Positions 1 to 64,000 of a DNA stretch of 64,000 bases are shown piece after piece; the first letter of the stretch is position 1; the number at the start of each line of letters is the position of its first letter. Both the position numbers and the translations under genes were made by a program. The stretch is from assembly GCA_027491155.1 (NCBI GenBank), contig JAIXWR010000035.1, positions 124,001 through 188,000 on the forward strand. Direction: 5' to 3'. The notes beneath the pieces are model-generated. The model was not told where the DNA came from, made no database searches, and worked only from the letters and a program-made list of their open reading frames with translations. Origin of the DNA: Verrucomicrobiaceae bacterium (lineage in GTDB: Bacteria; Verrucomicrobiota; Verrucomicrobiia; Verrucomicrobiales; Akkermansiaceae).

Positions 1-616
1 CATGGAAGGCGGCTGGCTGCCGCTGGTCGTCGGCAGCGCGATCTACTTCATCATGCTCACCTGGATCTGGGGACGCGCCCGGCTCTACGCACGGCTGTCC
101 CGCGAATCGCTGCCGGTCCAGGCCCTGCTGGACGATATCGAGCGCGGAAGCATCCACCGCGTTTCCGGCACCGCGGTCTACATGAGCGGTCGCGACGACA
201 CCGTGCCCACCGCCTTGCTCCACAACCTGAAGCACAACCAGGTGCTGCACGAGAAGGTCATCCTCCTCCACGTCCACACGCTCGACCAGCCCTACTCCGA
301 CCCCTCCGATTCCGCCTTCCACACGGACCTCGGCGGCGGTCTCCACCGGGTCCGCCTCAGTTTTGGATTCGCGGAAACGCCGGACGTACCCGAAGCGCTC
401 AAGACCCGCCTGCCGGAGGCCGTCCGCTTCAGCCCGGGCAAGGCCACCTATATCCTCGGCCGCGAAACCTACGGCGTCGGGGTCAATGCCAGCCTGCTCG
501 ACCGGCTGCGCCTCGTCCTTTTCGCCGCGATGGCCCGCAACGCCTCCCCCGCCACCGCCTACTTCCGCCTGCCGCCCGGCCGCGTGGTCGAACTCGGCGC
601 GCAGATCACGCTTTAA
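1..616 (+). CDS. kup: KUP-family potassium uptake protein, C-terminal part (5' end outside window)
   Basis: This is the last ~204 residues of a K+ transporter; the reading frame is open to the window edge, so the gene begins upstream. The first visible residues (GGWLPLVVG, then a hydrophobic stretch ending in TWIWGR) look like the final membrane segment of KUP/HAK proteins, where a GGW-PL motif precedes the last helix. The remainder is the soluble cytoplasmic tail typical of the family (TVPTALLHNLKHNQVLHEKV is a well conserved block in Kup tails). The role, proton-coupled K+ uptake in the cytoplasmic membrane, is family knowledge. It converges with truA, with only 9 bases between the two stop codons. 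Confidence 0.85.
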   Translation, partial: MEGGWLPLVVGSAIYFIMLTWIWGRARLYARLSRESLPVQALLDDIERGSIHRVSGTAVYMSGRDDTVPTALLHNLKHNQVLHEKVILLHVHTLDQPYSDPSDSAFHTDLGGGLHRVRLSFGFAETPDVPEALKTRLPEAVRFSPGKATYILGRETYGVGVNASLLDRLRLVLFAAMARNASPATAYFRLPPGRVVELGAQITL

Positions 617-625
617 CCGGCGTCT

Positions 626-1384
626 TCAGGCGTAGTCCACCGACTCCAGGAACAGCCCGTCCGCCGGAGCGCACAGCGGGCTTTTCCCGAAGGGCAGCCC
701 GGGCTGCTGGTCCAGAAGCTCCGCCACCTGGTCCACCCGCAGGCGTCCCTGCGCCGCCTGCACCGCGGCCCCGGTCATCAGTCGCACCATCTTGTAAAGG
801 AATCCCTCCCCGCGGTAGCGCAGCCGCCAGCCCCATTCGATCTCCTCCAGCTCGACCCGCGTCACCGTCCGCACGAAGCTCGTCTCCTCGGTCTCGTTGC
901 CCCGCCGCGCGCCGAATGCCTCGAAATCATGCCGGCCTTCGAACAAGGCCAGCGCTTCCCGCAGCGTGTAGGGATCGAGCTGCCGCGGCAGGTGCCAGGC
1001 CCGCCCGGCGCGGAACGGCGACAGCACCGGCTCGGTCGAAAGGTCGTAGCGGTAGGTCTTGCCCGTCGCGGAAAAGCGCGCGTGGAAGTCCGCCGCCACC
1101 TCCTCGCAAGCCATCACCCGCAGGGCGGCCGGCAGCTTCGTGTTGAGCGCCGGCACCCAGTTGAAGGGATTCATCGTAATCCCCTCCGGCACGTCGAAAT
1201 GCACCACCTGCGCCAGCGCGTGCACCCCGGCATCGGTCCGGCCGGAACCCTGGACCCGCACCGGCTGCTTGGCCGTCTCCGCGATCGCCCGCTCCAGATG
1301 GTCCTGCACCGTGTTCCCCTCCGGCTGCGACTGCCAGCCCTCCAGCCCCGCCCCGTCGTAGGCGATCGTCAATTTCAAGCGCAC
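626..1384 (-). CDS. truA: tRNA pseudouridine(38-40) synthase TruA
   Basis: TruA converts uridines 38-40 of the tRNA anticodon stem to pseudouridine. The protein opens with RLKLTIAYDGAGLEGWQ, the standard TruA N-terminus, and carries the catalytic loop GRTDAGVHA with its nucleophilic Asp near residue 50. It ends with the usual GFLYKMVR block and the conserved LFL-V-Y tail. Length (~252 aa) is normal. The longest frame begins at a GTG at 1402; the GTG at 1384 is preferred because it places V/MRLKLTIAYDG at the N-terminus as in homologues. It stands alone and converges on kup. Confidence 0.92.
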   Translation of the reverse strand: MRLKLTIAYDGAGLEGWQSQPEGNTVQDHLERAIAETAKQPVRVQGSGRTDAGVHALAQVVHFDVPEGITMNPFNWVPALNTKLPAALRVMACEEVAADFHARFSATGKTYRYDLSTEPVLSPFRAGRAWHLPRQLDPYTLREALALFEGRHDFEAFGARRGNETEETSFVRTVTRVELEEIEWGWRLRYRGEGFLYKMVRLMTGAAVQAAQGRLRVDQVAELLDQQPGLPFGKSPLCAPADGLFLESVDYA

Positions 1385-1472
1385 CCCCGCAGCCTGCCCC
1401 ACCCGCCCGCCGGGTCAATCGCCGGATGAGGCCGACCTTGCCCGCGCCGCGGCGCTGGCCTAACACCGTCCC

Positions 1473-2786
1473 GTGACCGATGCCCGCGATGCCGCCGTTT
1501 CGCTCGCCCGCCGCTTGAAAGAGGCCGGGCACCAGGCGCTGTTCGCCGGCGGCTGCGTCCGCGACCGCCTGCTGGGCAAGGAGCCCAAGGACTACGACAT
1601 CGCCACCTCCGCCACCCCGGCCCAGGTGACGCGGCTCTTCCCCGGCTCCAACGAGGTCGGCGCCCACTTCGGCGTGGTCATCGCGAAATGCCGCGGACAC
1701 CACGTCGAGATCGCCACCTTCCGCACCGACGGCTCCTACCGCGACGGCCGGCGGCCGGACTCCGTCACCTTCTCCACGCCGGAGGAAGACGCCCGGCGCC
1801 GCGACTTCACCATCAACGGCCTGTTCGAGGACCCCGCGACCGGCGAGCTGATCGACCACGTCGGCGGCCGCGCCGACCTCGACGCCCGCGTGCTGCGCGC
1901 CATCGGCAGCCCCGCCGACCGCTTCGCGGAGGACTCCCTGCGCCTCCTCCGCGCCGTCCGTTTCGCCGTCACGCTCGGCTTTGAAATCGAGCCCGCCACC
2001 TGGTCGGCCATGTGCGAACACGCCGACGGCCTCGCCCGCATCTCGCCGGAGCGCATCCGCGACGAGTTCTCCCGCATCCTCGTCCTGCCGAAGCGGGCCC
2101 GCGGCTTGGAACTGCTCGTCGATTCCGGCCTGATCCGCCATTTCCTGCCCGAAGTGCTCGACCTCATCGGCTGCGACCAGCCGCCCGAGTTTCACCCGGA
2201 AGGCGACGTCTTCACCCACACCCGCATCATGCTGGAAATGCTCGGCGACCACCCGCCGCTCGAGCTCTGCCTGGCCGTGCTGCTGCACGACATCGCCAAG
2301 CCGCCGACCCGCACCTTCGACCCGGAAGCCGGCCGCATCCGCTTCAACGGCCACGACGCCCTCGGCGCCTCCATGGCGGAAGAAATCCTCCGCCGCCTGC
2401 GCTACCCGAACGACGTGATCGAGTCCGTGAGCTTCATGGTCTCCCGCCACATGCAGTTCATGAACGTCCGGCTGATGAAGGTCTCCAAGCTCAAGCGCTT
2501 CATGGCTGCGCCGACCTTCCCGCTGGAAATCGAGCTCCACCGCGTCGACTGCGGTTCCTCGAACGGCTTCACCGACAACCTCGAGTTCGTCCTCGCCAAG
2601 CGCGAGGAATTCGCCGCCGCCCCGCTGATCCCGCCGCCGCTGGTCACCGGCCGCGACCTGATCGCCCTCGGCCAGAGCCCTGGCCCGCGTTTCAAAGAGT
2701 TGCTTGAATCGGTCGAAACCGAGCAACTCGAAGGCCGCCTCACCGACCGTGAGTCGGCGCTGGAGTGGATTAAAGCGCTTATTTGA
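1473..2786 (+). CDS. cca: CCA tRNA nucleotidyltransferase / poly(A) polymerase family protein
   Basis: Likely adds or repairs the 3' CCA end of tRNAs. The N-terminal nucleotidyltransferase domain has the signature GGCVRDRLLG, then KDYDIATSA with the metal-binding DxD-type residues, and RRRDFTINGLF, all diagnostic of class II CCA/PAP enzymes. A middle HD-type phosphohydrolase domain follows (VLLHDIAKP, near residue 270). The N-terminal region suits either CCA-adding enzyme or poly(A) polymerase; sequence alone does not settle this, though CCA addition is the more general bacterial role. The start is a GTG at 1473, giving 437 aa. The stop lies 10 bases from the convergent aldehyde dehydrogenase stop. 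Confidence 0.85.
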   Translation: MTDARDAAVSLARRLKEAGHQALFAGGCVRDRLLGKEPKDYDIATSATPAQVTRLFPGSNEVGAHFGVVIAKCRGHHVEIATFRTDGSYRDGRRPDSVTFSTPEEDARRRDFTINGLFEDPATGELIDHVGGRADLDARVLRAIGSPADRFAEDSLRLLRAVRFAVTLGFEIEPATWSAMCEHADGLARISPERIRDEFSRILVLPKRARGLELLVDSGLIRHFLPEVLDLIGCDQPPEFHPEGDVFTHTRIMLEMLGDHPPLELCLAVLLHDIAKPPTRTFDPEAGRIRFNGHDALGASMAEEILRRLRYPNDVIESVSFMVSRHMQFMNVRLMKVSKLKRFMAAPTFPLEIELHRVDCGSSNGFTDNLEFVLAKREEFAAAPLIPPPLVTGRDLIALGQSPGPRFKELLESVETEQLEGRLTDRESALEWIKALI

Positions 2787-2796
2787 ATCGATCGAT

Positions 2797-4188
2797 TTAC
2801 CCGCCCCGCAGGAACCGCGGCAGCTTCTTCAGCGCCGCCAGGGTCTGCTTCGCGGAGGGATAGCGGAACGGCAGGTCCGGCCACAGCCCGCGCCGCAGCA
2901 CCACCCGCTCCCGGGTGAAGGTGTCGAAGCCCGCCTTGCCCCGGTAACGGCCCATCCCGCTGTCGCCCACCCCGCCGAAGGGCAGCTCGAAGCCGGTGAT
3001 GTGCACCACCGTGTCGTTCACGCAGACCCCGCCCGAACGGGTCGACGCCACCACCCGCGAGACAACCGCATCGTCCTTGCTGAAAACGTAAAGCGCCAGC
3101 GGGTCCGGCCGCGAGCGGACGAGTTCCAGCGCGGCGTCCAGCGAGTCGAACGAAAGCACCGGCAGCACCGGCCCGAAGATCTCGTCGCTCATCGCCGCCG
3201 AGTCCGGCGACACGCCGGTTAGAACGGTCGGTTCCAGATGCAGCCGCTCCGGATCGGAAGCCCCGCCGCAGGCGATCTTCCCGTCTCCGAGCAAGGCCGT
3301 CACGCGGTCGAAATGCCGCCGGTTGACCAGGCGACCGTATTCGCCGCCCTCGAAGCTCTTGAAGGCCCGCCCCAGCGCCTCGACCAAAGGATCGTGCAAG
3401 CGCCGGTCGACCAGCACGTGATCCGGTGCCACGCAGGTCTGCCCGGCATTGAGGTGCTTGCCCCAGGCGATCCGCCGCGCGACCACGTCGATCGATTCCT
3501 TCAGCCGCGCCGTTCCCGCCTCGTCGCCGCCGAACACCAGCACCGGACATTTCCCGCCGAGCTCCAGCGTGACCGGCGTCAAATGCCGCGCCGCCGCCGC
3601 CGCCACCATGCGCCCGGTGGCCGTGCTGCCGGTGAAAAACACATGGTCGAAGCGCTCTTCCAGCAGTGCCTCCGCGACTTCCCGCCCGCCTTGGACCACC
3701 GCAACCTCGGCGGGATCGAAGGCCTCGCCGAGGATCTTCGCGATCACCTCCGCCGTCCGCGGCGCCATCTCCGAAGGCTTCAGGATCGCCGTATTCCCTC
3801 CCGCCAGCGCCCCCACCAGCGGGGTCAGCAGCAGTTGGAACGGGTAGTTCCACGGCCCGAGGATCAAGGCCACCCCGCAAGGATCCCGCATCACCTTCGC
3901 CTTGCCCGGCCGCGCCAGCATCGGCACGGCGCGCGACTCCGCCTTCATCCACCGGTCCAGGTGCTTCAGCGCGTAGCGGCATTCCGCCGCCGTCATCTGG
4001 ACCTCCGAGGTGAAGGCCTCCAGCTCGCCCTTGCCGAGGTCGGCATGCAGCGCGTCCAGGATCGCGCGCTCGTTACCCTCCACCGCTCCTAACAAGCGCC
4101 GCAAGGCATCCCGCCGCGCTTCCGGAGCGGCGGCCGCCCCGCTCGCGATCCGCTCCCTCTGCTTCTGGACCAAGGCTCCCGGCGTCAT
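2797..4188 (-). CDS. aldH: Class 3 aldehyde dehydrogenase, probable 4,4'-diaponeurosporen-aldehyde dehydrogenase
   Basis: NAD(P)-dependent aldehyde oxidation. Conserved elements are the ILGPWNYPFQ block, KPSEMAP, the cofactor-site FFTGST, the general base in LELGGKCP, the catalytic Cys in NAGQTCVAPDH, and EIFGPVLPV. This layout and the 463-aa length match short class 3 ALDHs such as staphylococcal AldH, which oxidises the terminal aldehyde of 4,4'-diaponeurosporenal to the acid. The gene is divergent, 100 bases from a crtP-crtQ-crtO operon for the same pathway, so a carotenoid substrate is the best inference. A general fatty-aldehyde dehydrogenase remains possible. Confidence 0.82.
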   Translation of the reverse strand: MTPGALVQKQRERIASGAAAAPEARRDALRRLLGAVEGNERAILDALHADLGKGELEAFTSEVQMTAAECRYALKHLDRWMKAESRAVPMLARPGKAKVMRDPCGVALILGPWNYPFQLLLTPLVGALAGGNTAILKPSEMAPRTAEVIAKILGEAFDPAEVAVVQGGREVAEALLEERFDHVFFTGSTATGRMVAAAAARHLTPVTLELGGKCPVLVFGGDEAGTARLKESIDVVARRIAWGKHLNAGQTCVAPDHVLVDRRLHDPLVEALGRAFKSFEGGEYGRLVNRRHFDRVTALLGDGKIACGGASDPERLHLEPTVLTGVSPDSAAMSDEIFGPVLPVLSFDSLDAALELVRSRPDPLALYVFSKDDAVVSRVVASTRSGGVCVNDTVVHITGFELPFGGVGDSGMGRYRGKAGFDTFTRERVVLRRGLWPDLPFRYPSAKQTLAALKKLPRFLRGG

Positions 4189-4287
4189 GCGCGGCGATCA
4201 TCGCCCGGCCGGAGAAGTTCTCTAGCGAAAATCCGGAGCCGATCCATAATCGCGCGCCGGAGCCGCCTGCCCCGGCCCGGATTCCCC

Positions 4288-5766
4288 ATGAAAAAGCACG
4301 TCATCGTCCTCGGCGCCGGTCTCGGCGGCCTCTCCGCCGCGATCTCCCTCGCCCAGGAGGGCTACCGGGTGACCATTCACGAGAAAAACGACAAGATCGG
4401 CGGCAAGCTCAACGTGCTGAAGCTCGACGGCTACTCCTTCGACCTCGGGCCCTCCATCCTCACCCTGCCCCACCTCTTCGAGCGGCTCTTCGAAAGGTCC
4501 GGCCGCAAGATGAGCGATTACATCCCGATCCGCCCGCTGCGCCCGCACTGGCGGAATTTCTTCGAGGACGGCCGCCACGTCGACCTCGACCCCGACCCCG
4601 AGGTCATGGCGAAGGAAGCCGCCAAGGTCGGCGAGGACCGCGCCAACGTGGAGCGCTTCCTGAAATACTCGTCCGACCTCTACGACCTCGTCGACAGCGG
4701 CTACTTCCAGCAGGGCCTCGATACCTCGAAGGACTTCTCCAACTTCTACGGCCTCCTCAAGTTCCCGAAGTTCGACCTCCTCCGCACCATGCACGGCGGG
4801 GTGGCGAAATACCTCAAGACCCCGGAGATGCGCGACATCTTCGACTACTTTATCAAATACGTCGGTTCCTCCGCCTACCACTCGCCGGCCTTCATGAACT
4901 GCCTGCCGGCCATCCAGTTCCGCTACGATCTCTGGTATGTCGACGGCGGCCTCTACGGCATCGCCCTCGGCCTCGGCCGCCTGATGGAAGAGCTCGGCAT
5001 CGAAGTGAAACTCAACAGCAAGGTCCGCGAGATCCGCCGCGAAAACGGCGACGTCACGGGCATCGTGACCGACGACGGCACCTACCACCCCGCCGACATC
5101 CTCGTCTCCAACGTCGAGGTCATCCCCGCCTACCAGCAGCTGCTCGGCGAGGACGACGACTTCATGAAGAGCCTGTCGAAATACGAGCCCGCCTGCTCCG
5201 GCCTCATCCTCGACCTCGGGCTCGACCGCACCTACCCGCAGCTCGCCCATCACAACTTCTTCTTCTCCGGCAACCAGAAGAAGCACTTCAAGACCGTCTT
5301 CCGCAAACACGAGCTGCCCGAGGACCCGACCATCTACCTCGTCGCCGCCTCCCGCACCGATCCCACCGTCGCTCCCGCCGGCTGCGATTGCCTGAAGATC
5401 CTGCCGCACATCCCCTACATCGACGACGAGCACCCGCTGACCCGCGAGGACTACCTCGTCTTCAAGGACCGCATCATCGACAAGCTCGAGCGCATGGGCC
5501 TGACCGACCTCCGCAAGCACATCGTCGTCGAGCACGTCTGGACCCCGCTCGACATCCGCGAGCAGTACAACTCCAACAAGGGCTCGATCTACGGCGTCGT
5601 CTCGGACCGCTTCAAGAACCTCGCCTTCAAGGCCCCGAAGCAGAGCACCAAGTATCCGAACCTGTTCTTCGTCGGCGGCTCGGTGAACCCCGGCGGCGGC
5701 ATGCCGATGGTCATCCTGTGCGGGCAAAACGTCGCCAAGAAGGTCGTCGCATGGGACCGGAACTGA
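4288..5766 (+). CDS. crtP: 4,4'-diaponeurosporene oxygenase-like FAD enzyme (CrtP type)
   Basis: Flavin-dependent carotenoid desaturase/oxidase family, 492 aa. The N-terminus carries the dinucleotide-binding motif GAGLGGLSAA and the IGGK loop. The C-terminus has FVGGSVNPGGGMPMV, the family's FAD-binding end. Several long blocks closely resemble staphylococcal CrtP rather than CrtN: FDLGPSIL, FIKYVGSSAY, YPQLAHHNFFF, LPHIPYI, MGLTDLRKHIV and IYGVV. CrtP oxidises the terminal methyl of the C30 carotenoid to an aldehyde. The stop overlaps the start of the glycosyltransferase by 16 bases, so translation is probably coupled. The upstream dehydrosqualene synthase and CrtN desaturase genes are not in this window. 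Confidence 0.88.
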   Translation: MKKHVIVLGAGLGGLSAAISLAQEGYRVTIHEKNDKIGGKLNVLKLDGYSFDLGPSILTLPHLFERLFERSGRKMSDYIPIRPLRPHWRNFFEDGRHVDLDPDPEVMAKEAAKVGEDRANVERFLKYSSDLYDLVDSGYFQQGLDTSKDFSNFYGLLKFPKFDLLRTMHGGVAKYLKTPEMRDIFDYFIKYVGSSAYHSPAFMNCLPAIQFRYDLWYVDGGLYGIALGLGRLMEELGIEVKLNSKVREIRRENGDVTGIVTDDGTYHPADILVSNVEVIPAYQQLLGEDDDFMKSLSKYEPACSGLILDLGLDRTYPQLAHHNFFFSGNQKKHFKTVFRKHELPEDPTIYLVAASRTDPTVAPAGCDCLKILPHIPYIDDEHPLTREDYLVFKDRIIDKLERMGLTDLRKHIVVEHVWTPLDIREQYNSNKGSIYGVVSDRFKNLAFKAPKQSTKYPNLFFVGGSVNPGGGMPMVILCGQNVAKKVVAWDRN

Positions 5767-6797
5767 TTCTCCTGCCCGCGGGCTCCGCGCTCTGGCTGGC
5801 GTCCTTCGGGCTGCTCCGGCGGCTCGGCGCCCCGCCCGCGGCCGCAAACGGCGGCGACCCGGCGGCCGGGAGCGTCTCCCTCATCATCCCCGCCCGCAAC
5901 GAAGCCCACAATCTCCCTCGCCTCCTCGATTCCATCCGCGCCCAATCCGCGCAGCCGCTCGAAGTGATCGTCGTCGACGACGCATCCACCGATGCCACCT
6001 CGGCGGTCGCCGCCGCACGCGGCGCCACCGTCGTTTCCTCCCTCGCCCTGCCCGATGGCTGGCGCGGCAAGCCCTGGGCTTGCCACCAGGGAGCACGGGC
6101 GGCCAAGGGCTCGCTGCTGCTTTTCCTCGATGCCGACTGCTGGTTCGAACCCGGCGGGCTGGACGCCATCCTCCGCCGTTTCCAGGGCGGTGCGTTCTCC
6201 GTCTGTCCGCACCACCGGACCGAAAAGCCCTACGAGGAACTCTCCGCCTGCTTCAACCTCATCATGGTCGCCAGCACCGCCGGCCACGGGCTCTTCGGCC
6301 CGATGCTCCTGATCGACCGCGCCTCCTACGATCGGACCGGCGGCCATGGGGAGGTCAAAGGACGCGTCCTCGAGAACCTCCGCCTTGCCTCGATCTACCG
6401 CGCGGCGGGCATTCCCGTTTCCAGCATGACCGGCCGCGGCATGCTCTCGTTCCGGATGTATCCCGAAGGCCTGGCCTCGCTGGTCGAAGGTTGGACGAAA
6501 GGCTTCGCCTCCGGCGCGGCCGAAACCCCTCGTGCCGCCGTCCTGCTCGTCGCCCTCTGGATCAGCGGCCTGATGATCTCCCTCATCGCCCTGCCGTTCT
6601 CCCCCTGGTCCGCGCTGCTCTACCTCGCCTTCGCCCTCCAATTCGGCGCGATGCTGAAGCGGGTCGGTTCCTTCTCCGCGCTGACCGCCCTGCTTTACCC
6701 CGTGCCGCTGCTCTTCTACCTCGCCGTCTTCGTCCGCTCCCTCCGCAGATCGGGAAAGGCGGTCACCTGGAAAGGTCGCGAATTCCGTGCCGACTGA
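5751..6797 (+). CDS. crtQ: 4,4'-diaponeurosporenoate glycosyltransferase-like protein (CrtQ type)
   Basis: Family 2 glycosyltransferase, 348 aa. A hydrophobic N-terminal anchor precedes the GT2 core: SLIIPARNEAHNL, VIVVDDASTD and FLDADCWF (the metal-binding DxD-type site). An acceptor-side region contains FRMYPEGL and EGWTKGFASGA, both seen in CrtQ, and two or three C-terminal membrane helices end in WKGREF. The product would glycosylate the carotenoid acid at the membrane. The ATG at 5751 lies inside the 3' end of crtP, and the stop overlaps the GTG start of the acyltransferase by 11 bases, so the three genes form one operon. Confidence 0.85.
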   Translation: MGPELILLPAGSALWLASFGLLRRLGAPPAAANGGDPAAGSVSLIIPARNEAHNLPRLLDSIRAQSAQPLEVIVVDDASTDATSAVAAARGATVVSSLALPDGWRGKPWACHQGARAAKGSLLLFLDADCWFEPGGLDAILRRFQGGAFSVCPHHRTEKPYEELSACFNLIMVASTAGHGLFGPMLLIDRASYDRTGGHGEVKGRVLENLRLASIYRAAGIPVSSMTGRGMLSFRMYPEGLASLVEGWTKGFASGAAETPRAAVLLVALWISGLMISLIALPFSPWSALLYLAFALQFGAMLKRVGSFSALTALLYPVPLLFYLAVFVRSLRRSGKAVTWKGREFRAD

Positions 6798-7242
6798 ACT
6801 CCCCATCCCCTGGATCATCGCGCTGAACGCCCTCGGCCTGCCGGCGCTCCAGCTCGGCTGCGCCTGGGCCTTCACCCGGATGCCCGCGGACTGGTTCGAT
6901 CCCCCGCTTTCGTCCAGGGACCGCAGCCCCGCCTATGAGCGCCTGCTGGCCATCAAACGCTGGAAAGACCGCCTGCCTGACGGTGCGAGCTGGTTCAAGG
7001 GCGGCTTTGCCAAAGCCTCGCTCCGCCAACGCGATCCCCGGCACCTCCATGACTTCCGCCGGGAAACCTGGCGCGGCGAACTCTGCCACTGGGCCGTCCT
7101 CGCCTTCATCCCGGTCTTCTTTCTCTGGAATCCATGGTGGGGTGACCTCGTCATCGCCCTCTACGCCCTCGCCGCGAACCTCCCCTGCATCCTCGTCCAG
7201 CGCTACAACCGCCAGCGCCTCAACCGCGCCCTCCGCCGCTGA
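6787..7242 (+). CDS. crtO: Glycosyl-4,4'-diaponeurosporenoate acyltransferase-like protein (CrtO type)
   Basis: Small membrane protein of 151 aa with three to four hydrophobic segments. It shares with staphylococcal CrtO the order RWKDRLPDG, then ETWRGELCHW, then YALAANLPCILVQRYNRQR; the staphylococcal protein has RAELIHW and ANVPIIIVQRYNRPR at the equivalent places. CrtO adds a fatty acyl group to the glycosylated carotenoid acid, giving a staphyloxanthin-type glycosyl ester. The start is a GTG overlapping the crtQ stop. The operon ends here, followed by a convergent terminator that serves the reverse-strand gene. Confidence 0.85.
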   Translation: MPTELPIPWIIALNALGLPALQLGCAWAFTRMPADWFDPPLSSRDRSPAYERLLAIKRWKDRLPDGASWFKGGFAKASLRQRDPRHLHDFRRETWRGELCHWAVLAFIPVFFLWNPWWGDLVIALYALAANLPCILVQRYNRQRLNRALRR

Positions 7243-7252
7243 GCTTCCCCCC

Positions 7253-7280
7253 AAAAAAAACGGCGACCCGCAGGCCGCCG
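7253..7280 (-). terminator. Rho-independent terminator of the proline-rich protein gene
   Basis: Read on the reverse strand, a CGGCG...CGCCG stem with a 10-base GC-rich loop (7261-7280) is followed immediately by eight T residues (7253-7260). It lies 40 bases beyond the stop codon of the 7320-7964 gene and between the two convergent transcripts. Confidence 0.7.
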
Positions 7281-7290
7281 CTCTTCTCAA

Positions 7291-7318
7291 GTCTTGCGTC
7301 TTCGAGTCTCGGGGTCTC
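7291..7318. repeat. Degenerate heptad tandem repeat (GTCTTGC-type)
   Basis: Four successive 7-base units can be read: GTCTTGC, GTCTTCG, AGTCTCG, GGGTCTC. They end one base short of the stop codon of the proline-rich gene. The same words recur at 8122-8157. The period of seven matches other arrays in the window. Confidence 0.5.
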
Positions 7319-7319
7319 C

Positions 7320-7964
7320 CTACTTGATCTCCATCCCGCTGTTCGGCCAGATCCACTTCTTGACCTCGCCGCCTTGGATCAGCGCCTTGGCTTGGATCGT
7401 CTTCACGCCGAAAATCGTCTCCGCCTTGTAGGCCGCGACGCCGGTCTGGTACTTCTCGCCGTCCACTTCCTCTTCCTCGCCGGCCTTCCAGCCCAGCACC
7501 TGGTCGAAATTGAATTCCTTCACCTGCTTCGCCCGGATGCTGTCCTGCATGACCTTCACGATCTCTTCCGGACCCAGCGCGGCGGCCGGGGTCGGCGGGG
7601 CGGCCGGCGGGGCCGCGGGCTCTTCCTCCATCGGCGGCTCGGCGTCGTTCTCCGCCACCGGCGGCGGCTCGACCGGCGGCGGGGTGGCCGGAGGAGGCTC
7701 GACGGGAGGCGGCGTCACTGGCGGCGGCTCGGGGTCGTTCTTCACCACCGGCGGCGGCTCGACAGGGGGCGGGGCCACCGGCGGCGCCACAGGAGGCGGA
7801 GCGACCGGCGGCGGCGCGGCGTCCGTGGTGCCGTCTTCCGCCAATGCCGTGTTCTTCGGCTTGCCAGGAACCTGTCCCGTCAAGGTCGGCCGCATTTCGG
7901 GCTCCAGCAGGTAACCCGCGAATCCTGAAGCCGCGACGCAGAGAATGGGGAAGAAGAACTTCAT
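7320..7964 (-). CDS. Proline-rich exported or membrane-anchored protein of unknown function
   Basis: 214 aa. A short N-terminal hydrophobic segment (KFFFPILCVAASGFAGYLL) could be a signal anchor. Residues ~50-125 are a low-complexity region of repeated APPPV/EPPPV units with a few acidic interruptions, resembling the periplasm-spanning linker of TonB-like proteins. A compact C-terminal domain (~85 aa) follows, with mixed charged and hydrophobic residues and no motif I recognise. No TonB C-terminal signature is evident. It is a single gene with its own downstream terminator. A cell-wall-spanning linker with a small periplasmic domain is the most that can be inferred. Confidence 0.75.
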   Translation of the reverse strand: MKFFFPILCVAASGFAGYLLEPEMRPTLTGQVPGKPKNTALAEDGTTDAAPPPVAPPPVAPPVAPPPVEPPPVVKNDPEPPPVTPPPVEPPPATPPPVEPPPVAENDAEPPMEEEPAAPPAAPPTPAAALGPEEIVKVMQDSIRAKQVKEFNFDQVLGWKAGEEEEVDGEKYQTGVAAYKAETIFGVKTIQAKALIQGGEVKKWIWPNSGMEIK

Positions 7965-8022
7965 CGTGCTGCCCCATACGTAGGGATTCCGCCCGTCCTT
8001 TGACCAGAATTTTTCCCTTCTT

Positions 8023-8081
8023 CGCCCTATCGGGCTACGAAGGGCAGGCCCTCCTCCCGGGAGCGCCGGTCTGCGACCGGC
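8023..8081. repeat. REP-like pair (inverted) upstream of polA
   Basis: A reverse-strand element has GTAG (CTAC at 8035-8038) next to the hairpin GCCCTATCGGGC. A forward-strand element has GGAG (8060-8063) followed by CGCCGGTCTGCGACCGGC (8064-8081; stem CCGGTC/GACCGG). The tetranucleotide-plus-hairpin layout and inverted pairing are those of REP/BIME elements. Confidence 0.6.
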
Positions 8082-8121
8082 CCGAATGGTCCCCGACCGC
8101 CGGCGTTCAGCCGCCCCGCCT

Positions 8122-8157
8122 TCTTGCGTCTTGTGTCTTCCCGTCCTGTGTCTTCAC
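8122..8157. repeat. Degenerate heptad tandem repeat just upstream of polA
   Basis: Units TCTTGCG, TCTTGTG and TCTTCCC, then an 8-base variant, then TCTTCAC, run up to eight bases before the polA start codon. The pyrimidine-rich array occupies the place where a ribosome-binding site would be expected, and no Shine-Dalgarno sequence is visible. Confidence 0.5.
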
Positions 8158-8164
8158 TCCGCCC

Positions 8165-10957
8165 ATGCCTCGACTTTTCCTGCTGGATGGGATGGCCCTC
8201 GTTTACCGGGCCCATTTCGCCTTCATCCAGAATCCCATCCGCAATTCCAAGGGCGTCAACACCTCCGCCCTCTACGGTTTCGTCAACACGCTGCTGACCC
8301 TCCTCGAAAAGGAAAAACCCACCCATCTCGGCGTCGCCTGGGACACCTCCGCCCCCACCCCGCGCCACGTCAAATTCCCCGCCTACAAGGCCCAGCGCGA
8401 CGAGATGCCGGAGGAACTCGCCGCCGCCATTCCCAACGTGAAGCGCCTCTGCCAGGCCTTCCACCTGCCGCTGCTGGAAATCGACGGCTACGAGGCCGAC
8501 GACCTGATCGGCACCCTCGCCAAACGCGCCGAGGCCGAAGGCTTCGAGACCTACATGGTCACCCCCGACAAGGATTTCGCCCAGCTCATCAGCGACCGCA
8601 CCTTCATGTGGAAGCCAGGCCGCAAGGGCGACGAACACGAGGTGATCGGCCTCTCGAAGCTCCCGGAAATCTGGGGCGTCCAGAACCCGCACGAGATCAT
8701 CGACCTGCTCGGCCTGATGGGCGACTCGGTCGACAACATCCCCGGCGTCCCCGGCATCGGCCCGAAGACCGCGCAGAAGCTCATCGCCGACTTCCATTCC
8801 GTCGAAAACCTCCTCGCCAATACCTCCAAGCTGAAGGGCAAGCAGAAGGAGAACCTCGAGACCTACGCCGACCAGGCCCTCCTTTCGAAGGACCTCGCCA
8901 CCATCATCACCGACGCACCGATCGAGGTCACCTGGGAAGACCTCGTCATCTCCCCCCGCGACGACCAGGCGATCAAGGACCTCTTCACCGAATTCGAGTT
9001 CCGCTCCCTCACCAAACGCCTCTTCGGCAATGAAGGGAGCGCTGGCTTTAGCCGGCCCGAAGCCAGTGAAAGTCCCACCCCTCCCGAATCCCCCACCCTC
9101 TTCGATTCCTTCAAAACCATCCGCGACATCCCCCACACCTACCACCTCGCCGACACCCCCGAAAAGCAGGCCGAGCTCTTCGCCCTCCTCGCCCAACAGA
9201 AATCCTTCTGCTTCGACACCGAGACCACCGGCCTCGACCGCTTCGAAGCCAGACTGTTAGGCCTCGCCTTCTCCTGGCAGTCCCACGAAGCCTGGTATCT
9301 CCCCTACTCCAGCTCCCTGCTCGCGTCCCTGCGCTCCCTGCTCGGCGGCCCCGCCGAAAAGATCGGCCACAACCTCAAATACGACCTTTCCGTCCTCCAC
9401 CACCACGGCATCGAGGTCGCCGGCCCTTTCTTCGACACCATGCTGGCCCACGCCCTGGTCACCCCCGACCAGCGCCACACCATGGACTACCTCAGCGAGT
9501 CGATGCTCGGCTACACGCCCATCAAACTCGCCGACATCGCCAACGTGGCTGCGGCCTCCCTGCCGCAAGCCTCCGACGACCTCTTCGCCTTCGCCGAGGT
9601 GAAGAAAGCCTCCAAGAACCTCGACATCACCGCCATCCCGCTCGCCACCCTCGCCGAATACGCCGCCGAGGACGCCGACGTCACCTGGCAGCTCGCCGAA
9701 AAACTCCGCCCCTTGCTAGACGGCCAGCAGCACGTCTTCCAGGACATCGAGTGCCCGCTGCTCCCCGTCCTGGTCCGCATGGAAATGGAAGGCATCGCCA
9801 TCGACCCCGCCGCGCTCGTCGAGATCGGCGGCCAGCTCCAGCAGCGGATCGACGAGCTCACGAAGTCCATCGCCGTCCACGCCGGCCGCCCCTTCAACCT
9901 CAACTCGCCCAAGCAGCTCGGCGAGATCCTCTTCAACGAGCTCGGCCTCGCCGACAAGGCGAAGAAAACCAAGACCGGCCAGTTCAAGACCGACGAGCAA
10001 ACCCTCGCCACCTTCGCCGGCAAGCACCCGATCATCGACGAGATCCTCGAATACCGCGAGGCCACCAAGCTCAAGGGCACCTATCTCGACGCCCTGCCCG
10101 GCCACATCGTGAAGGAAACCGGCCGCATCCACACCCAGTTCCACCAGCTCGTCGCCGCCACCGGACGCCTCGCCTCGACCGATCCCAACCTGCAGAACAT
10201 CCCGGTCCGCTCCACCCTCGGCAAACAGATCCGCAAGGCCTTCGTCCCGCGCGACGGCTTCACCCTGCTGTCCTGCGACTACTCGCAGATCGAACTCCGC
10301 GTGATGGCCGCGCTGGCGAACGACGCGTCGATGATCGACGCCTTCCGCGAGAACCGCGACATCCACACCGCCACCGCCGCGAAGGTTTGGGGCGTCGCCG
10401 AAAGCGAGGTCACCCGCGAGCAGCGCAGCGGCGCGAAGATGGTCAATTTCGGCATCATCTACGGCATCTCCGCCTTCGGCCTCAGCCAGCGCCTCGCCAT
10501 CCCGCGCGGCGAAGCGGCGGAGATCATCGATAACTACTTCAAGCAGTATCCCGCCATCAAGGAGTTCATGGACCGCACCATCGCGGAGGCCCGCGAATCC
10601 GGCTACGTCGAGACCCTCGCCGGCCGCCGCCGCTACTTCCCCGACCTCACCTCCGGCAACCCCACCATCCGCGGCAATGCCGAGCGCGCCGCCATCAACA
10701 CCCCGATCCAGGGCAGCGCCGCGGACATGATCAAGCTGGCGATGATCCGCATCGACGCCCTGCTACGGGAAACGCCGTACCAGACGAAGATGCTGCTCCA
10801 GGTGCACGACGAACTCGTCTTCGACCTCGCCGCGGAGGAACAGGCCGAACTCGTCCCGAAGATCCTCCACGCCATGCAAACCGCGCTTCCGCTCCCCGGC
10901 GACGTCCCCATCCTCGTCGAGCACGGCACCGGCCCCAACTGGCTAGCGGCGCATTGA
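8165..10957 (+). CDS. polA: DNA polymerase I
   Basis: 930 aa with all three classical domains. The 5'-nuclease (residues ~1-280) has LLDGMALVYRA, EADDLIGTLA, TPDKDFAQL and the helix-hairpin-helix GVPGIGPKTA. The 3'-5' exonuclease looks active, with FDTETTGLD, HNLKYDLS and EDADVTW. The polymerase shows DPNLQNIP, SCDYSQIELRV (motif A), the O-helix GAKMVNFGIIYG and LQVHDELVF (motif C). The frame is open further upstream to 7844, but homologues begin at MPRLFLLDG, so the ATG at 8165 is chosen. The linker after the nuclease domain (residue ~290) contains a translated REP element. Function: repair and Okazaki-fragment processing. Confidence 0.97.
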   Translation: MPRLFLLDGMALVYRAHFAFIQNPIRNSKGVNTSALYGFVNTLLTLLEKEKPTHLGVAWDTSAPTPRHVKFPAYKAQRDEMPEELAAAIPNVKRLCQAFHLPLLEIDGYEADDLIGTLAKRAEAEGFETYMVTPDKDFAQLISDRTFMWKPGRKGDEHEVIGLSKLPEIWGVQNPHEIIDLLGLMGDSVDNIPGVPGIGPKTAQKLIADFHSVENLLANTSKLKGKQKENLETYADQALLSKDLATIITDAPIEVTWEDLVISPRDDQAIKDLFTEFEFRSLTKRLFGNEGSAGFSRPEASESPTPPESPTLFDSFKTIRDIPHTYHLADTPEKQAELFALLAQQKSFCFDTETTGLDRFEARLLGLAFSWQSHEAWYLPYSSSLLASLRSLLGGPAEKIGHNLKYDLSVLHHHGIEVAGPFFDTMLAHALVTPDQRHTMDYLSESMLGYTPIKLADIANVAAASLPQASDDLFAFAEVKKASKNLDITAIPLATLAEYAAEDADVTWQLAEKLRPLLDGQQHVFQDIECPLLPVLVRMEMEGIAIDPAALVEIGGQLQQRIDELTKSIAVHAGRPFNLNSPKQLGEILFNELGLADKAKKTKTGQFKTDEQTLATFAGKHPIIDEILEYREATKLKGTYLDALPGHIVKETGRIHTQFHQLVAATGRLASTDPNLQNIPVRSTLGKQIRKAFVPRDGFTLLSCDYSQIELRVMAALANDASMIDAFRENRDIHTATAAKVWGVAESEVTREQRSGAKMVNFGIIYGISAFGLSQRLAIPRGEAAEIIDNYFKQYPAIKEFMDRTIAEARESGYVETLAGRRRYFPDLTSGNPTIRGNAERAAINTPIQGSAADMIKLAMIRIDALLRETPYQTKMLLQVHDELVFDLAAEEQAELVPKILHAMQTALPLPGDVPILVEHGTGPNWLAAH
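9036..9056 (+). repeat. REP-like element inside the polA coding sequence
   Basis: GGAG at 9036-9039 is followed by the imperfect palindrome CGCTGGCTTTAGCCGGC (9040-9056), nearly the same as the element at 31219. It is read in frame as GSAGFSRPEA in the linker between the 5'-nuclease and 3'-exonuclease domains. Confidence 0.6.
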
Positions 10958-10990
10958 CAGGCACGACCCCGCCGGTGAAGCCCGGCGGAA

Positions 10991-11101
10991 GTAGCGCAAC
11001 TTTGCAAGTTGCGTGCTTCTGGCGGCCGTCCGTTCACCCGGCCACGAAGCTCTCCGGAGAAGCAACCCGCACCCCGGGCGCAACGTGCAACGTCGCGCTA
11101 C
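10991..11101. repeat. BIME-like inverted pair of GTAG REP elements
   Basis: The left element has GTAG at 10991-10994 followed by CGCAACTTTGCAAGTTGCG (10995-11013), a perfect hairpin. The right element is inverted, with CTAC at 11098-11101 preceded by CGCAACGTGCAACGTCGCG (11079-11097). The stems share the CGCAAC core. The reverse-strand GTAG of the right element supplies the TAG stop of the flavoprotein gene. Confidence 0.7.
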
Positions 11102-12654
11102 AACGCCTCTGCCACCCGCATCCCGTCCAGCGCCGCACTGACGATCCCCCCGGCAAAGCCCGCGCCCTCCCCGCACGGATACAGACCCTTCATCTCCGGA
11201 TGCTCCAGCGTGTCGTCCCGCCGCGGGATCCGGACCGGCGAACTGGTCCGGGTCTCGAACCCTAAAAGCAGCGCCTCCTTGCCCGCATAGCCGCGGATCT
11301 TGCGGTCGAACAAACGCAAACCCGTTTGCATCCGCCGCACGATCCCCGACGGCAGGATCTCTTGCAGCGGCGCGGACTTGCCGCCGGGAAAGTAGCTCGT
11401 CTTCGGCAGATCCGCCGACACCTTCCCCACCAGGAAATCCGCCACCCGCTGCCCCGGCGCGACCTGCCCACCGCCGCCGGCCTGCTTGGCCGCGACTTCC
11501 AGCGCCTTCTGATAGGCGATGCCCGACAGCACGCCGTGCTCCTTGGCAAACGCATCCGTGTCCTCCGGCTCCACCGTCACCACCAGCCCCGAATTCGCGA
11601 AGGGCGAGTCCCGGCGGGCCAGGCTCATGCCGTTGACCACCACCTCGTCGTTCTCGGTCGATGCCGGAACGATGAAGCCGCCCGGGCACATGCAGAACGA
11701 ATGTACGCCACGGTCGTCGATCTTCGTCGCCACCGCGTAACGCGCCGCCGGCAGCAGGTCGGGCCGCGGCTCGTCCTTGCGGAGGTGATACTGCTGGGCA
11801 TCGATGAACGGCTGCGGATGCTCGATCCGCACGCCGACCGCGAAGGGCTTGCGCTCTAACAAAATCTCCTTCGCCGCCAGCAGCCGGTAAATGTCCCGCG
11901 CGCTGTGGCCGGTCGCCAGGATCACCGCGTCGCCGGTGATCTCCTCACCCGCCGCGGTGACCACGCCGCGCAGCCGGTCGCCGCTCGTGATGAAATCCAC
12001 CACCTTGGTCTGGAAGCGCACCTCGCCGCCGCCTTCGAGGATCGACGCGCGCATCGCCTTGACCACGTTCGGCAACAGGTTCGATCCGATGTGCGGATGC
12101 GCGTCTGTTAGAATCGCCGTCGGCGCGCCGTGGGCCACCAGGATCTCATAGACCCGCGCCACCGGACCGCGCTTGGTGGCCCGGGTGTAAAGCTTGCCGT
12201 CGGAGAAAGTTCCCGCCCCGCCTTCGCCGAAGCAGTAGTTCGAGTCCTCGATCACCGTCCCCTGGCGCAGGATCGGGGCGAGGTCGAAGCGTCGCGCGGA
12301 GGCGTCCTTGCCGCGCTCGAGCACGATCGGCTTGATCCCCCGCTCCAGACAACGCAGCGCCGCGAACATCCCGGCCGGGCCGCAACCGACGATGATCGCC
12401 GTCTTCGCATCGCGCGGCAGGGCCGGCGCGGACCAGACCGGCTTCACTTCCGCCGGCAAGGGCTCGTCCACCGCGACCTCCAGCCGGAGCTGGACCTTCA
12501 CCGCGCGCTGACGGGCATCGAGCGAATGCTTCAACAGCCTGACGCCGCTCACCCGCGACGGGGCGAGGCCGAGCTTTTTCGCCGCGGCAGCCTTCCACGC
12601 CGCCTCGTCTTCCGAGGCTTCGAGGGGCAGGATGAGGTCGATCGTTTCGATCAT
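11098..12654 (-). CDS. NAD(P)/FAD-dependent oxidoreductase, COG2509-like
   Basis: 518 aa. An N-terminal ~80-residue domain with ferredoxin-like features precedes the FAD-binding motif IVGCGPAGMFAAL. It continues with EGGAGTFSDGKLYTR and HPHIGSNLLPNVV, blocks characteristic of the uncharacterised dehydrogenases of COG2509. The C-terminus has the second FAD contact, GLYPCGEGAGFAGGIVSAA. The biochemical role of the family is not firmly known. The longest frame begins with a TTG at 12660; the ATG at 12654 is preferred. The stop codon (TAG, 11098-11100) lies inside a REP element, so the native C-terminus may have been replaced. Confidence 0.82.
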   Translation of the reverse strand: MIETIDLILPLEASEDEAAWKAAAAKKLGLAPSRVSGVRLLKHSLDARQRAVKVQLRLEVAVDEPLPAEVKPVWSAPALPRDAKTAIIVGCGPAGMFAALRCLERGIKPIVLERGKDASARRFDLAPILRQGTVIEDSNYCFGEGGAGTFSDGKLYTRATKRGPVARVYEILVAHGAPTAILTDAHPHIGSNLLPNVVKAMRASILEGGGEVRFQTKVVDFITSGDRLRGVVTAAGEEITGDAVILATGHSARDIYRLLAAKEILLERKPFAVGVRIEHPQPFIDAQQYHLRKDEPRPDLLPAARYAVATKIDDRGVHSFCMCPGGFIVPASTENDEVVVNGMSLARRDSPFANSGLVVTVEPEDTDAFAKEHGVLSGIAYQKALEVAAKQAGGGGQVAPGQRVADFLVGKVSADLPKTSYFPGGKSAPLQEILPSGIVRRMQTGLRLFDRKIRGYAGKEALLLGFETRTSSPVRIPRRDDTLEHPEMKGLYPCGEGAGFAGGIVSAALDGMRVAEAL

Positions 12655-12689
12655 CGGCAAGGCGTGATGGCAGGCCGGCGCGCGCGGGG

Positions 12690-12705
12690 CAAGCCCGGCC
12701 TCTCC
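12690..12705 (-). repeat. Possible solitary REP-like element
   Basis: Read on the reverse strand, GGAG (CTCC at 12702-12705) is followed by AGGCCGGGCTTGCCCCG, with a short CGGG/CCCG stem. It sits between the flavoprotein and thioesterase genes. The match to the family is weaker than for the paired elements. Confidence 0.35.
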
Positions 12706-12711
12706 CGCCGC

Positions 12712-13059
12712 TCAGCGGATCGCACGCTTCCGACCGGTGTCATCGACGCTCACGTAGGAGATCGCCGTCGAGAAGATCGGCGGGGCCTGCGGGTTGCGTC
12801 GGTCGAATACTTCCACCCGGTAGCTCACCGAGGTCCGTCCCTCCCTTTCCCGCTCGCAGCGGATCGCGAGGATCGTCCCCTGCCGCACCGAGTGGCGGAA
12901 CTCCACCTTGTCCATGCCGATGGTCACGAACTGGCAATGCGGGTAGTCGAGCGACGCGGCGATCCAGCAGGCTTCATCGACCCACGCCAGCAAGCGCCCG
13001 CCGAACAGCGCCCCGAAGTGATTCAGGTCTTCCGGCAGGACGAGGCGGTGCGTTTCCAT
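12712..13059 (-). CDS. Acyl-CoA thioesterase (hotdog fold)
   Basis: 115 aa, a single hotdog domain of the YciA/BFIT type. The features are the N-terminal PEDLNHFGALFGGRLLAWVD, in which the conserved Asn-His and the Gly-Gly turn before the long helix are typical, and TIGMDKVEFRHSV in the following strand. Such enzymes hydrolyse acyl-CoA in the cytoplasm; chain-length preference cannot be read from sequence. It lies 3 bases downstream of the DoxX-like gene and is the last gene of a three-gene reverse-strand operon. Confidence 0.82.
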   Translation of the reverse strand: METHRLVLPEDLNHFGALFGGRLLAWVDEACWIAASLDYPHCQFVTIGMDKVEFRHSVRQGTILAIRCEREREGRTSVSYRVEVFDRRNPQAPPIFSTAISYVSVDDTGRKRAIR

Positions 13060-13062
13060 GGC

Positions 13063-13527
13063 TCAGCGGCGGCGGCGGCGCTTGTCGTGGGTGAACAGGG
13101 CGTCCAGCGACCACTGCCCGGCCCCGCTCAGGATCAGCGCGAAGCAGGGAATCAGGTAAAGAACCGCCATCTCCTTCGACGGCCCGCCCTTGGCGAACAG
13201 CGGATGGATTCCGTGGAATTGAAAAGCCGCCACGCACATCGCGAAGCCGAGCACGAAAGCTGCCGGCCGCGTCATCAGGCCGAGCACCAGCAGCGCTGCG
13301 GCACCGACCTCGGCGGCGATGGTCGCCATCAGGCTGATCGGCTTGCTCATGTAGGAAAGCGGCCACAAGTCGGGCACCGTCCAGATCTCGGCGAGCTTCT
13401 GATAGTCCTCGATCTTCCCGATCCCGTGACCGATGAGCATCATCAGGCCGAAGCCGACGCGCAGCGCCAGCAGGCCGGAGGAGGCGACCGGATCGTGCGT
13501 GCCGCAGTCGAAGAAGAACTTCTTCAT
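13063..13527 (-). CDS. DoxX family membrane protein
   Basis: 154 aa with four predicted membrane helices. The first contains LLALRVGFGLMMLIGHGIGK, the standard DoxX opening in which an Arg precedes a Gly-rich helix and a His-Gly. Further conserved stretches include SLMATIAAEVGAAALLVLG and the RPAAFVLGFAM helix. The C-terminus is a short poly-Arg tail. DoxX proteins are linked to quinone or thiosulfate oxidation in some organisms, but most, like this one, have no assigned role. The ATG overlaps the upstream stop by 4 bases. Confidence 0.8.
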   Translation of the reverse strand: MKKFFFDCGTHDPVASSGLLALRVGFGLMMLIGHGIGKIEDYQKLAEIWTVPDLWPLSYMSKPISLMATIAAEVGAAALLVLGLMTRPAAFVLGFAMCVAAFQFHGIHPLFAKGGPSKEMAVLYLIPCFALILSGAGQWSLDALFTHDKRRRRR

Positions 13528-14012
13528 TCCCCGGCGGGGCTCGGGGTTTCACCGGAGCCCGTCCCGCGGGGCCGGATGAGGATGCGCTTGAGCCGGTCGT
13601 CACCGCCCGGCGAAACGCTCTCGACATCCGGATCCTCCAGCAGGGCGTTGTGGACAAGCCGGCGGTAGTAGGCGTTGAGCGGGCGCATCTTGAAGGTCTT
13701 GCCGGTCGCCTTCACGCCATCGGCCGCGGCGCGGACCTCGGCGGACAGCTTGTCCTCCTGGATGGCGCGGTAGTGCTCGCAGTCGATCCGGACGCGCGGT
13801 GCTTTCGGGAAATGCTTCCGCAGCACCCGGTTCACGAGATACTGCAAATCATCGAGCCTCTCGCCGTCCTTGCCGATCAGCAGCTCGCTGCGCGGCATCA
13901 GGATTTGCAAGCACGGCTCGTCCTCGCTGTCGTGGATCTCGATTTCCGGATGGAAGCCGAGATGCCCGAGCATCGTGTCGAGTATCTTCTTTGCCGCCTC
14001 GACGGGTGTCAT
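13524..14012 (-). CDS. Jag/KhpB-like KH-R3H RNA-binding protein
   Basis: 162 aa. A KH-like domain centres on SELLIGKDGERLDDLQYLVN (IGKDG replaces the usual GxxG loop), followed by an R3H domain with the conserved Arg and His in RPLNAYYRRLVHNAL. This is the KhpB/Jag (SpoIIIJ-associated) family of RNA-binding proteins. The usual partners yidC and rnpA are not adjacent. A longer upstream frame exists, but MTPVEAAKKIL at 14012 is the natural start: it opens the N-terminal helix, and the residues before it are low complexity. It is the first gene of the operon with DoxX and the thioesterase. Confidence 0.78.
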   Translation of the reverse strand: MTPVEAAKKILDTMLGHLGFHPEIEIHDSEDEPCLQILMPRSELLIGKDGERLDDLQYLVNRVLRKHFPKAPRVRIDCEHYRAIQEDKLSAEVRAAADGVKATGKTFKMRPLNAYYRRLVHNALLEDPDVESVSPGGDDRLKRILIRPRGTGSGETPSPAGE

Positions 14013-14067
14013 GGCTCCATCTAACGATCCCTTCGCCCGCGGGTCAATGACCGGGGCGGCAAGCGCG

Positions 14068-14511
14068 TCAATTTGCCGCCCAATGCCGGCCGACCTCCGC
14101 CGCGATGCCCGCAAGCCGCGACTTCTCGTCATCGGTGAAGTCATGAGGCGCGATCATGCCGACACCCAGGGTGCCGAGCACCTTCGCACCATCCGGCGAG
14201 AAAACCGGCACCGCCAGCGACCCGGACACCTGGGTCTGCCGCGCGTCCGGCCGGGCCACGCCGCCGAGGTCCTGCTGGAGATTGCACAGCTCCACCGGCT
14301 CCCGCCGCTCCGCCGCCGCCCCGGCGATGCCCTTGCCGAAGGGAATCCGCGAGATCTTCGGCAGCAAGGCATCCGGCACCCCGATCTGGGCGACCAGGTC
14401 GAGGAACTCGCCGTCGGCCCGGTGCAAGGTGCCGGTCTGGCAGGAAAACTCCGCCAGCACGCCGGCCAGCCAGTGGGCGGCATCCGCCGCGGTGTCGATC
14501 ATCAGGTTCAT
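14068..14511 (-). CDS. GAF domain protein
   Basis: 147 aa consisting of one GAF domain: GKGIAGAAAERREPVELCNL, then SLAVPVFSPDG and LGTLGVGMIAPHDFTDDE, the ordered strands and helix of the fold. There is no attached output domain. Free GAF proteins include small-molecule sensors and the methionine-sulfoxide reductase fRMsr, but the Cys arrangement of fRMsr is not apparent here. The start at 14511 (MNLMIDTAAD) is chosen over an upstream in-frame ATG at 14604 because the extra residues would come from the direct-repeat region. The gene lies just outside the putative island. Confidence 0.72.
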   Translation of the reverse strand: MNLMIDTAADAAHWLAGVLAEFSCQTGTLHRADGEFLDLVAQIGVPDALLPKISRIPFGKGIAGAAAERREPVELCNLQQDLGGVARPDARQTQVSGSLAVPVFSPDGAKVLGTLGVGMIAPHDFTDDEKSRLAGIAAEVGRHWAAN

Positions 14512-14538
14512 GCTGGCTACTTTCTCCTCCCCCACCGC

Positions 14539-14570
14539 ATCGAAACAAGGAAATCTTGCCCGGTCCCGCC
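14539..14570. repeat. Left copy of 32-bp imperfect direct repeat flanking the island
   Basis: Matches 19303-19334 at 28 of 32 positions in the same orientation; the core CAAGGAAATCTTGCCCG is identical in both. The core contains a small palindrome (CAAG GAAAT CTTG). Confidence 0.6.
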
Positions 14571-14865
14571 CGTCGCGGGCCTCAGGCCTGCTCGGAGATT
14601 TCAAGGTCCACTGCGTTTCCCCTCGACGCTGCGATCCTCGTGTTCATAGCATGGAGCGTCCATTCAAGGGCGAGGTGTGAATAGCCTCTCAACTGACGGT
14701 TGGCATCGACCGCAACGATGCCGCCAACCAGGCCAAACGGCCGGGGAGGCGGCGGCGTATGTCCAAGCCGCTCCTTCGGGAGTGGCCAAAGGCCGTTGCG
14801 GCCGTTCAGTTGCGGCTTATTCACTCCCCGTCCACCAGGAAGGCCCCTTTGAACGACTTCCTCAC
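14571..14865. other. Intergenic region between island edge and first secreted gene
   Basis: No gene is supported here. A reverse-strand reading frame without signal peptide or motif runs through it, and short inverted sequences occur (for example around 14780-14810). It may be remnant coding DNA; no promoter stands out. Confidence 0.4.
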
Positions 14866-15708
14866 ATGAAAACCGGTCTCCATGTTTTTGCCGCCTACCT
14901 CGCGGCTTTGCTCCCGTTCCAACTTCGAAGCCAGGAACCAACGACGCCGTCCGCAGACCGGGCCACCATTCCTGGATCTCTCGCCGTCGCGGAATTTGTT
15001 CCTCCGATCCCGGCACCACCGAAGCAAGTCCCCGCGATGCGGATCGAAGCGGCAACTGCCGTATCCACCGCCAACGGCAGGACCCTGACAATCCTCCGGG
15101 GCGAGCCATCCAGGCTTCCCGACATTCCGCCCCGACCCGAACCTCCGCTGTTGGTCCTCCGCGAACGCACCCCGGAGGATCTTGCCCGGGAAGTCTACCG
15201 GCGGCGGCACTCGATCCAACTAAGTGCCACGGTTTACGATCGCCGGGTCAGCATCGTCCGCTGGCAGCATCCGGACACTCGCGAACCCTACGAAGCCATC
15301 TGCGGCTTCGATGTCGGATTGCTCGCAGGGATCGGCCGTTTCGTCCGCAATGGCGAGAACTACAACCTGATGTTGCTGCACACCGTGATCGACACCCAAC
15401 GCGCGAGAAATCCCGGGTTGCGTGCATTCCCAGACCATTCAGGAGTGGCTAACGGCTCGATTCGCTTCATGAAGGGTGACCCCGAAAACCTGCTCGGGGC
15501 CACACCGATCCACCTGATCGAGGAACTTCTCGCAAACGAGAAGACCCGCCTGGAAACCTTCCAAGCCGATCTCGAACGCTATCGAGATGCCCGTAAAGCT
15601 TGGGAGAAAGCCAACCCGGTCCCGCCCCGGGACGAGACGTTCTGGATTCGTCCGCACCGTGGCAGCCGCTACCTCGCGCAACTGGTTCCCGCCAAAGATG
15701 CACGCTAA
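14866..15708 (+). CDS. Secreted protein of unknown function
   Basis: 280 aa beginning with a clear signal peptide (MKTGLHVFAAYLAALLPFQ, cleavage probably near LRS-QEP). After a proline-rich linker (PPIPAPPKQ and PPRPEPPL) comes a ~170-residue domain containing RRRHSIQLSATVYD, the aromatic WQHPDTREPYEAICGFDVG, and a charged helix near the C-terminus (LLANEKTRLETFQADLERYR). I do not recognise a family. It is the first of three co-directional genes; the metalloprotease-like gene starts 19 bases downstream. The start at 14866 is preferred over an upstream frame because of the signal peptide. Confidence 0.7.
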   Translation: MKTGLHVFAAYLAALLPFQLRSQEPTTPSADRATIPGSLAVAEFVPPIPAPPKQVPAMRIEAATAVSTANGRTLTILRGEPSRLPDIPPRPEPPLLVLRERTPEDLAREVYRRRHSIQLSATVYDRRVSIVRWQHPDTREPYEAICGFDVGLLAGIGRFVRNGENYNLMLLHTVIDTQRARNPGLRAFPDHSGVANGSIRFMKGDPENLLGATPIHLIEELLANEKTRLETFQADLERYRDARKAWEKANPVPPRDETFWIRPHRGSRYLAQLVPAKDAR

Positions 15709-15727
15709 GCACCCGAGCATCATTCCG

Positions 15728-18163
15728 ATGAAAAATCTCCTGCTTCGCGCGCTCCTGCTCGCCCCGGTTCTGCAGCTCTCCGCGCAATCGCCCGGCGTCG
15801 ATCAAGGCTCCGAACTTCTCATCGTGCCTCCGGACGACAAACTCCTTTGCTGGGAGGGTCATCCCGGCCGGACCTATTTCATCCAGATCTCGATCGGCAG
15901 CGAGCCTCTCGTCGAGTGGCACTGGATGCCGGTCATCGACAGCGGGACTGGGGTTGCAATAAGCTACGAGGTGGACGGGACCAGCGCGCGCGGCTTCTAC
16001 CGGCTGCATTACACGGACGAACCCTGCCCTCCAGGCGTCACGCTGGAAGAGTGGGACGCTGACGGTGACGGTCGCTCGAACGAAGAAGAAGTTTCCGGAA
16101 CGCCCCAGTCGCACCCGCTAAAGTTTTCGACCTCCGACACCGGGCTACCCGATGGCTGGGCTGTCGCTCATGGCCTGGATCCGAACGACTCTACGATCGG
16201 GGGACTACAGTTTGGCGAAACTGGAATCACCAACATCCACGCGTTCGAGAGTGGCATTCAAGCTCATCCGAACGCCACCCCCACCAATCTCGATGGCGAC
16301 AACGCCGAGAATGATGCTGATGCGGACCCCAATGATATTATAATCAACTGGAAGCCAGTTCCCGTTCCCCGCTTTGCGATGATCGAGCTCAATGTGGAAA
16401 GCCCGGAGCAACTGCACCTCGACGATCTTTACGAGGACGGCACGATCCTTCTGAGCCGCAAAGAGGACTCGGATACGATAGGTCGCGTCGTCATCGACCG
16501 ACAGCAGGCCGTTCACCCGTTTCTTGCGGGCAACGTTCCGCCGGAAGGGGGATTCGCCGGGTTCGGGCCAGTGCTCGTCGAAGGCAAAGTGCCGGGGTTC
16601 CATTACCCGGCAGGCAGCATTGGCTACGCCGACTCGCTTTGGGATCCGGTTGCCGCAACGTTCACCCCGTGGTCCACACCGGCGGGTGATCACGACAACC
16701 TTCGCGATGAACGAGGCGGCCTGACCGTGCTCACAAACTTTCTCGCGTCGGAATTCATCCACTTCACGCCGGGTGGAAGTCGACTTCCCGGGGACGACCC
16801 TGGTTCAACTCGTGCGCGGATCGAGAAAAACGGCAACGTCGTCTCGGAACGGGGATACTGGCGGAAGAACCCATCGACCGGCGCCTTCGGGGACCGTGCC
16901 CACCTCGCCGAAGAGACCACGGTTCATTCCGCGACTATTGTCGAATCGCAGACCGGCGGCGCGCAAACCCGGACGTGGAATCTCGTCGCGGGAACTGGCG
17001 GCGTGTCCGTTTCCGAGGACGGTGGCGGGTTCCAGAAAGCGAAGGGAGAACTCGGAAAAGTTCGGATCGACGCGGTCACCCAACAAGGCTGGGCGCTCGA
17101 CAAAGCCAACCGCAGGATCAGGGCCAATGACATGTGGCATCCCTTGACCTCGCTTTTCGGCACTCCCGCCCCGGAGGAAGTCGATATCCTTGAGATGATG
17201 GACACGGGATTAGCAGTGGCCAGAATCAGAAAGACCAGCTCACCGGCCGAAACGCTCGTTCTCCTCGTTCCAGTGGACATCGATGACAATTCCTTCGCCA
17301 CAGGAGTGGACGAGACCTCCATCAAGGCAGCTCCGACTGACTTGGGCTATCAGGAAAACTATTGGATCATGGCACCCTCGGGGAACGATCCGAACGGAAA
17401 TCCCTGCTCCAACGAAATGATCTTCAAGATTCCTGCCAGTCCCTCGACTGAGCTGGAAATTACCTATCCCGGAGGGCCACCACCCGCAACTCCCACGCCC
17501 GGGACACTTGGGCTTTCTCCGACAGGTTCGGCCTGTGCCTGGCACGGCGAATCTCAGGCCACCACCGAGACCCCCGCCGCGGTTTGGAAGATGGGCGTTG
17601 CCGGGCAACCGAGAACCGAGGTGAATCTACCGGTCGCCGTGAAGACCATGAAGCGCCGCACTGTGAGGGTGGTGGTGTGGCCGGTGAACCGCCTCGGCGT
17701 CCCCGGGCTTTTCTCCGACGAGGCAAACAGGAATGCCTTCAAAGACAACCTGAGAACCACACTCGATCAGATATTCGCGTTTCAGATCAACGCATGGTTT
17801 GATGTCACCATAGGCCAAAATAAGGAGTTCGACTATTTGGACGGCGGGGGTGACGGTTCCTCGGACCCTTACACCCTAAGACATGGCAGCAAGGAGAAGG
17901 ACATGATCGATCAGAATCGCGATCCCAGCTTCGATATCAACGTTTTCCTAATCGACAACGTCGTCTACACCGGCGATTCGTCAGACCCGGAGGGATACAC
18001 TTTACTCGGATCGAGCTACCCTGAGGGCTTTCCGGGTGCTGAAGGCCGCGAGAACAGCGTGATCGCAAATATGAGTGCTCTTCACACTGGCGGCTCGGAT
18101 CGACTCCACACCATTGCCCACGAAATCGGCCACTTGCTGTTAGGGGAAGGCCACCCGAATTAG
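15728..18163 (+). CDS. Secreted zinc metalloprotease-like protein, truncated by an amber codon
   Basis: 811 aa as read. Signal peptide (MKNLLLRALLLAPVLQLSAQ); an N-terminal module common in verrucomicrobial secreted proteins (RTYFIQISIG and ARGFYRLHYTD); a calcium-binding type-3-like repeat (DADGDGRSNEEE and GLPDGWAVAHGLDPND); a long middle region of unknown function; and a C-terminal protease-like domain ending in AHEIGHLLLGEGHPN. HEIGH is a zinc-binding site. A TAG stop follows two residues later (18161-18163), yet the frame continues for 56 plausible codons. The product as annotated would lack the Met-turn part of a metzincin-like fold and may be inactive. The middle of the gene has lower GC than the flanking chromosome. 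Confidence 0.75.
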   Translation: MKNLLLRALLLAPVLQLSAQSPGVDQGSELLIVPPDDKLLCWEGHPGRTYFIQISIGSEPLVEWHWMPVIDSGTGVAISYEVDGTSARGFYRLHYTDEPCPPGVTLEEWDADGDGRSNEEEVSGTPQSHPLKFSTSDTGLPDGWAVAHGLDPNDSTIGGLQFGETGITNIHAFESGIQAHPNATPTNLDGDNAENDADADPNDIIINWKPVPVPRFAMIELNVESPEQLHLDDLYEDGTILLSRKEDSDTIGRVVIDRQQAVHPFLAGNVPPEGGFAGFGPVLVEGKVPGFHYPAGSIGYADSLWDPVAATFTPWSTPAGDHDNLRDERGGLTVLTNFLASEFIHFTPGGSRLPGDDPGSTRARIEKNGNVVSERGYWRKNPSTGAFGDRAHLAEETTVHSATIVESQTGGAQTRTWNLVAGTGGVSVSEDGGGFQKAKGELGKVRIDAVTQQGWALDKANRRIRANDMWHPLTSLFGTPAPEEVDILEMMDTGLAVARIRKTSSPAETLVLLVPVDIDDNSFATGVDETSIKAAPTDLGYQENYWIMAPSGNDPNGNPCSNEMIFKIPASPSTELEITYPGGPPPATPTPGTLGLSPTGSACAWHGESQATTETPAAVWKMGVAGQPRTEVNLPVAVKTMKRRTVRVVVWPVNRLGVPGLFSDEANRNAFKDNLRTTLDQIFAFQINAWFDVTIGQNKEFDYLDGGGDGSSDPYTLRHGSKEKDMIDQNRDPSFDINVFLIDNVVYTGDSSDPEGYTLLGSSYPEGFPGAEGRENSVIANMSALHTGGSDRLHTIAHEIGHLLLGEGHPN

Positions 18164-18334
18164 TATTCACCAGAAGATCCCACGTCCGGTGGTCCTGCGC
18201 CATTGCAATCGTTGCCGGGCGAGCATCGGAAACGTCTGATGCATAGCAACTCTTCAACCGGCAGACTGCTCGTTAAGGGCGAATGGGACAAAGCTGAATT
18301 TTGGCTGACCACAAGACCCAACGGAGACAATTGA
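18161..18334 (+). pseudogene. Detached C-terminal end of the metalloprotease-like gene
   Basis: After the in-frame TAG, 56 further codons run to a TGA at 18332-18334. The translation has RKRLMHSNSSTGRLLVKGEW, resembling the Met-turn and closing helix expected after an HExxH zinc site. The TGA overlaps the ATG of the next gene (TGATG), the junction normal for intact operons. Both facts suggest one original gene from 15728 to 18334. Confidence 0.6.
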
Positions 18335-19245
18335 TGAATACCACTCACATGATTTTTGGGATCGCCTTTTGCTTAGTTAGCCGTTCACTCGCGGAGTGGT
18401 CAACTGAGACGAGGCGGATTGAGTCGGAGCAAGTCGCCTTGTGGGAACAGAAACTAACTGAATCAAAAGGCCTCACACCGGAAGCGAGACCTGCACTACT
18501 CTGGCTCGGCCTTCGAAATATGGGGCACAGAAACGCAATAAATGGTCGTAGCCCGGAGGTCCAGATTATCTATCAGAAGATTCAGCATGAACTCCTCTCC
18601 ATCCCCGGCCATGCGAAGTATTTCGCAAATGAGATCAAGCGCGAGCAGAAGGAGGTTGCGGAGAACGAAGCGACAGGAAATGGAGACAGGATTGCCTACA
18701 ATCGAAATAGGTGGTACTATTTTAAAACGATGGCCCACCTGCCGAGCCCCGAAACCATCGCCGTGTTGGGAGACTTTCTTTCGGACGACATCGACACCCC
18801 GCGGATCAAGATCTCTCCGGCCAGTGACTGGGGGGAGAATCCACGGGCGAATTCTTTCGCTTCGACCATCACGCTATCCGCCATCGGTCTGCGCGAACCA
18901 CCGGCGTCAATGAAGGCATATGACGCGGACCCGGAAGCCCACTTGGCCAAGTCCCGCGCATGGTGGGAGGAAGTCAAGTCCGGCCGGAAGACATTCTCCT
19001 TCGTCGGACAGAAGGTGGAGTATCGGTTCAAGCAGGATGGAACCTGGGAAACGATTCCCATCGCGAATCCGCCCGACGACGGACCTGAATCCGCCACGCA
19101 GGCCCGCACGAAACTCCCGGATCCCACGAGAGAGCATCGCCCCGGCGACTCTGAGGTTTCGTCCCGCGGCCCAGCTTGGTGGATTTATGGCATCGGCGGT
19201 CTCGCGTTGCTGAGCGTTGGAGTCTGGCGATGCCGCAAGAAATGA
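18334..19245 (+). CDS. Exported protein with C-terminal membrane anchor, unknown function
   Basis: 303 aa. An N-terminal signal peptide (MNTTHMIFGIAFCLVSRSLA) is followed by a helical, charged domain rich in Glu, Lys and Trp, with no motif I recognise. The protein ends in a Pro/Gly-rich stretch, one hydrophobic helix (WWIYGIGGLALLSVGVW) and the basic tail RCRKK. That signal, domain, helix and positive-tail order is shared by sortase- and exosortase-type surface proteins, but no LPxTG or PEP motif is seen, so simple membrane anchoring is the safer reading. The ATG overlaps the presumed original stop of the metalloprotease gene. Confidence 0.68.
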   Translation: MNTTHMIFGIAFCLVSRSLAEWSTETRRIESEQVALWEQKLTESKGLTPEARPALLWLGLRNMGHRNAINGRSPEVQIIYQKIQHELLSIPGHAKYFANEIKREQKEVAENEATGNGDRIAYNRNRWYYFKTMAHLPSPETIAVLGDFLSDDIDTPRIKISPASDWGENPRANSFASTITLSAIGLREPPASMKAYDADPEAHLAKSRAWWEEVKSGRKTFSFVGQKVEYRFKQDGTWETIPIANPPDDGPESATQARTKLPDPTREHRPGDSEVSSRGPAWWIYGIGGLALLSVGVWRCRKK

Positions 19246-19302
19246 GGCTCGGAACAGAAGGGTTCACGGTTTTACGATGCCTCTTGGATTGCCCGGGCTC
19301 GA

Positions 19303-19334
19303 ATTGAAGCAAGGAAATCTTGCCCGACCCCGCC
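19303..19334. repeat. Right copy of 32-bp imperfect direct repeat flanking the island
   Basis: Same orientation as 14539-14570, with 28 of 32 bases identical. It lies between the last island gene and galM. The 4.7 kb between the copies holds the three island genes. Confidence 0.6.
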
Positions 19335-19402
19335 ACGTCATGAGACGCATCAAGGATGCCGCGGAACGAAGACGGGATTTCCGGTTTACAGTCCGGGCCC
19401 CG

Positions 19403-19423
19403 AGTTTCAAATTTCAAATCCGT
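19403..19423. repeat. Short heptad repeat upstream of galM
   Basis: AGTTTCA, AATTTCA, AATCCGT: two clear 7-base units and one diverged, ending 11 bases before the galM start. Too short to be certain alone; listed because the 7-base period matches the other arrays. Confidence 0.35.
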
Positions 19424-19434
19424 TTGGGAAACCC

Positions 19435-20583
19435 ATGAAAGCCACTCCCTTGATCACCCTGATGGCAGCCGCTTGCCTTGCCAGTTGCGAAAAGCCCGGT
19501 GCAGCTTCCGCCACCAACTCCAAGATTCCCGTGGACCCCTTCGGCAAACTCCCCGACGGCCGTGAAGCCAAGCTCTTCACGCTCACCAACAAGAACGGCC
19601 TGCGGGCGAAAATCACCGATCTCGGCGCGACGCTCGTCTCGATGGAAGTGCCCGACAAGGCCGGCAAGCTGGCCGACGTGACCCACGGCTTCGACAGCCC
19701 GGACGGCTATCTTTCCGACGGAAATCCCTACTTCGGCGCGACCGTCGGCCGCTTCGGCAACCGCATCCGGGACGGCAAGTTCACACTCGACGGCAAGGAA
19801 TTCACCCTCGCCACCAACAACGAGCCCGGCGGCATCCCCTGCCACCTCCACGGCGGCAAGGTCGGCTTCAACAAGGTCATGTGGACCGGCGAGGCCAACG
19901 AGGCCGCCAATTCGGTGACCTTCACCTACGTTTCCAAGGACGGCGAGGAAGGCTATCCCGGCACGCTCACGACCAAGGTGACCTACACCCTGACCGATGC
20001 CGACGAGCTCAAGTGGGAAGTCGCCGCCACCACCGACGCGCCGACCATCCTCAACATCGTCCACCACAGCTACTGGAACCTCAGCGGCGACCCGGCCACC
20101 TCGATCAACGACCACGTGCTGATGCTCGACGCCGACCGGTATCTGCCGACCAACGCCGGCCTGATCCCGACCGGCGTGCTCGCCCCGGTCGCGGGCACCC
20201 CGATGGATTTCACCAAGCCGACCGCGATCGGCGACCGCGTGGGTGCGGACTTCGAGGCCCTCAAGCTCGGCGGCGGCTACGACCACGCCTGGGTGCTGAC
20301 CCCGAAGCCAGGCGTCCGGCTGGCCGCCCGCCTCAAGGACCCGAAGAGCGGCCGCGTGCTGGAGATCTCCACCGACAAGCCCGCGATCCAGTTCTACGGC
20401 GGCAATTTCCTCGACGGCAAGGTGGCCGGCAAGGGTGGCGTGAACTACGGGCACCGCACCGCGCTTTGCCTCGAAACCGAGAACTTCCCCGACGCGCCGA
20501 ACCAGCCGTCCTTCCCGAGCGCCGTGCTGCGGCCGGGGGAAACCTACACCCACACCATGGTCCACAAGTTCTCCGCGGAGTGA
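19435..20583 (+). CDS. galM: Aldose 1-epimerase (galactose mutarotase), lipoprotein form
   Basis: Interconverts alpha and beta anomers of hexoses. 382 aa; residues 1-18 form a lipoprotein signal with lipobox LASC, so the enzyme is probably tethered in the periplasm or outer membrane. GalM landmarks are FGATVGRFGNRI, the His in HLHGGKVGF, the catalytic His in NIVHHSYWNLSG and the catalytic Glu in CLETENFPDAPNQ. It is followed at 102 bases by a sodium/sugar symporter and then galK, so galactose or a beta-galactoside product is the likely substrate: anomer conversion outside, symport, then phosphorylation inside. Confidence 0.92.
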   Translation: MKATPLITLMAAACLASCEKPGAASATNSKIPVDPFGKLPDGREAKLFTLTNKNGLRAKITDLGATLVSMEVPDKAGKLADVTHGFDSPDGYLSDGNPYFGATVGRFGNRIRDGKFTLDGKEFTLATNNEPGGIPCHLHGGKVGFNKVMWTGEANEAANSVTFTYVSKDGEEGYPGTLTTKVTYTLTDADELKWEVAATTDAPTILNIVHHSYWNLSGDPATSINDHVLMLDADRYLPTNAGLIPTGVLAPVAGTPMDFTKPTAIGDRVGADFEALKLGGGYDHAWVLTPKPGVRLAARLKDPKSGRVLEISTDKPAIQFYGGNFLDGKVAGKGGVNYGHRTALCLETENFPDAPNQPSFPSAVLRPGETYTHTMVHKFSAE

Positions 20584-20685
20584 GAACCCGATAGAACCGC
20601 CGGCGCTCAAGGAACGGCATTCCGTCCCGATGCGCCTCCTCCATCCAGATCATACCATTCCCGCCAAAACCCGCCTCCAACTCCC

Positions 20686-22596
20686 ATGAGTCTCTCCACC
20701 ATTGATATCGCGGTCTTCGTCGGCTTCATCGTCGCGGTGATCGCCCTTGGGCTTTACAAGTCGAAAGGCGAAGGGAAGGACTCCGAGTCCTATTTCCTGG
20801 CGGGTCGCGGCCTCATGTGGTGGCTGATCGGGGTATCTCTGATCGCCGCGAACATTTCCTCGGAACAGCTCGTCGGCATGTCCGGCCAGGCCGCGGACTA
20901 CCTCGGGCTGGCGATCGCAAGTTACGAGTGGATGGCGGCGGTCACCCTGTCCGTGGTCGCCTTCTGCTTCCTGCCCTACTTCCTGCGAACCGGGATCTTC
21001 ACCATGCCGCAGTTCTTCCAGAAGCGGTATGGCGACACCACGCGGGCAATCATGGCCTTCATGACCATGATCCTGCTCATCTTCGTCTCCCTGACCGGGG
21101 TGATCTACGGTGGCGCGCTCACCATGAGCGAGCTTTTCGCCGGCCACAGTTTCCTCGATCTCGGCCTCACGGGCTGGAGCTGGACCATCGGGATCATGGC
21201 CGCGGTTTACATCGCCGCCGGCGGGCTCAATGCCTCGGCCTGGGCCGATCTCATCCAGGGTATCGCCCTGATGATCGGTGCCGCGATCATCACCTGGTTC
21301 GCCCTCGACAAACTGGGAGCGACCCCTGTGGCCGAACTCGCCGCGGGCGGCGTCAACCCGCGGCCCGTCGCCGACTCCGCCGGCGCCATCGAAAAGCTCA
21401 TGGCCCTGAACCACGAGAAGATGCACATGGCCCTGCCGAAATGGGACATGAACATTCCGGTCACCGCCATCTTCCTCGGGCTGTGGATCCCCAACTTCTA
21501 CTACTGGGGCCTCAACCAGTACATCACCCAGCGGACGCTCGGGTCCCACTCGCTTCGGCAGGGCCAGAAAGGCATCGTCTTCGCCGCCGCGATGAAGCTG
21601 ATCATCCCCTTCATCGTCGTCATCCCCGGCATCATCGCCTTCAACCTCTACAGCGGCGAGTTGCAGGAGATCGACCAGCGGAAGAATGCCGCCGAGTGGT
21701 CCGCCCTCAATGAAAACCTGGGCAAGCCGGAGTCCGGCCATGCCTTCGTCCCCGCCATCCAGTGGGCCCGGTTCAACCCCGACAAGGCGGCGGCCATCGA
21801 CGCCCACAACCTTGCCGTGCTCAAGGCCAAGGGTGTCACCCTCGATGGCGTTGATCCGGCCGCCCTCACGGAGGAGCAACGCTTTGTCACCATCCCCGCC
21901 GCGCTCGAGAAGATCGCGGCCGCCGACGAGAAATTCAAACTGCACCCGATCCAGGGCTACAAGTACGACGCGGCGCTTACCCTGCTGATGCGGAACCTGT
22001 TGCCCGAGAACACCGGCATCCGGGGTTTCGTCATCGCCGCGCTGATGGGGGCGATCGTCAGTTCGCTGGCTGCCGTGCTCAACGCCGCGTCCACCATCTT
22101 CACGATGGATGTTTACCAGCGCTACATCAGCCCGCAGGCGACGCAGAAAGGGCTGGTGTTCGCCGGACGCGTGTCGGTCGGGGTCTTCGCCCTGATCGGC
22201 TGCCTGATGGCACCGAACCTCGACAAGCTGGGATCGATCTTCAGCTACATCCAGAAGTTCCAGGGATACGCGTCCCCGGGTATCCTGGCGGTGTTCGTGT
22301 TCGGCATGCTCAACCGCCGCGGTCCGGGACTTTGCGGCGTGGTCGGCTTGCTGGTGAATCCCGTGCTCTACTGGGCCCTCGACGAATACACCACCCTCGC
22401 GTTCCTCGACGCCATGGGCGTGTGCTTCTTCTCGGTGCTGGTCCTCATGTGGATCATCGCCCTCGTCAAGCCCTTGCCGGAGCGCTTCGAGTTCCAGGTG
22501 AATACCACCATGGATCTCGACGAATCGAAAGGAGCCAAACTGATGGGAGGCATCCTGATCCTCATCACGCTCGGGCTTTACATCGTTTTCTGGTAA
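20686..22596 (+). CDS. Sodium:solute symporter (SSS family), probable sugar transporter
   Basis: 636 aa with about 14 membrane helices. The first block, ESYFLAGRGLMWWLIGVSLI followed by AANISSEQLVGMSGQA, is the SGLT-type substrate and sodium core; RTGIFTMPQFFQKRYG and VYIAAGGLNASAWADLIQG continue the family pattern, and SLAAVLNAASTIFTMD matches the TM8 region that holds a sodium site. A ~130-residue hydrophilic insertion after the GIIAFNLY helix is normal in long SSS sugar transporters. Gene context (galM upstream, galK downstream) points to galactose or glucose. A strong terminator follows. Confidence 0.88.
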   Translation: MSLSTIDIAVFVGFIVAVIALGLYKSKGEGKDSESYFLAGRGLMWWLIGVSLIAANISSEQLVGMSGQAADYLGLAIASYEWMAAVTLSVVAFCFLPYFLRTGIFTMPQFFQKRYGDTTRAIMAFMTMILLIFVSLTGVIYGGALTMSELFAGHSFLDLGLTGWSWTIGIMAAVYIAAGGLNASAWADLIQGIALMIGAAIITWFALDKLGATPVAELAAGGVNPRPVADSAGAIEKLMALNHEKMHMALPKWDMNIPVTAIFLGLWIPNFYYWGLNQYITQRTLGSHSLRQGQKGIVFAAAMKLIIPFIVVIPGIIAFNLYSGELQEIDQRKNAAEWSALNENLGKPESGHAFVPAIQWARFNPDKAAAIDAHNLAVLKAKGVTLDGVDPAALTEEQRFVTIPAALEKIAAADEKFKLHPIQGYKYDAALTLLMRNLLPENTGIRGFVIAALMGAIVSSLAAVLNAASTIFTMDVYQRYISPQATQKGLVFAGRVSVGVFALIGCLMAPNLDKLGSIFSYIQKFQGYASPGILAVFVFGMLNRRGPGLCGVVGLLVNPVLYWALDEYTTLAFLDAMGVCFFSVLVLMWIIALVKPLPERFEFQVNTTMDLDESKGAKLMGGILILITLGLYIVFW

Positions 22597-22623
22597 CTCC
22601 CGGAGAACGGGTTCCCGACACTG

Positions 22624-22654
22624 AAAGCCCCGCCTCCGACCGGCGGGGCTTTTT
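22624..22654 (+). terminator. Rho-independent terminator after the symporter
   Basis: A 9-bp perfect stem, AGCCCCGCC/GGCGGGGCT (22626-22634 and 22642-22650), with a 7-base loop is followed by a T run. It separates the galM-symporter unit from galK, which may have its own promoter in 22655-22768. Confidence 0.88.
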
Positions 22655-22768
22655 CCGCCGGGTCCCCTTGGTTCCGGCGGACGTGCTTTGGACTTTGCCT
22701 CGACGCTCGATTGTCCCAATTTCCCGGCCGGCATGCCGCCTGACGGGATCACGCCACCCTTTCCACCC

Positions 22769-23947
22769 ATGTCCCTCGACCTCGCCCCGTCCCTTTCCGA
22801 CCTCGCCACCGATGCCGCCGCGGGCCTGCAGCAGTATTTCGGCACCGATGCCAGCGTGACCGCCGCCGCGCCGGGACGCGTCAACCTGATCGGCGAGCAC
22901 ATCGACTACTGCGACGGCTTCGTGCTGCCCTTCGCGATCGACCGCTACATCGTCATCGCCGCGGCGCTCAACGGCACCAACGAAGCACGCGTCGCCACCT
23001 CGCTCGGCGGCGAACCGGCCACTTTGCCGCTCAACGCGCCGCAGCAGGTCGCCACGCCGAAGTGGGCCAACTACCTCCGCGGCGTGTTCCAGGGCTTCCA
23101 GCAGCGAGGCCATCACCTGCCGGGCTTCGATGCCTACATCCTCTCCTCGGTCCCCGGCGGTGCCGGGCTTTCCTCGTCCGCGGCGCTGGAATGCTGCGTC
23201 GCCACCTTGCTCGAAGGCCTGCTCGACACGGTGATCGACACGAAGGAGAAGGCGCTGCTCTGCCAGAAGGCGGAGCACGATTTCGCCGGCGTGCCCTGCG
23301 GCATCATGGACCAGTTCGCCTCCGCCTTCGGCAAGCCGAACCGGCTGGTGCTGATCGACTGCAAGACCGGCGAGCCCGAGTTGGTGCCCTTCGAAAACCC
23401 CGACCTCACGGTGCTGATCGCCAACACGATGGTTCATCACGAACTCTCCGACGGCGGCTACGCGGCCCGCCGCAAGAACACCGAGGACGGCCTCGCGAAA
23501 ATCGGCAAGTCCTCGTGGCGCGACGTCAGCCTTGCCGATGTCGAAGCGCACTGGGACGAGCTCGGCGATCCCGTCAACCGCCGCGCGCGCCACGTCGTCG
23601 GCGAGATCGCCCGCACCATCGCCGCGGCGGAAGCCCTGGCGAGGAACGACTTCGAAGCGCTCGGCCCGCTGATGGCCGCCAGCCACGATTCCCTGCGCGA
23701 CGACTTCGAGGTTTCCTGCCTGGAGCTCGACCTGATGGTCGACATCGCCCGCGCCATCGGCCGCAGCGGCGGGGTGATCGGCGCCCGGATGACCGGCGGC
23801 GGCTTCGGCGGTTCCACCGTCACCCTCTGCGAGTCCAGCAAGGCCCGCGAGATCGCCGCAACGCTCGCCTCGAAGTATCGCGAAGCCACCGGCATCACCC
23901 CGCAGATCTTCGCCTCGCGGCCCTCGCAAGGAGCGCACCTGATCTAG
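22769..23947 (+). CDS. galK: Galactokinase
   Basis: GHMP kinase that phosphorylates galactose at C1, the entry to the Leloir pathway. 392 aa. The signature APGRVNLIGEHIDYCDGFV (galactokinase motif 1), the ATP-binding PGGAGLSSSAALE (motif 2) and the C-terminal GARMTGGGFGGSTV (motif 3) are all intact, and GIMDQFAS carries the catalytic Asp. The longest frame starts at 22688, but MSLDLAPSLSDLA at 22769 is the plausible N-terminus. galT and galE are not in the window. Confidence 0.94.
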   Translation: MSLDLAPSLSDLATDAAAGLQQYFGTDASVTAAAPGRVNLIGEHIDYCDGFVLPFAIDRYIVIAAALNGTNEARVATSLGGEPATLPLNAPQQVATPKWANYLRGVFQGFQQRGHHLPGFDAYILSSVPGGAGLSSSAALECCVATLLEGLLDTVIDTKEKALLCQKAEHDFAGVPCGIMDQFASAFGKPNRLVLIDCKTGEPELVPFENPDLTVLIANTMVHHELSDGGYAARRKNTEDGLAKIGKSSWRDVSLADVEAHWDELGDPVNRRARHVVGEIARTIAAAEALARNDFEALGPLMAASHDSLRDDFEVSCLELDLMVDIARAIGRSGGVIGARMTGGGFGGSTVTLCESSKAREIAATLASKYREATGITPQIFASRPSQGAHLI

Positions 23948-23980
23948 CAGCTTTGATCCCGCGACCCGGCCACACCGATC

Positions 23981-24075
23981 GGAGTGTCGCCTCGCGGTCG
24001 AACACGCAACGATGGGAGTGTCGCCTTGCAGGCGACATGACGTGGACCGGCGACATTCATGTCGCCCGGACTCCC
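23981..24075. repeat. Cluster of three REP-like elements (BIME) after galK
   Basis: GGAG at 23981 heads a degenerate element. GGAG at 24015-24018 heads TGTCGCCTTGCAGGCGACA, a perfect 7-bp stem. An inverted element has GGCGACATTCATGTCGCC (24049-24066, perfect 7-bp stem), with its CTCC at 24071-24074. The second and third share the GTCGCC stem and are compensated for pairing. Confidence 0.7.
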
Positions 24076-24133
24076 CTGCAGCGCTGAAAGCAACCACCCT
24101 GTTGGGTCGCTTTGGGTTCAACACTCCAAACGT

Positions 24134-24168
24134 AAAAGCCCGGCCTCCCTCGCGGAAGACCGGGCCTT
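24134..24168 (-). terminator. Rho-independent terminator of pnp
   Basis: On the reverse strand AGGCCCGG pairs with CCGGGCTT around a loop that itself contains CTTCCGCGAGGGAG, followed by TTTA. It lies 15 bases beyond the pnp stop. Confidence 0.75.
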
Positions 24169-24182
24169 GAAAGAAACGGGGA

Positions 24183-26324
24183 TCAAGCTTGAGCGCCTTC
24201 GGCCTCGGCGGCCTTGGCCTTCTCCTCGCGGAGCACGGCGCGGCGGCTCATCTTGACGCGGCCCTTCTCGTCCACGCCCAGGCACTTGGCGGTGATCATG
24301 TCGCCCTTCTTGACGACGTCCTCGACGTTCTCGGTCCGGCCTTCGGCCAGCTCGGAAACGTGGATCAGGCCGTCCTTGCCGGGAAGCACTTCCATGAAGG
24401 CGCCGAAGTTGGTGATGCTGACCACCTTGCCGGTGTAGATCTTGCCGACTTCGATCTCCTGGAACATCCGGTCGATGAGCGACTTCGCACGATCCAGACC
24501 TTCCTGCTTGGAAGCGTAGATGTGCACGGTGCCGTCGTCCTCGATGTTGATCTCCGCGCCGGACTCGGCCTGGATGCCCTTGATGTTCTTGCCGCCGGGC
24601 CCGATGAGCTCGCCAATGCGGTCGGCCGGGATCTTCACGGACACGATGCGCGGGGCATGCGGGCTGAGTTCCTGCGGACCGGACACGGCCTCGGTCATCT
24701 TCGCGATGATCGTGCTGCGGGCGGCCTTCGCCATGTGGATGGCTTCCTCGAGGATTCCCATCGGCAGGCCGGGCAGCTTCAGGTCGAGCTGGTAGCCGGT
24801 CACGCCGGCGTCGGTGCCGCAGAGCTTGAAGTCCATGTCACCGTAGAAGTCTTCGGAGCCGATGATGTCGAGCAACGCCTTGTGCGCCTTCAGCGTGCCG
24901 TCCTCGTTCCAATCGGTCACGAGACCGACCGAGATGCCGCCGACCGGAGCCTTGAGCGGGACACCGGCGCAGAGCAGCGACATGGTGCCGGCGCAGACCG
25001 TGGCCATCGAGGTGGAGCCGTTGGACTCCATGACTTCCGACGAGACGCGCATGGCGTAGGGGAAGTCCTCGACGTCCGGGATGACCGGGGCGATCGAGCG
25101 CTCGGCGAGGGCGCCGTGGCCGATCTCGCGGCGGTTGATGCCGCCCATGCGGCCGCACTCGCCCACCGAGAAGGGAGGGAAGTTGTAGTGGAGGATGAAG
25201 CGCTTGCTGTCCTCGCCACCGGCGTAGTTGTCGAAGAACTGCTTCTCGTCGGCCGGGGCCAGCGTGCAGATGCCCATCGCCTGCGTTTCACCGCGGGCGA
25301 AGATGGCGGAGCCGTGGACGCGGGGCAGACAGTTCGCTTCGGCGAACAGCGGGCGGAGGTCGCCGACCCGGCGACCGTCGGCACGCACGCCCTTGTCCAT
25401 GATGGCGATGCGGAAGGCCTTCTTCTGGATGTATTCGAAGACCTGCTCGACGTCGAAGTCGGTGGCTTCAGGATAGCGGGTCTTGATGGCGGTCTCGACC
25501 TCGTCGCGGAGGGCACCGACCTTCTTGCCGCGCTCGACTTTCGACGGGGCGTAGATGGCTTCCTCGATGCGGCTTCCGGCGATCTCGTAGCCGACTTCCA
25601 GGAGCTCTTCCTTGGCGACGGTCAGCGAGTATTCGCGCTTCGGCTTGCCGGCAAGGCGGACCAGTTCTTCCTGGGCTTCGACCAGCTTCTGCACCGCGCC
25701 CTGGGCGAAGTGGAGGGCCTTGATGAAGTCTTCCTCGGGGAGTTCATTGGCGGCGCCTTCGATCATGATGACGTCGGTCTTGTTGCCGACGTAGATCAGG
25801 TCGAGGTCGCTGCTTTCGCGCTCTTCGAAGGTCGGGTTGATGACGAATTCACCGTCCACGCGGCCGACGCGCACCGCGCCGATCGGGCCGGCGAAGGGGA
25901 TGTCGGAGATGGCGAGGGCGGCGGATGCGCCGTTCATCGAGAGGATGTCGGAATCGTTGATCTGGTCGGCGGCGAGGAGCAGCGCGATGATCTGGGTTTC
26001 GTAAAGGTAGCCCTTCGGGAAGAGCGGGCGCAGGGGCCGGTCGGTCATGCGGCAGGTCAGGATCTCCTTTTCGGTCGGACGTCCCTCGCGCTTGAAGTAG
26101 CCGCCCGGGAACTGGCCGGCGGCGGAGGCCTTCTCCTTGTATTCGACGGAGAGCGGGAACCAGGTCTGGCCGGATTTCACTCTCGTGGCGGAAACGGCGG
26201 TCACCAGGACCACGGTCTCGCCGCTGGTCACCATCACGGCGCCGTCGGCGAGTTTGGCGATCTTGCCCGTTTCGAAGGTGATGGGGTTCGAGCCGACCTG
26301 GCTCGTGACTTTGTGGATGTTCAT
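24183..26324 (-). CDS. pnp: Polyribonucleotide nucleotidyltransferase (PNPase)
   Basis: 3'-5' phosphorolytic exoribonuclease for mRNA decay and quality control. 713 aa: two RNase PH domains (the first with PGGYFKREGRPTEKEILTCR, the second with GRRVGDLRPL, ARGETQA and the GIRRREIGHG-type block), the linking helical domain, then KH (GPGGKNIKGIQ) and S1 (GKVVSITNFGAFMEVLPGKD) domains. The longer frame starts at 26360, but MNIHKVTSQVG at 26324 is the typical start. It follows rpsO by 188 bases on the same strand, the usual rpsO-pnp order. Confidence 0.97.
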   Translation of the reverse strand: MNIHKVTSQVGSNPITFETGKIAKLADGAVMVTSGETVVLVTAVSATRVKSGQTWFPLSVEYKEKASAAGQFPGGYFKREGRPTEKEILTCRMTDRPLRPLFPKGYLYETQIIALLLAADQINDSDILSMNGASAALAISDIPFAGPIGAVRVGRVDGEFVINPTFEERESSDLDLIYVGNKTDVIMIEGAANELPEEDFIKALHFAQGAVQKLVEAQEELVRLAGKPKREYSLTVAKEELLEVGYEIAGSRIEEAIYAPSKVERGKKVGALRDEVETAIKTRYPEATDFDVEQVFEYIQKKAFRIAIMDKGVRADGRRVGDLRPLFAEANCLPRVHGSAIFARGETQAMGICTLAPADEKQFFDNYAGGEDSKRFILHYNFPPFSVGECGRMGGINRREIGHGALAERSIAPVIPDVEDFPYAMRVSSEVMESNGSTSMATVCAGTMSLLCAGVPLKAPVGGISVGLVTDWNEDGTLKAHKALLDIIGSEDFYGDMDFKLCGTDAGVTGYQLDLKLPGLPMGILEEAIHMAKAARSTIIAKMTEAVSGPQELSPHAPRIVSVKIPADRIGELIGPGGKNIKGIQAESGAEINIEDDGTVHIYASKQEGLDRAKSLIDRMFQEIEVGKIYTGKVVSITNFGAFMEVLPGKDGLIHVSELAEGRTENVEDVVKKGDMITAKCLGVDEKGRVKMSRRAVLREEKAKAAEAEGAQA

Positions 26325-26470
26325 CGTGTCTGTCTTTTCAGTGGGTGCGCCCGGCGACATGCCGGAGGCGGTGTTAGGTTTCGGACAGGCCCCAAAGTGG
26401 AAGAAAGGGTTGTCAGGGCTGTCCGGCGGCGGACGGGAAAACGTTTCCCGGTGCCCGCCGTTTCAAGCAC

Positions 26471-26498
26471 GACGGCCACGGGGTGAACCGTGGCCGTC
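26471..26498 (-). terminator. Hairpin after rpsO, possible terminator or processing site
   Basis: A perfect 11-bp stem, GACGGCCACGG/CCGTGGCCGTC, lies 14 bases past the rpsO stop. There is no T run after it, so it may be an RNase processing or attenuating hairpin between rpsO and pnp rather than a full terminator. Confidence 0.55.
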
Positions 26499-26512
26499 GG
26501 GGAGAAAGGGGC

Positions 26513-26773
26513 TTACTTGCGGAGGTTGAGCCCTTGGAGGAGCTTCTGGTAGCGCTCCTCGGAGTTGGCTTTCACGTAGTCCAGCAATTTGCGGCGCTGC
26601 GCGACCAGCTTCAGGAGTCCGCGGCGGGACGAGGTGTCCTTCTTGTGGAGCTGGAGGTGGGCCGTCAGGTGGACGATCCGCCGGGTCATCAGGGCGACCT
26701 GGTAATCGGCGCTGCCGGTGTCGGTTTCGTGGATCTTGAAGTCCGCGAGGTTGATGGAGGTGCTTTCGCTCAT
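26513..26773 (-). CDS. rpsO: 30S ribosomal protein S15
   Basis: 86 aa, the standard length for S15, which binds the central domain of 16S rRNA. It shows the diagnostic order DTGSADYQVALMTRRI, HLTAHLQLHKKD, SRRGLLKLVAQRRKLLDYV. The frame runs far upstream with no stop because of high GC; the ATG at 26773 gives the correct S15 N-terminus. It precedes pnp. In enterobacteria S15 represses its own mRNA; no such structure could be judged here. Confidence 0.97.
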   Translation of the reverse strand: MSESTSINLADFKIHETDTGSADYQVALMTRRIVHLTAHLQLHKKDTSSRRGLLKLVAQRRKLLDYVKANSEERYQKLLQGLNLRK

Positions 26774-26973
26774 TTTCGTAGTCTTTTCAGTCCCGTCGAC
26801 TTGACCGGTCTGCCCTGGTTCGGGACCGCGGAAGAAAGCGGAAACGGCGGGGTTTGCAAGCACGGAATCCCCTGCCCCGCGCTTTGCCTGCTCCCGATCC
26901 CGCGAAATGCAGGGTTTCGCCGGAGCCGCCGGGGCCACGAACCGGATTTGCGAGCGATCCACCCATGGGCCCG

Positions 26974-27663
26974 TCACGACTCCCCATAGCCCTCGCTCAT
27001 CCGCTTCACCGCGGCATCGGAACCGTAAATCATGGCCACGTCGCCGGCGTTCAGCACCGCACTCTTGCCCGGCACCCCGGCGAATGTGCCGTCCTTGCGA
27101 TGGATGCCGAGCACCACGATGCCGAGATCCGACGGCCGCGAGGCCCCGAGCGGCTGACCGACGAAAGGATGGCCCTCGACCAGCTCCACCTCCGAGACGG
27201 AATAGCCGTCCTGCACGTGGAGCAGCACCTCGTAGTCGAGCGCCCGGATCAGCCCGGCGCGGGTCAGGAGGCGGCGCATCAGGGCGTCGAGCGGCCGTTT
27301 GACCCAGCCGACGTTCATCAGCAGGCCGAACCCCACGACCCCGGCGAGCAAGAGCGGAGCCATCAGCCAGAAATGGTGGTCCATCTGGTTCGACTGGAGC
27401 AAGGTCACCACCAGGGTCGCCAGAGCGGAGGTGAGCCCGATGTTGCCGGCAATGATCAGGTGCAGGATGATCCGCCGCCGGACCGGGTGCTCGACCACCA
27501 TCTCGGCCTCGCGGGTGGTGAAGCCGACCCCGAAGAATGCCGAGGCCGCCTGAAACTGCGAGGCGGAACGGGACATGCCGGTCAGGTTCAAGGCGTTGGC
27601 ACCGAGTTGTACCAGCAACAGCGAGACCACCACGATCAGCAGCAGGGCGACAAAAGGTACCAT
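26974..27663 (-). CDS. Membrane protein with TrkA-C (RCK C-terminal) domain
   Basis: 229 aa. Three hydrophobic helices in residues 1-115 (VALLLIVVVSLLLVQLGANA, then a helix around NIGLTSALATLVVTLL and WLMAPLLLAGVVGFGLLMNV) precede a TrkA-C-like domain (GHPFVGQPLGASRPSDLGI, followed by GDVAMIYGSDAAV). TrkA-C domains sense small ligands in potassium channels and cation transporters. SAFFGVGFTT recalls a pore-loop turn of Trk-type transporters but is not proof of a channel. It lies 3 bases after the acyltransferase stop, so the two are co-transcribed. Confidence 0.72.
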   Translation of the reverse strand: MVPFVALLLIVVVSLLLVQLGANALNLTGMSRSASQFQAASAFFGVGFTTREAEMVVEHPVRRRIILHLIIAGNIGLTSALATLVVTLLQSNQMDHHFWLMAPLLLAGVVGFGLLMNVGWVKRPLDALMRRLLTRAGLIRALDYEVLLHVQDGYSVSEVELVEGHPFVGQPLGASRPSDLGIVVLGIHRKDGTFAGVPGKSAVLNAGDVAMIYGSDAAVKRMSEGYGES

Positions 27664-27666
27664 GGG

Positions 27667-28866
27667 TCAGAGGCGGGCGAGGATTTCGGTCAAACGCTTC
27701 TCCAGCAAGGCGGTCAGGGGACCGGCGCCGCCTTTCGACGGGATTTCGCCGGAAGCCAGCATCTCGCTGACCGGCAAGGGATCCCCGGCGAACACCCGGG
27801 CAACCCGCGGGGCCGGATAGTTGGGGAAGCCCAGCAGGTCCTCCTCCAGCTTCATGATCGTCTCGGCACGGCGGTCCAGCGTCGCCTCGGCGAGCAGGTA
27901 GTCGCCGATGTAGCTGTGCGCCTGGAGCGCCGTGAAGACGCGGTCGAGGTCGTCGAGCAGCAAGGTCCGCTCGGCGGGCGACGGAGGATTCTCGAGATCG
28001 AGCAGGCGGCGGCGGATCCGGTAGCGCTGGGCCCGGACGCGTTCGGGTGCGGTCGCGGCTTTGGCATCGCGACCCTGGCGGGCTTCGGCGGCGGACAGCA
28101 GAGACTCGCACAAGGTGGCCAGCCGCTCCTGGAGCGGTCCGCGGCCCGCTTCGCCGAGGTGTTCCATTTCCTTCAGGCCGAGCAAGCCCGTGCCCAGCCT
28201 CAGGATCCGCTCGTCCAGAGGCATCGCCGGCCGGGGAGTCCAGCCGATCCGGTCCTCCAGCCGGGCCAGGCGGCCGCAGAAAGTCGGCTCGACCGCCGGA
28301 TCATGGCGGAAGCGGATGCCGACCGGAACGAGGAAGGCCTGCTTGCCGCCTTCCAGCCGGGCCGCCGCTTTCAGCAGGATCGAAGCCACGCCCTCGTGCA
28401 AGGGATCGAGTCGCTCGTGGTGATGATAGATCTCTCCCTCCGGGTAGATCACCAGCGGGTCGCAGGTCTTTTCCAGCAGCTGGATCGCCGTCTTGATCGC
28501 GGAAAGATCGGGACCGTCGCGATCCACCGAAAACACGCCCATCTTCTGGAGCGCCCAGGCCCCGGCCTTGCTGATCTCGAACACCTCGCGCGCGGCCATG
28601 AAATGCGGATGCATCCCGTGGCGGGCGATCGCTTCGATCATCACGTGCGGGTCCGAATGGTCGGCGTGGTTGGGCGCCAGCAGCACGGCATGACCTGCCC
28701 GGCAAAGCTCCCGCACCTTTTGAAAGCCGTCGACCTCAAGCCGCGCGACGCGGTACTTGCGATCGATGAACAAGGCCCGGTTCGCCAAGCAACCGAGCGG
28801 CCGGAACCATGCCGCCGGCCGCGGAGGCCGAAAGGTGTAGGGAAGGTCGTTTCGGAGGCGTCGCAT
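27667..28866 (-). CDS. 1-acyl-glycerol-3-phosphate acyltransferase-like (PlsC) protein
   Basis: 399 aa, PlsC superfamily. The acyltransferase motifs appear in order: NHADHSDP (HX4D catalytic pair), FSVDRDG, and YPEGEIYHHHE (motif III, with Glu). The C-terminal ~190 residues are a helical, charged extension not found in minimal PlsC. Likely transfers acyl chains to a lysophospholipid or related acceptor at the membrane. The open frame extends upstream to 28908 by reading through a heptad repeat (MALGTSSLELHPPV); MRRLRNDLPYTF at 28866 is the better start. It forms an operon with the TrkA-C gene. Confidence 0.8.
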   Translation of the reverse strand: MRRLRNDLPYTFRPPRPAAWFRPLGCLANRALFIDRKYRVARLEVDGFQKVRELCRAGHAVLLAPNHADHSDPHVMIEAIARHGMHPHFMAAREVFEISKAGAWALQKMGVFSVDRDGPDLSAIKTAIQLLEKTCDPLVIYPEGEIYHHHERLDPLHEGVASILLKAAARLEGGKQAFLVPVGIRFRHDPAVEPTFCGRLARLEDRIGWTPRPAMPLDERILRLGTGLLGLKEMEHLGEAGRGPLQERLATLCESLLSAAEARQGRDAKAATAPERVRAQRYRIRRRLLDLENPPSPAERTLLLDDLDRVFTALQAHSYIGDYLLAEATLDRRAETIMKLEEDLLGFPNYPAPRVARVFAGDPLPVSEMLASGEIPSKGGAGPLTALLEKRLTEILARL

Positions 28867-28880
28867 GACCGGAGGATGAA

Positions 28881-28908
28881 GTTCCAAGGAGGAAGTTCCA
28901 AGTGCCAA
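28881..28908. repeat. Heptad tandem repeat (GTTCCAA-type) upstream of the acyltransferase gene
   Basis: GTTCCAA, GGAGGAA, GTTCCAA, GTGCCAA: four 7-base units, 15 bases upstream of the reverse-strand start. Same family as the double array at 34231-34297. Confidence 0.6.
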
Positions 28909-28913
28909 AGGGC

Positions 28914-29052
28914 GGAGCCCACCGGGTGCGCGGAGCCTCCGGCCCGCAGAGTGGCCCCCAAGCAGCCGCTGGTTGTTTCGGCCCGCATCGCCGAAGCGTG
29001 AACCCTCCCGTGCTTCTGCGGGGCGGAGCCTCCGCGCACCCGGTGGGCCTCC
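28914..29052. repeat. Large inverted repeat, BIME-like, with GGAG heads
   Basis: The left arm 28914-28949 and the reverse complement of 29016-29052 both read GGAG(G)CCCACCGGGTGCG, followed by CGGAG-CTCCG and CCCGCAG, with a few differences over ~36 bp. The 66-base centre has no gene. It lies between smpB and the acyltransferase gene. Confidence 0.65.
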
Positions 29053-29081
29053 AGCCCGCGCGCCCGCGCCATCCGCGACAC

Positions 29082-29540
29082 CTACTGCCGGTTGAACCTC
29101 GCCACCTCGCGCTGGGCTTCCCGCAGCTCGACCTTTTCCTTCAGGCTATGCCGCAGGTCGGAGTGGGTCTTGCCCTTGCCGACGCCCAGCTCGACCTTCA
29201 CCCGGCCGTTCTTCCAATACATCCGCAGGCAAGGCAGCGACGCCCCCTTGACCGAGGTCGCCTGGTCCAGTTTGAGAATCTCCTTCTTGTGGACCAGCAG
29301 CCGCCGCGGGCGCTTCAACTCGTGCTGGAAGAACTTGCCCGCCGTTTCCCACGGCTGGATGTCGCAGCCGTAGAGGAAAAGCTGGCCTCTCTCGACCCGC
29401 GCGAACGCGTCGGAAATGTTCACTTTTCCCGCCCGGATCGATTTGACCTCGGTGCCCTTCAATTCCATCCCGGCCTCGTAGGTTTCCGAGATGTTGAAAT
29501 CGCGGCGGGCCTTCCGGTTGTTGGAAATTTCCGCACTCAT
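29082..29540 (-). CDS. smpB: SsrA-binding protein SmpB
   Basis: 152 aa. Binds tmRNA for rescue of stalled ribosomes. Family landmarks are NRKARRDFNISETYEAGM, LKGTEVKSIRAGKVNISDAF, RPRRLLVHKKEI and the basic C-terminal tail KVELREAQREVARFNR. Length and start are standard. It lies 35 bases downstream of rpoZ on the same strand and is probably co-transcribed. The tmRNA gene itself is not in the window. Confidence 0.96.
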   Translation of the reverse strand: MSAEISNNRKARRDFNISETYEAGMELKGTEVKSIRAGKVNISDAFARVERGQLFLYGCDIQPWETAGKFFQHELKRPRRLLVHKKEILKLDQATSVKGASLPCLRMYWKNGRVKVELGVGKGKTHSDLRHSLKEKVELREAQREVARFNRQ

Positions 29541-29575
29541 GGGTTGTCACGCCACCATCGGGCGCGGCGGGCCGC

Positions 29576-29788
29576 TCAAGGCGACTCCGTGGCACCGCCG
29601 GGGACCAGACGGATCTTGCCCTCGATGATTTCGGTCAGGGCGATGTCCGCGGCACCCATGCTCGGGCGGGTCGGGATCAACGGCGAACGGCCGCTGTTCA
29701 ACTGGCGGACCCGCTTGGAGACCATGTTGATCAGCACCAGCGGATCGCTGACAATCTCGGACGCCTTCTCGACAAGATCACTTTTCAT
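29576..29788 (-). CDS. rpoZ: DNA-directed RNA polymerase omega subunit
   Basis: 70 aa. The segment PLVLINMVSKRVRQLNSGRS is the omega helix pair that clamps the beta' subunit, and AADIALTEIIEGKI is the conserved second half. The longer frame to 29854 adds residues with no family counterpart, so the ATG at 29788 (MKSDLVEKASEIV) is used. First gene of an apparent rpoZ-smpB unit. Confidence 0.88.
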   Translation of the reverse strand: MKSDLVEKASEIVSDPLVLINMVSKRVRQLNSGRSPLIPTRPSMGAADIALTEIIEGKIRLVPGGATESP

Positions 29789-29953
29789 GGGTGTACCTGG
29801 AAACCGGGAATGGGGCTTCGGCTGCTCGATGGGAACGATGTTATCGGGAGACATGCCGTGCCTGGAATTCCGCGACGACCTGCATCGGCCGGAGGGCGGG
29901 AAAGATCAAATCACCCCCGGAATGACAAGGGCAAAAACCGAATCCTGCCAAAA

Positions 29954-30343
29954 TCACATCAGATTGATGCCGAAGCGGCGCAGAACCACCACCGTGAGCC
30001 AGAAAAACCCGGTGGTGAGGAGGCAGTTCACCCCCAGCGCCAGCCAGAAGCCCCAGCCGTGCCGCAGCATCCACGGCAGGATCAGGAACATCGGCAGCGT
30101 CGGCAGCACGAACCAGAAGGTCCCCTCGGCATGGTTGGCGATCTTTTCCACCGGCTGCTTCTCCGCCTGCATCCAGAACATCGCCACCAGCGAGGTGAAG
30201 GGCAGCGCGATCAGCAGCGCCGAAAGCCGGTCGCTGAAGAGCTGCACCTTGGTCACCATCAGGATGATGAATGCGGTGAGGAGGAGCTTCACCACGTCGT
30301 AGCCGGTGAGTTTGAAGAGCTTGTCCCAGGGAATCTTGTCCAT
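29954..30343 (-). CDS. DUF3147-like integral membrane protein
   Basis: 129 aa with four hydrophobic helices. TKVQLFSDRLSALLIALPFT and EKIANHAEGTFWFVLPTLP match my recollection of the DUF3147 family of small inner-membrane proteins with no known role. The start ATG at 30343 gives MDKIPWDKLFKLTGYD; the frame stays open upstream only because of GC bias. It is divergent from the lipoprotein gene at 30387, with 43 bases between starts. Confidence 0.72.
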   Translation of the reverse strand: MDKIPWDKLFKLTGYDVVKLLLTAFIILMVTKVQLFSDRLSALLIALPFTSLVAMFWMQAEKQPVEKIANHAEGTFWFVLPTLPMFLILPWMLRHGWGFWLALGVNCLLTTGFFWLTVVVLRRFGINLM

Positions 30344-30386
30344 GTCCTGCTTGCGGTTGCGCCGAAAGTCGTGGAAATACGCCGCC

Positions 30387-31205
30387 GTGCAATCCTTCCG
30401 TTTCATCGTCCTTGCCAGCCTGGCCCTCGCCGCCTGCGGCCCGTCGCCCCTCACCGGCCAGGCCGCGGCCACCCCGCCGGCCAGCTCGCTCACCGCCGCC
30501 CAGAAGGCCGCCATCGGCAAAAAGATCTGGCAGAACGAGTGCGGCGGCACCGTCGACGGCCTGACCACCTGGAACGCCGGCGAGGAATTCCCGTCGATGG
30601 GGATCGGCCACTTCATCTGGTACCCCGCCGGCTTCAACGGCCGCTTCGAGGAAAGCTGGCCGCAATTCGTCGCCTTCGCCCGCCAGCAAGGCGCCCAGCC
30701 GCCGGCCGTCGCCCTCGAACGCCACTCGCCCTGGACCACCAAGGCCGCCTTCCAGCAGGATTTCCGCGGCCCCCGCCTCACCGCCCTTCGGCAGTGGCTG
30801 GCGGCCAACGTGCCGCTGCAGACCGATTTCATCATCGCCCGCTCCCGCGCCGCCCTGCCGAAGGTCCTCGCCGCCGCCCCGGCCTCCGACCGCGCCCGGC
30901 TGCAAAGCAACTACAACAAGGTCGCCTCCACCCCGAACGGCACCTACGCGCTGATCGACTACGTGAACTTCAAGGGCGACGGCACCCAGCCGTCCGAGCG
31001 CTACCAGGGCAAGGGCTGGGGACTGCTCCAGGTGCTCGGCAGCATGAAAGACGTCCCCGCCGGCCAGCCCGCCGCCGCCGAGTTCGCCGCCAGCGCCAAA
31101 CGCATGCTCTCCCGCCGCATCGAGAACGCCCCCGCCGACCGCGGCGAAGCCCGCTGGCGCGAAGGCTGGCACAACCGGTGCAACACCTACGCGCGGCCGC
31201 TTTGA
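30387..31205 (+). CDS. Conserved lipoprotein, possibly lysozyme-like
   Basis: 272 aa. The lipoprotein signal ends in LAAC (Cys about residue 17). The mature domain opens with KIWQNECGGTVDGLTTWNAG and continues SMGIGHFIWYP. A Glu followed by a Gly-rich turn and then GIGHFIWYP recalls muramidase active-site regions, but this is an impression, not an assigned family. Further on, the segment GTYALIDYVNFKGDG and QGKGWGLLQVL are well ordered and likely structural. The GTG at 30387 is chosen because it gives a proper lipoprotein N-terminus. A BIME separates it from pqiA. Confidence 0.65.
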   Translation: MQSFRFIVLASLALAACGPSPLTGQAAATPPASSLTAAQKAAIGKKIWQNECGGTVDGLTTWNAGEEFPSMGIGHFIWYPAGFNGRFEESWPQFVAFARQQGAQPPAVALERHSPWTTKAAFQQDFRGPRLTALRQWLAANVPLQTDFIIARSRAALPKVLAAAPASDRARLQSNYNKVASTPNGTYALIDYVNFKGDGTQPSERYQGKGWGLLQVLGSMKDVPAGQPAAAEFAASAKRMLSRRIENAPADRGEARWREGWHNRCNTYARPL

Positions 31206-31218
31206 GCCAACCGCGTGA

Positions 31219-31292
31219 GGAGCGCAGGCTTCAGCCGGCATGACTTTTCGCCCCCCTCTCTTCTCTCCCTCGCCGGCTGAAACCGGCGCTCC
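31219..31292. repeat. BIME-like inverted pair of GGAG REP elements
   Basis: GGAG at 31219-31222 is followed by CGCAGGCTTCAGCCGGC. The inverted copy is GCCGGCTGAAACCGGCG, with its CTCC at 31289-31292. The elements share the GGCTT-AGCC core with the copy inside polA. They lie between the lipoprotein gene and pqiA. Confidence 0.7.
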
Positions 31293-31300
31293 GCCCAACC

Positions 31301-31960
31301 ATGAAACGCCACCTGCCCGGACTCTCCTGGCCGCGTCTTGACGACGCACCGATCCAGGTGGCGTGCCACTTCTGCGACGCCCTCCAGGAAGCGCCGCGCC
31401 TGCCGGAGGGCGATGCCGCCCACTGCTGCCGCTGCGGCGAGATGCTCTATCAGAATCGCCCGCGCTCGCTCGCCCGCGCCACCGGCTTCTCCTCCGCCGC
31501 GCTGATCTTCATGCTGCTGGTCCACCTCTTCCCCAGCCTGACCGTCACCGCCGGCAGCGTCCGCCGCGAACTCACCATCCTGGAAGCCGCCGCCGCGATG
31601 TGGCGCGACGGGAATCCCGCCATCGCCCTCGGCACGGTCTTCTTCACCATGGTCGCGCCCTTCGTGCTGGTCGGCGGGCTCCTCTACGTCGCCGCCCCGC
31701 TGCGCTTCGGCATCGCCCTGCCCGGTGCCAAGGCCGTCACCCGCTGGTTCCAGTTGTGCGAACCCTGGAGCATGTTGGAAGTGTTTCTCTTCGGCATCCT
31801 TGTCGCGCTCTTGAAACTCGGTGCCGTCGGCGACATCCACCTCGGCACCGGCCTTTGGGCGATGGCCGGGCTGGTGATCTGCACGGCGGCCGCCATCGCC
31901 GGCATCGACCGCCTCGAACTCTGGGACCGCCTCGAGATCGCCCTCGGGGAACACGACTGA
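31301..31960 (+). CDS. pqiA: Paraquat-inducible protein A-like membrane protein, first copy
   Basis: 219 aa. A zinc-ribbon-like start (CHFCDALQ, then CCRCGEML) is followed by four membrane helices, the PqiA arrangement. Enterobacterial PqiA has two such halves in one protein; here they are two genes overlapping by one base (TGATG). PqiA partners the MCE protein PqiB in moving lipids between inner and outer membranes. First gene of a four-gene operon ending in a PqiC-like lipoprotein. Confidence 0.85.
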   Translation: MKRHLPGLSWPRLDDAPIQVACHFCDALQEAPRLPEGDAAHCCRCGEMLYQNRPRSLARATGFSSAALIFMLLVHLFPSLTVTAGSVRRELTILEAAAAMWRDGNPAIALGTVFFTMVAPFVLVGGLLYVAAPLRFGIALPGAKAVTRWFQLCEPWSMLEVFLFGILVALLKLGAVGDIHLGTGLWAMAGLVICTAAAIAGIDRLELWDRLEIALGEHD

Positions 31961-32586
31961 TGGACATCCGCAGCGCCGCCGAACAAGGGCTCGCCTCCTG
32001 CCACCTGTGCGGGAAGGTCAGCCCGGTCGCGCTCGGCCATTGCCCGCGCTGCCACAGCCCGCTCCACCTGCGGAAACCCCACAGCCTCGAACGCACCTGG
32101 GCCTTCCTCGCCGCCTCCATCGCCCTCTATTTCCCCGCCAACCTGATGCCCATCATGGCGGTGGGCGGCGTCGGCGGCACCTCCTACGACACCATCATGT
32201 CGGGCGTCCTGAACTTCTGGAAAAAGGGCGACCACCTGGTGGCCGTCATCATCTTCGCCGCCAGCATCCTGATCCCCATCCTCAAGATGCTGGCCCTCGC
32301 CTGGCTCTGCCTCGCCGCCTCCGGCAAGGCCCGCACCTCGCCGAAAAACCTCACCCGCCTCTACCACATCACCGAACTCGTCGGCCGCTGGTCGATGATC
32401 GATGTCTTCGTCGTCGCCATCCTCGTCGCCCTGGTCCAGGTCGGAGCCATCACGACCGTCCTTTCCGGCCCGGCCATCGTTTCCTTTGCAGCCGTGGTCA
32501 TTCTGACCATGTTCGCCGCCATGAGCTTCGACCCCCGCCTGCTGTGGGACCGCCACGTCGGAGCCGAGATCCCCGATTCCCCATGA
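31960..32586 (+). CDS. pqiA: Paraquat-inducible protein A-like membrane protein, second copy
   Basis: 208 aa. The zinc ribbon CHLCGKV...CPRCHSPL is followed by the conserved LERTWAFLAASIALYFPANL, in which the FPAN turn is a PqiA hallmark, and by three further helices including LVGRWSMIDVFVVAILVAL. Together with the preceding gene it equals a split PqiA. The stop overlaps the pqiB start by 4 bases (ATGA). Confidence 0.88.
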   Translation: MDIRSAAEQGLASCHLCGKVSPVALGHCPRCHSPLHLRKPHSLERTWAFLAASIALYFPANLMPIMAVGGVGGTSYDTIMSGVLNFWKKGDHLVAVIIFAASILIPILKMLALAWLCLAASGKARTSPKNLTRLYHITELVGRWSMIDVFVVAILVALVQVGAITTVLSGPAIVSFAAVVILTMFAAMSFDPRLLWDRHVGAEIPDSP

Positions 32587-34232
32587 GCGAAGAGTCCGCC
32601 GAACCCCGGGCCGTGATCCGCCACCGCCGCCGCTGGAGCAGCGTCTGGCTGGTGCCCCTGCTCGCATTGATCGTGGCCGGCGGCCTCGTCTGGAAGCACT
32701 ACGCCGGCCGCGGCCCGATCGCCCATATCCGCTTCGAGACGGCCGAAAGCATCAAGGCCGGCGTCACCGAAGTCCGCTGCCGCTCGGTCCGTGTCGGCGT
32801 GGTGGAGGAAATCGATCTCGCCGGTGATCTCGGATCCGTCGTCGCCCAGGTCCGCATGGACCCCGGCCACGCCGCGCTGCTGCGCGAAGGCACCCGCTTC
32901 TGGGTCGTTAAAGCACGCCTCTCCGCCGGCTCGGTCTCCGGTGCCAGCACCCTGCTCGAAGGCGCCTACCTCGAGATCGACCCCGGCGACGGCACCAACC
33001 CCGTCCACCACTACGTCGGACTCGAGGAACCGCCCGTCACCAAGGCCAGCGTGCCCGGCCTCCGCCTGACCCTGGTGGCCGAAGACGCCGGCTCCCTCAC
33101 CGTCGGCTCGCCGATCTATCACCGCGGCTTCGAAGTCGGGCGGGTCGAAAGCCGCATCCTCGAGATCGAGCAACGCCGCATCCGCTTCGACGTCTTCATC
33201 GAGGAGGAATACGCCGGCCTCGTCCGCCAGGGGACCTGCTTCTGGAACACCAGCGGGATCGATGTCACCGCCGGGGCCGATGGTTTCAAGCTCAGCACGC
33301 CTTCCTTCCAGGCCATGCTTTCCGGCGGCGCTTCCTTCGCCGTACCGAAAGGCGGCAAACGCGGCGAACCCATCGAGGACGGCGCCACCTTCGAACTCTA
33401 TCCCGACGAGGATGCCGCCCTGAAGTCCGTCTTCACGCCCGACCACCGCATCCTGCTCTTCTTCGACCAGTCCGTCCGCGGCCTCTCCCCCGGCGCCCCC
33501 GTGGAGTTCCGCGGCATCCCGCTCGGCCGGGTGGCAGAGATCAGCTTCGCGCACTCCCCCGTCGGCGACTCCCGCGTGCCGGTCCTCATCGAGATCGACA
33601 CGGACACGCTCAGCAAGGCACTCGAGGACATCAAGGACCAGGGACAAGTCCTCGCCGAATCCGTCCGCCGCGGCCTCCGCGCCAAGCTCAGCACCGGCTC
33701 GCTCCTAACCGGCGCGCTCTTCATCGACCTCGACTTCATCCCCGCCGCCGCTCCCGCCGAACTCACGCGGATCGGCGACTTCGACGTCATCCCCACCGAA
33801 TCCTCCGGCCTCGCCCTGCTGCAGGACAAGGTCAACGCCATCCTCGCCAAGCTCGAAGCCCTCCCGCTCGAAAGCACCCTAACCAAGTTCGGCAACGCCG
33901 CCGACGAGATCGCCGTGACCGTCAAGGACGTCCGCGGCACTCTCGACGAGGCCGAGGCGATGCTTGCGGAAGCCAAAAAGCTGCTCGCCAGCGACAACAC
34001 CCAGAACCTCACCGCGGAGCTCGAGGCAACCCTGAAGGAAGTCCGCAGCAGCGTCGAAAGCCTCGGCCCGCAGGGTGCTGTCCAAGGCGATCTCAGTCGC
34101 ACCCTCGACGAACTCCGCTCCGCCCTCCGCTCCTTCAAGACGCTCTCCGACTCCATCGAGGAAAAGCCCAACTCCTTGCTCTTCGGCCGCGAAGGCTCCG
34201 GCGACCCCAAGCCCCGCGCCAAAGGGCGTTAA
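32583..34232 (+). CDS. pqiB: PqiB-like MCE (MlaD) domain lipid transport protein
   Basis: 549 aa. One N-terminal membrane anchor (WLVPLLALIVAGGLVW) is followed by three MCE domains. Their starts are visible as IRFETAESIKAGVTEVRCRS, LVAEDAGSLTVGSPIYHRGF and FFDQSVRGLSPGAPVEFRGI. The C-terminal ~110 residues are helical and coiled-coil-like (LDEAEAMLAEAKKLL, ELEATLKEVRSSVESL). PqiB forms hexameric tubes that carry lipids across the periplasm. The gene ends where the heptad repeat begins; its stop (TAA, 34230-34232) shares bases with the first repeat unit. Confidence 0.9.
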   Translation: MSEESAEPRAVIRHRRRWSSVWLVPLLALIVAGGLVWKHYAGRGPIAHIRFETAESIKAGVTEVRCRSVRVGVVEEIDLAGDLGSVVAQVRMDPGHAALLREGTRFWVVKARLSAGSVSGASTLLEGAYLEIDPGDGTNPVHHYVGLEEPPVTKASVPGLRLTLVAEDAGSLTVGSPIYHRGFEVGRVESRILEIEQRRIRFDVFIEEEYAGLVRQGTCFWNTSGIDVTAGADGFKLSTPSFQAMLSGGASFAVPKGGKRGEPIEDGATFELYPDEDAALKSVFTPDHRILLFFDQSVRGLSPGAPVEFRGIPLGRVAEISFAHSPVGDSRVPVLIEIDTDTLSKALEDIKDQGQVLAESVRRGLRAKLSTGSLLTGALFIDLDFIPAAAPAELTRIGDFDVIPTESSGLALLQDKVNAILAKLEALPLESTLTKFGNAADEIAVTVKDVRGTLDEAEAMLAEAKKLLASDNTQNLTAELEATLKEVRSSVESLGPQGAVQGDLSRTLDELRSALRSFKTLSDSIEEKPNSLLFGREGSGDPKPRAKGR

Positions 34233-34297
34233 GTTCCAAGTTAGAAGTTCCAAGTGCCAATCGGCGAAGTTCCAAGTTAGAAGTTCCAAGTGCCAAT
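34231..34297. repeat. Double 31-bp repeat made of 7-base units
   Basis: AAGTTCC AAGTTAG AAGTTCC AAGTGCC AAT occurs twice (34231-34261 and 34267-34297), identical and separated by CGGCG. Each copy is four heptads. A related reverse-oriented array, CTTGGCA CTTGGCA CTTACTT, lies at 34339-34359. The array spans the end of pqiB and the possible start of pqiC. Confidence 0.8.
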
Positions 34298-34949
34298 GAA
34301 CAGCCAACCGATACCGCCCCAAGGTTCTTCCTGCCTTTCTTGGCACTTGGCACTTACTTGTCCCCCGAAGCCTTGGCGAAGGGGGATCACTTGGAACTTC
34401 AAACGCCTCTTCGTTCTCGCGTTCGCCCTCGTCGTCAGCAGCTGCGCCACGCCCAAATCCTTCTACGTCCTCACCGCCGAAGGCCCCGCGCCCTCCGGCG
34501 GCGGCACCGCCATCGGCGTCGGTCCGGTGTCCCTTGCCGGCTATCTCGACCGCTCCAACCTCGTGTTTCAGGAAAGCGGCAACCGCATGTCCGTCGCCGA
34601 ATCCCATCGCTGGGCGGGCGATCTTGAAGAGAACATCGCCCGCGTCACCGCCACCAACCTCGGCCGCCGCCTCGGCACCGGCAACATCCGCACCTACCCC
34701 TGGGGCAGCGATGGCGAACTGCGCTACCAGGTCACCCTCGACATCCGCCAACTCCACGGCACCGCCGACGGCGATGCCGTGCTCGACGCCGCCTGGCGCG
34801 TCTATTCCCTGCCCGACCGCCGCATGATCGCCTCGAAATCCTGGTCCGGCACCGAGCCCCTCGCCGCCGATGGCTTCGACGCCGTCGCCGCCGCTCAGAG
34901 CCGCCTGTTGGGCCGCCTCGCCGGCGAGATCGCCGCGACGGTGCGCTGA
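34296..34949 (+). CDS. pqiC: PqiC-like ABC-type auxiliary lipoprotein
   Basis: 217 aa from the first ATG. Residues ~38-52 (KRLFVLAFALVVSSCATP) form a lipoprotein signal with Cys, followed by the PqiC-like domain (KSFYVLTAEGP, VGPVSLAGYLDRSNLVF, RWAGDLEENIARVTATNL). PqiC is the outer-membrane lipoprotein partner of PqiB. No ATG, GTG or TTG lies in frame just before the signal peptide. The nearest (34296 or GTG 34290) is inside the heptad array, giving an odd ~37-residue leader. A recent repeat insertion that displaced the native start is likely. Confidence 0.8.
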   Translation: MNSQPIPPQGSSCLSWHLALTCPPKPWRRGITWNFKRLFVLAFALVVSSCATPKSFYVLTAEGPAPSGGGTAIGVGPVSLAGYLDRSNLVFQESGNRMSVAESHRWAGDLEENIARVTATNLGRRLGTGNIRTYPWGSDGELRYQVTLDIRQLHGTADGDAVLDAAWRVYSLPDRRMIASKSWSGTEPLAADGFDAVAAAQSRLLGRLAGEIAATVR

Positions 34950-34981
34950 ACGCCGGCCCGGCATGCCTCCCCGCCCCACCC

Positions 34982-35010
34982 TTGACCCGGCATCCCGCAG
35001 GGCTTAATAA
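34982..35010 (+). promoter_or_regulatory. Sigma-70-type promoter of the L,D-transpeptidase operon
   Basis: TTGACC (34982-34987), a 17-base spacer, then TAATAA (35005-35010), close to the -35 and -10 consensus with ideal spacing. The start codon is at 35030, so the leader would be short. One of the clearest promoters in the window. Confidence 0.6.
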
Positions 35011-35029
35011 TCCGCGCATCCGAATCACC

Positions 35030-35647
35030 ATGAAAGCCTTCCACCTCTCCACCGCGCTGCTTTCGTTGCTCGCCTTTTCCTGCGCCGATCTCGATGGCAC
35101 GATGGCGAACATGCGCGGCGAGTCGCGCTACCTCGCCGGCTTCGACGGCAAGCGGGAGCACGATTGGAAATCCAGCCCGATCCCCGACGACGTGTCGTAT
35201 TGGGACGGCGACCACTTGACCGGGCCGGCTTCCATCCGCATCAACCTCACCCAGCAGAAGGCCTTCTTCTACAAGGGCGGGGTGCTTGCCGGCGTGTCCA
35301 AGATTTCCACCGGCAAGGAAGGCCGCGGCACGCCGTCCGGCACATACAAGGTCAACAAGAAGATCAAGAACCACCGCTCCTCCAGCTACGGCATGTTCAA
35401 GGAAAAGGGCACCGACCGGATCGTCGACGACGACGCCGAAGCCCACAATGAACCGGTGCCTCCCGGCTGCTACTACGAGGGTGCGCCGATGTTCAACTAC
35501 CTGAACTTCGCCCCGGCCATCGGCATGCACACCGGCTACCTGCCGGGCTACGCCGCCTCACACGGCTGCGTCCGCATGCCCGATCGCATGGCCCAGAAGT
35601 TCTTCGAAAACGCCCCGGTTGGAACCCCGGTCATCGTCGAGCGATGA
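35030..35647 (+). CDS. L,D-transpeptidase (YkuD domain)
   Basis: 205 aa. An N-terminal signal ends in AFSCAD, where the Cys could be lipidated. The catalytic domain starts around IRINLTQQKAFFYKGG and has the active site HTGYLPGYAASHGCVRMP, with the conserved His and the nucleophilic Cys in SHGCVRM. Such enzymes make 3-3 peptidoglycan cross-links or attach proteins to the wall in the periplasm. An upstream in-frame start at 34982 is rejected because it would lie within the promoter. The stop overlaps the rhodanese start by 4 bases. Confidence 0.9.
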   Translation: MKAFHLSTALLSLLAFSCADLDGTMANMRGESRYLAGFDGKREHDWKSSPIPDDVSYWDGDHLTGPASIRINLTQQKAFFYKGGVLAGVSKISTGKEGRGTPSGTYKVNKKIKNHRSSSYGMFKEKGTDRIVDDDAEAHNEPVPPGCYYEGAPMFNYLNFAPAIGMHTGYLPGYAASHGCVRMPDRMAQKFFENAPVGTPVIVER

Positions 35648-35988
35648 GCGGACTTCTGCCGGACCCGGAAGCGGGCATGGAAATCACTCCCGGCCGGGTG
35701 GCGGAGCTTCTTCCCGCCATCGCCCGTGGTGAGATCGCCCTGATCGACTGCCGCGAGGACGACGAATGGCGCTTCAACCGCATCGAAGGCGCCCGGCTCG
35801 TTCCCCTCTCCTCTTTCGGCGGCGCTCCGGTCCCCGAAGGCCCCGCCATCATCTACTGCCACCACGGCATGCGTTCGCTCCGCGCCACCAGCCACTGGCG
35901 CTCCCGCGGCAACCAACAGGTCTGGTCGATGTCCGGCGGCATCCACCAATGGTCCACCGAGATCGATCCCGGCGTGCCGGTCTACTAG
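35644..35988 (+). CDS. Rhodanese-like domain protein
   Basis: 114 aa, a single rhodanese domain: [20 protein letters not shown], then [18 protein letters not shown], and the active-site loop YCHHGMRS with the candidate sulfur-accepting Cys. A cytoplasmic sulfurtransferase or redox function is likely; the acceptor is unknown. It is coupled to the L,D-transpeptidase gene by an ATGA overlap, which is an operon relation but not evidence of a shared pathway. Confidence 0.87.
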
Positions 35989-36010
35989 ATCCGGCCGACT
36001 CACCGCCCCC

Positions 36011-36463
36011 ATGCGCGCCGTCGTCCAACGCGTTTCCTCCGCCTCCGTGAGCATCGCCGGCGAAACGGTCGCTTCCATCGGCAGCGGCCTGCTCGTGCTG
36101 CTCGGCATCGAGGACGGCGACGCGGCCGAAGACATCGCCTGGCTGGCTCCGAAGATCGCCCGCATGCGCATCTTCCCCGACGAGGCCGGCCTGATGAACC
36201 TCGCCCTCACCGACACCGGCGGCGACGCCATTGTCGTCAGCCAGTTCACGCTCCACGCCTCGACAAAAAAGGGCAACCGCCCCTCCTTCATCCGCGCCGC
36301 GCGACCCGAAATCTCCGAGCCGCTCTATCGGAGCTTCTGCGAAGCCCTCGATCAAGAACTCGCCAAACCCGTCGGCCGCGGCCGCTTCGGCGCCGACATG
36401 CAAGTCGCCCTCATCAACGACGGCCCCGTCACCATCGTCATCGACACCAAGAACCGCGAGTGA
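36011..36463 (+). CDS. dtd: D-aminoacyl-tRNA deacylase
   Basis: 150 aa. Removes D-amino acids, and glycine from tRNA-Ala, mischarged on tRNA. It has the canonical [15 protein letters not shown] start, the active-site [17 protein letters not shown] and the C-terminal [10 protein letters not shown], in which the Gly-Pro dipeptide cross-subunit motif is intact. Length is normal. It lies 22 bases after the rhodanese gene and is probably the last gene of that operon. The heptad array begins 27 bases later. Confidence 0.95.
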
Positions 36464-36490
36464 ACGGAAGCGCTACCGCATACTTCCCCG

Positions 36491-36587
36491 CTGCTTCCCC
36501 TGTCCCCTGTCCCCTGTCTTTCCACTGATCACTGATCACTGATCACTGATCACTGATCACTGATCACTCGGCACTCGGCACCCGGCA
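36491..36587. repeat. Long heptad tandem array (CCCTGTC / ACTGATC / ACTCGGC units)
   Basis: CCCTGTC x3 (36498-36518), then after a short junction ACTGATC x6 exactly (36524-36565), then ACTCGGC x2 and ACCCGGC (36566-36586). All units are seven bases long. The far end is coding on the reverse strand: it encodes the last residues and stop of the DUF2809-like gene. Confidence 0.9.
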
Positions 36588-36980
36588 CTTTCTCCCCACC
36601 ACCTCCCCCGCCACCCCGATCCCCACCCCGACGGCGTAGCACAGCAGATCCGTCGCCACCCAGCCCCTGCCCAGCACCAGAGCGCCGGGCCGTGTCGCGC
36701 GGATCCGGTCAAGCCAGTTCGCCTCCCAGAGCTGGCTGAACTCCACCGCAAAGGAGATCCCCAGCGCCGCTGCTGCCAGGATACCCGTCCGCGCCGCGGG
36801 AAAGAGCAGCCCGAGCCCCAGGAATACCATCAGCGCCCACAGGGTGTCCCCGGCATAGGCCGCGACCCAGCCGGGCAAGACCGATGCACCCGCCGAACGC
36901 GAACCCAGGCCCGCCGCGATCACCAACGCCAGCCACCCGGCACGGACCCACCGGTTCCGGAGCGGCGGCCCGGTTCTCAC
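36564..36980 (-). CDS. DUF2809-like small membrane protein
   Basis: 138 aa, four hydrophobic helices. Family features: GLGSRSAGASVLPGWVAAYA, GDTLWALMVFLGLGLLFP, FAVEFSQLWEANWLDRIR and LGRGWVATDLLCYAVGVG, the SRK-like start and the VEFSQ helix typical of DUF2809. Function unknown. The GTG start overlaps the stop of the upstream gene by 4 bases. The last seven residues (CRVPSAE) and the TGA stop are encoded by the heptad array, so the natural C-terminus may have been altered by repeat growth. Confidence 0.8.
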   Translation of the reverse strand: MRTGPPLRNRWVRAGWLALVIAAGLGSRSAGASVLPGWVAAYAGDTLWALMVFLGLGLLFPAARTGILAAAALGISFAVEFSQLWEANWLDRIRATRPGALVLGRGWVATDLLCYAVGVGIGVAGEVVGRKCRVPSAE

Positions 36981-38233
36981 TTCTTGATCCGGATCGAGGT
37001 CCCGCAGAACGTGCAGTTGAACCATCGGAACGCCAGCACGTGCATCGCCACCGCCCCGATGTAGCCGAAGACCGGCAGGTGGTGCGCCTTCTTGTTCTTC
37101 AGGCACTGCTTCGGCACGTAGATCCGCTGGGCGCAGACCCGGCATTTCGCGCGGGTGCCGACGAAGGCGTAAAGCAGCCCCAGCACCGGCAGGGCGATCG
37201 GAAAGGCGATGATCCAATGAGGCACCCACGGGAACTTCTCCGGCATCAGGTCGGAAAGGATCAGCAAGGGCGCCGCCACCACCGCCAGCGGCAGGCAAAG
37301 CTGGAGCAGGATCAGGAACAGGCCGCCGAACCAGACCATGAAAGGCCGGTCGTGCAGCACGCCGCGGATGTAGAACTTCGATCCCGGCTTGCGTCCGGCG
37401 TTCGTTTCAGGACGCGGCGCGCGCAGCAGGGCGATCCGCTCGTCCTCCATCCCGGCCCGGGTCGAGGCGGCGCGCACCGGAGGGGCGTCGCCCTGCGCTT
37501 CCTCGATCGTCCGGACCTTGGCAACGTCGATCCCGCGCCGGCCGACGGAAAAGCCGAGATCGGCCACCTGCACCGCCCCGCTCGCGGTCGCGCGACGGCT
37601 CGCGGCCGGTGCGGCGGGCAAGTCCTTGCGCCGGGGTTTCTCGACCATCACCCGGACTTCCATGTCCCCGAAGGCGCGGTTGAGCACCGGCGCCACCGGA
37701 ATCTCCGACGGCGCGATTCCCCGCTCCGCCAGCATCCGGGCGGGAATCGGCAGCGCGAAAGGCGCCGCGGCAAGCATCTCGATCACGTCGGGCTCCGCCT
37801 CGAAATTGACCGGCCCGGAAAGGGCCTTGAGCTCGGCTTCGCCGGAGTCCTCGGGCGGCTCGGAAGCGGCGGACTTCGCCGGCCTTGAAGCGGGAAGCGG
37901 ATCCTTCGTGGCCGACTTCGCCGCGGACTTGGCGCGGCTCGCACGGCGGGGCTTATCCGGCGGGGCTGCATCGCGCGGGGCCGCTGCCTTTCTCCCGGCC
38001 GGCTTCGCCGCTCCCGGCTCGATCATCCGGCCGGCGGCCGAAATCCAGCGCTCCACCTTCTTCCGCTCCGGGGTCCGCGGGACGATCCGCAGCATCTCGT
38101 TGGCCGCTTTGATCTCCTTCAGCAGCACCTCGATGTCCGCCCGCGCCAAGGCATGGGCGTCCGTCCAGCCGGTGGCGACCAGCAACTCGGCCTCGTCCGT
38201 GCCGATTCCATCGATGTTCTTGAGTTCCGACAT
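36977..38233 (-). CDS. DUF4332-like helix-hairpin-helix protein with membrane segment and zinc ribbon
   Basis: 418 aa. Residues 1-70 (MSELKNIDGIGTDEAELLVA, then WTDAHALARADI) look like a DUF4332 helix-hairpin-helix pair. A long Ala/Lys/Pro-rich disordered region (residues ~75-290) with basic runs follows. Two or three membrane helices (residues ~305-370) and a C-terminal zinc-ribbon pair, CRVCAQR ... CTFCGTS, complete it. Such fusions have no assigned role; a membrane-tethered nucleic-acid or protein-binding function is a guess. The ATG at 38233 is chosen at the start of the conserved domain. It is translationally coupled to the DUF2809 gene. Confidence 0.62.
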   Translation of the reverse strand: MSELKNIDGIGTDEAELLVATGWTDAHALARADIEVLLKEIKAANEMLRIVPRTPERKKVERWISAAGRMIEPGAAKPAGRKAAAPRDAAPPDKPRRASRAKSAAKSATKDPLPASRPAKSAASEPPEDSGEAELKALSGPVNFEAEPDVIEMLAAAPFALPIPARMLAERGIAPSEIPVAPVLNRAFGDMEVRVMVEKPRRKDLPAAPAASRRATASGAVQVADLGFSVGRRGIDVAKVRTIEEAQGDAPPVRAASTRAGMEDERIALLRAPRPETNAGRKPGSKFYIRGVLHDRPFMVWFGGLFLILLQLCLPLAVVAAPLLILSDLMPEKFPWVPHWIIAFPIALPVLGLLYAFVGTRAKCRVCAQRIYVPKQCLKNKKAHHLPVFGYIGAVAMHVLAFRWFNCTFCGTSIRIKK

Positions 38234-38408
38234 CCCCCCGGTGCGAAAGCCCGAGCCTAGGCAACCGGGCGCGGCTGGCAAGGCCTCATCCGGGCACGGA
38301 GGAACCGGTTCGCCGTGTCCATCCCACAGGTCCCTGTCTGACCGGTTTAGCAGCCGGGTGAACTACCGATGCGCCGCGGGAACCGCCATACAGCCTGAAC
38401 CGCGATGG

Positions 38409-38488
38409 TCCCTGAGGGATGGCACGCTCCGCATATTGACAGCCTCAGTCATGTTGACTGGATTGCGGCCCGAGACGGGCTGCCCTAC
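38409..38488 (-). repeat. Two REP-like elements at the end of the defence operon
   Basis: Read on the reverse strand, GTAG (CTAC at 38485-38488) precedes GGCA and the hairpin GCCCGTCTCGGGC (38468-38480). A second has GGAG (CTCC at 38427-38430) followed by CGTGCCA and TCCCTCAGGGA (38409-38419). The first GTAG contains the TAG stop of the GIY-YIG gene. The rest of 38234-38484 holds no gene that I can support. Confidence 0.55.
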
Positions 38489-39717
38489 GAAGCAACTGGA
38501 ACAATCTCCGCGGTGGCTGGCTCATAACGGTAGTTTCCGATACTCCCGTCCATCAGCTTCCCAATCGCCTCCTCGATCACCGCATAGGGCGCAAGAAACC
38601 ACTCGCGAGGAGTCACCTCGAAACCGAAGCGGTCCTTCAGCTCGAAATCCAGACGCGCGCTGCCGAAAAACTTGTGAAGCAGCGCTTCCAGCCGCTTCCG
38701 GTTGATTTGCGCGAGCTTGTAGGTCGCGACGATCTCAACGTCCGCCAGCAGGTAAGTGGGATCCTTCCTTGCATTGGCGATCCGCACCTTCACCTCGCCT
38801 CCGGTCACTCCAATCTTGTGCAGCACCAGCCGGTTCTCGGCGACAAACGGATGATCCGACTTGCTGCGCAGCACGTAGATGTAGCCCGAAGGGATGTCAT
38901 CTTCCTCTTCTTCACCCGAGAAAAGAGGCCCGAAATCCGGCTCCGTGATCCGGCGGCTGACCTTGTCCTTGTTCAGCGCCCGTTGGAGCGAGCGCAGCAG
39001 CAGGTCGCTTTCCGTGCCGTTGTCATAAACGACCCGGAGCCGGCGGTCGGGCCTGCCGTATTCGCTGACGAATTCCTCGCCCATGTCCGCCACGATGACC
39101 TTCTGGCCATCCAGAATGAACAAGTCGCCCTTCTGCACGTTGGCGTAATCCTTGTACTTGAAGGTTTGCCGCTGGCCGCTCGACAACTCTTGCTGCACCC
39201 GCTCGAAGACCGGCCGGAACGCATCGAAATCCTCACAGGGATTCCTCTTCGCCACCTCCTCCGCCGCGCGAATCTCTTCCCGGGAACGCACGTGCCTTAG
39301 CTCCGCGATATCGCGTTCTTCCCCATCGTCCCCGCGCAGGGCGGACAGAAGCTCGTCATCGCTCGGCACCTCCGCCACCGCGGTACCCGGCCGGTCCCCG
39401 CCCGGTTCTTCGCGCAGACCGCCGGTGCCCCGCCCGATTGGTGCCGATGAAAGCAAACCGCGGGGATCCCGCTCCTTCAGCACCGCCCGGCACTCCGCGG
39501 ACCCACGGATCCGGTCCAACCTCACCGCATAGAGCCTTTCGAAAATGTCCCGATCTTCGCCATGCTGCGGCAGGCGGTCGTGCTCCGAGACGAAGCGCTC
39601 GATCTCCTCGAAGCCCGCAATGATCCGCTGCTCTTTCGCGGAGCTGGCGCCGCCCTTCGCCGGTTTGGCGTAGCCGCTCAGCTCCGACCGGAGTTCATCG
39701 AGGTCGATCTCACTCAT
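38485..39717 (-). CDS. GIY-YIG nuclease domain protein (T5orf172-like)
   Basis: 410 aa. The C-terminal third carries a GIY-YIG-type nuclease of the T5orf172 class: GYIYVLRSKSD, LHKIGVTGGEVKVRIANA (the conserved lysine, isoleucine-glycine and arginine) and a closing PREWF. The N-terminal ~270 residues are unrecognised: helical, with GQRQTFKYKDYANVQKGD and QKVIVADMGEEFVSEYG suggesting a beta-rich middle domain. It is the last gene of a four-gene operon, and its start overlaps the helicase stop by 8 bases. A DNA-cleaving role in a restriction complex is inferred. Its TAG stop lies inside a REP element. Confidence 0.8.
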   Translation of the reverse strand: MSEIDLDELRSELSGYAKPAKGGASSAKEQRIIAGFEEIERFVSEHDRLPQHGEDRDIFERLYAVRLDRIRGSAECRAVLKERDPRGLLSSAPIGRGTGGLREEPGGDRPGTAVAEVPSDDELLSALRGDDGEERDIAELRHVRSREEIRAAEEVAKRNPCEDFDAFRPVFERVQQELSSGQRQTFKYKDYANVQKGDLFILDGQKVIVADMGEEFVSEYGRPDRRLRVVYDNGTESDLLLRSLQRALNKDKVSRRITEPDFGPLFSGEEEEDDIPSGYIYVLRSKSDHPFVAENRLVLHKIGVTGGEVKVRIANARKDPTYLLADVEIVATYKLAQINRKRLEALLHKFFGSARLDFELKDRFGFEVTPREWFLAPYAVIEEAIGKLMDGSIGNYRYEPATAEIVPVAS

Positions 39718-41806
39718 AGCGCCCTTCATCCTTGAAACGAACGAACGCCGCCGCTCCTTCCGCCATGCGCTTTTCCCACGCATCTTGCGAAGTCACGGAC
39801 GGCAGCCGTCCCCGCTCTTTCTTGAAGCGGAACGCCCGGATGGCAAGGTCCTTCGCCTCATCCGGCGTCAGGTTCGTCCGCTTGGCGGCAATCGCCTCCG
39901 CCACCAGCTTCAAGCGCTCCTCGTTCATCGCTTTGGCAAGAATGGCGTAGGCCTCGCTGAAGGGGTTGATGTGGTCGATCAGATCGATCTCCAACTCCTT
40001 CACATCCATCGCGAACTTCCGCACGCCGTCGATCAGCGCGGTGTTCCTGGCTTCCTCGCCACTGCTTCCACCGCCACCGCCACCGCCACCGGAGTCGTTG
40101 CTTTCTTCATCCAGCGCCTTCTTCGCCTGCTGCACCAGGTTCAGCGCCGCGATGGCATGCTGACGGACGGCTTCGCGGTCTTCGTCGTCCAGATTGGGAA
40201 ACTTTTCCTGGATGATCTTCCCCATCCGCACCTGGGTCAGCTCCTCGGGAACCAGTTCCTCCCCGGCAAACAAGCCCTTTTCCAGCGCGGGCTTGTCCTG
40301 CACGAAGGCCGTGACCAGCTCGTTCAAGTCCTCCTGGCAGATGCGCTCCGCCTCCTTGCTCTTCGGCACGGCGAGGCCCTTGATCTCCAGTTGGATGTTC
40401 CCGGTCACCGGATTGTAGCCGATGTTCGTCTTGGCCGGATCGTAGCCGCCGGGACCGTAGTCGAAGCCGGGCGTCGGCTCGTTGTTCGGGTGCTTCGGCT
40501 TGAACTCGAAGCGCGGGGCCAGCACCTGCTCCATCAGCAGGCTCGCCGCGATGGCCTTCAAGGTGTCGTTCACCGCCTCGGTCACCGCCTGCTCGCTGGC
40601 GTCCGGCTCGGCGATCAGATTGGTGAAGCGGGCCCGCGTCTTGCCCGGCGCGTCGCGGGTCGCCCTGCCGATGATCTGGATGATCTCCGTGAGGCTGGAG
40701 CGGTAGCCTACGGTCAATGCGTGCTCGCACCAGATCCAGTCGAAGCCCTCCTTCGCCATCCCGAGCGCGATGATGATGTCCACGTGGTCTCGGTTGTTCT
40801 TCTGCGCCGGATCCTTCAGCGCGGCCAGCACCTTGGCGTGCCTGTCGGGACCGTCATCCACCAGGTCGGCCACCTTCAGGATCCGCCCGTCGGCGCGCTC
40901 CACCAGGTCGAAGCCGGTCACCGGGTCCTTGCCCTTCCATTCTCCCACCGCCCCGAGGATCTCGCCGACCTCCGTGTCTTTGCCCCGCCGGGTGCTCTCC
41001 CGGGAAGCGACGTGCGGGATGTGCAGGATCGTCTTCAGATCGGAATCCAGCACCTTGACGATGTCGTCGATGTAGCTGCCGCTGTAGAAGAAGTAACCGA
41101 TGTCGAGCTGCTTCAGGTATTCGTAGCCGTTGAGCTGCTCGTAGTAGGTGTAGGTGACGGTATCGAACTTCGATTCGTCATCCGGGTGCAGCACCGCCTC
41201 CGCATCGCCGCGGAAGTAGGAACCGGTCATCGCAACGACGTGGGTCTTGCCCCGCGCCATAAGCTGGCGGACGTGCTCGCCCAAGCGGTTGTCGGGATTC
41301 GCGGAAATGTGGTGGAACTCGTCCACGGCGATCAGCCGGTCGTCGAAGACTTCCGGCCCGAACTTCTCCATCGCGAATCGGAAGGTCGCGTGGGTGCAAA
41401 CCAGCGCCTTGTCGTCGCTGCCGAGGAAGGTCTTCACCGCCTCCACCTTGCTGCCGCTGTCGGACCCCGCCGCGTCGCACAGGTTCCAGCGCGGATCGAC
41501 CTTCCAGTCGGCGAAGAAGCCGTGCTGGCTCAGCGGCTCGTCGTGGAAGCTCGCGCCGATCGATCGCTCCGGCACCACGATCAGCGCCTGCTTCACGCCC
41601 TGGTTCGCCAGCTTGTCCAGCGCGATGAACATCAGCGCCCGGCTCTTGCCGGAGGCCGGCGGCGACTTGATCAGCAGATACTGCTCGCCGCGCTTCTGGT
41701 AGGCGCGCTCTTGCATTGGGCGCATGCCCAGCTCGTTCGGGCGGGTCGAGCGACCGTCCCGGGCGTAGGTGACGGAGACGGAGGGGATGGATTGCGGATC
41801 GCTCAT
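39710..41806 (-). CDS. Superfamily 2 DEAD/DEAH-type helicase (restriction-type translocase)
   Basis: 698 aa. Helicase motifs: LRPMQERAY-type Q region (GMRPMQERAYQ), Walker A SPPASGKSRA, motif Ia VVPERSIG, motif II DEFHH (DExH), motif III AMTGSYFRG, motif V/VI GMAKEGFDWIWCE and IIQIIGRATRD. Residues ~460-570 are unusual, with a Gly-Tyr-rich stretch, followed by a run of eight glycines encoded by a CCACCG microsatellite (near 40070). The C-terminal part has no recognised domain. Probable ATP-driven translocase for the adjacent methyltransferase/nuclease. Overlaps both neighbours. Confidence 0.85.
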   Translation of the reverse strand: MSDPQSIPSVSVTYARDGRSTRPNELGMRPMQERAYQKRGEQYLLIKSPPASGKSRALMFIALDKLANQGVKQALIVVPERSIGASFHDEPLSQHGFFADWKVDPRWNLCDAAGSDSGSKVEAVKTFLGSDDKALVCTHATFRFAMEKFGPEVFDDRLIAVDEFHHISANPDNRLGEHVRQLMARGKTHVVAMTGSYFRGDAEAVLHPDDESKFDTVTYTYYEQLNGYEYLKQLDIGYFFYSGSYIDDIVKVLDSDLKTILHIPHVASRESTRRGKDTEVGEILGAVGEWKGKDPVTGFDLVERADGRILKVADLVDDGPDRHAKVLAALKDPAQKNNRDHVDIIIALGMAKEGFDWIWCEHALTVGYRSSLTEIIQIIGRATRDAPGKTRARFTNLIAEPDASEQAVTEAVNDTLKAIAASLLMEQVLAPRFEFKPKHPNNEPTPGFDYGPGGYDPAKTNIGYNPVTGNIQLEIKGLAVPKSKEAERICQEDLNELVTAFVQDKPALEKGLFAGEELVPEELTQVRMGKIIQEKFPNLDDEDREAVRQHAIAALNLVQQAKKALDEESNDSGGGGGGGGSSGEEARNTALIDGVRKFAMDVKELEIDLIDHINPFSEAYAILAKAMNEERLKLVAEAIAAKRTNLTPDEAKDLAIRAFRFKKERGRLPSVTSQDAWEKRMAEGAAAFVRFKDEGRYE

Positions 41807-42945
41807 GCGGGTTCTTCGGAATCGTTCAGGGTGTCGCCCGCCAGCTCGCGCTCGATCTGCTCGATGCTCGGCAGGCTGCTTTGCAGTTCGGGCGGCAGGG
41901 ATTCGACGAGCTGGTAATCCGCCACCCCCAGCGGCTGCGTCTTGTCGCGCAGCGCGTATTCGGCCACCACCTTGTTTTTGCTTTTGCAGAGCAGCAGTCC
42001 GATGGTCGGGCCGTCCTGCGGGTGCTTCATCTGGGCGTCCACCGCGGTCAGGTAAAAGCCCAGCTTCCCGAGGTGCTCCGGCTTGAATTTACCGGCCTTC
42101 AGCTCGATCACCAGGTAGCGGCGGAGCTTCAGGTGGTAAAAGAGCAGATCGAGGAAGAACTCGTCGCCGCCCACATCCAGCAGGACCTGCCGGCCGACGA
42201 AGGCAAAGCCCGCGCCGAGCTCCAGCAGGAAGTCGGTGACGTGCTTCACCAGCGCGTTTTCGATCTCCCGTTCCTGCGCCTCTTCGCCCAGGCCGAGGAA
42301 GTCGAAGCGATACGGATCCTTGAGCGACTCCCGCGCCAGATCGGACTCCGGCTTGGGCAGGGTGAGGGCGAAATTCGTCACCGCCGTGCCGCTGCGTTCG
42401 ATCAGGCGGGTCTCGATCTGCATGACCAGGATGTTCCGCGACCAGTTGTGCTCGATGGCTTTCGCGGCGTACCAGAGGCGGTCTTCGCGGATCTTGAGCT
42501 TGTCGAGGAGGACGCAATGGTGCCCCCAAGGCAATTTGTCCAACAGCTGCTGGACAATTGGACCCGATCCCGATTTGTCCACCAGCGGGTGGACCATTGC
42601 CGGCCCCTCCAATTGGCCAAGCACCCCTTGGCCAATTTCCTCGGTGGACCATGCTTCGGCAAACGCCCGCATGTACATGAGGTTCGTGCGGGAGAATCCC
42701 TTCATCTGGGGAAAATTCGTCCGCAAATCCTGCGCCAAGCGGTCAATGATCTTCGCTCCCCAGCCCTGTTGTTCCTGCTGATCCAGGATCGCCCTGCCGA
42801 GCGTCCAATAGAGGGAGACCAACTGGAGATTCAGTGCTTGCGCGGCTCGTTGCTGGGCCTCGTGAATCTGCCTTTTGATGTCGCCCAACCATTCCGAGTA
42901 GCCGGCGGGCGGCGGGGTCAAACTTACGGGATTCTCGTCATTCAT
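41803..42945 (-). CDS. DUF1016 / YhcG-like PD-(D/E)XK nuclease family protein
   Basis: 380 aa. The N-terminal winged-helix-like DUF1016 region begins with EWLGDIKRQIHEAQQRAAQ and VSLYWTLGRAI and has FSRTNLMYMRAFAEAW. The C-terminal nuclease-like core contains DEFFLDLLFYHLKLRRYLVI then IELKAGKF, matching a D...E-x-K active site, and YLTAVDAQMKHP. YhcG-type proteins are widespread beside restriction genes, but their role is not settled. The ATG overlaps the methyltransferase stop by 4 bases and the stop overlaps the helicase start by 4 bases, so it is an integral operon member. Confidence 0.88.
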   Translation of the reverse strand: MNDENPVSLTPPPAGYSEWLGDIKRQIHEAQQRAAQALNLQLVSLYWTLGRAILDQQEQQGWGAKIIDRLAQDLRTNFPQMKGFSRTNLMYMRAFAEAWSTEEIGQGVLGQLEGPAMVHPLVDKSGSGPIVQQLLDKLPWGHHCVLLDKLKIREDRLWYAAKAIEHNWSRNILVMQIETRLIERSGTAVTNFALTLPKPESDLARESLKDPYRFDFLGLGEEAQEREIENALVKHVTDFLLELGAGFAFVGRQVLLDVGGDEFFLDLLFYHLKLRRYLVIELKAGKFKPEHLGKLGFYLTAVDAQMKHPQDGPTIGLLLCKSKNKVVAEYALRDKTQPLGVADYQLVESLPPELQSSLPSIEQIERELAGDTLNDSEEPA

Positions 42946-45743
42946 GCCTTCCTCCTCCCTGCCGCCTTCTTAGCCGGGGCCTTGGCGGTCATCTGGGTGT
43001 AGAGCTCGAAGAGCTTCTCCAGCCGCTCGGTGTCGTTCTTGAAGCGCCGGCCGAGGTAGATGCGCTCCAGCGTCTCGTCGTTCTGCTCGTGCGCGGCGCG
43101 CAGGTCGGCGGGCATCGTCTCCGGATCGTAGAGGTCGGCGATGGTCGCCGGGAAATGCGCCTCCCGCGCCAGCAGGATGTCCTCCGCGCAGCGCGTCAGG
43201 TCGGCCTTGTTCTGCGCGGTCAGCGGCGGGACGGGGAAGGTGTTCCAGCAAAGTGTGTTCGTAAACCGATAGTCAGTTCTCATGCGAGCACACACGGCAG
43301 CAACCCACGCAAGCAGCATCTTCGAGACCACCAAACCAAAAACCCAAAGGTCCTTACACGGCATCGCGAACGCAAGGTTGGAGACGACCGTCCCTCTCTC
43401 TAATAGTCCTGCTGGCAAGTAGTGCCGATTCTCAGAACTGGTGATTGGAACGCAAATAACAGGTGTTTCCGGCAAAGGCTTTCTCTCGTCAAATCTATAG
43501 GGCCACGCAGCAGCCTTCACCGTCGCAGCCTTGCTACTGGCTAGACGGAAACGACGAACATCTTCGAACCTTTTTTGGAGGCTAGGCAGAGCCTCTGCCT
43601 CCTTCCGTCGGCTATCATCAACCCACAAACAAAACCGACTAAGACCTCGAATCAATTCCATCGACCCTACGAATGGACGAACGAATGTTCGTATCTGGTC
43701 ATCGTTCAACTGGAGCTCTTCTAACGAATCGGAATCCAACAACAGACCTCCTCCGTCTGTAGGTGAATTCCCTCGATCAAACTGAGGGAGATTCGAGAGA
43801 TGAGTTCGCTGCGATTCTACAAACGTATCTGCTGCTGGGATCAGGTAAGCATTCAGCGAAGGAACGCGCCTCGTTTCAACTTCACCTTGCTCGCCCTCCT
43901 CAAACAACAAAGCACCATTACACTTTGACGAGAAACCGACGATGACGACAGTGACCCCAGCGTTATTGCTGGCCAGATTTCGCCAGTTGAAAGATGCGTG
44001 AGCGAACGAAATTCGCTGCTTTTTATCGAATATCAGAGGCCAAAGAATTGCTGCTTGCTGGCCCTGACAAATTGAATTCGTTGCGACAAACGCCACTCCA
44101 GTTTCAGTAAAAGTTGCATAATCTGCCCCTTTTTTAAACCATCCAGCCACATAATCCAAAGATCTCCAATTTTCGGTGTTGAGCTCAAATATCGCTCGAA
44201 GATCAGCCTTTTGATTCTCCTCCTGACGTTTGCTTCCCAGATAAGGCGGATTCCCGCAAATATAAGTCTCCCCGCCCTCGTTCTCGAAATCGATCTCCGC
44301 CTGATCCAGCGGCGTGTCGAACAAATCGTCCGCGCGATTTTTGACCCCTTTCCCGGTGGGCGGGCAGATGCTCAGCCAGTCGAGGCGGAGGGCATTGCCG
44401 CAGTGGATCCAGTTCGCCGCTTCGAGCGGCAGGAATTCCGCCAGCGCGAGCTGCTGGCCGCGGTAGAGGACGTCGCACTGGTATTCCGCGATGATCAGCG
44501 CGAGGCGGGCGATCTCGCAGGAGAAGTGGCGGATCTCGATGCCGCGGAAGTTGGTGAGCGGGATGATGGATTTGAGATCGGGCTCGCCGCGGCGGCGGTT
44601 GATCTCCGCCTCGATCTCGCGCATCTGCTTATAGGCGATGACCAGGAAATTGCCGGAGCCGCAGGCGGGATCGAAGACCCGGATGCGGGCGATGCGCTGG
44701 CGCAGGTTCAGCAGCTTGCGCGGGTTGTCCCCGGCCTCCTCCAGCTTCGCCCGCAGCTCGTCGAGGAAGAGCGGGTTGAGCACTTTGAGGATGTTCGGCA
44801 CGCTGGTGTAATGCATGCCGAGCGAGCCGCGCTCCTCGTCGTCCGCCACCGCCTGGATCATGGAGCCGAAGATGTCGGGATTGATCTTCGTCCAGTCCAG
44901 CCCGCCGACGTGGAGCAGGTAGCTGCGGGCGATCTTGCTGAAGCGCGGGACGTCCACGCTGTCCGAGAACAGGCCGCCGTTCACGTAGGGGAAGCCGTTC
45001 GCCCAGCTCTTGATCTTCCTGGCTTCCCGGTAGCGGTTGTCGAGCTTCCCCTGGTGGCGGACCGGGACGTTCATGGCGCGGAACAGCTCCGAGATCACCT
45101 CGTGGGTGTTCGAGGAATCCCGCGCGCTCATTTGCGTGACGGTGGTGGTGAACAAGCCGTCGCCCTGGAAGATCCCGGTGTCCTCCGCGAAGAAGCAGAA
45201 GATCAGGCGCGCCATGAAGTGGTTCAGGTCTTCCCGGCGGGCGGCGCTGGACCATTCCGGGTTGTCCTTCAGCAGCTCGATGTAGAGCCGGTTCAGGCGG
45301 CCGGTCGCCTTGATGTCGAAGGCGTTTTCCCGGATCTGGCGAACGGTGGAAATGCCGGCCAGCGGGAGGAAGAAGCCGAAGTGGTCGTCGAAGCGCTGGA
45401 ACTCGCAGGCCAGCGTCTCGCCCTCGCCTTCGAGCGACTCGGCCTGAAGCTCGATGCCATCGGTGGCGAGGATGAACTTCACCTTGTGCCGCAGCGTCGC
45501 CGGGCTCTCCCGCAGCTCTTTGAGCGTGCCCGGCACGTGGCCTTCCGGGCAGGTCTTGAGGTGGATATTGCTCCGCTGGAGTACGCCCCGGACGTCGGAC
45601 TGGTTGGTCGCCCCGCTTTTCAGCCGCTGCACCGTCGCGGCCTTGTTGCCGAAGGCTTCCAGAAAGGCGTAGGGGAAGACCGCGGCGTCGAAGGGCTCCT
45701 TCGCCAGCTTGGAAACGGCTTCTTCGATCTCGACGGCGTTCAT
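42942..45743 (-). CDS. MmeI-like DNA methyltransferase with target-recognition region
   Basis: 933 aa, close to the length of MmeI-type fused R-M enzymes. Methyltransferase motif I is FDPACGSGNFLVIAY (residue ~355) and the catalytic motif IV is CGNPPYLGSKRQ (residue ~495), indicating amino-group (N6-adenine-type) methylation. The C-terminal half contains the MmeI-like blocks FVRPFVGSMELIRGLSRFCL and NTFPVPPLTAQNKADL. The N-terminal ~150 residues align in position with the MmeI nuclease domain, but I see no D...ExK cluster, so cleavage is probably done by partner proteins. The coding DNA for residues ~505-830 is distinctly AT-richer than both ends. First gene of the operon. Confidence 0.85.
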   Translation of the reverse strand: MNAVEIEEAVSKLAKEPFDAAVFPYAFLEAFGNKAATVQRLKSGATNQSDVRGVLQRSNIHLKTCPEGHVPGTLKELRESPATLRHKVKFILATDGIELQAESLEGEGETLACEFQRFDDHFGFFLPLAGISTVRQIRENAFDIKATGRLNRLYIELLKDNPEWSSAARREDLNHFMARLIFCFFAEDTGIFQGDGLFTTTVTQMSARDSSNTHEVISELFRAMNVPVRHQGKLDNRYREARKIKSWANGFPYVNGGLFSDSVDVPRFSKIARSYLLHVGGLDWTKINPDIFGSMIQAVADDEERGSLGMHYTSVPNILKVLNPLFLDELRAKLEEAGDNPRKLLNLRQRIARIRVFDPACGSGNFLVIAYKQMREIEAEINRRRGEPDLKSIIPLTNFRGIEIRHFSCEIARLALIIAEYQCDVLYRGQQLALAEFLPLEAANWIHCGNALRLDWLSICPPTGKGVKNRADDLFDTPLDQAEIDFENEGGETYICGNPPYLGSKRQEENQKADLRAIFELNTENWRSLDYVAGWFKKGADYATFTETGVAFVATNSICQGQQAAILWPLIFDKKQRISFAHASFNWRNLASNNAGVTVVIVGFSSKCNGALLFEEGEQGEVETRRVPSLNAYLIPAADTFVESQRTHLSNLPQFDRGNSPTDGGGLLLDSDSLEELQLNDDQIRTFVRPFVGSMELIRGLSRFCLWVDDSRRKEAEALPSLQKRFEDVRRFRLASSKAATVKAAAWPYRFDERKPLPETPVICVPITSSENRHYLPAGLLERGTVVSNLAFAMPCKDLWVFGLVVSKMLLAWVAAVCARMRTDYRFTNTLCWNTFPVPPLTAQNKADLTRCAEDILLAREAHFPATIADLYDPETMPADLRAAHEQNDETLERIYLGRRFKNDTERLEKLFELYTQMTAKAPAKKAAGRRKA

Positions 45744-45951
45744 GCAGCGAGCTTGGAGGAGAGAGGGTCGGAAGGGAGACGCGGCGCGGCGGGCTGGGAC
45801 GGCGCGGAGGTGGCGCGCGTGGACAGGATGAGGGAGGCGAGACGGGGGAGGAGAGTCATGCGACCATCCTGCAATCCCGCGCCGCCCGGCAGGAAGCCGA
45901 AAGAACGGCTGCAGGCCCCGGGGTGCTCCCTCATCTTGCCGCGCAAAGAAC

Positions 45952-48657
45952 TCAGCCGAGCCCCGCCAGCATCTCACGAAGCTGCACCAGCTTGCCCTGC
46001 CACTCGACAATGCGCGCTTTTTCCTGCTCCACCACCGCGGCCGGGGCGCGGGCGACGAAGCTTTCGTTGCCGAGCTTGGTCTCGCAGCGGACGACCTCCT
46101 GCTCGATGCGGGCGATCTCCCTCGAAAGACGGATCTTCTCCGCTTCGACATCGATCAGGCCTTCCAGCGGCAGGTAAATCTCGCCGACCGGGGTCAGCGA
46201 CACCGGCGTGCCCTTCGGCGCGTCGTAGGCGGCATCGAGCACGATCTCCCCCGCCCCGGAAAGCAGGGCGAGCACTTGCTGCTGCTCCGACAGCCACTCG
46301 ACCGCGCCCTTCACCACCAACTTCACGTCGCGACGGCTGCCGACGTGGTATTCGGCCTTCAGGTTGCGGACGCGTCCGGCGGTTTCGTAGATCGCGGCGG
46401 CTTTGCTTTGCTCGGCGGCGATTTCCTCCGCAGCCAGCCCGGCCAGCACCGGCTCGTCGGGCAGCGGCTCCTGCATCAGGAACTCGCCTTCCTCCAGATA
46501 GCCCATCCGCAGCGACAGCTCTTCGGTCACGTGCGGCATGTAGGGATGGAGCAGTTGCAAGAAGCGGCTCATCACGGTGTCGAAGACCGACAGCGTGACC
46601 GCGCGGGCTTCCGGCGTCGCGCTTTCGCGCAGGTCGCCCTTCACCGCTTCGAGGAACTTGTCGCAGAACTCGCCCCACAGGAAGTCGTAGAGCCGCTGGG
46701 CGATCTCGCCGAAACGGTATTCGCCGTAGATCCGCTCGAGGTCCACCGCGAGCTGGTCGAGCTTGGCCAGGATGTCGACGTGGAAGCAGTTCGCCATGCC
46801 GATCACCTCGTCGTCGCCGACCTCGGCGGTGGGCGCCTCGATCTCGTCCGCCATCTGGCGGAAGCGGCAGGCGTTGTAGAGCTTGTTGGCGAAGTTCCGG
46901 CCTTCCTCGACCGACGACTCGTCGAAGCGCACGTCGCTCCCGACCGGCGCGATCCGCATCAGGCCGAAGCGCAGGCCGTCGGCGCCGTACTTCTCCATCA
47001 GGTCGATCGGGTCGGGCGAATTGCCCAGGGACTTGCTCATCTTGCGGCCCTGCAGGTCGCGGATGATCGAGGTGAAATAGACGTTCTTGAACGGCAGTTC
47101 CCCTTCGAAGCGGAAGCCGGCCATGATCATGCGGGCAACCCAGAAGAAGATGATGTCGGGCCCGGTCACCAGATCGGTGGTCGGGTGGAACTTCTTCAGC
47201 GTGGCGCTCTTCTCACCGACGTTCGTCATGGTGGCGAAGGGCCACAGCCAGGAGCTGAACCAGGTGTCCATCACGTCCTCGTCGCGGACCCAGTTGTCGG
47301 CGTCGGCGGGAGGCTCCACGCCGACGAATAGGTCGCCATGGGACAAATGGGACGTATCAAGCGACTCGGCGTTCTTGAGATCGTCGAGTTTGTCCTTCCG
47401 ATACCACACCGGGATCTGGTGGCCCCACCAGAGCTGGCGGGAAATGCACCAGTCCTGGAGGTTCTCCATCCAGTGGGCGTACGTCTTGGCCCAGCGCTCC
47501 GGGCGGAACTGGATCTCGCCGGTGGCCACCGCGTCGGCGGCCTCTTTCACGCAGGGATACTTGAGGAACCACTGCATCGAGATCCGCGGCTCGATCGGCA
47601 CGTGGGCGCGCTCGGAGAAACCGACGTTGTTCTCGTATTCCTCCACCTTGAGCAACAGCCCTCGCTCTTCCAGCATCGCGGCGGCCTTCTTCCGCGCCAC
47701 GAAGCGGTCCAGCCCGTGCAGCTCCGGCACCTCCGGGCAGTTCACGTGGCCGTCAGGCGTGAGGACGTCGATGATCTCCAGCCCGTGGCGCAGGCCGATC
47801 TCGAAGTCGGACTTGTCGTGCGCCGGGGTGATCTTCAGCGCACCGGTGCCGAACTCGATGTCGACGTGATCGTCCGCGATCACCGGGATCGGCGTGTGCG
47901 GGAAGGGACGATAGACCATGCGGCCGATGTTCTTCGCGTGGCGCGGGTCCTTCGGGTTCACCGCCACCGCCACGTCGCCCATCAGCGTCTCGGGGCGGGT
48001 GGTCGAGATCTCGAGGAATTCACCGGGCGCGTCGGTGAACTCGTACTTCATGAAGTAGAGCTTCGAGCGCTGCGGGGTCATCACCACCTCCTCGTCAGAC
48101 AGCGCGGTGAGCGAAACGGGGCACCAGTTCACGATCCGCTTGCCGCGGTAGATCAGGCCTTCCTTGAACAGCTCGACGAAGACGTGGCTGACCCACTTCG
48201 TGTACTCCGCGTCCATCGTGAAGCGCTCGCGCGACCAATCGCAGGAGCAGCCGAGGCGCTTGAGCTGGTTGATGATGATGTCGCCGTGCTTGTCCTTGAA
48301 GGCCCAGACGCGCTTGAGGAACTCGTCGCGGCCGAGGTCGCGGCGGGTGAGCTTTTCGTTTTCGCGCAGCTCCCGCTCGACCTTCGCCTGGGTGGCGATG
48401 CCGGCGTGGTCGGTGCCGGGCAGCCACAGGACCTCCATGCCTTTCTGGCGGGCGCGGCGGGCCAGGACGTCCTGGATGGTGTTGTTGAGGACGTGTCCGA
48501 GGTGCAGGATGCCGGTGACATTCGGCGGCGGGATGACGATCGAATAGGCGGGCTTTTCCGACGACGGGTCGGCTTCGAAGCATTTCCCCTCGATCCAGGC
48601 GGCGTACCACTTGGCTTCCACCGCTTGGGGTTCGTAGGCTTTGGGCAAATCGGACAT
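45952..48657 (-). CDS. valS: Valyl-tRNA synthetase
   Basis: 901 aa class I synthetase. The ATP site has PPPNVTGILHLGH (HIGH motif as HLGH) and KMSKSLGNSPDP. The editing domain (TTRPETLMGDVAVAVNP), the zinc/tRNA region and a C-terminal coiled coil (residues ~840-900) are all present, as in full-length bacterial ValRS. The gene stands alone. Its 5' side carries a structured leader and an intrinsic terminator hairpin 55 bases upstream of the ATG. The R-M operon begins 208 bases after the stop on the same strand. Confidence 0.97.
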   Translation of the reverse strand: MSDLPKAYEPQAVEAKWYAAWIEGKCFEADPSSEKPAYSIVIPPPNVTGILHLGHVLNNTIQDVLARRARQKGMEVLWLPGTDHAGIATQAKVERELRENEKLTRRDLGRDEFLKRVWAFKDKHGDIIINQLKRLGCSCDWSRERFTMDAEYTKWVSHVFVELFKEGLIYRGKRIVNWCPVSLTALSDEEVVMTPQRSKLYFMKYEFTDAPGEFLEISTTRPETLMGDVAVAVNPKDPRHAKNIGRMVYRPFPHTPIPVIADDHVDIEFGTGALKITPAHDKSDFEIGLRHGLEIIDVLTPDGHVNCPEVPELHGLDRFVARKKAAAMLEERGLLLKVEEYENNVGFSERAHVPIEPRISMQWFLKYPCVKEAADAVATGEIQFRPERWAKTYAHWMENLQDWCISRQLWWGHQIPVWYRKDKLDDLKNAESLDTSHLSHGDLFVGVEPPADADNWVRDEDVMDTWFSSWLWPFATMTNVGEKSATLKKFHPTTDLVTGPDIIFFWVARMIMAGFRFEGELPFKNVYFTSIIRDLQGRKMSKSLGNSPDPIDLMEKYGADGLRFGLMRIAPVGSDVRFDESSVEEGRNFANKLYNACRFRQMADEIEAPTAEVGDDEVIGMANCFHVDILAKLDQLAVDLERIYGEYRFGEIAQRLYDFLWGEFCDKFLEAVKGDLRESATPEARAVTLSVFDTVMSRFLQLLHPYMPHVTEELSLRMGYLEEGEFLMQEPLPDEPVLAGLAAEEIAAEQSKAAAIYETAGRVRNLKAEYHVGSRRDVKLVVKGAVEWLSEQQQVLALLSGAGEIVLDAAYDAPKGTPVSLTPVGEIYLPLEGLIDVEAEKIRLSREIARIEQEVVRCETKLGNESFVARAPAAVVEQEKARIVEWQGKLVQLREMLAGLG

Positions 48658-48711
48658 GGCCGCGGAGGGATGCCAGAGGCCCCCGGCTTTGTAAAGGAGG
48701 GCGGCAGGGGC

Positions 48712-48779
48712 AAAAAAAAGAGGCCCGCCCGGTGCTCCTTAGGAAAAACCCAAAAACCTAAGGGACGACCGGCCGGGCC
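48712..48779 (-). terminator. Strong intrinsic terminator 55 bases upstream of valS
   Basis: Reverse strand: GGCCCGGCCGGT and ACCGGGCGGGCC form the outer stem (48770-48779 region with 48722-48733). An inner stem, CCTTAGG/CCTAAGG, has an AT-rich loop, and eight T residues (48712-48719) follow directly. Its orientation would stop transcription before valS, so it either ends a small RNA or acts as an attenuator. Confidence 0.8.
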
Positions 48780-48780
48780 A

Positions 48781-48844
48781 CCTGCCGGGAGCAGAACTCC
48801 CTGACAAGATCTTTTCATAAGGTGCCACTCTCGCAGCGGCCTTA
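48781..48844 (-). ncRNA. Candidate structured RNA (leader or small RNA) upstream of valS
   Basis: On the reverse strand two hairpins precede the terminator. Hairpin 1 pairs TAAGG-CCGCT with AGTGG-CA-CCTTA around GCGAG (48818-48844). Hairpin 2 pairs CTTGTC-A-GGGAG with CTCCC-GGCAGG around TTCTG, with one bulged A (48781-48808). With the terminator this makes three consecutive stems in ~130 bases. No known family could be assigned: T-box, 6S, SRP and SAM-type signatures were not found. A TTATAT box lies just upstream at ~48850. Confidence 0.45.
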
Positions 48845-49128
48845 CATGGGATATAACGCCGCCCGGGGAATTTTCTTTTCTCGAAATCTCAATTTTTTTC
48901 ACACCCGTCATACCGCACCCGGAACCCTGCTTGCAGGATTCTGAAAACCAATCGGTCGCGCGATCCAAAGCGTTTCGAGCAAGCGACAAAAGGAACACCG
49001 GATGCCCTCCCCTGATTACCGAGATCCGCTCTTCGGTGACGATTCCGCCCCAGAACGCCCCCCCAACTCTTCTTTCAACTCGACCTGACAGACCGGACTC
49101 CCGGACGGCACCGGTGGTGCATCTCCCG
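48845..49128. other. Intergenic region between valS leader and sulfatase operon
   Basis: AT-richer DNA near 48860-48905, then ordinary GC content. No gene, repeat or convincing full promoter could be identified beyond the TTATAT box noted with the leader. Confidence 0.4.
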
Positions 49129-50547
49129 CTATTTGCCGGAGGCCGGTCTCTTCCTGCCAAGTTCCGGCCCCCGGTCGGCCGGCATCGAGCGGTGCCAGGC
49201 AAGCGCTGCCCTCGACAGTCGGGCCACCACGCCGGACTCCTCCGCGGCAAGGTTCTGCGCCTCGCCCGGATCCGCCATCAGGTCGAAAAGCAAGGGATTG
49301 GAGCCATCGTAGTCGCACAGCAGCTTCCACTTGCCCTCGCGAACCGCCAGATCGGGCAACGGCAGCGCCGGCTTGGCCAAGCTCATCTTCCGGTCCGGCG
49401 GGCGGCGCCAGAAAACCGGCGCTTCCCGTGACGCCGGGGCCTTGCCGGTGAGGGTCCCGGACAGGTCCTCGCCATCGAAATCCGTGCCTTCCGGCGGCGC
49501 GATGCCCGCCAATTCCAGCAGCGAGGGCGCGAGATCAAAGGCCGCGAAGACGGATTGATCGTCGCGTTTGCCCGCTTTCCCCGCAGCAAGCCATCCCGGC
49601 CCCCAAACGACCAGCGGCGAACGGATCCCGCCTTCGAACAAACCGCCCTTCGTACCGCGCAGCGGCCCGGCCGAACCCGCGCCCGGCTCGGGACCGTTGT
49701 CGGAGCAGATCAGCACGATGGTATTGTCGCGCAGTTCCGGATTCGCGCGGAGATGATCGAACAACCGGCCGAACTGACGGTCCATCTCCTCCAACACGGA
49801 CAGATACAGCGCGCGCTTGCCATCGGCCCAGCGGTCGACCGGCGGCCAGAAGGGCGAATGGACGTCGTCCGGCCAGAGGTTCACGTAGAACGGCTTCTTC
49901 GCCGCCACCGCTTGGTCGATGAATGGGATCGCGGCGTCGATGAACCCGGAGGTGATCTTCGAACGCTGCATCCAGGTGACGGGGCCGCCGAGGCGTTCCG
50001 CGTCGCCCCAGATCTTGCCTGAATCGGTGTCGCCGGGCTTGAGTGTCAGCGGCAACAGCTTCGGCCCCATGCCCTCGAAGTTCGTGAGAGAAGCATCGAA
50101 GCCGTAAGCGGCGATGGGCGGCGCATCATCGACGTCGCGCTGCCCGCCGAGATGCCATTTGCCGAAGTGACCGGTCGCGTAGCCGCCGGCCTTCAGCATG
50201 CGGGCGAGCACCGGGGCTTTCGGATCGAGCCACTGGGCCATCCCGCGCCGCTCGTTGTCGGCACGGTTGTTCAGATACGACGTGATCCTCCAGCGCTGCG
50301 GATACTGCCCGGTGCTCAGGGCGCAGCGCGAGGGCGAGCAGATCGGTGAATTGACATAGAACTGCGTGAAGCGGATCCCGCCCGCCGCAAGCGCGTCGAT
50401 GTTCGGGGTCTTCGCTTCCGCGTTGCCGAAGCACGAGAAATCACCCCAGCCCATGTCGTCGATGAAGATCATGACGATGTTCGGCCGTCGCTCCGCTGCT
50501 GCGAGCGGGGTGGCCAGTACCAGGGCGGCGAGGAGGATGCGGATCAT
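49129..50547 (-). CDS. Secreted sulfatase (arylsulfatase family)
   Basis: 472 aa. Signal peptide (MIRILLAALVLATPLAAA). Sulfatase core: metal-binding DDMGWGDFSCFGN, formylglycine motif CSPSR in PICSPSRCALSTGQY (intact), GHFGKWHLGG, and ICSDNGPEP with the second metal site. It would hydrolyse sulfate esters of polysaccharides after conversion of the Cys to formylglycine; the maturase gene is not in this window. An earlier TTG at 50556 is possible; the ATG at 50547 starts the signal peptide cleanly. Third gene of a three-sulfatase reverse-strand operon, 12 bases after the second. Confidence 0.92.
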   Translation of the reverse strand: MIRILLAALVLATPLAAAERRPNIVMIFIDDMGWGDFSCFGNAEAKTPNIDALAAGGIRFTQFYVNSPICSPSRCALSTGQYPQRWRITSYLNNRADNERRGMAQWLDPKAPVLARMLKAGGYATGHFGKWHLGGQRDVDDAPPIAAYGFDASLTNFEGMGPKLLPLTLKPGDTDSGKIWGDAERLGGPVTWMQRSKITSGFIDAAIPFIDQAVAAKKPFYVNLWPDDVHSPFWPPVDRWADGKRALYLSVLEEMDRQFGRLFDHLRANPELRDNTIVLICSDNGPEPGAGSAGPLRGTKGGLFEGGIRSPLVVWGPGWLAAGKAGKRDDQSVFAAFDLAPSLLELAGIAPPEGTDFDGEDLSGTLTGKAPASREAPVFWRRPPDRKMSLAKPALPLPDLAVREGKWKLLCDYDGSNPLLFDLMADPGEAQNLAAEESGVVARLSRAALAWHRSMPADRGPELGRKRPASGK

Positions 50548-50559
50548 GAGGTTCAATGC

Positions 50560-52170
50560 TTATCGCTTCGGCTTCGGGAACACGCCGACACGTTTCGCCC
50601 ATGCTTCCCACTGTGCGGACAGCGCCGCGACCTTCTCGGGATGCCTGGCCGCCAGGTCGTCCAGCTCGTTGCCGTCCGCCGTGATGTGATAAAGCTCCCA
50701 CTTCTTCTTCTGGAGCCCGCGCGGCGGCGCGACGCCCTTGCCGACCAGCTTCCATTCGCCGTCACGGACCGAGGCGTTGTTCTCGTGTTCGAGGAAGATC
50801 GGCTGCTTCCGGTCCAGCGGCTTGCCGTCGAAAGCCGGCGTCAGCGGCACGCCGTCGAGCGGCAGGATCTTCCTGCCGCTCCGTTCCGCCGGATAGGTCG
50901 TGCCAGTGAGATCGAGCACCGTCGCCATGATGTCGATCAACTGCGCCGGCTCGCGATACCAGTCGCGCCCGGCCTGGATCCGCGCCGGCCAGTGGGCGAT
51001 GAACGGCGTGTTGGAACCGCCTTCGTGGGTGAAGTGCTTGTAGAGCCGGTGCGGCGTGTTGCTGGCATTCGCCCAGCCCATCCCGTAGCTCGGCAGGGTG
51101 ATCTCGGTGCCGGGTGCGCGGTCCTTCACGGGATCGCCCTTGCCCGTCACGGAGAGCTCGGCGCAGGCACCGTTGTCGGAAAGGAACAGGATGAGCGTGT
51201 TCTCATAGTCGCCGTGCTTCTTCAGCGCGTCTAACAGATGGCCGATCTTCTGGTCCACGCGGTCGATCATCGCGGCGTAGGCGGCCATCCGGTGCTCGCT
51301 CTCGTCGCGCGTCTTTTCATCCAGCGAGTCCCAGGCCGGCACTTCGAGGTCGCGCGGCGTGAGCTTCCACCCCGCAGGGATCAGGCCGGATGCGAGCTGC
51401 CGTTGGTAGCGCTCCTCGCGCAGCTTGTCCCAGCCCATGCGATACTTGCCGCGATACCTTGCCAGCTCCTGGTCCGGGGCGTGGAGCGGCCAATGAGGCG
51501 CGGTGTAGGCGAGATAGAGCAGGAACGGTTCGTCCTTCTTCTCGCCGGCCTCGTGATCGCCAATGAAACGGATCGCGTGGTCGGTGAAGGCGTCGGTGGT
51601 GTAGAAAGGCCGGTCGCCGGTGGGCTTCGGCTCGGGGTCCGGCGTGTTGCCGTCATACATGATCCGCCAGCCGTACGGATGAAGGTGGTGGGTCGCCCCG
51701 CTGATACAGCCGTAGTAGCGGTCGAAGCCGCGCTGCAGCGGCCAATCCGCCTGGTCCTTCCCGGCGAGATGCCACTTGCCGGTCATGAAGGTCGCATAGC
51801 CGGCCGACTTCGCCACTTCGGCGATCGTCACGCAGGAATCGTTGAGGTTCCCCTGGTAGGCAGGCGGAACTTCCTTCCCTCCCCCGCCCTGCTCGCCGGT
51901 CATGTGGCCGATCCCCGCCTCGTGCGGATGCAGGCCGGTCATCAGCGTCGCACGGGTCGGGCAGCAGCGGGCCGAGTTGTAGAACTGGGTGAAGCGCAGG
52001 CCGTTCTTCGCCAGCTGGTCGAGGTTCGGCGTGTCGATCTCCCCGCCATACGGGCGGATGTCGGAAAAGCCCATGTCGTCCACCATGATGAGCACGATGT
52101 TCGGCCGGGGCGCCGCCCCCAGCGGCAGGGCGAAGGCGAGGAGCAGCGGCAAGGATTTCAAGGCTTCCAC
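50560..52170 (-). CDS. Secreted sulfatase (arylsulfatase family)
   Basis: 536 aa. A signal peptide (LKSLPLLLAFALPLGAAP) is followed by PNIVLIMVDDMGFSDIRPYG, the first metal site. The formylglycine motif is CCPTR (SARCCPTRATLMTG), a standard C-x-P-T-R variant. FMTGKWHLAG and FLSDNGACAE are conserved, and the arrangement matches classical arylsulfatases. No ATG lies at the natural N-terminus: a GTG at 52170 or a TTG at 52161, each overlapping the preceding stop, are the candidates; GTG is chosen with modest confidence. Second gene of the operon. Confidence 0.9.
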   Translation of the reverse strand: MEALKSLPLLLAFALPLGAAPRPNIVLIMVDDMGFSDIRPYGGEIDTPNLDQLAKNGLRFTQFYNSARCCPTRATLMTGLHPHEAGIGHMTGEQGGGGKEVPPAYQGNLNDSCVTIAEVAKSAGYATFMTGKWHLAGKDQADWPLQRGFDRYYGCISGATHHLHPYGWRIMYDGNTPDPEPKPTGDRPFYTTDAFTDHAIRFIGDHEAGEKKDEPFLLYLAYTAPHWPLHAPDQELARYRGKYRMGWDKLREERYQRQLASGLIPAGWKLTPRDLEVPAWDSLDEKTRDESEHRMAAYAAMIDRVDQKIGHLLDALKKHGDYENTLILFLSDNGACAELSVTGKGDPVKDRAPGTEITLPSYGMGWANASNTPHRLYKHFTHEGGSNTPFIAHWPARIQAGRDWYREPAQLIDIMATVLDLTGTTYPAERSGRKILPLDGVPLTPAFDGKPLDRKQPIFLEHENNASVRDGEWKLVGKGVAPPRGLQKKKWELYHITADGNELDDLAARHPEKVAALSAQWEAWAKRVGVFPKPKR

Positions 52171-53591
52171 GGCTTTGGTCCGTCTTTCTTCGCGCCGAGG
52201 AATTTCGCACCGGTCGCGCGATACCACGCGTGCAGCTTTGCCGTCATCTCCGCCGCGCGCTCCTTCTCCACGGCTGCCAGGTCCTTGCGTTCGCCCACAT
52301 CCTTCGACAGGTCGTAGAGCGAACGACTACCATCCTCGTAGTTCTCCACCAGCTTCCAGTTCCCGGAGCGGATCGCCCCGCCCGGGAAGCCGCCCTGGTT
52401 GGCGTAGTGCGGGTAGTGCCAGTAGAGGTCGCGCGGCGCGAGTTCTCCACCGCGCAGCAGGGGCGCGAGGTCCTTGCCGTCGACGCCCTGCGCCGTGAGT
52501 CCCGCCGCGCCCAATGCGGTCGGGAAAATGTCGAGCGTCGTGACCGGCGTCGATTCGATCCTCCCGGCCGGAGCGACGCCCGGCCAGCGCACGATGAACG
52601 GCACCCGGATTCCCCCTTCATACACCCATCCCTTGCCGGCGCGGAAGGGCAGGTTCGAGGTCGGATGGCCCTCGGAAGTCGAAAGCCCGCCGTTATCGGA
52701 AGTGAAGACGACCAGCGTGTTCTCCGCCAGCCCCAGCACATCGAGTTCCGCGAGAACCTTGCCGGCGGCGCGGTCCATCGCCTCCATCATCGCGGCATAC
52801 ACCGGCAATCCCTGCACCTCGCGGACCCGTCGCGGACCTTTCTCCGAAATGAAGTACTGATGTTCGACCCCGAAGCGATCCTTGATCCCGAGCTTCTCCG
52901 CTTTCGCTCTGTATTTCGCCACCAGCTCTTCGGGAGCCTTCAGCGGCGTGTGGACCTGATAGAAGGAATGGCAGAGAAAGAACGGCTTGCCCGATGCCTT
53001 CGCCGCCCGAAGCACCGCGATCGACTCGTCGGCCAGCCGGTCGGTGAGATACTCACCCTTCGGCCCGTCCTTCAGCCGCGGGTTCTGATACGGCGAGAAC
53101 CAGCTCTTCGGATGCCCGGCACTGTGTCCGCCGATGTTGCCGTGAAATCCATGATGCTCCGGCCAGTCGGTCTGCTGCTCGCCAAGGTGCCATTTGCCAA
53201 CGAAGGTGTTCCGATAGCCCGCAGGCTGCAGTGCCTCGGCCAGGGTGGTCTCGGCGGCCGGGAGCTGGAGCGTGAGCGGAGCCGGGCGGAAGCGCTCGAC
53301 CCGCGCCCCGGCGAGGTAGTTGGTCAGGCCCGATCGCGTCGGCCACTTACCGGTCGCCAGCGCGTAACGGGTCGGCGAGCAGACCGGACTCACGGAGTAG
53401 CCGTCGGTGAAGCGGACGCCGCCGGCCGCCAGCTTGTCGAGGTTCGGCGTCTCGTAGAACGACTCCGGGTGGTAGCAGACCAGGTCGCGCTGTCCGAGGT
53501 CGTCGGCGATGAACACCAGGACATTGGTCGGGGCAGCCTGCGCATGGAGAAAGAGGGCACCGAAGAAGCAGACGAAAGTATGAGATCTCAT
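52158..53591 (-). CDS. Secreted sulfatase, first gene of the reverse-strand operon
   Basis: 477 aa. A signal peptide (MRSHTFVCFFGALFLHAQA) precedes VFIADDLGQRDLVCY. The formylglycine motif CSPTR in SPVCSPTRYALATGKW is intact; FVGKWHLGEQ and FTSDNGGLSTSEGHPTSN follow. The latter resembles the choline/iduronate-type sulfatases of planctomycetes and Verrucomicrobiota, but substrate cannot be read from motifs. The start at 53591 is chosen because it begins the signal peptide. It is divergent from the ECF sigma factor gene, with 146 bases between starts that must hold both promoters. Confidence 0.92.
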   Translation of the reverse strand: MRSHTFVCFFGALFLHAQAAPTNVLVFIADDLGQRDLVCYHPESFYETPNLDKLAAGGVRFTDGYSVSPVCSPTRYALATGKWPTRSGLTNYLAGARVERFRPAPLTLQLPAAETTLAEALQPAGYRNTFVGKWHLGEQQTDWPEHHGFHGNIGGHSAGHPKSWFSPYQNPRLKDGPKGEYLTDRLADESIAVLRAAKASGKPFFLCHSFYQVHTPLKAPEELVAKYRAKAEKLGIKDRFGVEHQYFISEKGPRRVREVQGLPVYAAMMEAMDRAAGKVLAELDVLGLAENTLVVFTSDNGGLSTSEGHPTSNLPFRAGKGWVYEGGIRVPFIVRWPGVAPAGRIESTPVTTLDIFPTALGAAGLTAQGVDGKDLAPLLRGGELAPRDLYWHYPHYANQGGFPGGAIRSGNWKLVENYEDGSRSLYDLSKDVGERKDLAAVEKERAAEMTAKLHAWYRATGAKFLGAKKDGPKPWKP

Positions 53592-53737
53592 GGGTTTTGG
53601 CATTCCTTGGCCGGACAACGGCGTTCCGGCAAAGCCAAACGTCCACCCGAGGGAAATTCTGACAGTGGCGATGCAAATCCGCCCGTCCCGCAATTTCCGC
53701 GGCAAACGGCGGCAAGCCGCGGAGTATTCCCCCGAGC

Positions 53738-54262
53738 ATGCAAACAGGCGACCCACAGGACCGCTTCCTCCGCCTCTTCACCGCCAACGACGCCGCGATC
53801 CGCGCCTTCGTCCGCTCGCTTGTCCCCACCCGCCAGGACGCGGAAGACGTGATGCAGGAGATCGCGGTCGTCCTTTGGCGGAAGTTCGCCGAGCTGCCCG
53901 ACGACGATTTCCGCCGCTGGGCTTTCGGCGTCGCGCGCTACGAGGTCCTCGCCTGGCGCCGCGACAAGGCCCGCGACCGGCATGTGTTCGGCGACGACAC
54001 CCTGGATCTCCTGGCCGATGCCTCCGAGCAGGCGATGCCCGCCCACGAAGCCCGCCGCGAGGCGCTCGAGCTCTGCCTTTCCAAGCTCCCCGCCCCGCAG
54101 CGCGAGCTCGTCCGCCAGGCCTACGCCCCGGACACCCGCATCGACCAGCTCGCCGCCACCCTGGGCCGCAGCGCGATGGCCGTTTACAAGACCCTCCACC
54201 GCATCCGGCTGGCACTGGTCGACTGCACCCGGCTCCAACTCGCAAAGGAGGGATTGCGATGA
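53738..54262 (+). CDS. ECF-type RNA polymerase sigma factor (planctomycete/verrucomicrobial group)
   Basis: 174 aa. Sigma region 2 has AEDVMQEIAVVLWRKFAELP (the -10-binding helix; DVMQE is typical), with FRRWAFGVARYEVLAWRRDK. Region 4 has LPAPQRELVRQAYAPDTRID and the helix-turn-helix LAATLGRSAMAVYKTLHRIR. The MAVYK-LHRIR ending is a trait of the Rhodopirellula/Verrucomicrobium ECF group. The start overlaps the FecR-like gene by 4 bases, so the two form a classic sigma/regulator pair. It probably controls the flanking sulfatase genes, though no promoter motif was proven. Confidence 0.9.
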   Translation: MQTGDPQDRFLRLFTANDAAIRAFVRSLVPTRQDAEDVMQEIAVVLWRKFAELPDDDFRRWAFGVARYEVLAWRRDKARDRHVFGDDTLDLLADASEQAMPAHEARREALELCLSKLPAPQRELVRQAYAPDTRIDQLAATLGRSAMAVYKTLHRIRLALVDCTRLQLAKEGLR

Positions 54263-55545
54263 AGGCTTCCAACCGTCTCGACTGGCTCGCCCGCTACTCC
54301 GAAGGCAGCGCCGGCCCGGAGGAAATCGCGCGGCTCGAAGCCGAAATCCGCCGCGATCCGGAGTTCCGCAACCTCGTGGTGGAATACCTCCAGCTCGACG
54401 CCTCGCTGGCCGACGCCGCCAGCCACATCGCCCCGGCGTATTGCACCCCCTTCCCCGCCCGGCCCCGCCACCGCTTCGCCGCGCTCACCTCGCTCGCCGC
54501 CGCCGTCGCGCTGGTGGCAAGCCTCGCCGTCTGGTCCTTGCGCAGCCCAGCCGCGGCTTCGGAGGTCTCGATCGAAGTGCTCGAGGCCGACTGCTATCCC
54601 GCCCGCGCCCTCGGCCGGCAGGGACTCAACGGCGACCTCCGCCTCGATTCCGGCTCAATCCGCTTCCGCCTCGACACCGGCGCGGTGGTCGAAGCCGTCG
54701 CGCCCGCCGACCTCTCGATCCCCGATCCGATGCGCCTGAAGCTCCGCCGCGGCAATGTCACCGCCGAAGCCGGCAAGCGCGCCCAGGGCTTCGTGGTCGA
54801 AACCGCCAGCGCCCGCGTGGTCGATCAGGGCAACCGCTTCGGCGTCGCGGTCGGCGACGACGGCCTCACCGACGTCGTCGCGATCGGCGGCAAGGTCGAT
54901 GTCTTCGAGCCCGCCCGCGCCTCGTCCCGCCCGCTCGCTTCCCTCGACAGCGGCGATGCCATCCGGGTCGACCGCGCCCGCAAGGCGAAGCGGCTCAAGA
55001 CCGTCTCCCTGCGCGACGACTCCCTCGTCCCCTCCGGCAAGCATCGCTCCGCACTCGTCTCCGAGGTCTCCGACAATGTCGACGAACCCGGCTTCAACCG
55101 CTGCTACGCCATCGTGCCGCGCGCCCTCCGCGAAGGATCCCGGCTTCACACCGACAAGCCGTCGATCCGCTGGCACGCACCGGAAGGCAGCACCTTTCCT
55201 GCCGCGCTGCGGAACGCGGACGTGGTCCGGACCTTCTTCCACGACCGCCGCGACCTCGACCTCCGCATCACCTTCGAGCTGAAGAAGCCCGCCACCGTCT
55301 TCATCATGCACGACGCGCGCAAGCCCGCCCCGGCCTGGCTGGTCGAGAACTTCACGCGCACCCCGCACGAACTCGAGTCCGGCCCTTGGTTCCGCTCCAA
55401 GGACAAGTCCGAATACCACGTGACCTACCAGGTCTGGCGGCGCGACTGCCCTGCCGGCGAAGTCGCCCTCGGTCCTTCCCAGGACCCCGGAACCGGCCTG
55501 CGCGGCGCGATGTATGCCATCGCCGTCAAGGCCGTGCGCCCCTGA
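54259..55545 (+). CDS. FecR-like membrane regulator (candidate anti-sigma factor)
   Basis: 428 aa. A cytoplasmic N-terminus (~75 aa, with WLARYSEGSAGPEEIARLEA and RRDPEFRNLVVEYLQLDASL, as in anti-sigma factors of this group) precedes one membrane helix (LAAAVALVASLAVWSL) and a periplasmic FecR-like beta domain (ALGRQGLNGDLRLDSGSIRF, RRGNVTAEAGKRAQGFVVET). The C-terminal ~170 residues form an extra domain with DLRITFELKKPATVFIMHDA, possibly carbohydrate-binding. No TonB-dependent receptor accompanies it. Likely senses a polysaccharide signal and controls the sigma factor. Confidence 0.82.
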   Translation: MKASNRLDWLARYSEGSAGPEEIARLEAEIRRDPEFRNLVVEYLQLDASLADAASHIAPAYCTPFPARPRHRFAALTSLAAAVALVASLAVWSLRSPAAASEVSIEVLEADCYPARALGRQGLNGDLRLDSGSIRFRLDTGAVVEAVAPADLSIPDPMRLKLRRGNVTAEAGKRAQGFVVETASARVVDQGNRFGVAVGDDGLTDVVAIGGKVDVFEPARASSRPLASLDSGDAIRVDRARKAKRLKTVSLRDDSLVPSGKHRSALVSEVSDNVDEPGFNRCYAIVPRALREGSRLHTDKPSIRWHAPEGSTFPAALRNADVVRTFFHDRRDLDLRITFELKKPATVFIMHDARKPAPAWLVENFTRTPHELESGPWFRSKDKSEYHVTYQVWRRDCPAGEVALGPSQDPGTGLRGAMYAIAVKAVRP

Positions 55546-55590
55546 ACCCTTTCCCGCCGCATCCCGCGGAGGAATCAACAGAAACCAGAC

Positions 55591-55923
55591 ATGACCACCA
55601 TCCCATCCACCCTCGCCGCCATCGCCCTCGCCGCCCTGATGGTTCCCGCCATCGCCGAGGAACCCAAGAAGGACGCACCCGCGGGAGAACCCGCCAAGGA
55701 AGCCGCCGGCAAGCACAAGCCGAAGCACGATCCGGCCAAGGTCTTCAAGAAGAAGGACGCCGACAGCGACGGCTTCCTCTCCAAGGAGGAATTCACCAAA
55801 GGCGCCAAGGACGCCGCCAAGGCCGAAACCGCCTTCGGCAAGCGCGACAAGGACGGCGACGGCAAGCTCTCCATGGAAGAGTTCGCCCCCAAGCCGAAGG
55901 GCAAGGGCAAGAAGCAGAAGTGA
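55591..55923 (+). CDS. Small secreted EF-hand protein
   Basis: 110 aa. A signal peptide (STLAAIALAALMVPAIAEE) precedes a Lys-rich segment and two EF-hand calcium loops: DADSDGFLSKEE (residues ~55-66) and DKDGDGKLSMEE (residues ~89-100), both with complete loop ligands. The tail is poly-basic (KPKGKGKKQK). A good ribosome-binding site (GCGGAGGAAT) precedes the ATG. Such tiny EF-hand proteins are frequent beside sulfatase genes in this phylum, perhaps as calcium-handling partners. It is followed by a terminator. Confidence 0.88.
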   Translation: MTTIPSTLAAIALAALMVPAIAEEPKKDAPAGEPAKEAAGKHKPKHDPAKVFKKKDADSDGFLSKEEFTKGAKDAAKAETAFGKRDKDGDGKLSMEEFAPKPKGKGKKQK

Positions 55924-55967
55924 CTTGATTTCCCCCCCGGCCGGTCCCCGGACCGCCAGGAACACAA

Positions 55968-56012
55968 CGCCGGAGACCCGCGGTCGGACGACCCGTGTCT
56001 CCGGCGATTGTT
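55968..56012 (+). terminator. Intrinsic terminator after the sigma-FecR-EF-hand operon
   Basis: A perfect 10-bp stem, CGCCGGAGAC/GTCTCCGGCG (55968-55977 and 55997-56006), with a 19-base loop is followed by ATTGTTTCTT. It separates this operon from the forward-strand sulfatases. Confidence 0.7.
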
Positions 56013-56049
56013 TCTTCCGCCACGCGACTTTCCGACCATTATCCCGCTC

Positions 56050-57627
56050 ATGAAGTTCCCGACCGTCCTCGCGCTGCTCGCCGCCACCTCGATGGCCGTC
56101 TTGGCGGAACCAAAGGGGCCGAACCTCCTCGTCATCCTCACCGACGACCTCGGCTTCTCGGACCTCGGCTGCTACGGATCGGAAATCCCGACGCCGAACC
56201 TCGACCGCCTCGCGTCGAAAGGCCTGCGCTTCTCCAACTTCTACAACACCGCCAAGTGCCACTCGTCCCGCGTCAGCCTGCTCACCGGCCGCTGGTGCCG
56301 GCAGGCCGGCGATGAACCGATGCAGCGCGCCGTGACCCTCCCCGAGGTCCTCGCCCCGGCCGGCTACTTCACCGCCATGACCGGGAAGTGGCACCTCGAC
56401 AAGGAACCCGGCGACTACGGCTTCCAACGCTTCTTCGGCCACCTCTCCGGTTCCACCAACTACTTCACCGGCGACAATACGTTCCGTCTGAACGGCAAGC
56501 CCTGGCCCGTTCCCGACAAGGGTTTCTACACCACCGTCGCGAACGTCGACCACGCCCTCCCTTTCCTCGACGAAGCCCGCGCCGCGAAGAAGCCGTGGTT
56601 CCTCTACATCGCCTTCAACGCGCCCCACGCACCGCTCCAACCGCTCGAGGAGGACTACCAGAGGCACCTCGGCCGCTACTCCGCAGGCTGGGACGAAATG
56701 CGCGCCAATCGGGTGAAAAAGCAGCGCGAACTCCAGCTCTTCGACCGCGACCTTGAAGCCTGCCCGCGCCCCGACCACATCCCGGCTTGGGATTCGCTCA
56801 CGCCGGAACAGCGTGATTGGGAAGCCCGCCGGATGAGCGCCTATGCCGCACTCATCGACCGCCTCGACCGCGAGATCGGCCGTCTGTTAGAGAACCTCGC
56901 CACCCGCGGGGAGTTGGAGAACACCCTCGTCCTCTTCTTCTCCGACAACGGCGCCTGCCCCTACGACCGCACCACGGTCGGCAAGAACCAGCCGCCTTTC
57001 CTGGCCACCACGAAATGGTCGGACAGCACCGGCTGGGCCTGGGCCCGCAACACGCCCTTCCGCTTCTACAAGCAGAACCAGTTCGAAGGCGGCATCGCCA
57101 CGCCGGCCATCGCACATTGGCCCGCCGGCATCAGGAATCCGGGCCGCATCGACGCAACGCCCGCCCACCTTGTCGATGTCCTGCCGACCCTCGCCGAGAT
57201 CGCAGGCGCGGCGATCCCGACCACTTATCCCGGTCGCGAGCCCAGCCCGCTGGCGGGAATCTCCCTCGCCCCGGTCTTCCGCGGTGAGAAGCTACCCGCC
57301 CGTCCGCCGATCCATTTCCTTTTTTCCTCCGACCGCGGCCTGCGCGACGGCGATTGGAAGATCGTCAGCTTCAAGGGCGGTCCCTGGGAACTCTACAACC
57401 TCGCCACCGACCGCACCGAACTCCAAAATCTGGCCGCCGCCGAACCCGCAAGGGTCGAACGCTTGTCCAAGCACTGGCACAGGATGACCGCCGAAGTCCT
57501 CAAGGCGCCCGCCGCCGAACAAAAACCGGTGGCCACCGTTGCCACTCCTTATCAGAATCGCGAATGGACCGACCACTCGGGCAAGAAAGCCCCTCGCGCC
57601 AAGCGCCCGAAAGCCAATCGCGAATAG
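56050..57627 (+). CDS. Secreted sulfatase-like protein with atypical CHSSR active-site motif
   Basis: 525 aa. A signal peptide (MKFPTVLALLAATSMAVLA) precedes LLVILTDDLGFSDLGCYGSE. The usual C-x-P-S-R formylglycine motif reads CHSSR (TAKCHSSRVSLLTG): the Cys and Arg are kept, but the Pro that directs Cys modification is Ser. The remaining metal and substrate blocks (AMTGKWHLDKE, LFFSDNGACPYDRT) are normal. The gene may still be a working sulfatase, a poorly matured one, or a phosphodiesterase/phosphonate-type relative. First of two tandem forward-strand genes; 16 bases to the next. Confidence 0.88.
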   Translation: MKFPTVLALLAATSMAVLAEPKGPNLLVILTDDLGFSDLGCYGSEIPTPNLDRLASKGLRFSNFYNTAKCHSSRVSLLTGRWCRQAGDEPMQRAVTLPEVLAPAGYFTAMTGKWHLDKEPGDYGFQRFFGHLSGSTNYFTGDNTFRLNGKPWPVPDKGFYTTVANVDHALPFLDEARAAKKPWFLYIAFNAPHAPLQPLEEDYQRHLGRYSAGWDEMRANRVKKQRELQLFDRDLEACPRPDHIPAWDSLTPEQRDWEARRMSAYAALIDRLDREIGRLLENLATRGELENTLVLFFSDNGACPYDRTTVGKNQPPFLATTKWSDSTGWAWARNTPFRFYKQNQFEGGIATPAIAHWPAGIRNPGRIDATPAHLVDVLPTLAEIAGAAIPTTYPGREPSPLAGISLAPVFRGEKLPARPPIHFLFSSDRGLRDGDWKIVSFKGGPWELYNLATDRTELQNLAAAEPARVERLSKHWHRMTAEVLKAPAAEQKPVATVATPYQNREWTDHSGKKAPRAKRPKANRE

Positions 57628-57643
57628 TTCCCGACTTCCTGCC

Positions 57644-59461
57644 ATGAGATTCCTCGCCGCCCTCGTTCTCCTCCTCGCGCCCGCCGTCTTCGCGAAGCCC
57701 AACATCCTCTGGATCACCAGCGAGGACAACGCCTCCCACTGGCTCGGCTGCTACGGCAACAAGGATGCCAAAACCCCGCGCCTCGACGCCCTCGCCGCGG
57801 AAGGCATGCGCTTCACCGCCGCCTACTCGAACGCCGCGGTCTGCGCCGTCGCCCGCTCCACCATCCTCAACGGCGTCTACGCCCCCTCCCAGGGCACCCA
57901 GCACATGCGCAGCCGCCACCCCATCCCGGCCGCAATCAAGCCCTACGTCGCATATCTCCGCGAGCAGGGCTACTACTGCACCAACAACTCGAAAACCGAT
58001 TACAACTTCAAGGGCAACGACAACGCCATTTGGGACGAATGCAACGGTCAGGCGCACTACCGCAAGCGCCCCGACGGCAAGCCCTTCTTCGCCATCTTCA
58101 ACCTCACCGAGACCCACGAAAGCTCGCTCTTCCCTCGCAAGAACGAGCCGGCACCGCGCCTCGATCCCTCCAAGATCGACGTCCCGCCCTATCTCCCCGA
58201 CCTGCCGGAAGTCCGCTCCGACATCGCCCGCTATCACGACCGCATGACGGCGATGGACACCCGCGTCGGGGAAATCCTCGACCAACTCGCCAAGGACGGC
58301 CTCGCCGAGGATACCATCATCTTCTACTACTCCGACCACGCCGGCCCCACACCGCGCGGCAAACGCTATCTGGAGGACACCGGCGTCCGCATCCCGCTGA
58401 TCGTCCGCATCCCGGAGAAACACCGCTCGCTCGCCCCCTTCAAGCCCGGTCAGGCGGTCGCCGAGCCGGTCTCTTTCGTCGATCTCGCGCCGACCCTCCT
58501 CTCGCTCATCGGCCAGCCAAAGCCGGACTACATGCAAGGCCGCGCCTTCATCGGTTCCAAGCGCGTCGAAGCGCCGGCCGATCCCGCCGTGTTCCTCTTC
58601 GCCGACCGCTTCGACGAGATCTACGGCATGCGCCGCGGCATCACCGACGGCCGCTGGAAATACATCCGCCGCTTCACGCCCCATCTTCCCGCCGCGCCCT
58701 ACAGTTCCTATCAGTTCGGCATGCCCTCGTGGGTCGCCATCCGCAAGGCATGGGAGGACGGGAAGCTGACCGGCATCCACAAGGCCCTCTGGGAAACCCC
58801 GCAGGCCACCGAGGAACTCTTCGACACCCAGGCCGACCCTTGGGAAATCAAGAACCTCGCCGCCGATCCCGCCCACGCCGATAAGCTCGCAACCCTCCGC
58901 GCGCGGCTGAAGAAAACCATGGCGGAGACCTTCGACACCGGCCTGATCCCCGAGCCGATGTTCAAGAAGCTCGCCGGCTCCGCCACCATCCGCGACCACG
59001 CCCGCAGCCCGGAGTTCCGCCTCCAGCCGGTCCTCGATCTCGCCTTCCTCGCCACTTCTAACAATCCCGCCGACCTCCCCGCCTTCATCACCGCGATGTC
59101 CGCCGCCGACCCGGTCGAGCGCTACTGGGCGATCCAAGGCTGCCTCACCCTCGGCCCCGCCGCCGCCCCGGCCATCGAGGCCTTGCTCAAGGCGCTCGAG
59201 GACAAGGAAGCCGCCAACCGCATCGCCGCCGCCCACGCCCTCCACCTCGCCGGCCGCCCGGACGAGGCCAAGGCCTCCCTGATCGCGAATCTGGATCAAC
59301 GCCTCAACCCGGAGGAGACACAATACCTGCTCAACACGCTGTCCTTCATCAACGCGCTCGATGCCATCCCCGACGCCTGGGTCCGCAAGATCCGCAGCAA
59401 CAGGAAGGCCAACGAATACATCATGCGCATCGCCGACCGCCTCCACGAAGAGCGCCGGTAA
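57644..59461 (+). CDS. Secreted sulfatase-like protein with CAVAR motif and C-terminal helical extension
   Basis: 605 aa. A signal peptide (MRFLAALVLLLAPAVFA) precedes NILWITSEDNASHWLGCYG. The active-site motif is CAVAR in AVCAVARSTILNGVY, where the related planctomycete proteins usually have CAPAR; Pro is replaced by Val. The binding-site YYSDHAGPTPRGKRYLEDTG is typical of the sulfatase group near N-sulfoglucosamine sulfohydrolase. Residues ~490-605 add a helical HEAT-like extension (TLGPAAAPAIEALLKALEDK, ANRIAAAHALHLAGRPDEAK). Function probably desulfation of a glycan, but modification of this Cys needs proof. Confidence 0.88.
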   Translation: MRFLAALVLLLAPAVFAKPNILWITSEDNASHWLGCYGNKDAKTPRLDALAAEGMRFTAAYSNAAVCAVARSTILNGVYAPSQGTQHMRSRHPIPAAIKPYVAYLREQGYYCTNNSKTDYNFKGNDNAIWDECNGQAHYRKRPDGKPFFAIFNLTETHESSLFPRKNEPAPRLDPSKIDVPPYLPDLPEVRSDIARYHDRMTAMDTRVGEILDQLAKDGLAEDTIIFYYSDHAGPTPRGKRYLEDTGVRIPLIVRIPEKHRSLAPFKPGQAVAEPVSFVDLAPTLLSLIGQPKPDYMQGRAFIGSKRVEAPADPAVFLFADRFDEIYGMRRGITDGRWKYIRRFTPHLPAAPYSSYQFGMPSWVAIRKAWEDGKLTGIHKALWETPQATEELFDTQADPWEIKNLAADPAHADKLATLRARLKKTMAETFDTGLIPEPMFKKLAGSATIRDHARSPEFRLQPVLDLAFLATSNNPADLPAFITAMSAADPVERYWAIQGCLTLGPAAAPAIEALLKALEDKEAANRIAAAHALHLAGRPDEAKASLIANLDQRLNPEETQYLLNTLSFINALDAIPDAWVRKIRSNRKANEYIMRIADRLHEERR

Positions 59462-59462
59462 G

Positions 59463-59484
59463 GAAGGCCGACCTTTGGTCGACC
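59463..59484. repeat. Possible REP-like hairpin after the sulfatase operon
   Basis: GGAAGGCCGACCTTTGGTCGACC forms a CCGACC/GGTCG stem right after the stop codon. It lacks an exact GTAG/GGAG head, so it may instead be a terminator-like hairpin without a T run. Confidence 0.35.
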
Positions 59485-59545
59485 CGGCCCCCCGCATGAT
59501 CGCGTGTCTATCGTGATCCTTCAGTTCCGGCGAGTATCCGGAACC

Positions 59546-60049
59546 GTGAAAGAGATCGTGCTCCTTTTCCTCGGCTCGGCCGCCTTCACCGCCGGCCTGC
59601 GTTTCCTCATGCGCCGGCAACGCGATGCCTCGCGGAAGGCCTCCGTCGCCACCCGCGTCCCGGCCGATCAGCAAATCTGCTACCGCACCCTCGCCGAACT
59701 GCTCGGGCCGACCTGTGCCATCGACTGCCAGATCCCCCTCGCCGACCTCTTTGAAGTCCGCCCCGAGCGCGGCCGCCAGCCGCTCTACCGGCACATCGCC
59801 GGACTCCGCCTCGACTTCCTCCTCGCCGACGCCACCACCGGGCTGCCGCTTTGCGGCATCGCGCTCGACGACCACCTGCCGCGCCTTCCCGTCATCGACC
59901 GGCTTTTCGCCTCCCACGACCTCCTGCTCCTGAGGGTGCCGCGCGAGCACCTCGCCCATCCCGGACGGCTGCGCGCCTCGATCGCCCGGCTCAATCGCCC
60001 AGCGCCACGGCATTCGCCGCCGCGTAGTGGTGCGCGTGACTCAGGCTGA
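59546..60049 (+). CDS. DUF2726-like membrane-anchored protein
   Basis: 167 aa. A short N-terminal hydrophobic helix (IVLLFLGSAAFTAGLRFLM) is followed by a compact domain: QQICYRTLAELLGPTCAIDC, CQIPLADLFEVRP, and RHIAGLRLDFLLADATTGLP, ending in PVIDRLFASHDLLLLRVPRE. This resembles DUF2726, found near restriction-like nucleases but of unknown role. The GTG at 59546 places the helix at the N-terminus. The 3' end overlaps acpS on the opposite strand by 59 bases. Confidence 0.7.
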   Translation: MKEIVLLFLGSAAFTAGLRFLMRRQRDASRKASVATRVPADQQICYRTLAELLGPTCAIDCQIPLADLFEVRPERGRQPLYRHIAGLRLDFLLADATTGLPLCGIALDDHLPRLPVIDRLFASHDLLLLRVPREHLAHPGRLRASIARLNRPAPRHSPPRSGARDSG

Positions 60050-60374
60050 TCTTCACCTGCGAGATCCCAATCGCTTCCGCATAGGCCTTGCCCGGCCCGC
60101 TCAAGACCAGCTCCGGCTCGCCGCTTTCCTTGCGCGTGATCTCCATGTCCAGCCAGCCCAGATCCTTGCCGATCCCGGTGCCGAAGGCCTTGGCAATCGC
60201 CTCCTTCGCGGCAAAGCGCGCCGCATAGTGGATCTCCGGCCGCTTCTGGGCATCGCAGTAGGCCCGCTCCCGCTCGGTGAAAATCTTCACCGCGAAGCGC
60301 TCGCCGAATTCCGCCATGGACGAGCCGATGCGCTCGACCTCCACCACGTCGATGCCGATGCCGTGGATTCTCAT
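59991..60374 (-). CDS. acpS: Holo-[acyl-carrier-protein] synthase
   Basis: 127 aa. Transfers phosphopantetheine from CoA to acyl carrier protein. Start GIGIDVVEVERIGSSMAEFG has the catalytic metal-binding Asp, and FAAKEAIAKAFGTGIGKDLG carries the conserved Lys-Glu-Ala block. SLSHAHHYAAANAVALGD is the standard end. Its ATG overlaps the pdxJ stop by 4 bases. Confidence 0.95.
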   Translation of the reverse strand: MRIHGIGIDVVEVERIGSSMAEFGERFAVKIFTERERAYCDAQKRPEIHYAARFAAKEAIAKAFGTGIGKDLGWLDMEITRKESGEPELVLSGPGKAYAEAIGISQVKISLSHAHHYAAANAVALGD

Positions 60375-61120
60375 GCGTCGGGATAGGCGGCCATCAGTTC
60401 CTTCATCTCGCGCACCGCTTCGGTGAAGCCGGTTCGCATCGCCCGCGACACGATGCTGTGCCCGATGTTCAGCTCCGCGAGGTGCGGCACCACGAAGAGC
60501 CGGTAGATGTTCGAGTAGTTGATCCCGTGGCCCGCATTCACCTGGATTCCCGCCGAGTGGCCCGCCTTCGCGGCCTCGATCAGCCGGCCGATCTCCCGCT
60601 CCAGCGCCCCGTCCACCGCGTTGGCGAAACATCCGGTGTGGAGCTCGATCATCTCCGCGCCGCTCGCCGCCGCCGCTTCGATCTGGTGCAGGTCCGGATC
60701 GATGAACAGCGACACGCGGATCCCGCGATCCTGCAAGGTCTCGACGCAAGCCTTCACCTCGGCCTGCCGGCCCGCGACATCGAGCCCGCCCTCGGTGGTC
60801 ACCTCCTCGCGCGTCTCCGGCACCAGGCAGGCGAAGTCCGGCCGCAGCTCCAACGCGAGCCGGGTCATTTCCGCCGTCACGCCCATCTCGAGGTTCACCG
60901 GCAGCGGGCAATGCTTGCGGACCTCGAAGGCATCGCGGTCCTGCATGTGCCGCCGGTCGGCGCGGACGTGGATGGTGATCGAGTCCGCCCCGCCGTCCCG
61001 GGCATCGAGCGCCGCCTGCAGCGGCGAAGGCTCCGCATTCGGCGAATCCGGCAGCAAGGCGTAGCGCGCCTGCCGCAGCGTCGCCACGTGGTCGATGTTC
61101 ACTCCCAAAAGCATGCGCAT
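60371..61120 (-). CDS. pdxJ: Pyridoxine 5'-phosphate synthase
   Basis: 249 aa. Condenses deoxyxylulose phosphate and 3-amino-1-hydroxyacetone phosphate in the last de novo step of vitamin B6 synthesis. Family motifs: LLGVNIDHVATLRQAR, AGADSITIHVRADRRHM-type block (GGADSITIHVRADRRHMQ), VNLEMGVT, VSLFIDPD, IELHTGCFAN and VNAGHGINYSN. The start at 61120 (MRMLLGVNIDH) is the correct one; upstream frame is spurious. pdxJ-acpS is a common conserved pair. Confidence 0.96.
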   Translation of the reverse strand: MRMLLGVNIDHVATLRQARYALLPDSPNAEPSPLQAALDARDGGADSITIHVRADRRHMQDRDAFEVRKHCPLPVNLEMGVTAEMTRLALELRPDFACLVPETREEVTTEGGLDVAGRQAEVKACVETLQDRGIRVSLFIDPDLHQIEAAAASGAEMIELHTGCFANAVDGALEREIGRLIEAAKAGHSAGIQVNAGHGINYSNIYRLFVVPHLAELNIGHSIVSRAMRTGFTEAVREMKELMAAYPDA

Positions 61121-61197
61121 GCCATAGCCCCGCCCTCCCCCGCCCGCACTTGAAAAATCCGGGCATGGGCATCTTGCCGCCGCGCCCGGCAAAGCAT

Positions 61198-61638
61198 TCA
61201 CCACCAGAACCAGAGAGATCGGGAGTTCCCGTGGATCGCCCAATCTCCAGTGCGGCGGAGGATGTCATCGATCCCACGCTCGAACTCGGCCAGTTTCGAA
61301 AGTCCCATTTCAATCAAAAGGTGCCCTTCCCGGTCCTCGATCAGCCAGTGATCCTCCGGGGCATCCGGCCGATACCGGAGTTCCAATCGAACGGCCGGGA
61401 CGCACTTCACGCGACAGCCCGGCACCCTCAGTTGCACCGCCGTGGGAGCCACGAGTTTGAAAGACTTGCCCACCGGAAAGCACGAGGACCGGAATCGCCC
61501 GGCCAGTCCCTTGAGAAACTCACAGCCATCGGGGTCCGCGTTGAGATGATAGCCCGGGTAGTTCCGAGGAAAGCCCTCGTAGTGCCAGACCGACACTCTT
61601 CCGCGATTGTTCCATTGCTCGATCTCGCTCAAGGGCAC
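61198..61638 (-). CDS. Hypothetical protein
   Basis: 146 aa, GTG start. It is unrecognised: no signal peptide or membrane segment; an N-terminal WHYEGFPRNYPGYHLNADPD, a central KSFKLVAPTAVQLRVPG, and a C-terminal HWLIEDREGHLLIEMG followed by a helix and an aromatic tail (SLWFWW). The amino-acid mix and ordered hydrophobic spacing are those of a folded soluble protein. It is divergent from the ATPase gene at 61746. A small partner of that ATPase is possible but unsupported. Confidence 0.6.
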   Translation of the reverse strand: MPLSEIEQWNNRGRVSVWHYEGFPRNYPGYHLNADPDGCEFLKGLAGRFRSSCFPVGKSFKLVAPTAVQLRVPGCRVKCVPAVRLELRYRPDAPEDHWLIEDREGHLLIEMGLSKLAEFERGIDDILRRTGDWAIHGNSRSLWFWW

Positions 61639-61745
61639 GATCGGAATCCACTACTGCATTGAGCGCAAGCTGTCGATTGCCTGGATCGGGCTCCGTCCCC
61701 ACCTAGCCCCTTGTTTTACCGGATTCGTCCGGTCACTATCGCCCC

Positions 61746-63509
61746 GTGAAGCTCTTCCACTACGTCGAGATCGAGAATTTCAAGCGCTACGGGGATCTCC
61801 AGCGCATCGAGCTTGATCACCCTTCCGTTCTCATCGGGCCGAACAACTGTGGCAAGACCAGCGCGCTTCAGGCGATTGCACTATGGTCGATCGGGCTGCG
61901 GACGTGGCGGAGGGAGTCGGAGGATTCCAAGGCGGAAGTGAGAACGGGAAAGGCATTGAACCGGCTGAGCATCCTTGCGGTACCGGTACCGAAGACGCGG
62001 CATTTCTGGAACAATCTGAAGACGGGCAACAAGGATCTGCGGATCACTGTGGCCGTGGACGTCAACGGACGGCCCGAGCCGGTGACGATGATCTTCACGC
62101 ACCATCCCAGCGACGAACTGGTCTATTGCAAGCCTGCTCCGGAGACATTGGCCAACCCGCCCGCATTCGAAACGGCAGCGGCGCTCGAGGTCTCCCTGCT
62201 TTACCCCATGTCCGGCATTTCCGCGGACGAGGCGGTCATCCTGCCGAAACGAATCGAGTATCTGATGGGCCGGGGCAGCACGGCGGAGGTCTTGCGCAAC
62301 GTATGCCTCCAAGTGCTGGAAACCAACGCCTCGGACTGGGATGAGATTTCCGGCCTGATGGAGCGCCTCTTCCATGTGCGCCTTGGCAAGCCTCAGGAGA
62401 ACGAGAAGGGAGGAGTGGATCTCGCCTATGTCCAGCCCGGAACCGCGGGAGACATGGATCTGAGCCTTTCCGGCCGCGGATTCCAACAGATGCTTCTGAT
62501 CTTCGCCCACTTGTATCTCCACCGGGGAAGCGTGCTATTGATCGATGAACCGGACGCGCATCTGGAAATCCTGCGGCAGCGACAAGTCTTCGCCCTGTTG
62601 CGCGACATCGCCCACCGCAACCGCTGCCAGGTCATCCTGGTGACACACTCCGAAGTGGTGCTTGGCGAGGCGCTGGACACCCACCTGACGCTGATCCTCG
62701 ACGGCAGGGTGGACGATCTGGCCAGAAAGACGGAGATCAGGGATGCGCTCAAACACTTCGGTGCCGACCACTATGTGAGAGCGAGGGAAACGGGACACGT
62801 GCTCTATGTCGAAGGCGGCACCGACATCGACATGCTCAGGGCTTTCGCCAGGAAACTGGATCACCCGGTCAGCGGGCTGCTTGAGGACGGGGCACGCCTC
62901 AATGTCTATTACGTTCAAGACAATTTTCCCGGCGGCGACCCAAGCACGGACGAGGTGCTCGAACGGGTGGAAGGCGGATTCGGCAAGACCGCGCGCGAGC
63001 ACTTCAACGCGCTGAAGGTGATGCTTCCCGAGTTGCGGGGACTCGCACTTCACGATCACGACGGCAAGCCAAGACGGGATACCAGTGGCGGCGGACTCAG
63101 GGAGCTGCAATGGCGCCGCTACGAACCGGAGAATTACTTCATTACTCCCGAGCTTCTGCAGCGGTGGGTAGCGGATCGAATGGGCCCTCAGGAACTGTTC
63201 TCCGCCGGCAGCAACTCCGTCATGAACGAACTGCTGGGCGAACTCGTCTTTTCGGAGAACCCGGAGGATCTCGGCACCTTCCTGAAGGCGGACGAACCCA
63301 CTCGCAAAGCCCTGTGGCGCGCCCAAACCCAGTATCTCAAGCTTAGCACCTTCGCCGAAGAATTCTTCCGCCGGGTCGCGATCACGACGGCAACGTCGAT
63401 GCTCATGCGCAAGGGCTCATTGCATGAACTTGTCGACGCTTGCGATGCGGCTGAACTCAACGGGGAGGTAAAGGAGAAGCTCGATGCGCTGCTTGATCTG
63501 CTGTCCTGA
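61746..63509 (+). CDS. OLD-like ABC ATPase with C-terminal TOPRIM-like domain
   Basis: 587 aa. An ABC-type ATPase of the SMC/AAA_21 kind: Walker A LIGPNNCGKTSA, signature-like LSLSGRGFQQM, Walker B VLLIDEPDAHL, and the H-loop LVTHSEVVLG. After ~330 residues a TOPRIM-like start, HVLYVEGGTDIDML (conserved Glu and Asp), is followed by a downstream LRGLALHDHDGK. This is the architecture of OLD-family nucleases, which are used in phage defence; PARIS AriA/B-like fusion is an alternative. The GTG start is at 61746. No confirmed partner gene lies beside it. Confidence 0.82.
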   Translation: MKLFHYVEIENFKRYGDLQRIELDHPSVLIGPNNCGKTSALQAIALWSIGLRTWRRESEDSKAEVRTGKALNRLSILAVPVPKTRHFWNNLKTGNKDLRITVAVDVNGRPEPVTMIFTHHPSDELVYCKPAPETLANPPAFETAAALEVSLLYPMSGISADEAVILPKRIEYLMGRGSTAEVLRNVCLQVLETNASDWDEISGLMERLFHVRLGKPQENEKGGVDLAYVQPGTAGDMDLSLSGRGFQQMLLIFAHLYLHRGSVLLIDEPDAHLEILRQRQVFALLRDIAHRNRCQVILVTHSEVVLGEALDTHLTLILDGRVDDLARKTEIRDALKHFGADHYVRARETGHVLYVEGGTDIDMLRAFARKLDHPVSGLLEDGARLNVYYVQDNFPGGDPSTDEVLERVEGGFGKTAREHFNALKVMLPELRGLALHDHDGKPRRDTSGGGLRELQWRRYEPENYFITPELLQRWVADRMGPQELFSAGSNSVMNELLGELVFSENPEDLGTFLKADEPTRKALWRAQTQYLKLSTFAEEFFRRVAITTATSMLMRKGSLHELVDACDAAELNGEVKEKLDALLDLLS

Positions 63510-63521
63510 GGCACGCGGTGC

Positions 63522-64000
63522 CTACTCCCACTCCTCCAGCGGAAACCTCAGGAAGTACATCGTGCTGATCCCCTCGTAGATCACGCCGAGGTGGCGATCG
63601 CCCGCCGGGGCCAGGCAGGAGTAGCCGAAGCAGCCGCGCGAGTCGTAAAGCCGGTGGTCCTTCTCCGGCCAGGTCAGGCCCTGGTCGGCGGAGCGCTTCA
63701 CGGTCATCGAATGCCGGCCGCTGGTGGCGTCGGGATTCGAGAACCACAGCGCGCCCTTCCACTCGAGCAGACTCGCCATGCACACCGGCTCGCGCAGGGC
63801 CTTGCGGTCGCTGGGATGAAGCTCCCAGGTCTTGCCGAGGTCCTTCGTCACCGCGACCGTCCGCGATCCGCCGCGGTTGTCGCGGCAGTTGATCATGATG
63901 GAGCCGTCCGCCAGCTCCGCGACCTGGGCTTCGGTGGTGTCGCTCTTCACGCCGGTGCCGGGTTGCCACGTTTTGCCGCGATCCTTCGAAAAGATCAGCG
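63522..64000 (-). CDS. Sialidase-like (BNR/Asp-box) protein, C-terminal part (5' end outside window)
   Basis: 159 residues visible; the frame stays open to the window edge on the reverse strand, so the gene continues beyond it. Asp-box units can be read: SKDRGKTW, TKDLGKTW and SADQGLTWPE, spaced as in sialidase beta-propellers. Residues such as GSIMINCRDNRG and FGYSCLAPAGDRHLGVIYEG resemble the exo-alpha-sialidase active-site blades. Substrate may be sialic acid or another sugar acid. Function fits with the nearby sulfatases, though not in one operon. Confidence 0.8.
   Translation of the reverse strand, partial: LIFSKDRGKTWQPGTGVKSDTTEAQVAELADGSIMINCRDNRGGSRTVAVTKDLGKTWELHPSDRKALREPVCMASLLEWKGALWFSNPDATSGRHSMTVKRSADQGLTWPEKDHRLYDSRGCFGYSCLAPAGDRHLGVIYEGISTMYFLRFPLEEWE

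Follow-up and report, generated by a model that had tools for sequence, protein, structure and literature searches.

The minus strand of the window, the whole 64,000-nucleotide stretch of DNA that was analysed, carries at positions 38485-45743 an operon in which a methyltransferase (MTase), a helicase and a GIY-YIG protein are joined by a DUF1016 gene. The trio is the published DnmA(YeeA)-YeeB-YeeC set and, judged from gene content across many loci, a conserved unit; the junction between MTase and helicase, where the DUF1016 gene lies, is a variable cargo slot. We consider it probable that DnmA-YeeB-YeeC is a Type I-like restriction system, here with an embedded accessory nuclease-family gene. 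A preliminary description of this DNA had warned that part of the gene set might be known already. The warning was justified, and the idea that this combination of four genes is new was rejected because the trio has been published.

Composition of the operon

All four ORFs were found where the preliminary description had placed them, and their coordinates agree with the 4-, 4- and 8-base overlaps that it gave (8 with ATG 39717 taken as the start of the last gene). The MTase, of the MmeI family and DnmA/YeeA type, spans 42942..45743 (933 aa); its start at 45743 agrees with the N-termini of relatives, and the frame itself is open up to 46151. Its stop overlaps the start of the DUF1016 gene (41803..42945, 380 aa) at 42942..42945, and the DUF1016 stop overlaps the helicase start at 41803..41806. 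The SF2 DExH helicase/translocase of YeeB type (39710..41806, 698 aa) is followed by the T5orf172/MUG113 GIY-YIG protein of YeeC type (38485..39717 from ATG 39717), whose frame has alternative upstream starts at 39729 and 39783. Pfam agrees with the identities proposed earlier for the last three proteins. In eight of ten same-genus relatives, valS (named by eye) is adjoined by a homologue of the gene at 36977-38281; in the remaining two, G006 and G010, valS is followed by different DNA. The window has 7.7 kb, including the operon, between valS and this gene.

The MTase contains the Pfam domains MmeI_N, hel, Mtase, TRD and C in that order and matches REase_MTase_IIG in PADLOC. When MmeI (5hr4) was compared with a profile of 19 MTase relatives, its residues 14-910 could be aligned. 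D70, E80 and K82 of MmeI are described as each essential for cutting (PMC4833311); in the alignment the window MTase has G, K and C in their place, which confirms the earlier claim that the nuclease site is lost, and by eye the D, E and K are absent from their positions in all 19 aligned MTases. Both MTase motif patterns that were searched are present in 61 of 65 MTases, the window's included. By its sequence the protein is thus a methylation core with a recognition domain, devoid of the MmeI nuclease residues, and marking of host DNA by it is supported by homology. It shares with the Type IIL enzyme MmeI the order of all five domains and an alignment of near full length, but differs in having no PD-ExK nuclease in its chain, and would depend on separate proteins if it restricts at all.

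The helicase matches the DEAD and ResIII families of Pfam, and helicase motifs I, II and VI are present in all 65 sequences compared, including the window's. Its structure model is weak (mean pLDDT 71.5, pTM 0.50), and the structural matches of that model (MrfA, DbpA, EcoR124I HsdR and HamB) indicate only a general SF2 motor. A sequence search of the PDB returned no match for the helicase at E <= 0.001, and none for the GIY-YIG protein or DUF1016 at E <= 1. PADLOC and NCBIfam gave only weak families for the helicase and no family for the GIY-YIG protein, which Pfam assigns to T5orf172/MUG113. In the latter, G300, Y303, K323, G325 and R334 (numbered from the start at 39783) were found in 86 of 86 sequences and E366 in 85 of 86, the window's among them. 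From these intact motifs and the analogy to Type I systems, we infer a motor role for YeeB and a cutter role for YeeC; no biochemical test of either protein was found in the literature consulted.

The DUF1016 gene is uninterrupted and encodes the only YhcG_C match of its genome (Pfam YhcG_C, 1.4e-61; DUF1016_N, 2e-40). The protein, of the DUF1016/YhcG PD-(D/E)XK family, matches the PADLOC models of PDC-S02 (1.1e-159), with which it shares DUF1016_N and the YhcG_C PD-(D/E)XK domain. PDC systems are presented as unvalidated candidates from 'guilt-by-embedding' (PMC10855318), and PDC-S02 has candidate status only; we found no mechanism described for it.

The preliminary description had set the four genes apart from canonical Type I, II, III and ISP enzymes and from DISARM and BREX, and family scans supported this. 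A DISARM or BREX variant was rejected on PADLOC and NCBIfam scans: no PglZ or DUF1998 helicase-associated protein was detected among the four operon proteins, and the matches of the MTase to PglX (3e-7) and DrmMI (1.8e-28), among the best 25 of 30 families, reflect MTase likeness only. This check covered the four operon proteins, whose neighbours are valS (named by eye) and one further gene. Type I (Hsd) systems likewise combine a motor, an MTase and a recognition module, and can hold DUF1016 or RhuM cargo embedded in the operon. DarTG2 has been described between hsdS and hsdR of a Type I system, at what is termed a potential recombination hotspot (PMC12255303). In the window, however, the recognition domain is fused to the MTase instead of forming a separate HsdS, and the candidate nuclease is a separate GIY-YIG protein unfused to the motor. 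Pfam detected no HsdS domain in the four proteins and no nuclease domain in the helicase, where the ResIII motor was matched.

Conservation of the trio and variation of its recognition domain

Nuclease-less MmeI homologues flanked by yeeB- and yeeC-like genes were noted by Morgan in 2009, with a Type I-like reading, as cited in PMC7261158. Bacillus subtilis DnmA makes m6A in GACGAG (PMC7261158), and the trio is reported as conserved in other species (PMC9973331). A 2023 survey describes the helicase first and the GIY-YIG gene second downstream of the DnmA-type MTase, and beyond these mentions only, as a conceivable further member of the set, an 'Uncharacterized protein family' that it leaves unresolved. 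The window shares with the published set the same-strand order of MTase, helicase and T5orf172/GIY-YIG gene and an MmeI-like MTase devoid of PD-ExK, but has DUF1016 inserted, so that the helicase comes second, not first, after the MTase. A Bacilli relative (L019) is 45% identical to the window in the helicase and 39% in the MTase; B. subtilis is among the control genomes with an MmeI_Mtase match.

Helicase relatives were found in at least 588 genome-contig stretches, and 264 plasmid records match. We compared 92 loci, namely the best 80 of the at least 588 genome stretches and 12 plasmid loci; the 80 genome loci are biased toward sequences near the window's helicase. Within this set a GIY-YIG gene lies behind the helicase in 89 of 92 loci and an MmeI-type MTase before it in 82 of 92, frequencies that argue against a chance gene set. 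Eight of the ten MTase-less loci have less than 2 kb of sequence upstream, the other two being L026 (5.1 kb) and L066 (3.7 kb). The MTase of L014 is short (579 aa), and L026 and L087 originate from one MAG. Relatives of the trio were named in Verrucomicrobia, Cyanobacteria, Proteobacteria, Bacillota, Actinomycetota and others, and on plasmids. Within the window's phylum a helicase relative was present in 21 of 387 genomes searched, and within its genus in 3 of 18, its own genome included, a patchy spread as for a mobile defence set.

The target recognition domain (MmeI_TRD, MTase residues 637-841, 43221..43835) was delimited by Pfam and by identity per segment and helicase bin. Across 108 pairs whose helicases share 85% identity or more, its median identity was 43%, with medians in the same pairs of 87% for the helicase, 84% for MTase residues 161-490, 78% for the MTase end and 69% for the GIY-YIG protein. 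The median for the recognition domain stayed at 42-46% in each helicase-identity bin from 60% upward (2016 pairs, 64 MTases), and in 12 pairs with helicases 70-85% identical the recognition domains were shared at 70% or more. A near-identical pair, L039 and L062, has kept its recognition domain. The flat identity together with the 12 sharing pairs points to exchange of recognition domains rather than drift. Diversification of recognition domains is known from the MmeI family (PMC4833311, PMC3874165); no report of their exchange in the DnmA-YeeB-YeeC set was found in the open-access literature, preprints and most subscription papers being outside that search.

A variable cargo slot between methyltransferase and helicase

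The MTase-helicase junction was assessed in the 82 loci with an MTase, again among the best 80 of at least 588 genome stretches plus the 12 plasmid loci. A slot was scored as empty when MTase and helicase lie within 150 bases. Thirty-one slots were empty and 51 loci had more than 150 bases in between; one of the latter, L021, has a broken MTase and was discounted, leaving 50 filled. MTase and helicase overlap by 4 bases in 25 of the 31 empty loci. Cargo can start 4 bases inside the MTase stop, as in the window, and did so in 30 of 47 filled loci, which suggests co-translation; a 4-base junction of cargo stop and helicase start was present in 14 of the 47 (L023, L024 and L030 were left out of both counts). 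A same-strand ORF occupies 49 of the 50 filled slots, L030 holding an opposite-strand ORF only. No report of a cargo slot in DnmA-YeeB-YeeC was found in the open-access literature, with the same restriction as to preprints and subscription papers.

Ninety-one slot proteins were scanned with Pfam at E <= 1e-5, leaving out L021, L023, ORFs below 80 aa, opposite-strand ORFs and some ORFs judged spurious. Among the 25 of 37 families listed were DUF1016/YhcG (10 proteins), RhuM (7), HATPase_c_4 (4), AlbA_2, BrnT and NTP_transf_2 (3 each), HepT, PIN and AAA_21 (2 each) and, as single matches, GmrSD, DUF559, Macro, Fic, KilA-N, DUF4062, a second N6 MTase and others. The cargo includes MNT/HepT and ordinary toxin-antitoxin pairs; matches to PLD-like proteins were weak, and 10 of 30 slot proteins scanned singly had no family at E 0.05. 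A short motif in one cargo family of 260 aa may hint at a HEPN fold, but Foldseek returned no PDB match at E <= 0.001 for its model, which is of fair quality (mean pLDDT 85).

The turnover of cargo was followed on a helicase tree of 104 rows (98 labelled, six unlabelled), which is a quick tree with long branches and without bootstrap. We assigned the cargo labels ourselves, one per locus even where several genes are present (e.g. L022, L024, L059, L068, L094 and L136); L026 also counts as DUF1016, on the strength of a fragment located 4.8 kb upstream. Broken genes (L021, L023) and a short helicase (L080) were left out, as were, from a further set of 20 loci, a duplicate of L025 (L133) and L139, L142, L144, L146 and L148. 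Cargo state requires 55 changes over the 98 labelled rows, and DUF1016 versus any other state requires 14. Among the seven main groups DUF1016 requires 12, at least 11 of them forced by well-supported branches; shuffled labels gave a mean of 15.3, and 11 of 500 shuffles were as low, so that DUF1016 is somewhat clustered on this tree. Near cores carry different cargo: none in L046, the 260-aa family in L043, DUF1016 in L050 and a 277-aa family in L051. Similarly, L065 with DUF1016 is near L075 with none, and L048 (DUF1016), L054 (DUF559) and L070 (AlbA) are near one another. When the DNA of near pairs was compared, no similarity was detected in the recognition part of the MTase and the slot, with conserved DNA around them.

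The window's own clade has DUF1016 in the window, L130 and L022, and a decayed copy in L129. The closest relative, G006, has a helicase 95% identical to the window's; upstream of it lie a Fic-like gene, a remnant of the end of the MTase, a DUF1016 gene with an internal loss and a VapB/PIN-like pair (the Fic and PIN readings were made by eye and by analogy to L022, where Pfam finds both). The decayed DUF1016 gene of G006 stands beside open helicase and GIY-YIG frames.

DUF1016 was located in the 3 kb preceding the helicase at 11 of the 92 loci and anywhere in the locus at 12 (best 80 of at least 588 plus 12 plasmid), by phmmer with one query sequence, which may miss divergent copies. The order of the four genes recurs in L035, L040, L048, L065, L130 and, as a complete operon of the plasmid set, in L015. 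In a survey of plasmid DUF1016 genes, 12 loci were opened of 476 matching records. L170 has DUF1016 followed by helicase and GIY-YIG genes and no listed MTase. Four of the 12 lie within Type I operons: L168, in the order hsdM-DUF1016-hsdS-RhuM-hsdR, L173 and L175, with DUF1016 after hsdS, and L177, with DUF1016 between hsdM and hsdS. In seven of the 12 neither host operon was listed alongside, the gene table being incomplete. The preliminary description had counted homologues usually occurring apart as evidence against its reading; this does not hold for the trio and does hold for DUF1016, found alone or in Type I operons. On a DUF1016 tree (5 of 20 inner branches starred), slot copies cluster, with 4 changes against a shuffled mean of 7.7 (2 of 500 shuffles as low), and are interspersed with a copy from a Type I operon and two that occur alone. 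A single clade of slot copies was rejected with all rows (p-AU 0.0089) and without the long rows L134, L140 and L179 (p-AU 0.0125). Clustering on both trees would be consistent with some fitting of DUF1016 to the DnmA-type operon.

Function of the set and its cargo

Under the Type I-like reading that we favour, the MTase would mark host DNA at one asymmetric site. Where incoming DNA is unmodified, it would recruit the YeeB motor, which would travel along the DNA for YeeC to cut, so that separate proteins would share the work of HsdM, HsdS and HsdR. Rather than a required subunit, DUF1016 is probably a co-translated cargo protein that has a job of its own, as a backup effector or a second nuclease acting on DNA. 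Negative experiments in B. subtilis, the lower conservation of the GIY-YIG protein than of the helicase (69 vs 87%) and the clustering of DUF1016 speak against parts of this reading.

The preliminary description had inferred a split translocating complex with two candidate nucleases. Its split, possibly translocating restriction set stands; its four-part complex with two constitutive nucleases is not supported, DUF1016 being found close before the helicase in only 11 of 92 loci and often gained or lost. A four-subunit enzyme that needs both DUF1016 and the GIY-YIG protein as nucleases would suit the overlap of four genes in one operon, the recurrence of their order (with L170 lacking a listed MTase) and the partial clustering of slot copies. 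We nevertheless regard it as very unlikely, given that other loci of the set hold unrelated cargo or none, that well-supported branches of the quick tree force repeated changes, that DUF1016 is decayed in the closest relative beside open core frames, and that in most of the plasmid loci opened for DUF1016 neither host operon appears in the gene table, an incomplete one. Somewhat less improbable, but still quite unlikely, is a relic in which the MTase alone works, as an orphan regulator of expression, with helicase, GIY-YIG protein and cargo as passengers. The authors of the B. subtilis work called its set a restriction relic (PMC7261158, PMC9973331): loss of dnmA is reported to leave transformation and plasmid uptake unchanged (PMC7261158), and deletions left sensitivity to three phages unchanged (PMC9973331). 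Against this stand the motifs kept throughout helicases and GIY-YIG proteins, and data cited in PMC9973331 that the sensitivity of Vibrio crassostreae to some phages rises when dnmA or yeeB is lost. The exchange of recognition domains between otherwise conserved copies, a pattern expected of restriction under selection by phages, also argues for an active, diversifying system rather than a relic.

The cargo admits two further readings. The slot could be a recombination-prone spot in a mobile operon, filled by genes unrelated to the restriction core, and the diversity of families, the ordinary toxin-antitoxin pairs and the occurrence of DUF1016 elsewhere would fit. We find such stowaways rather doubtful: nearly every filled slot holds a same-strand ORF, many cargo genes share 4 bases with the MTase stop in a way that suggests co-translation, Type I operons likewise harbour DUF1016 and RhuM, and embedding is also how PDC-S02 came to be listed as a candidate for defence (PMC10855318). 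Alternatively, a dedicated plug-in slot might hold a swapped, co-translated effector that guards the core and is released or triggered when a phage blocks restriction. The core itself would retain motor and cutter and change target by swapping its recognition domain, giving two replaceable defence layers. The effectors (DUF1016, RhuM, Schlafen-type, HEPN, PIN, Fic, PLD-like and others) might then come partly from the Type I pool. The swap pattern itself was observed; the guard function is a guess, and we hold this reading as a whole to be unlikely. The trio and the embedding of defence genes in Type I operons (PMC12255303) are already known.

The relic label came from work in one species; recognition domains that are swapped while motor and cutter persist suggest that many copies of the trio are working restriction systems. 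The slot gives DUF1016 a natural setting for study, and would add a second type of restriction operon, besides Type I, in which defence genes can be found by position.

Occupation of the valS 3′ end

The valS gene (45952-48657, named by eye) and the gene at 36977-38281 were compared with loci L153-L159 and L165. In the window, the valS 3′ end was occupied. Other DNA was read by eye at this position in two same-genus relatives, an antitoxin/PIN-like pair in G006 (locus L151) and, in G010 (locus L152), DNA in which a sigma-factor-like gene comes next. The valS 3′ end is possibly an insertion hotspot within this genus.

Elsewhere in the window, the region 15587-18163 has a lower G+C content (about 56-59%) and holds an 858-aa ORF with a zinc-peptidase-like HEIGH motif at its end, as judged by eye.

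Cargo between methyltransferase and helicase

A 260-aa helical family of genes carried in the methyltransferase-helicase slot of DnmA-YeeB-YeeC operons was found at six loci (L044, at 9204-9986, with relatives in L010, L043, L079, L096 and L135), with no Pfam match and no fold match in the PDB. The L135 member is one of several further ORFs that share their slot (2173-6801) with a second large N6 methyltransferase (960 aa), and this content may represent one system nested inside another. DUF1016 and RhuM, both also slot cargo, are the two genes embedded in a Type I operon on an Aeromonas plasmid (L168, 3998-7424).

Stacked cargo in the closest relative

In G006, a single slot (L129, 7100-9073) contains a Fic-like gene, a scrap of methyltransferase tail, a decayed DUF1016 and a VapBC-like pair. 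This stacked cargo is turnover caught as a snapshot.
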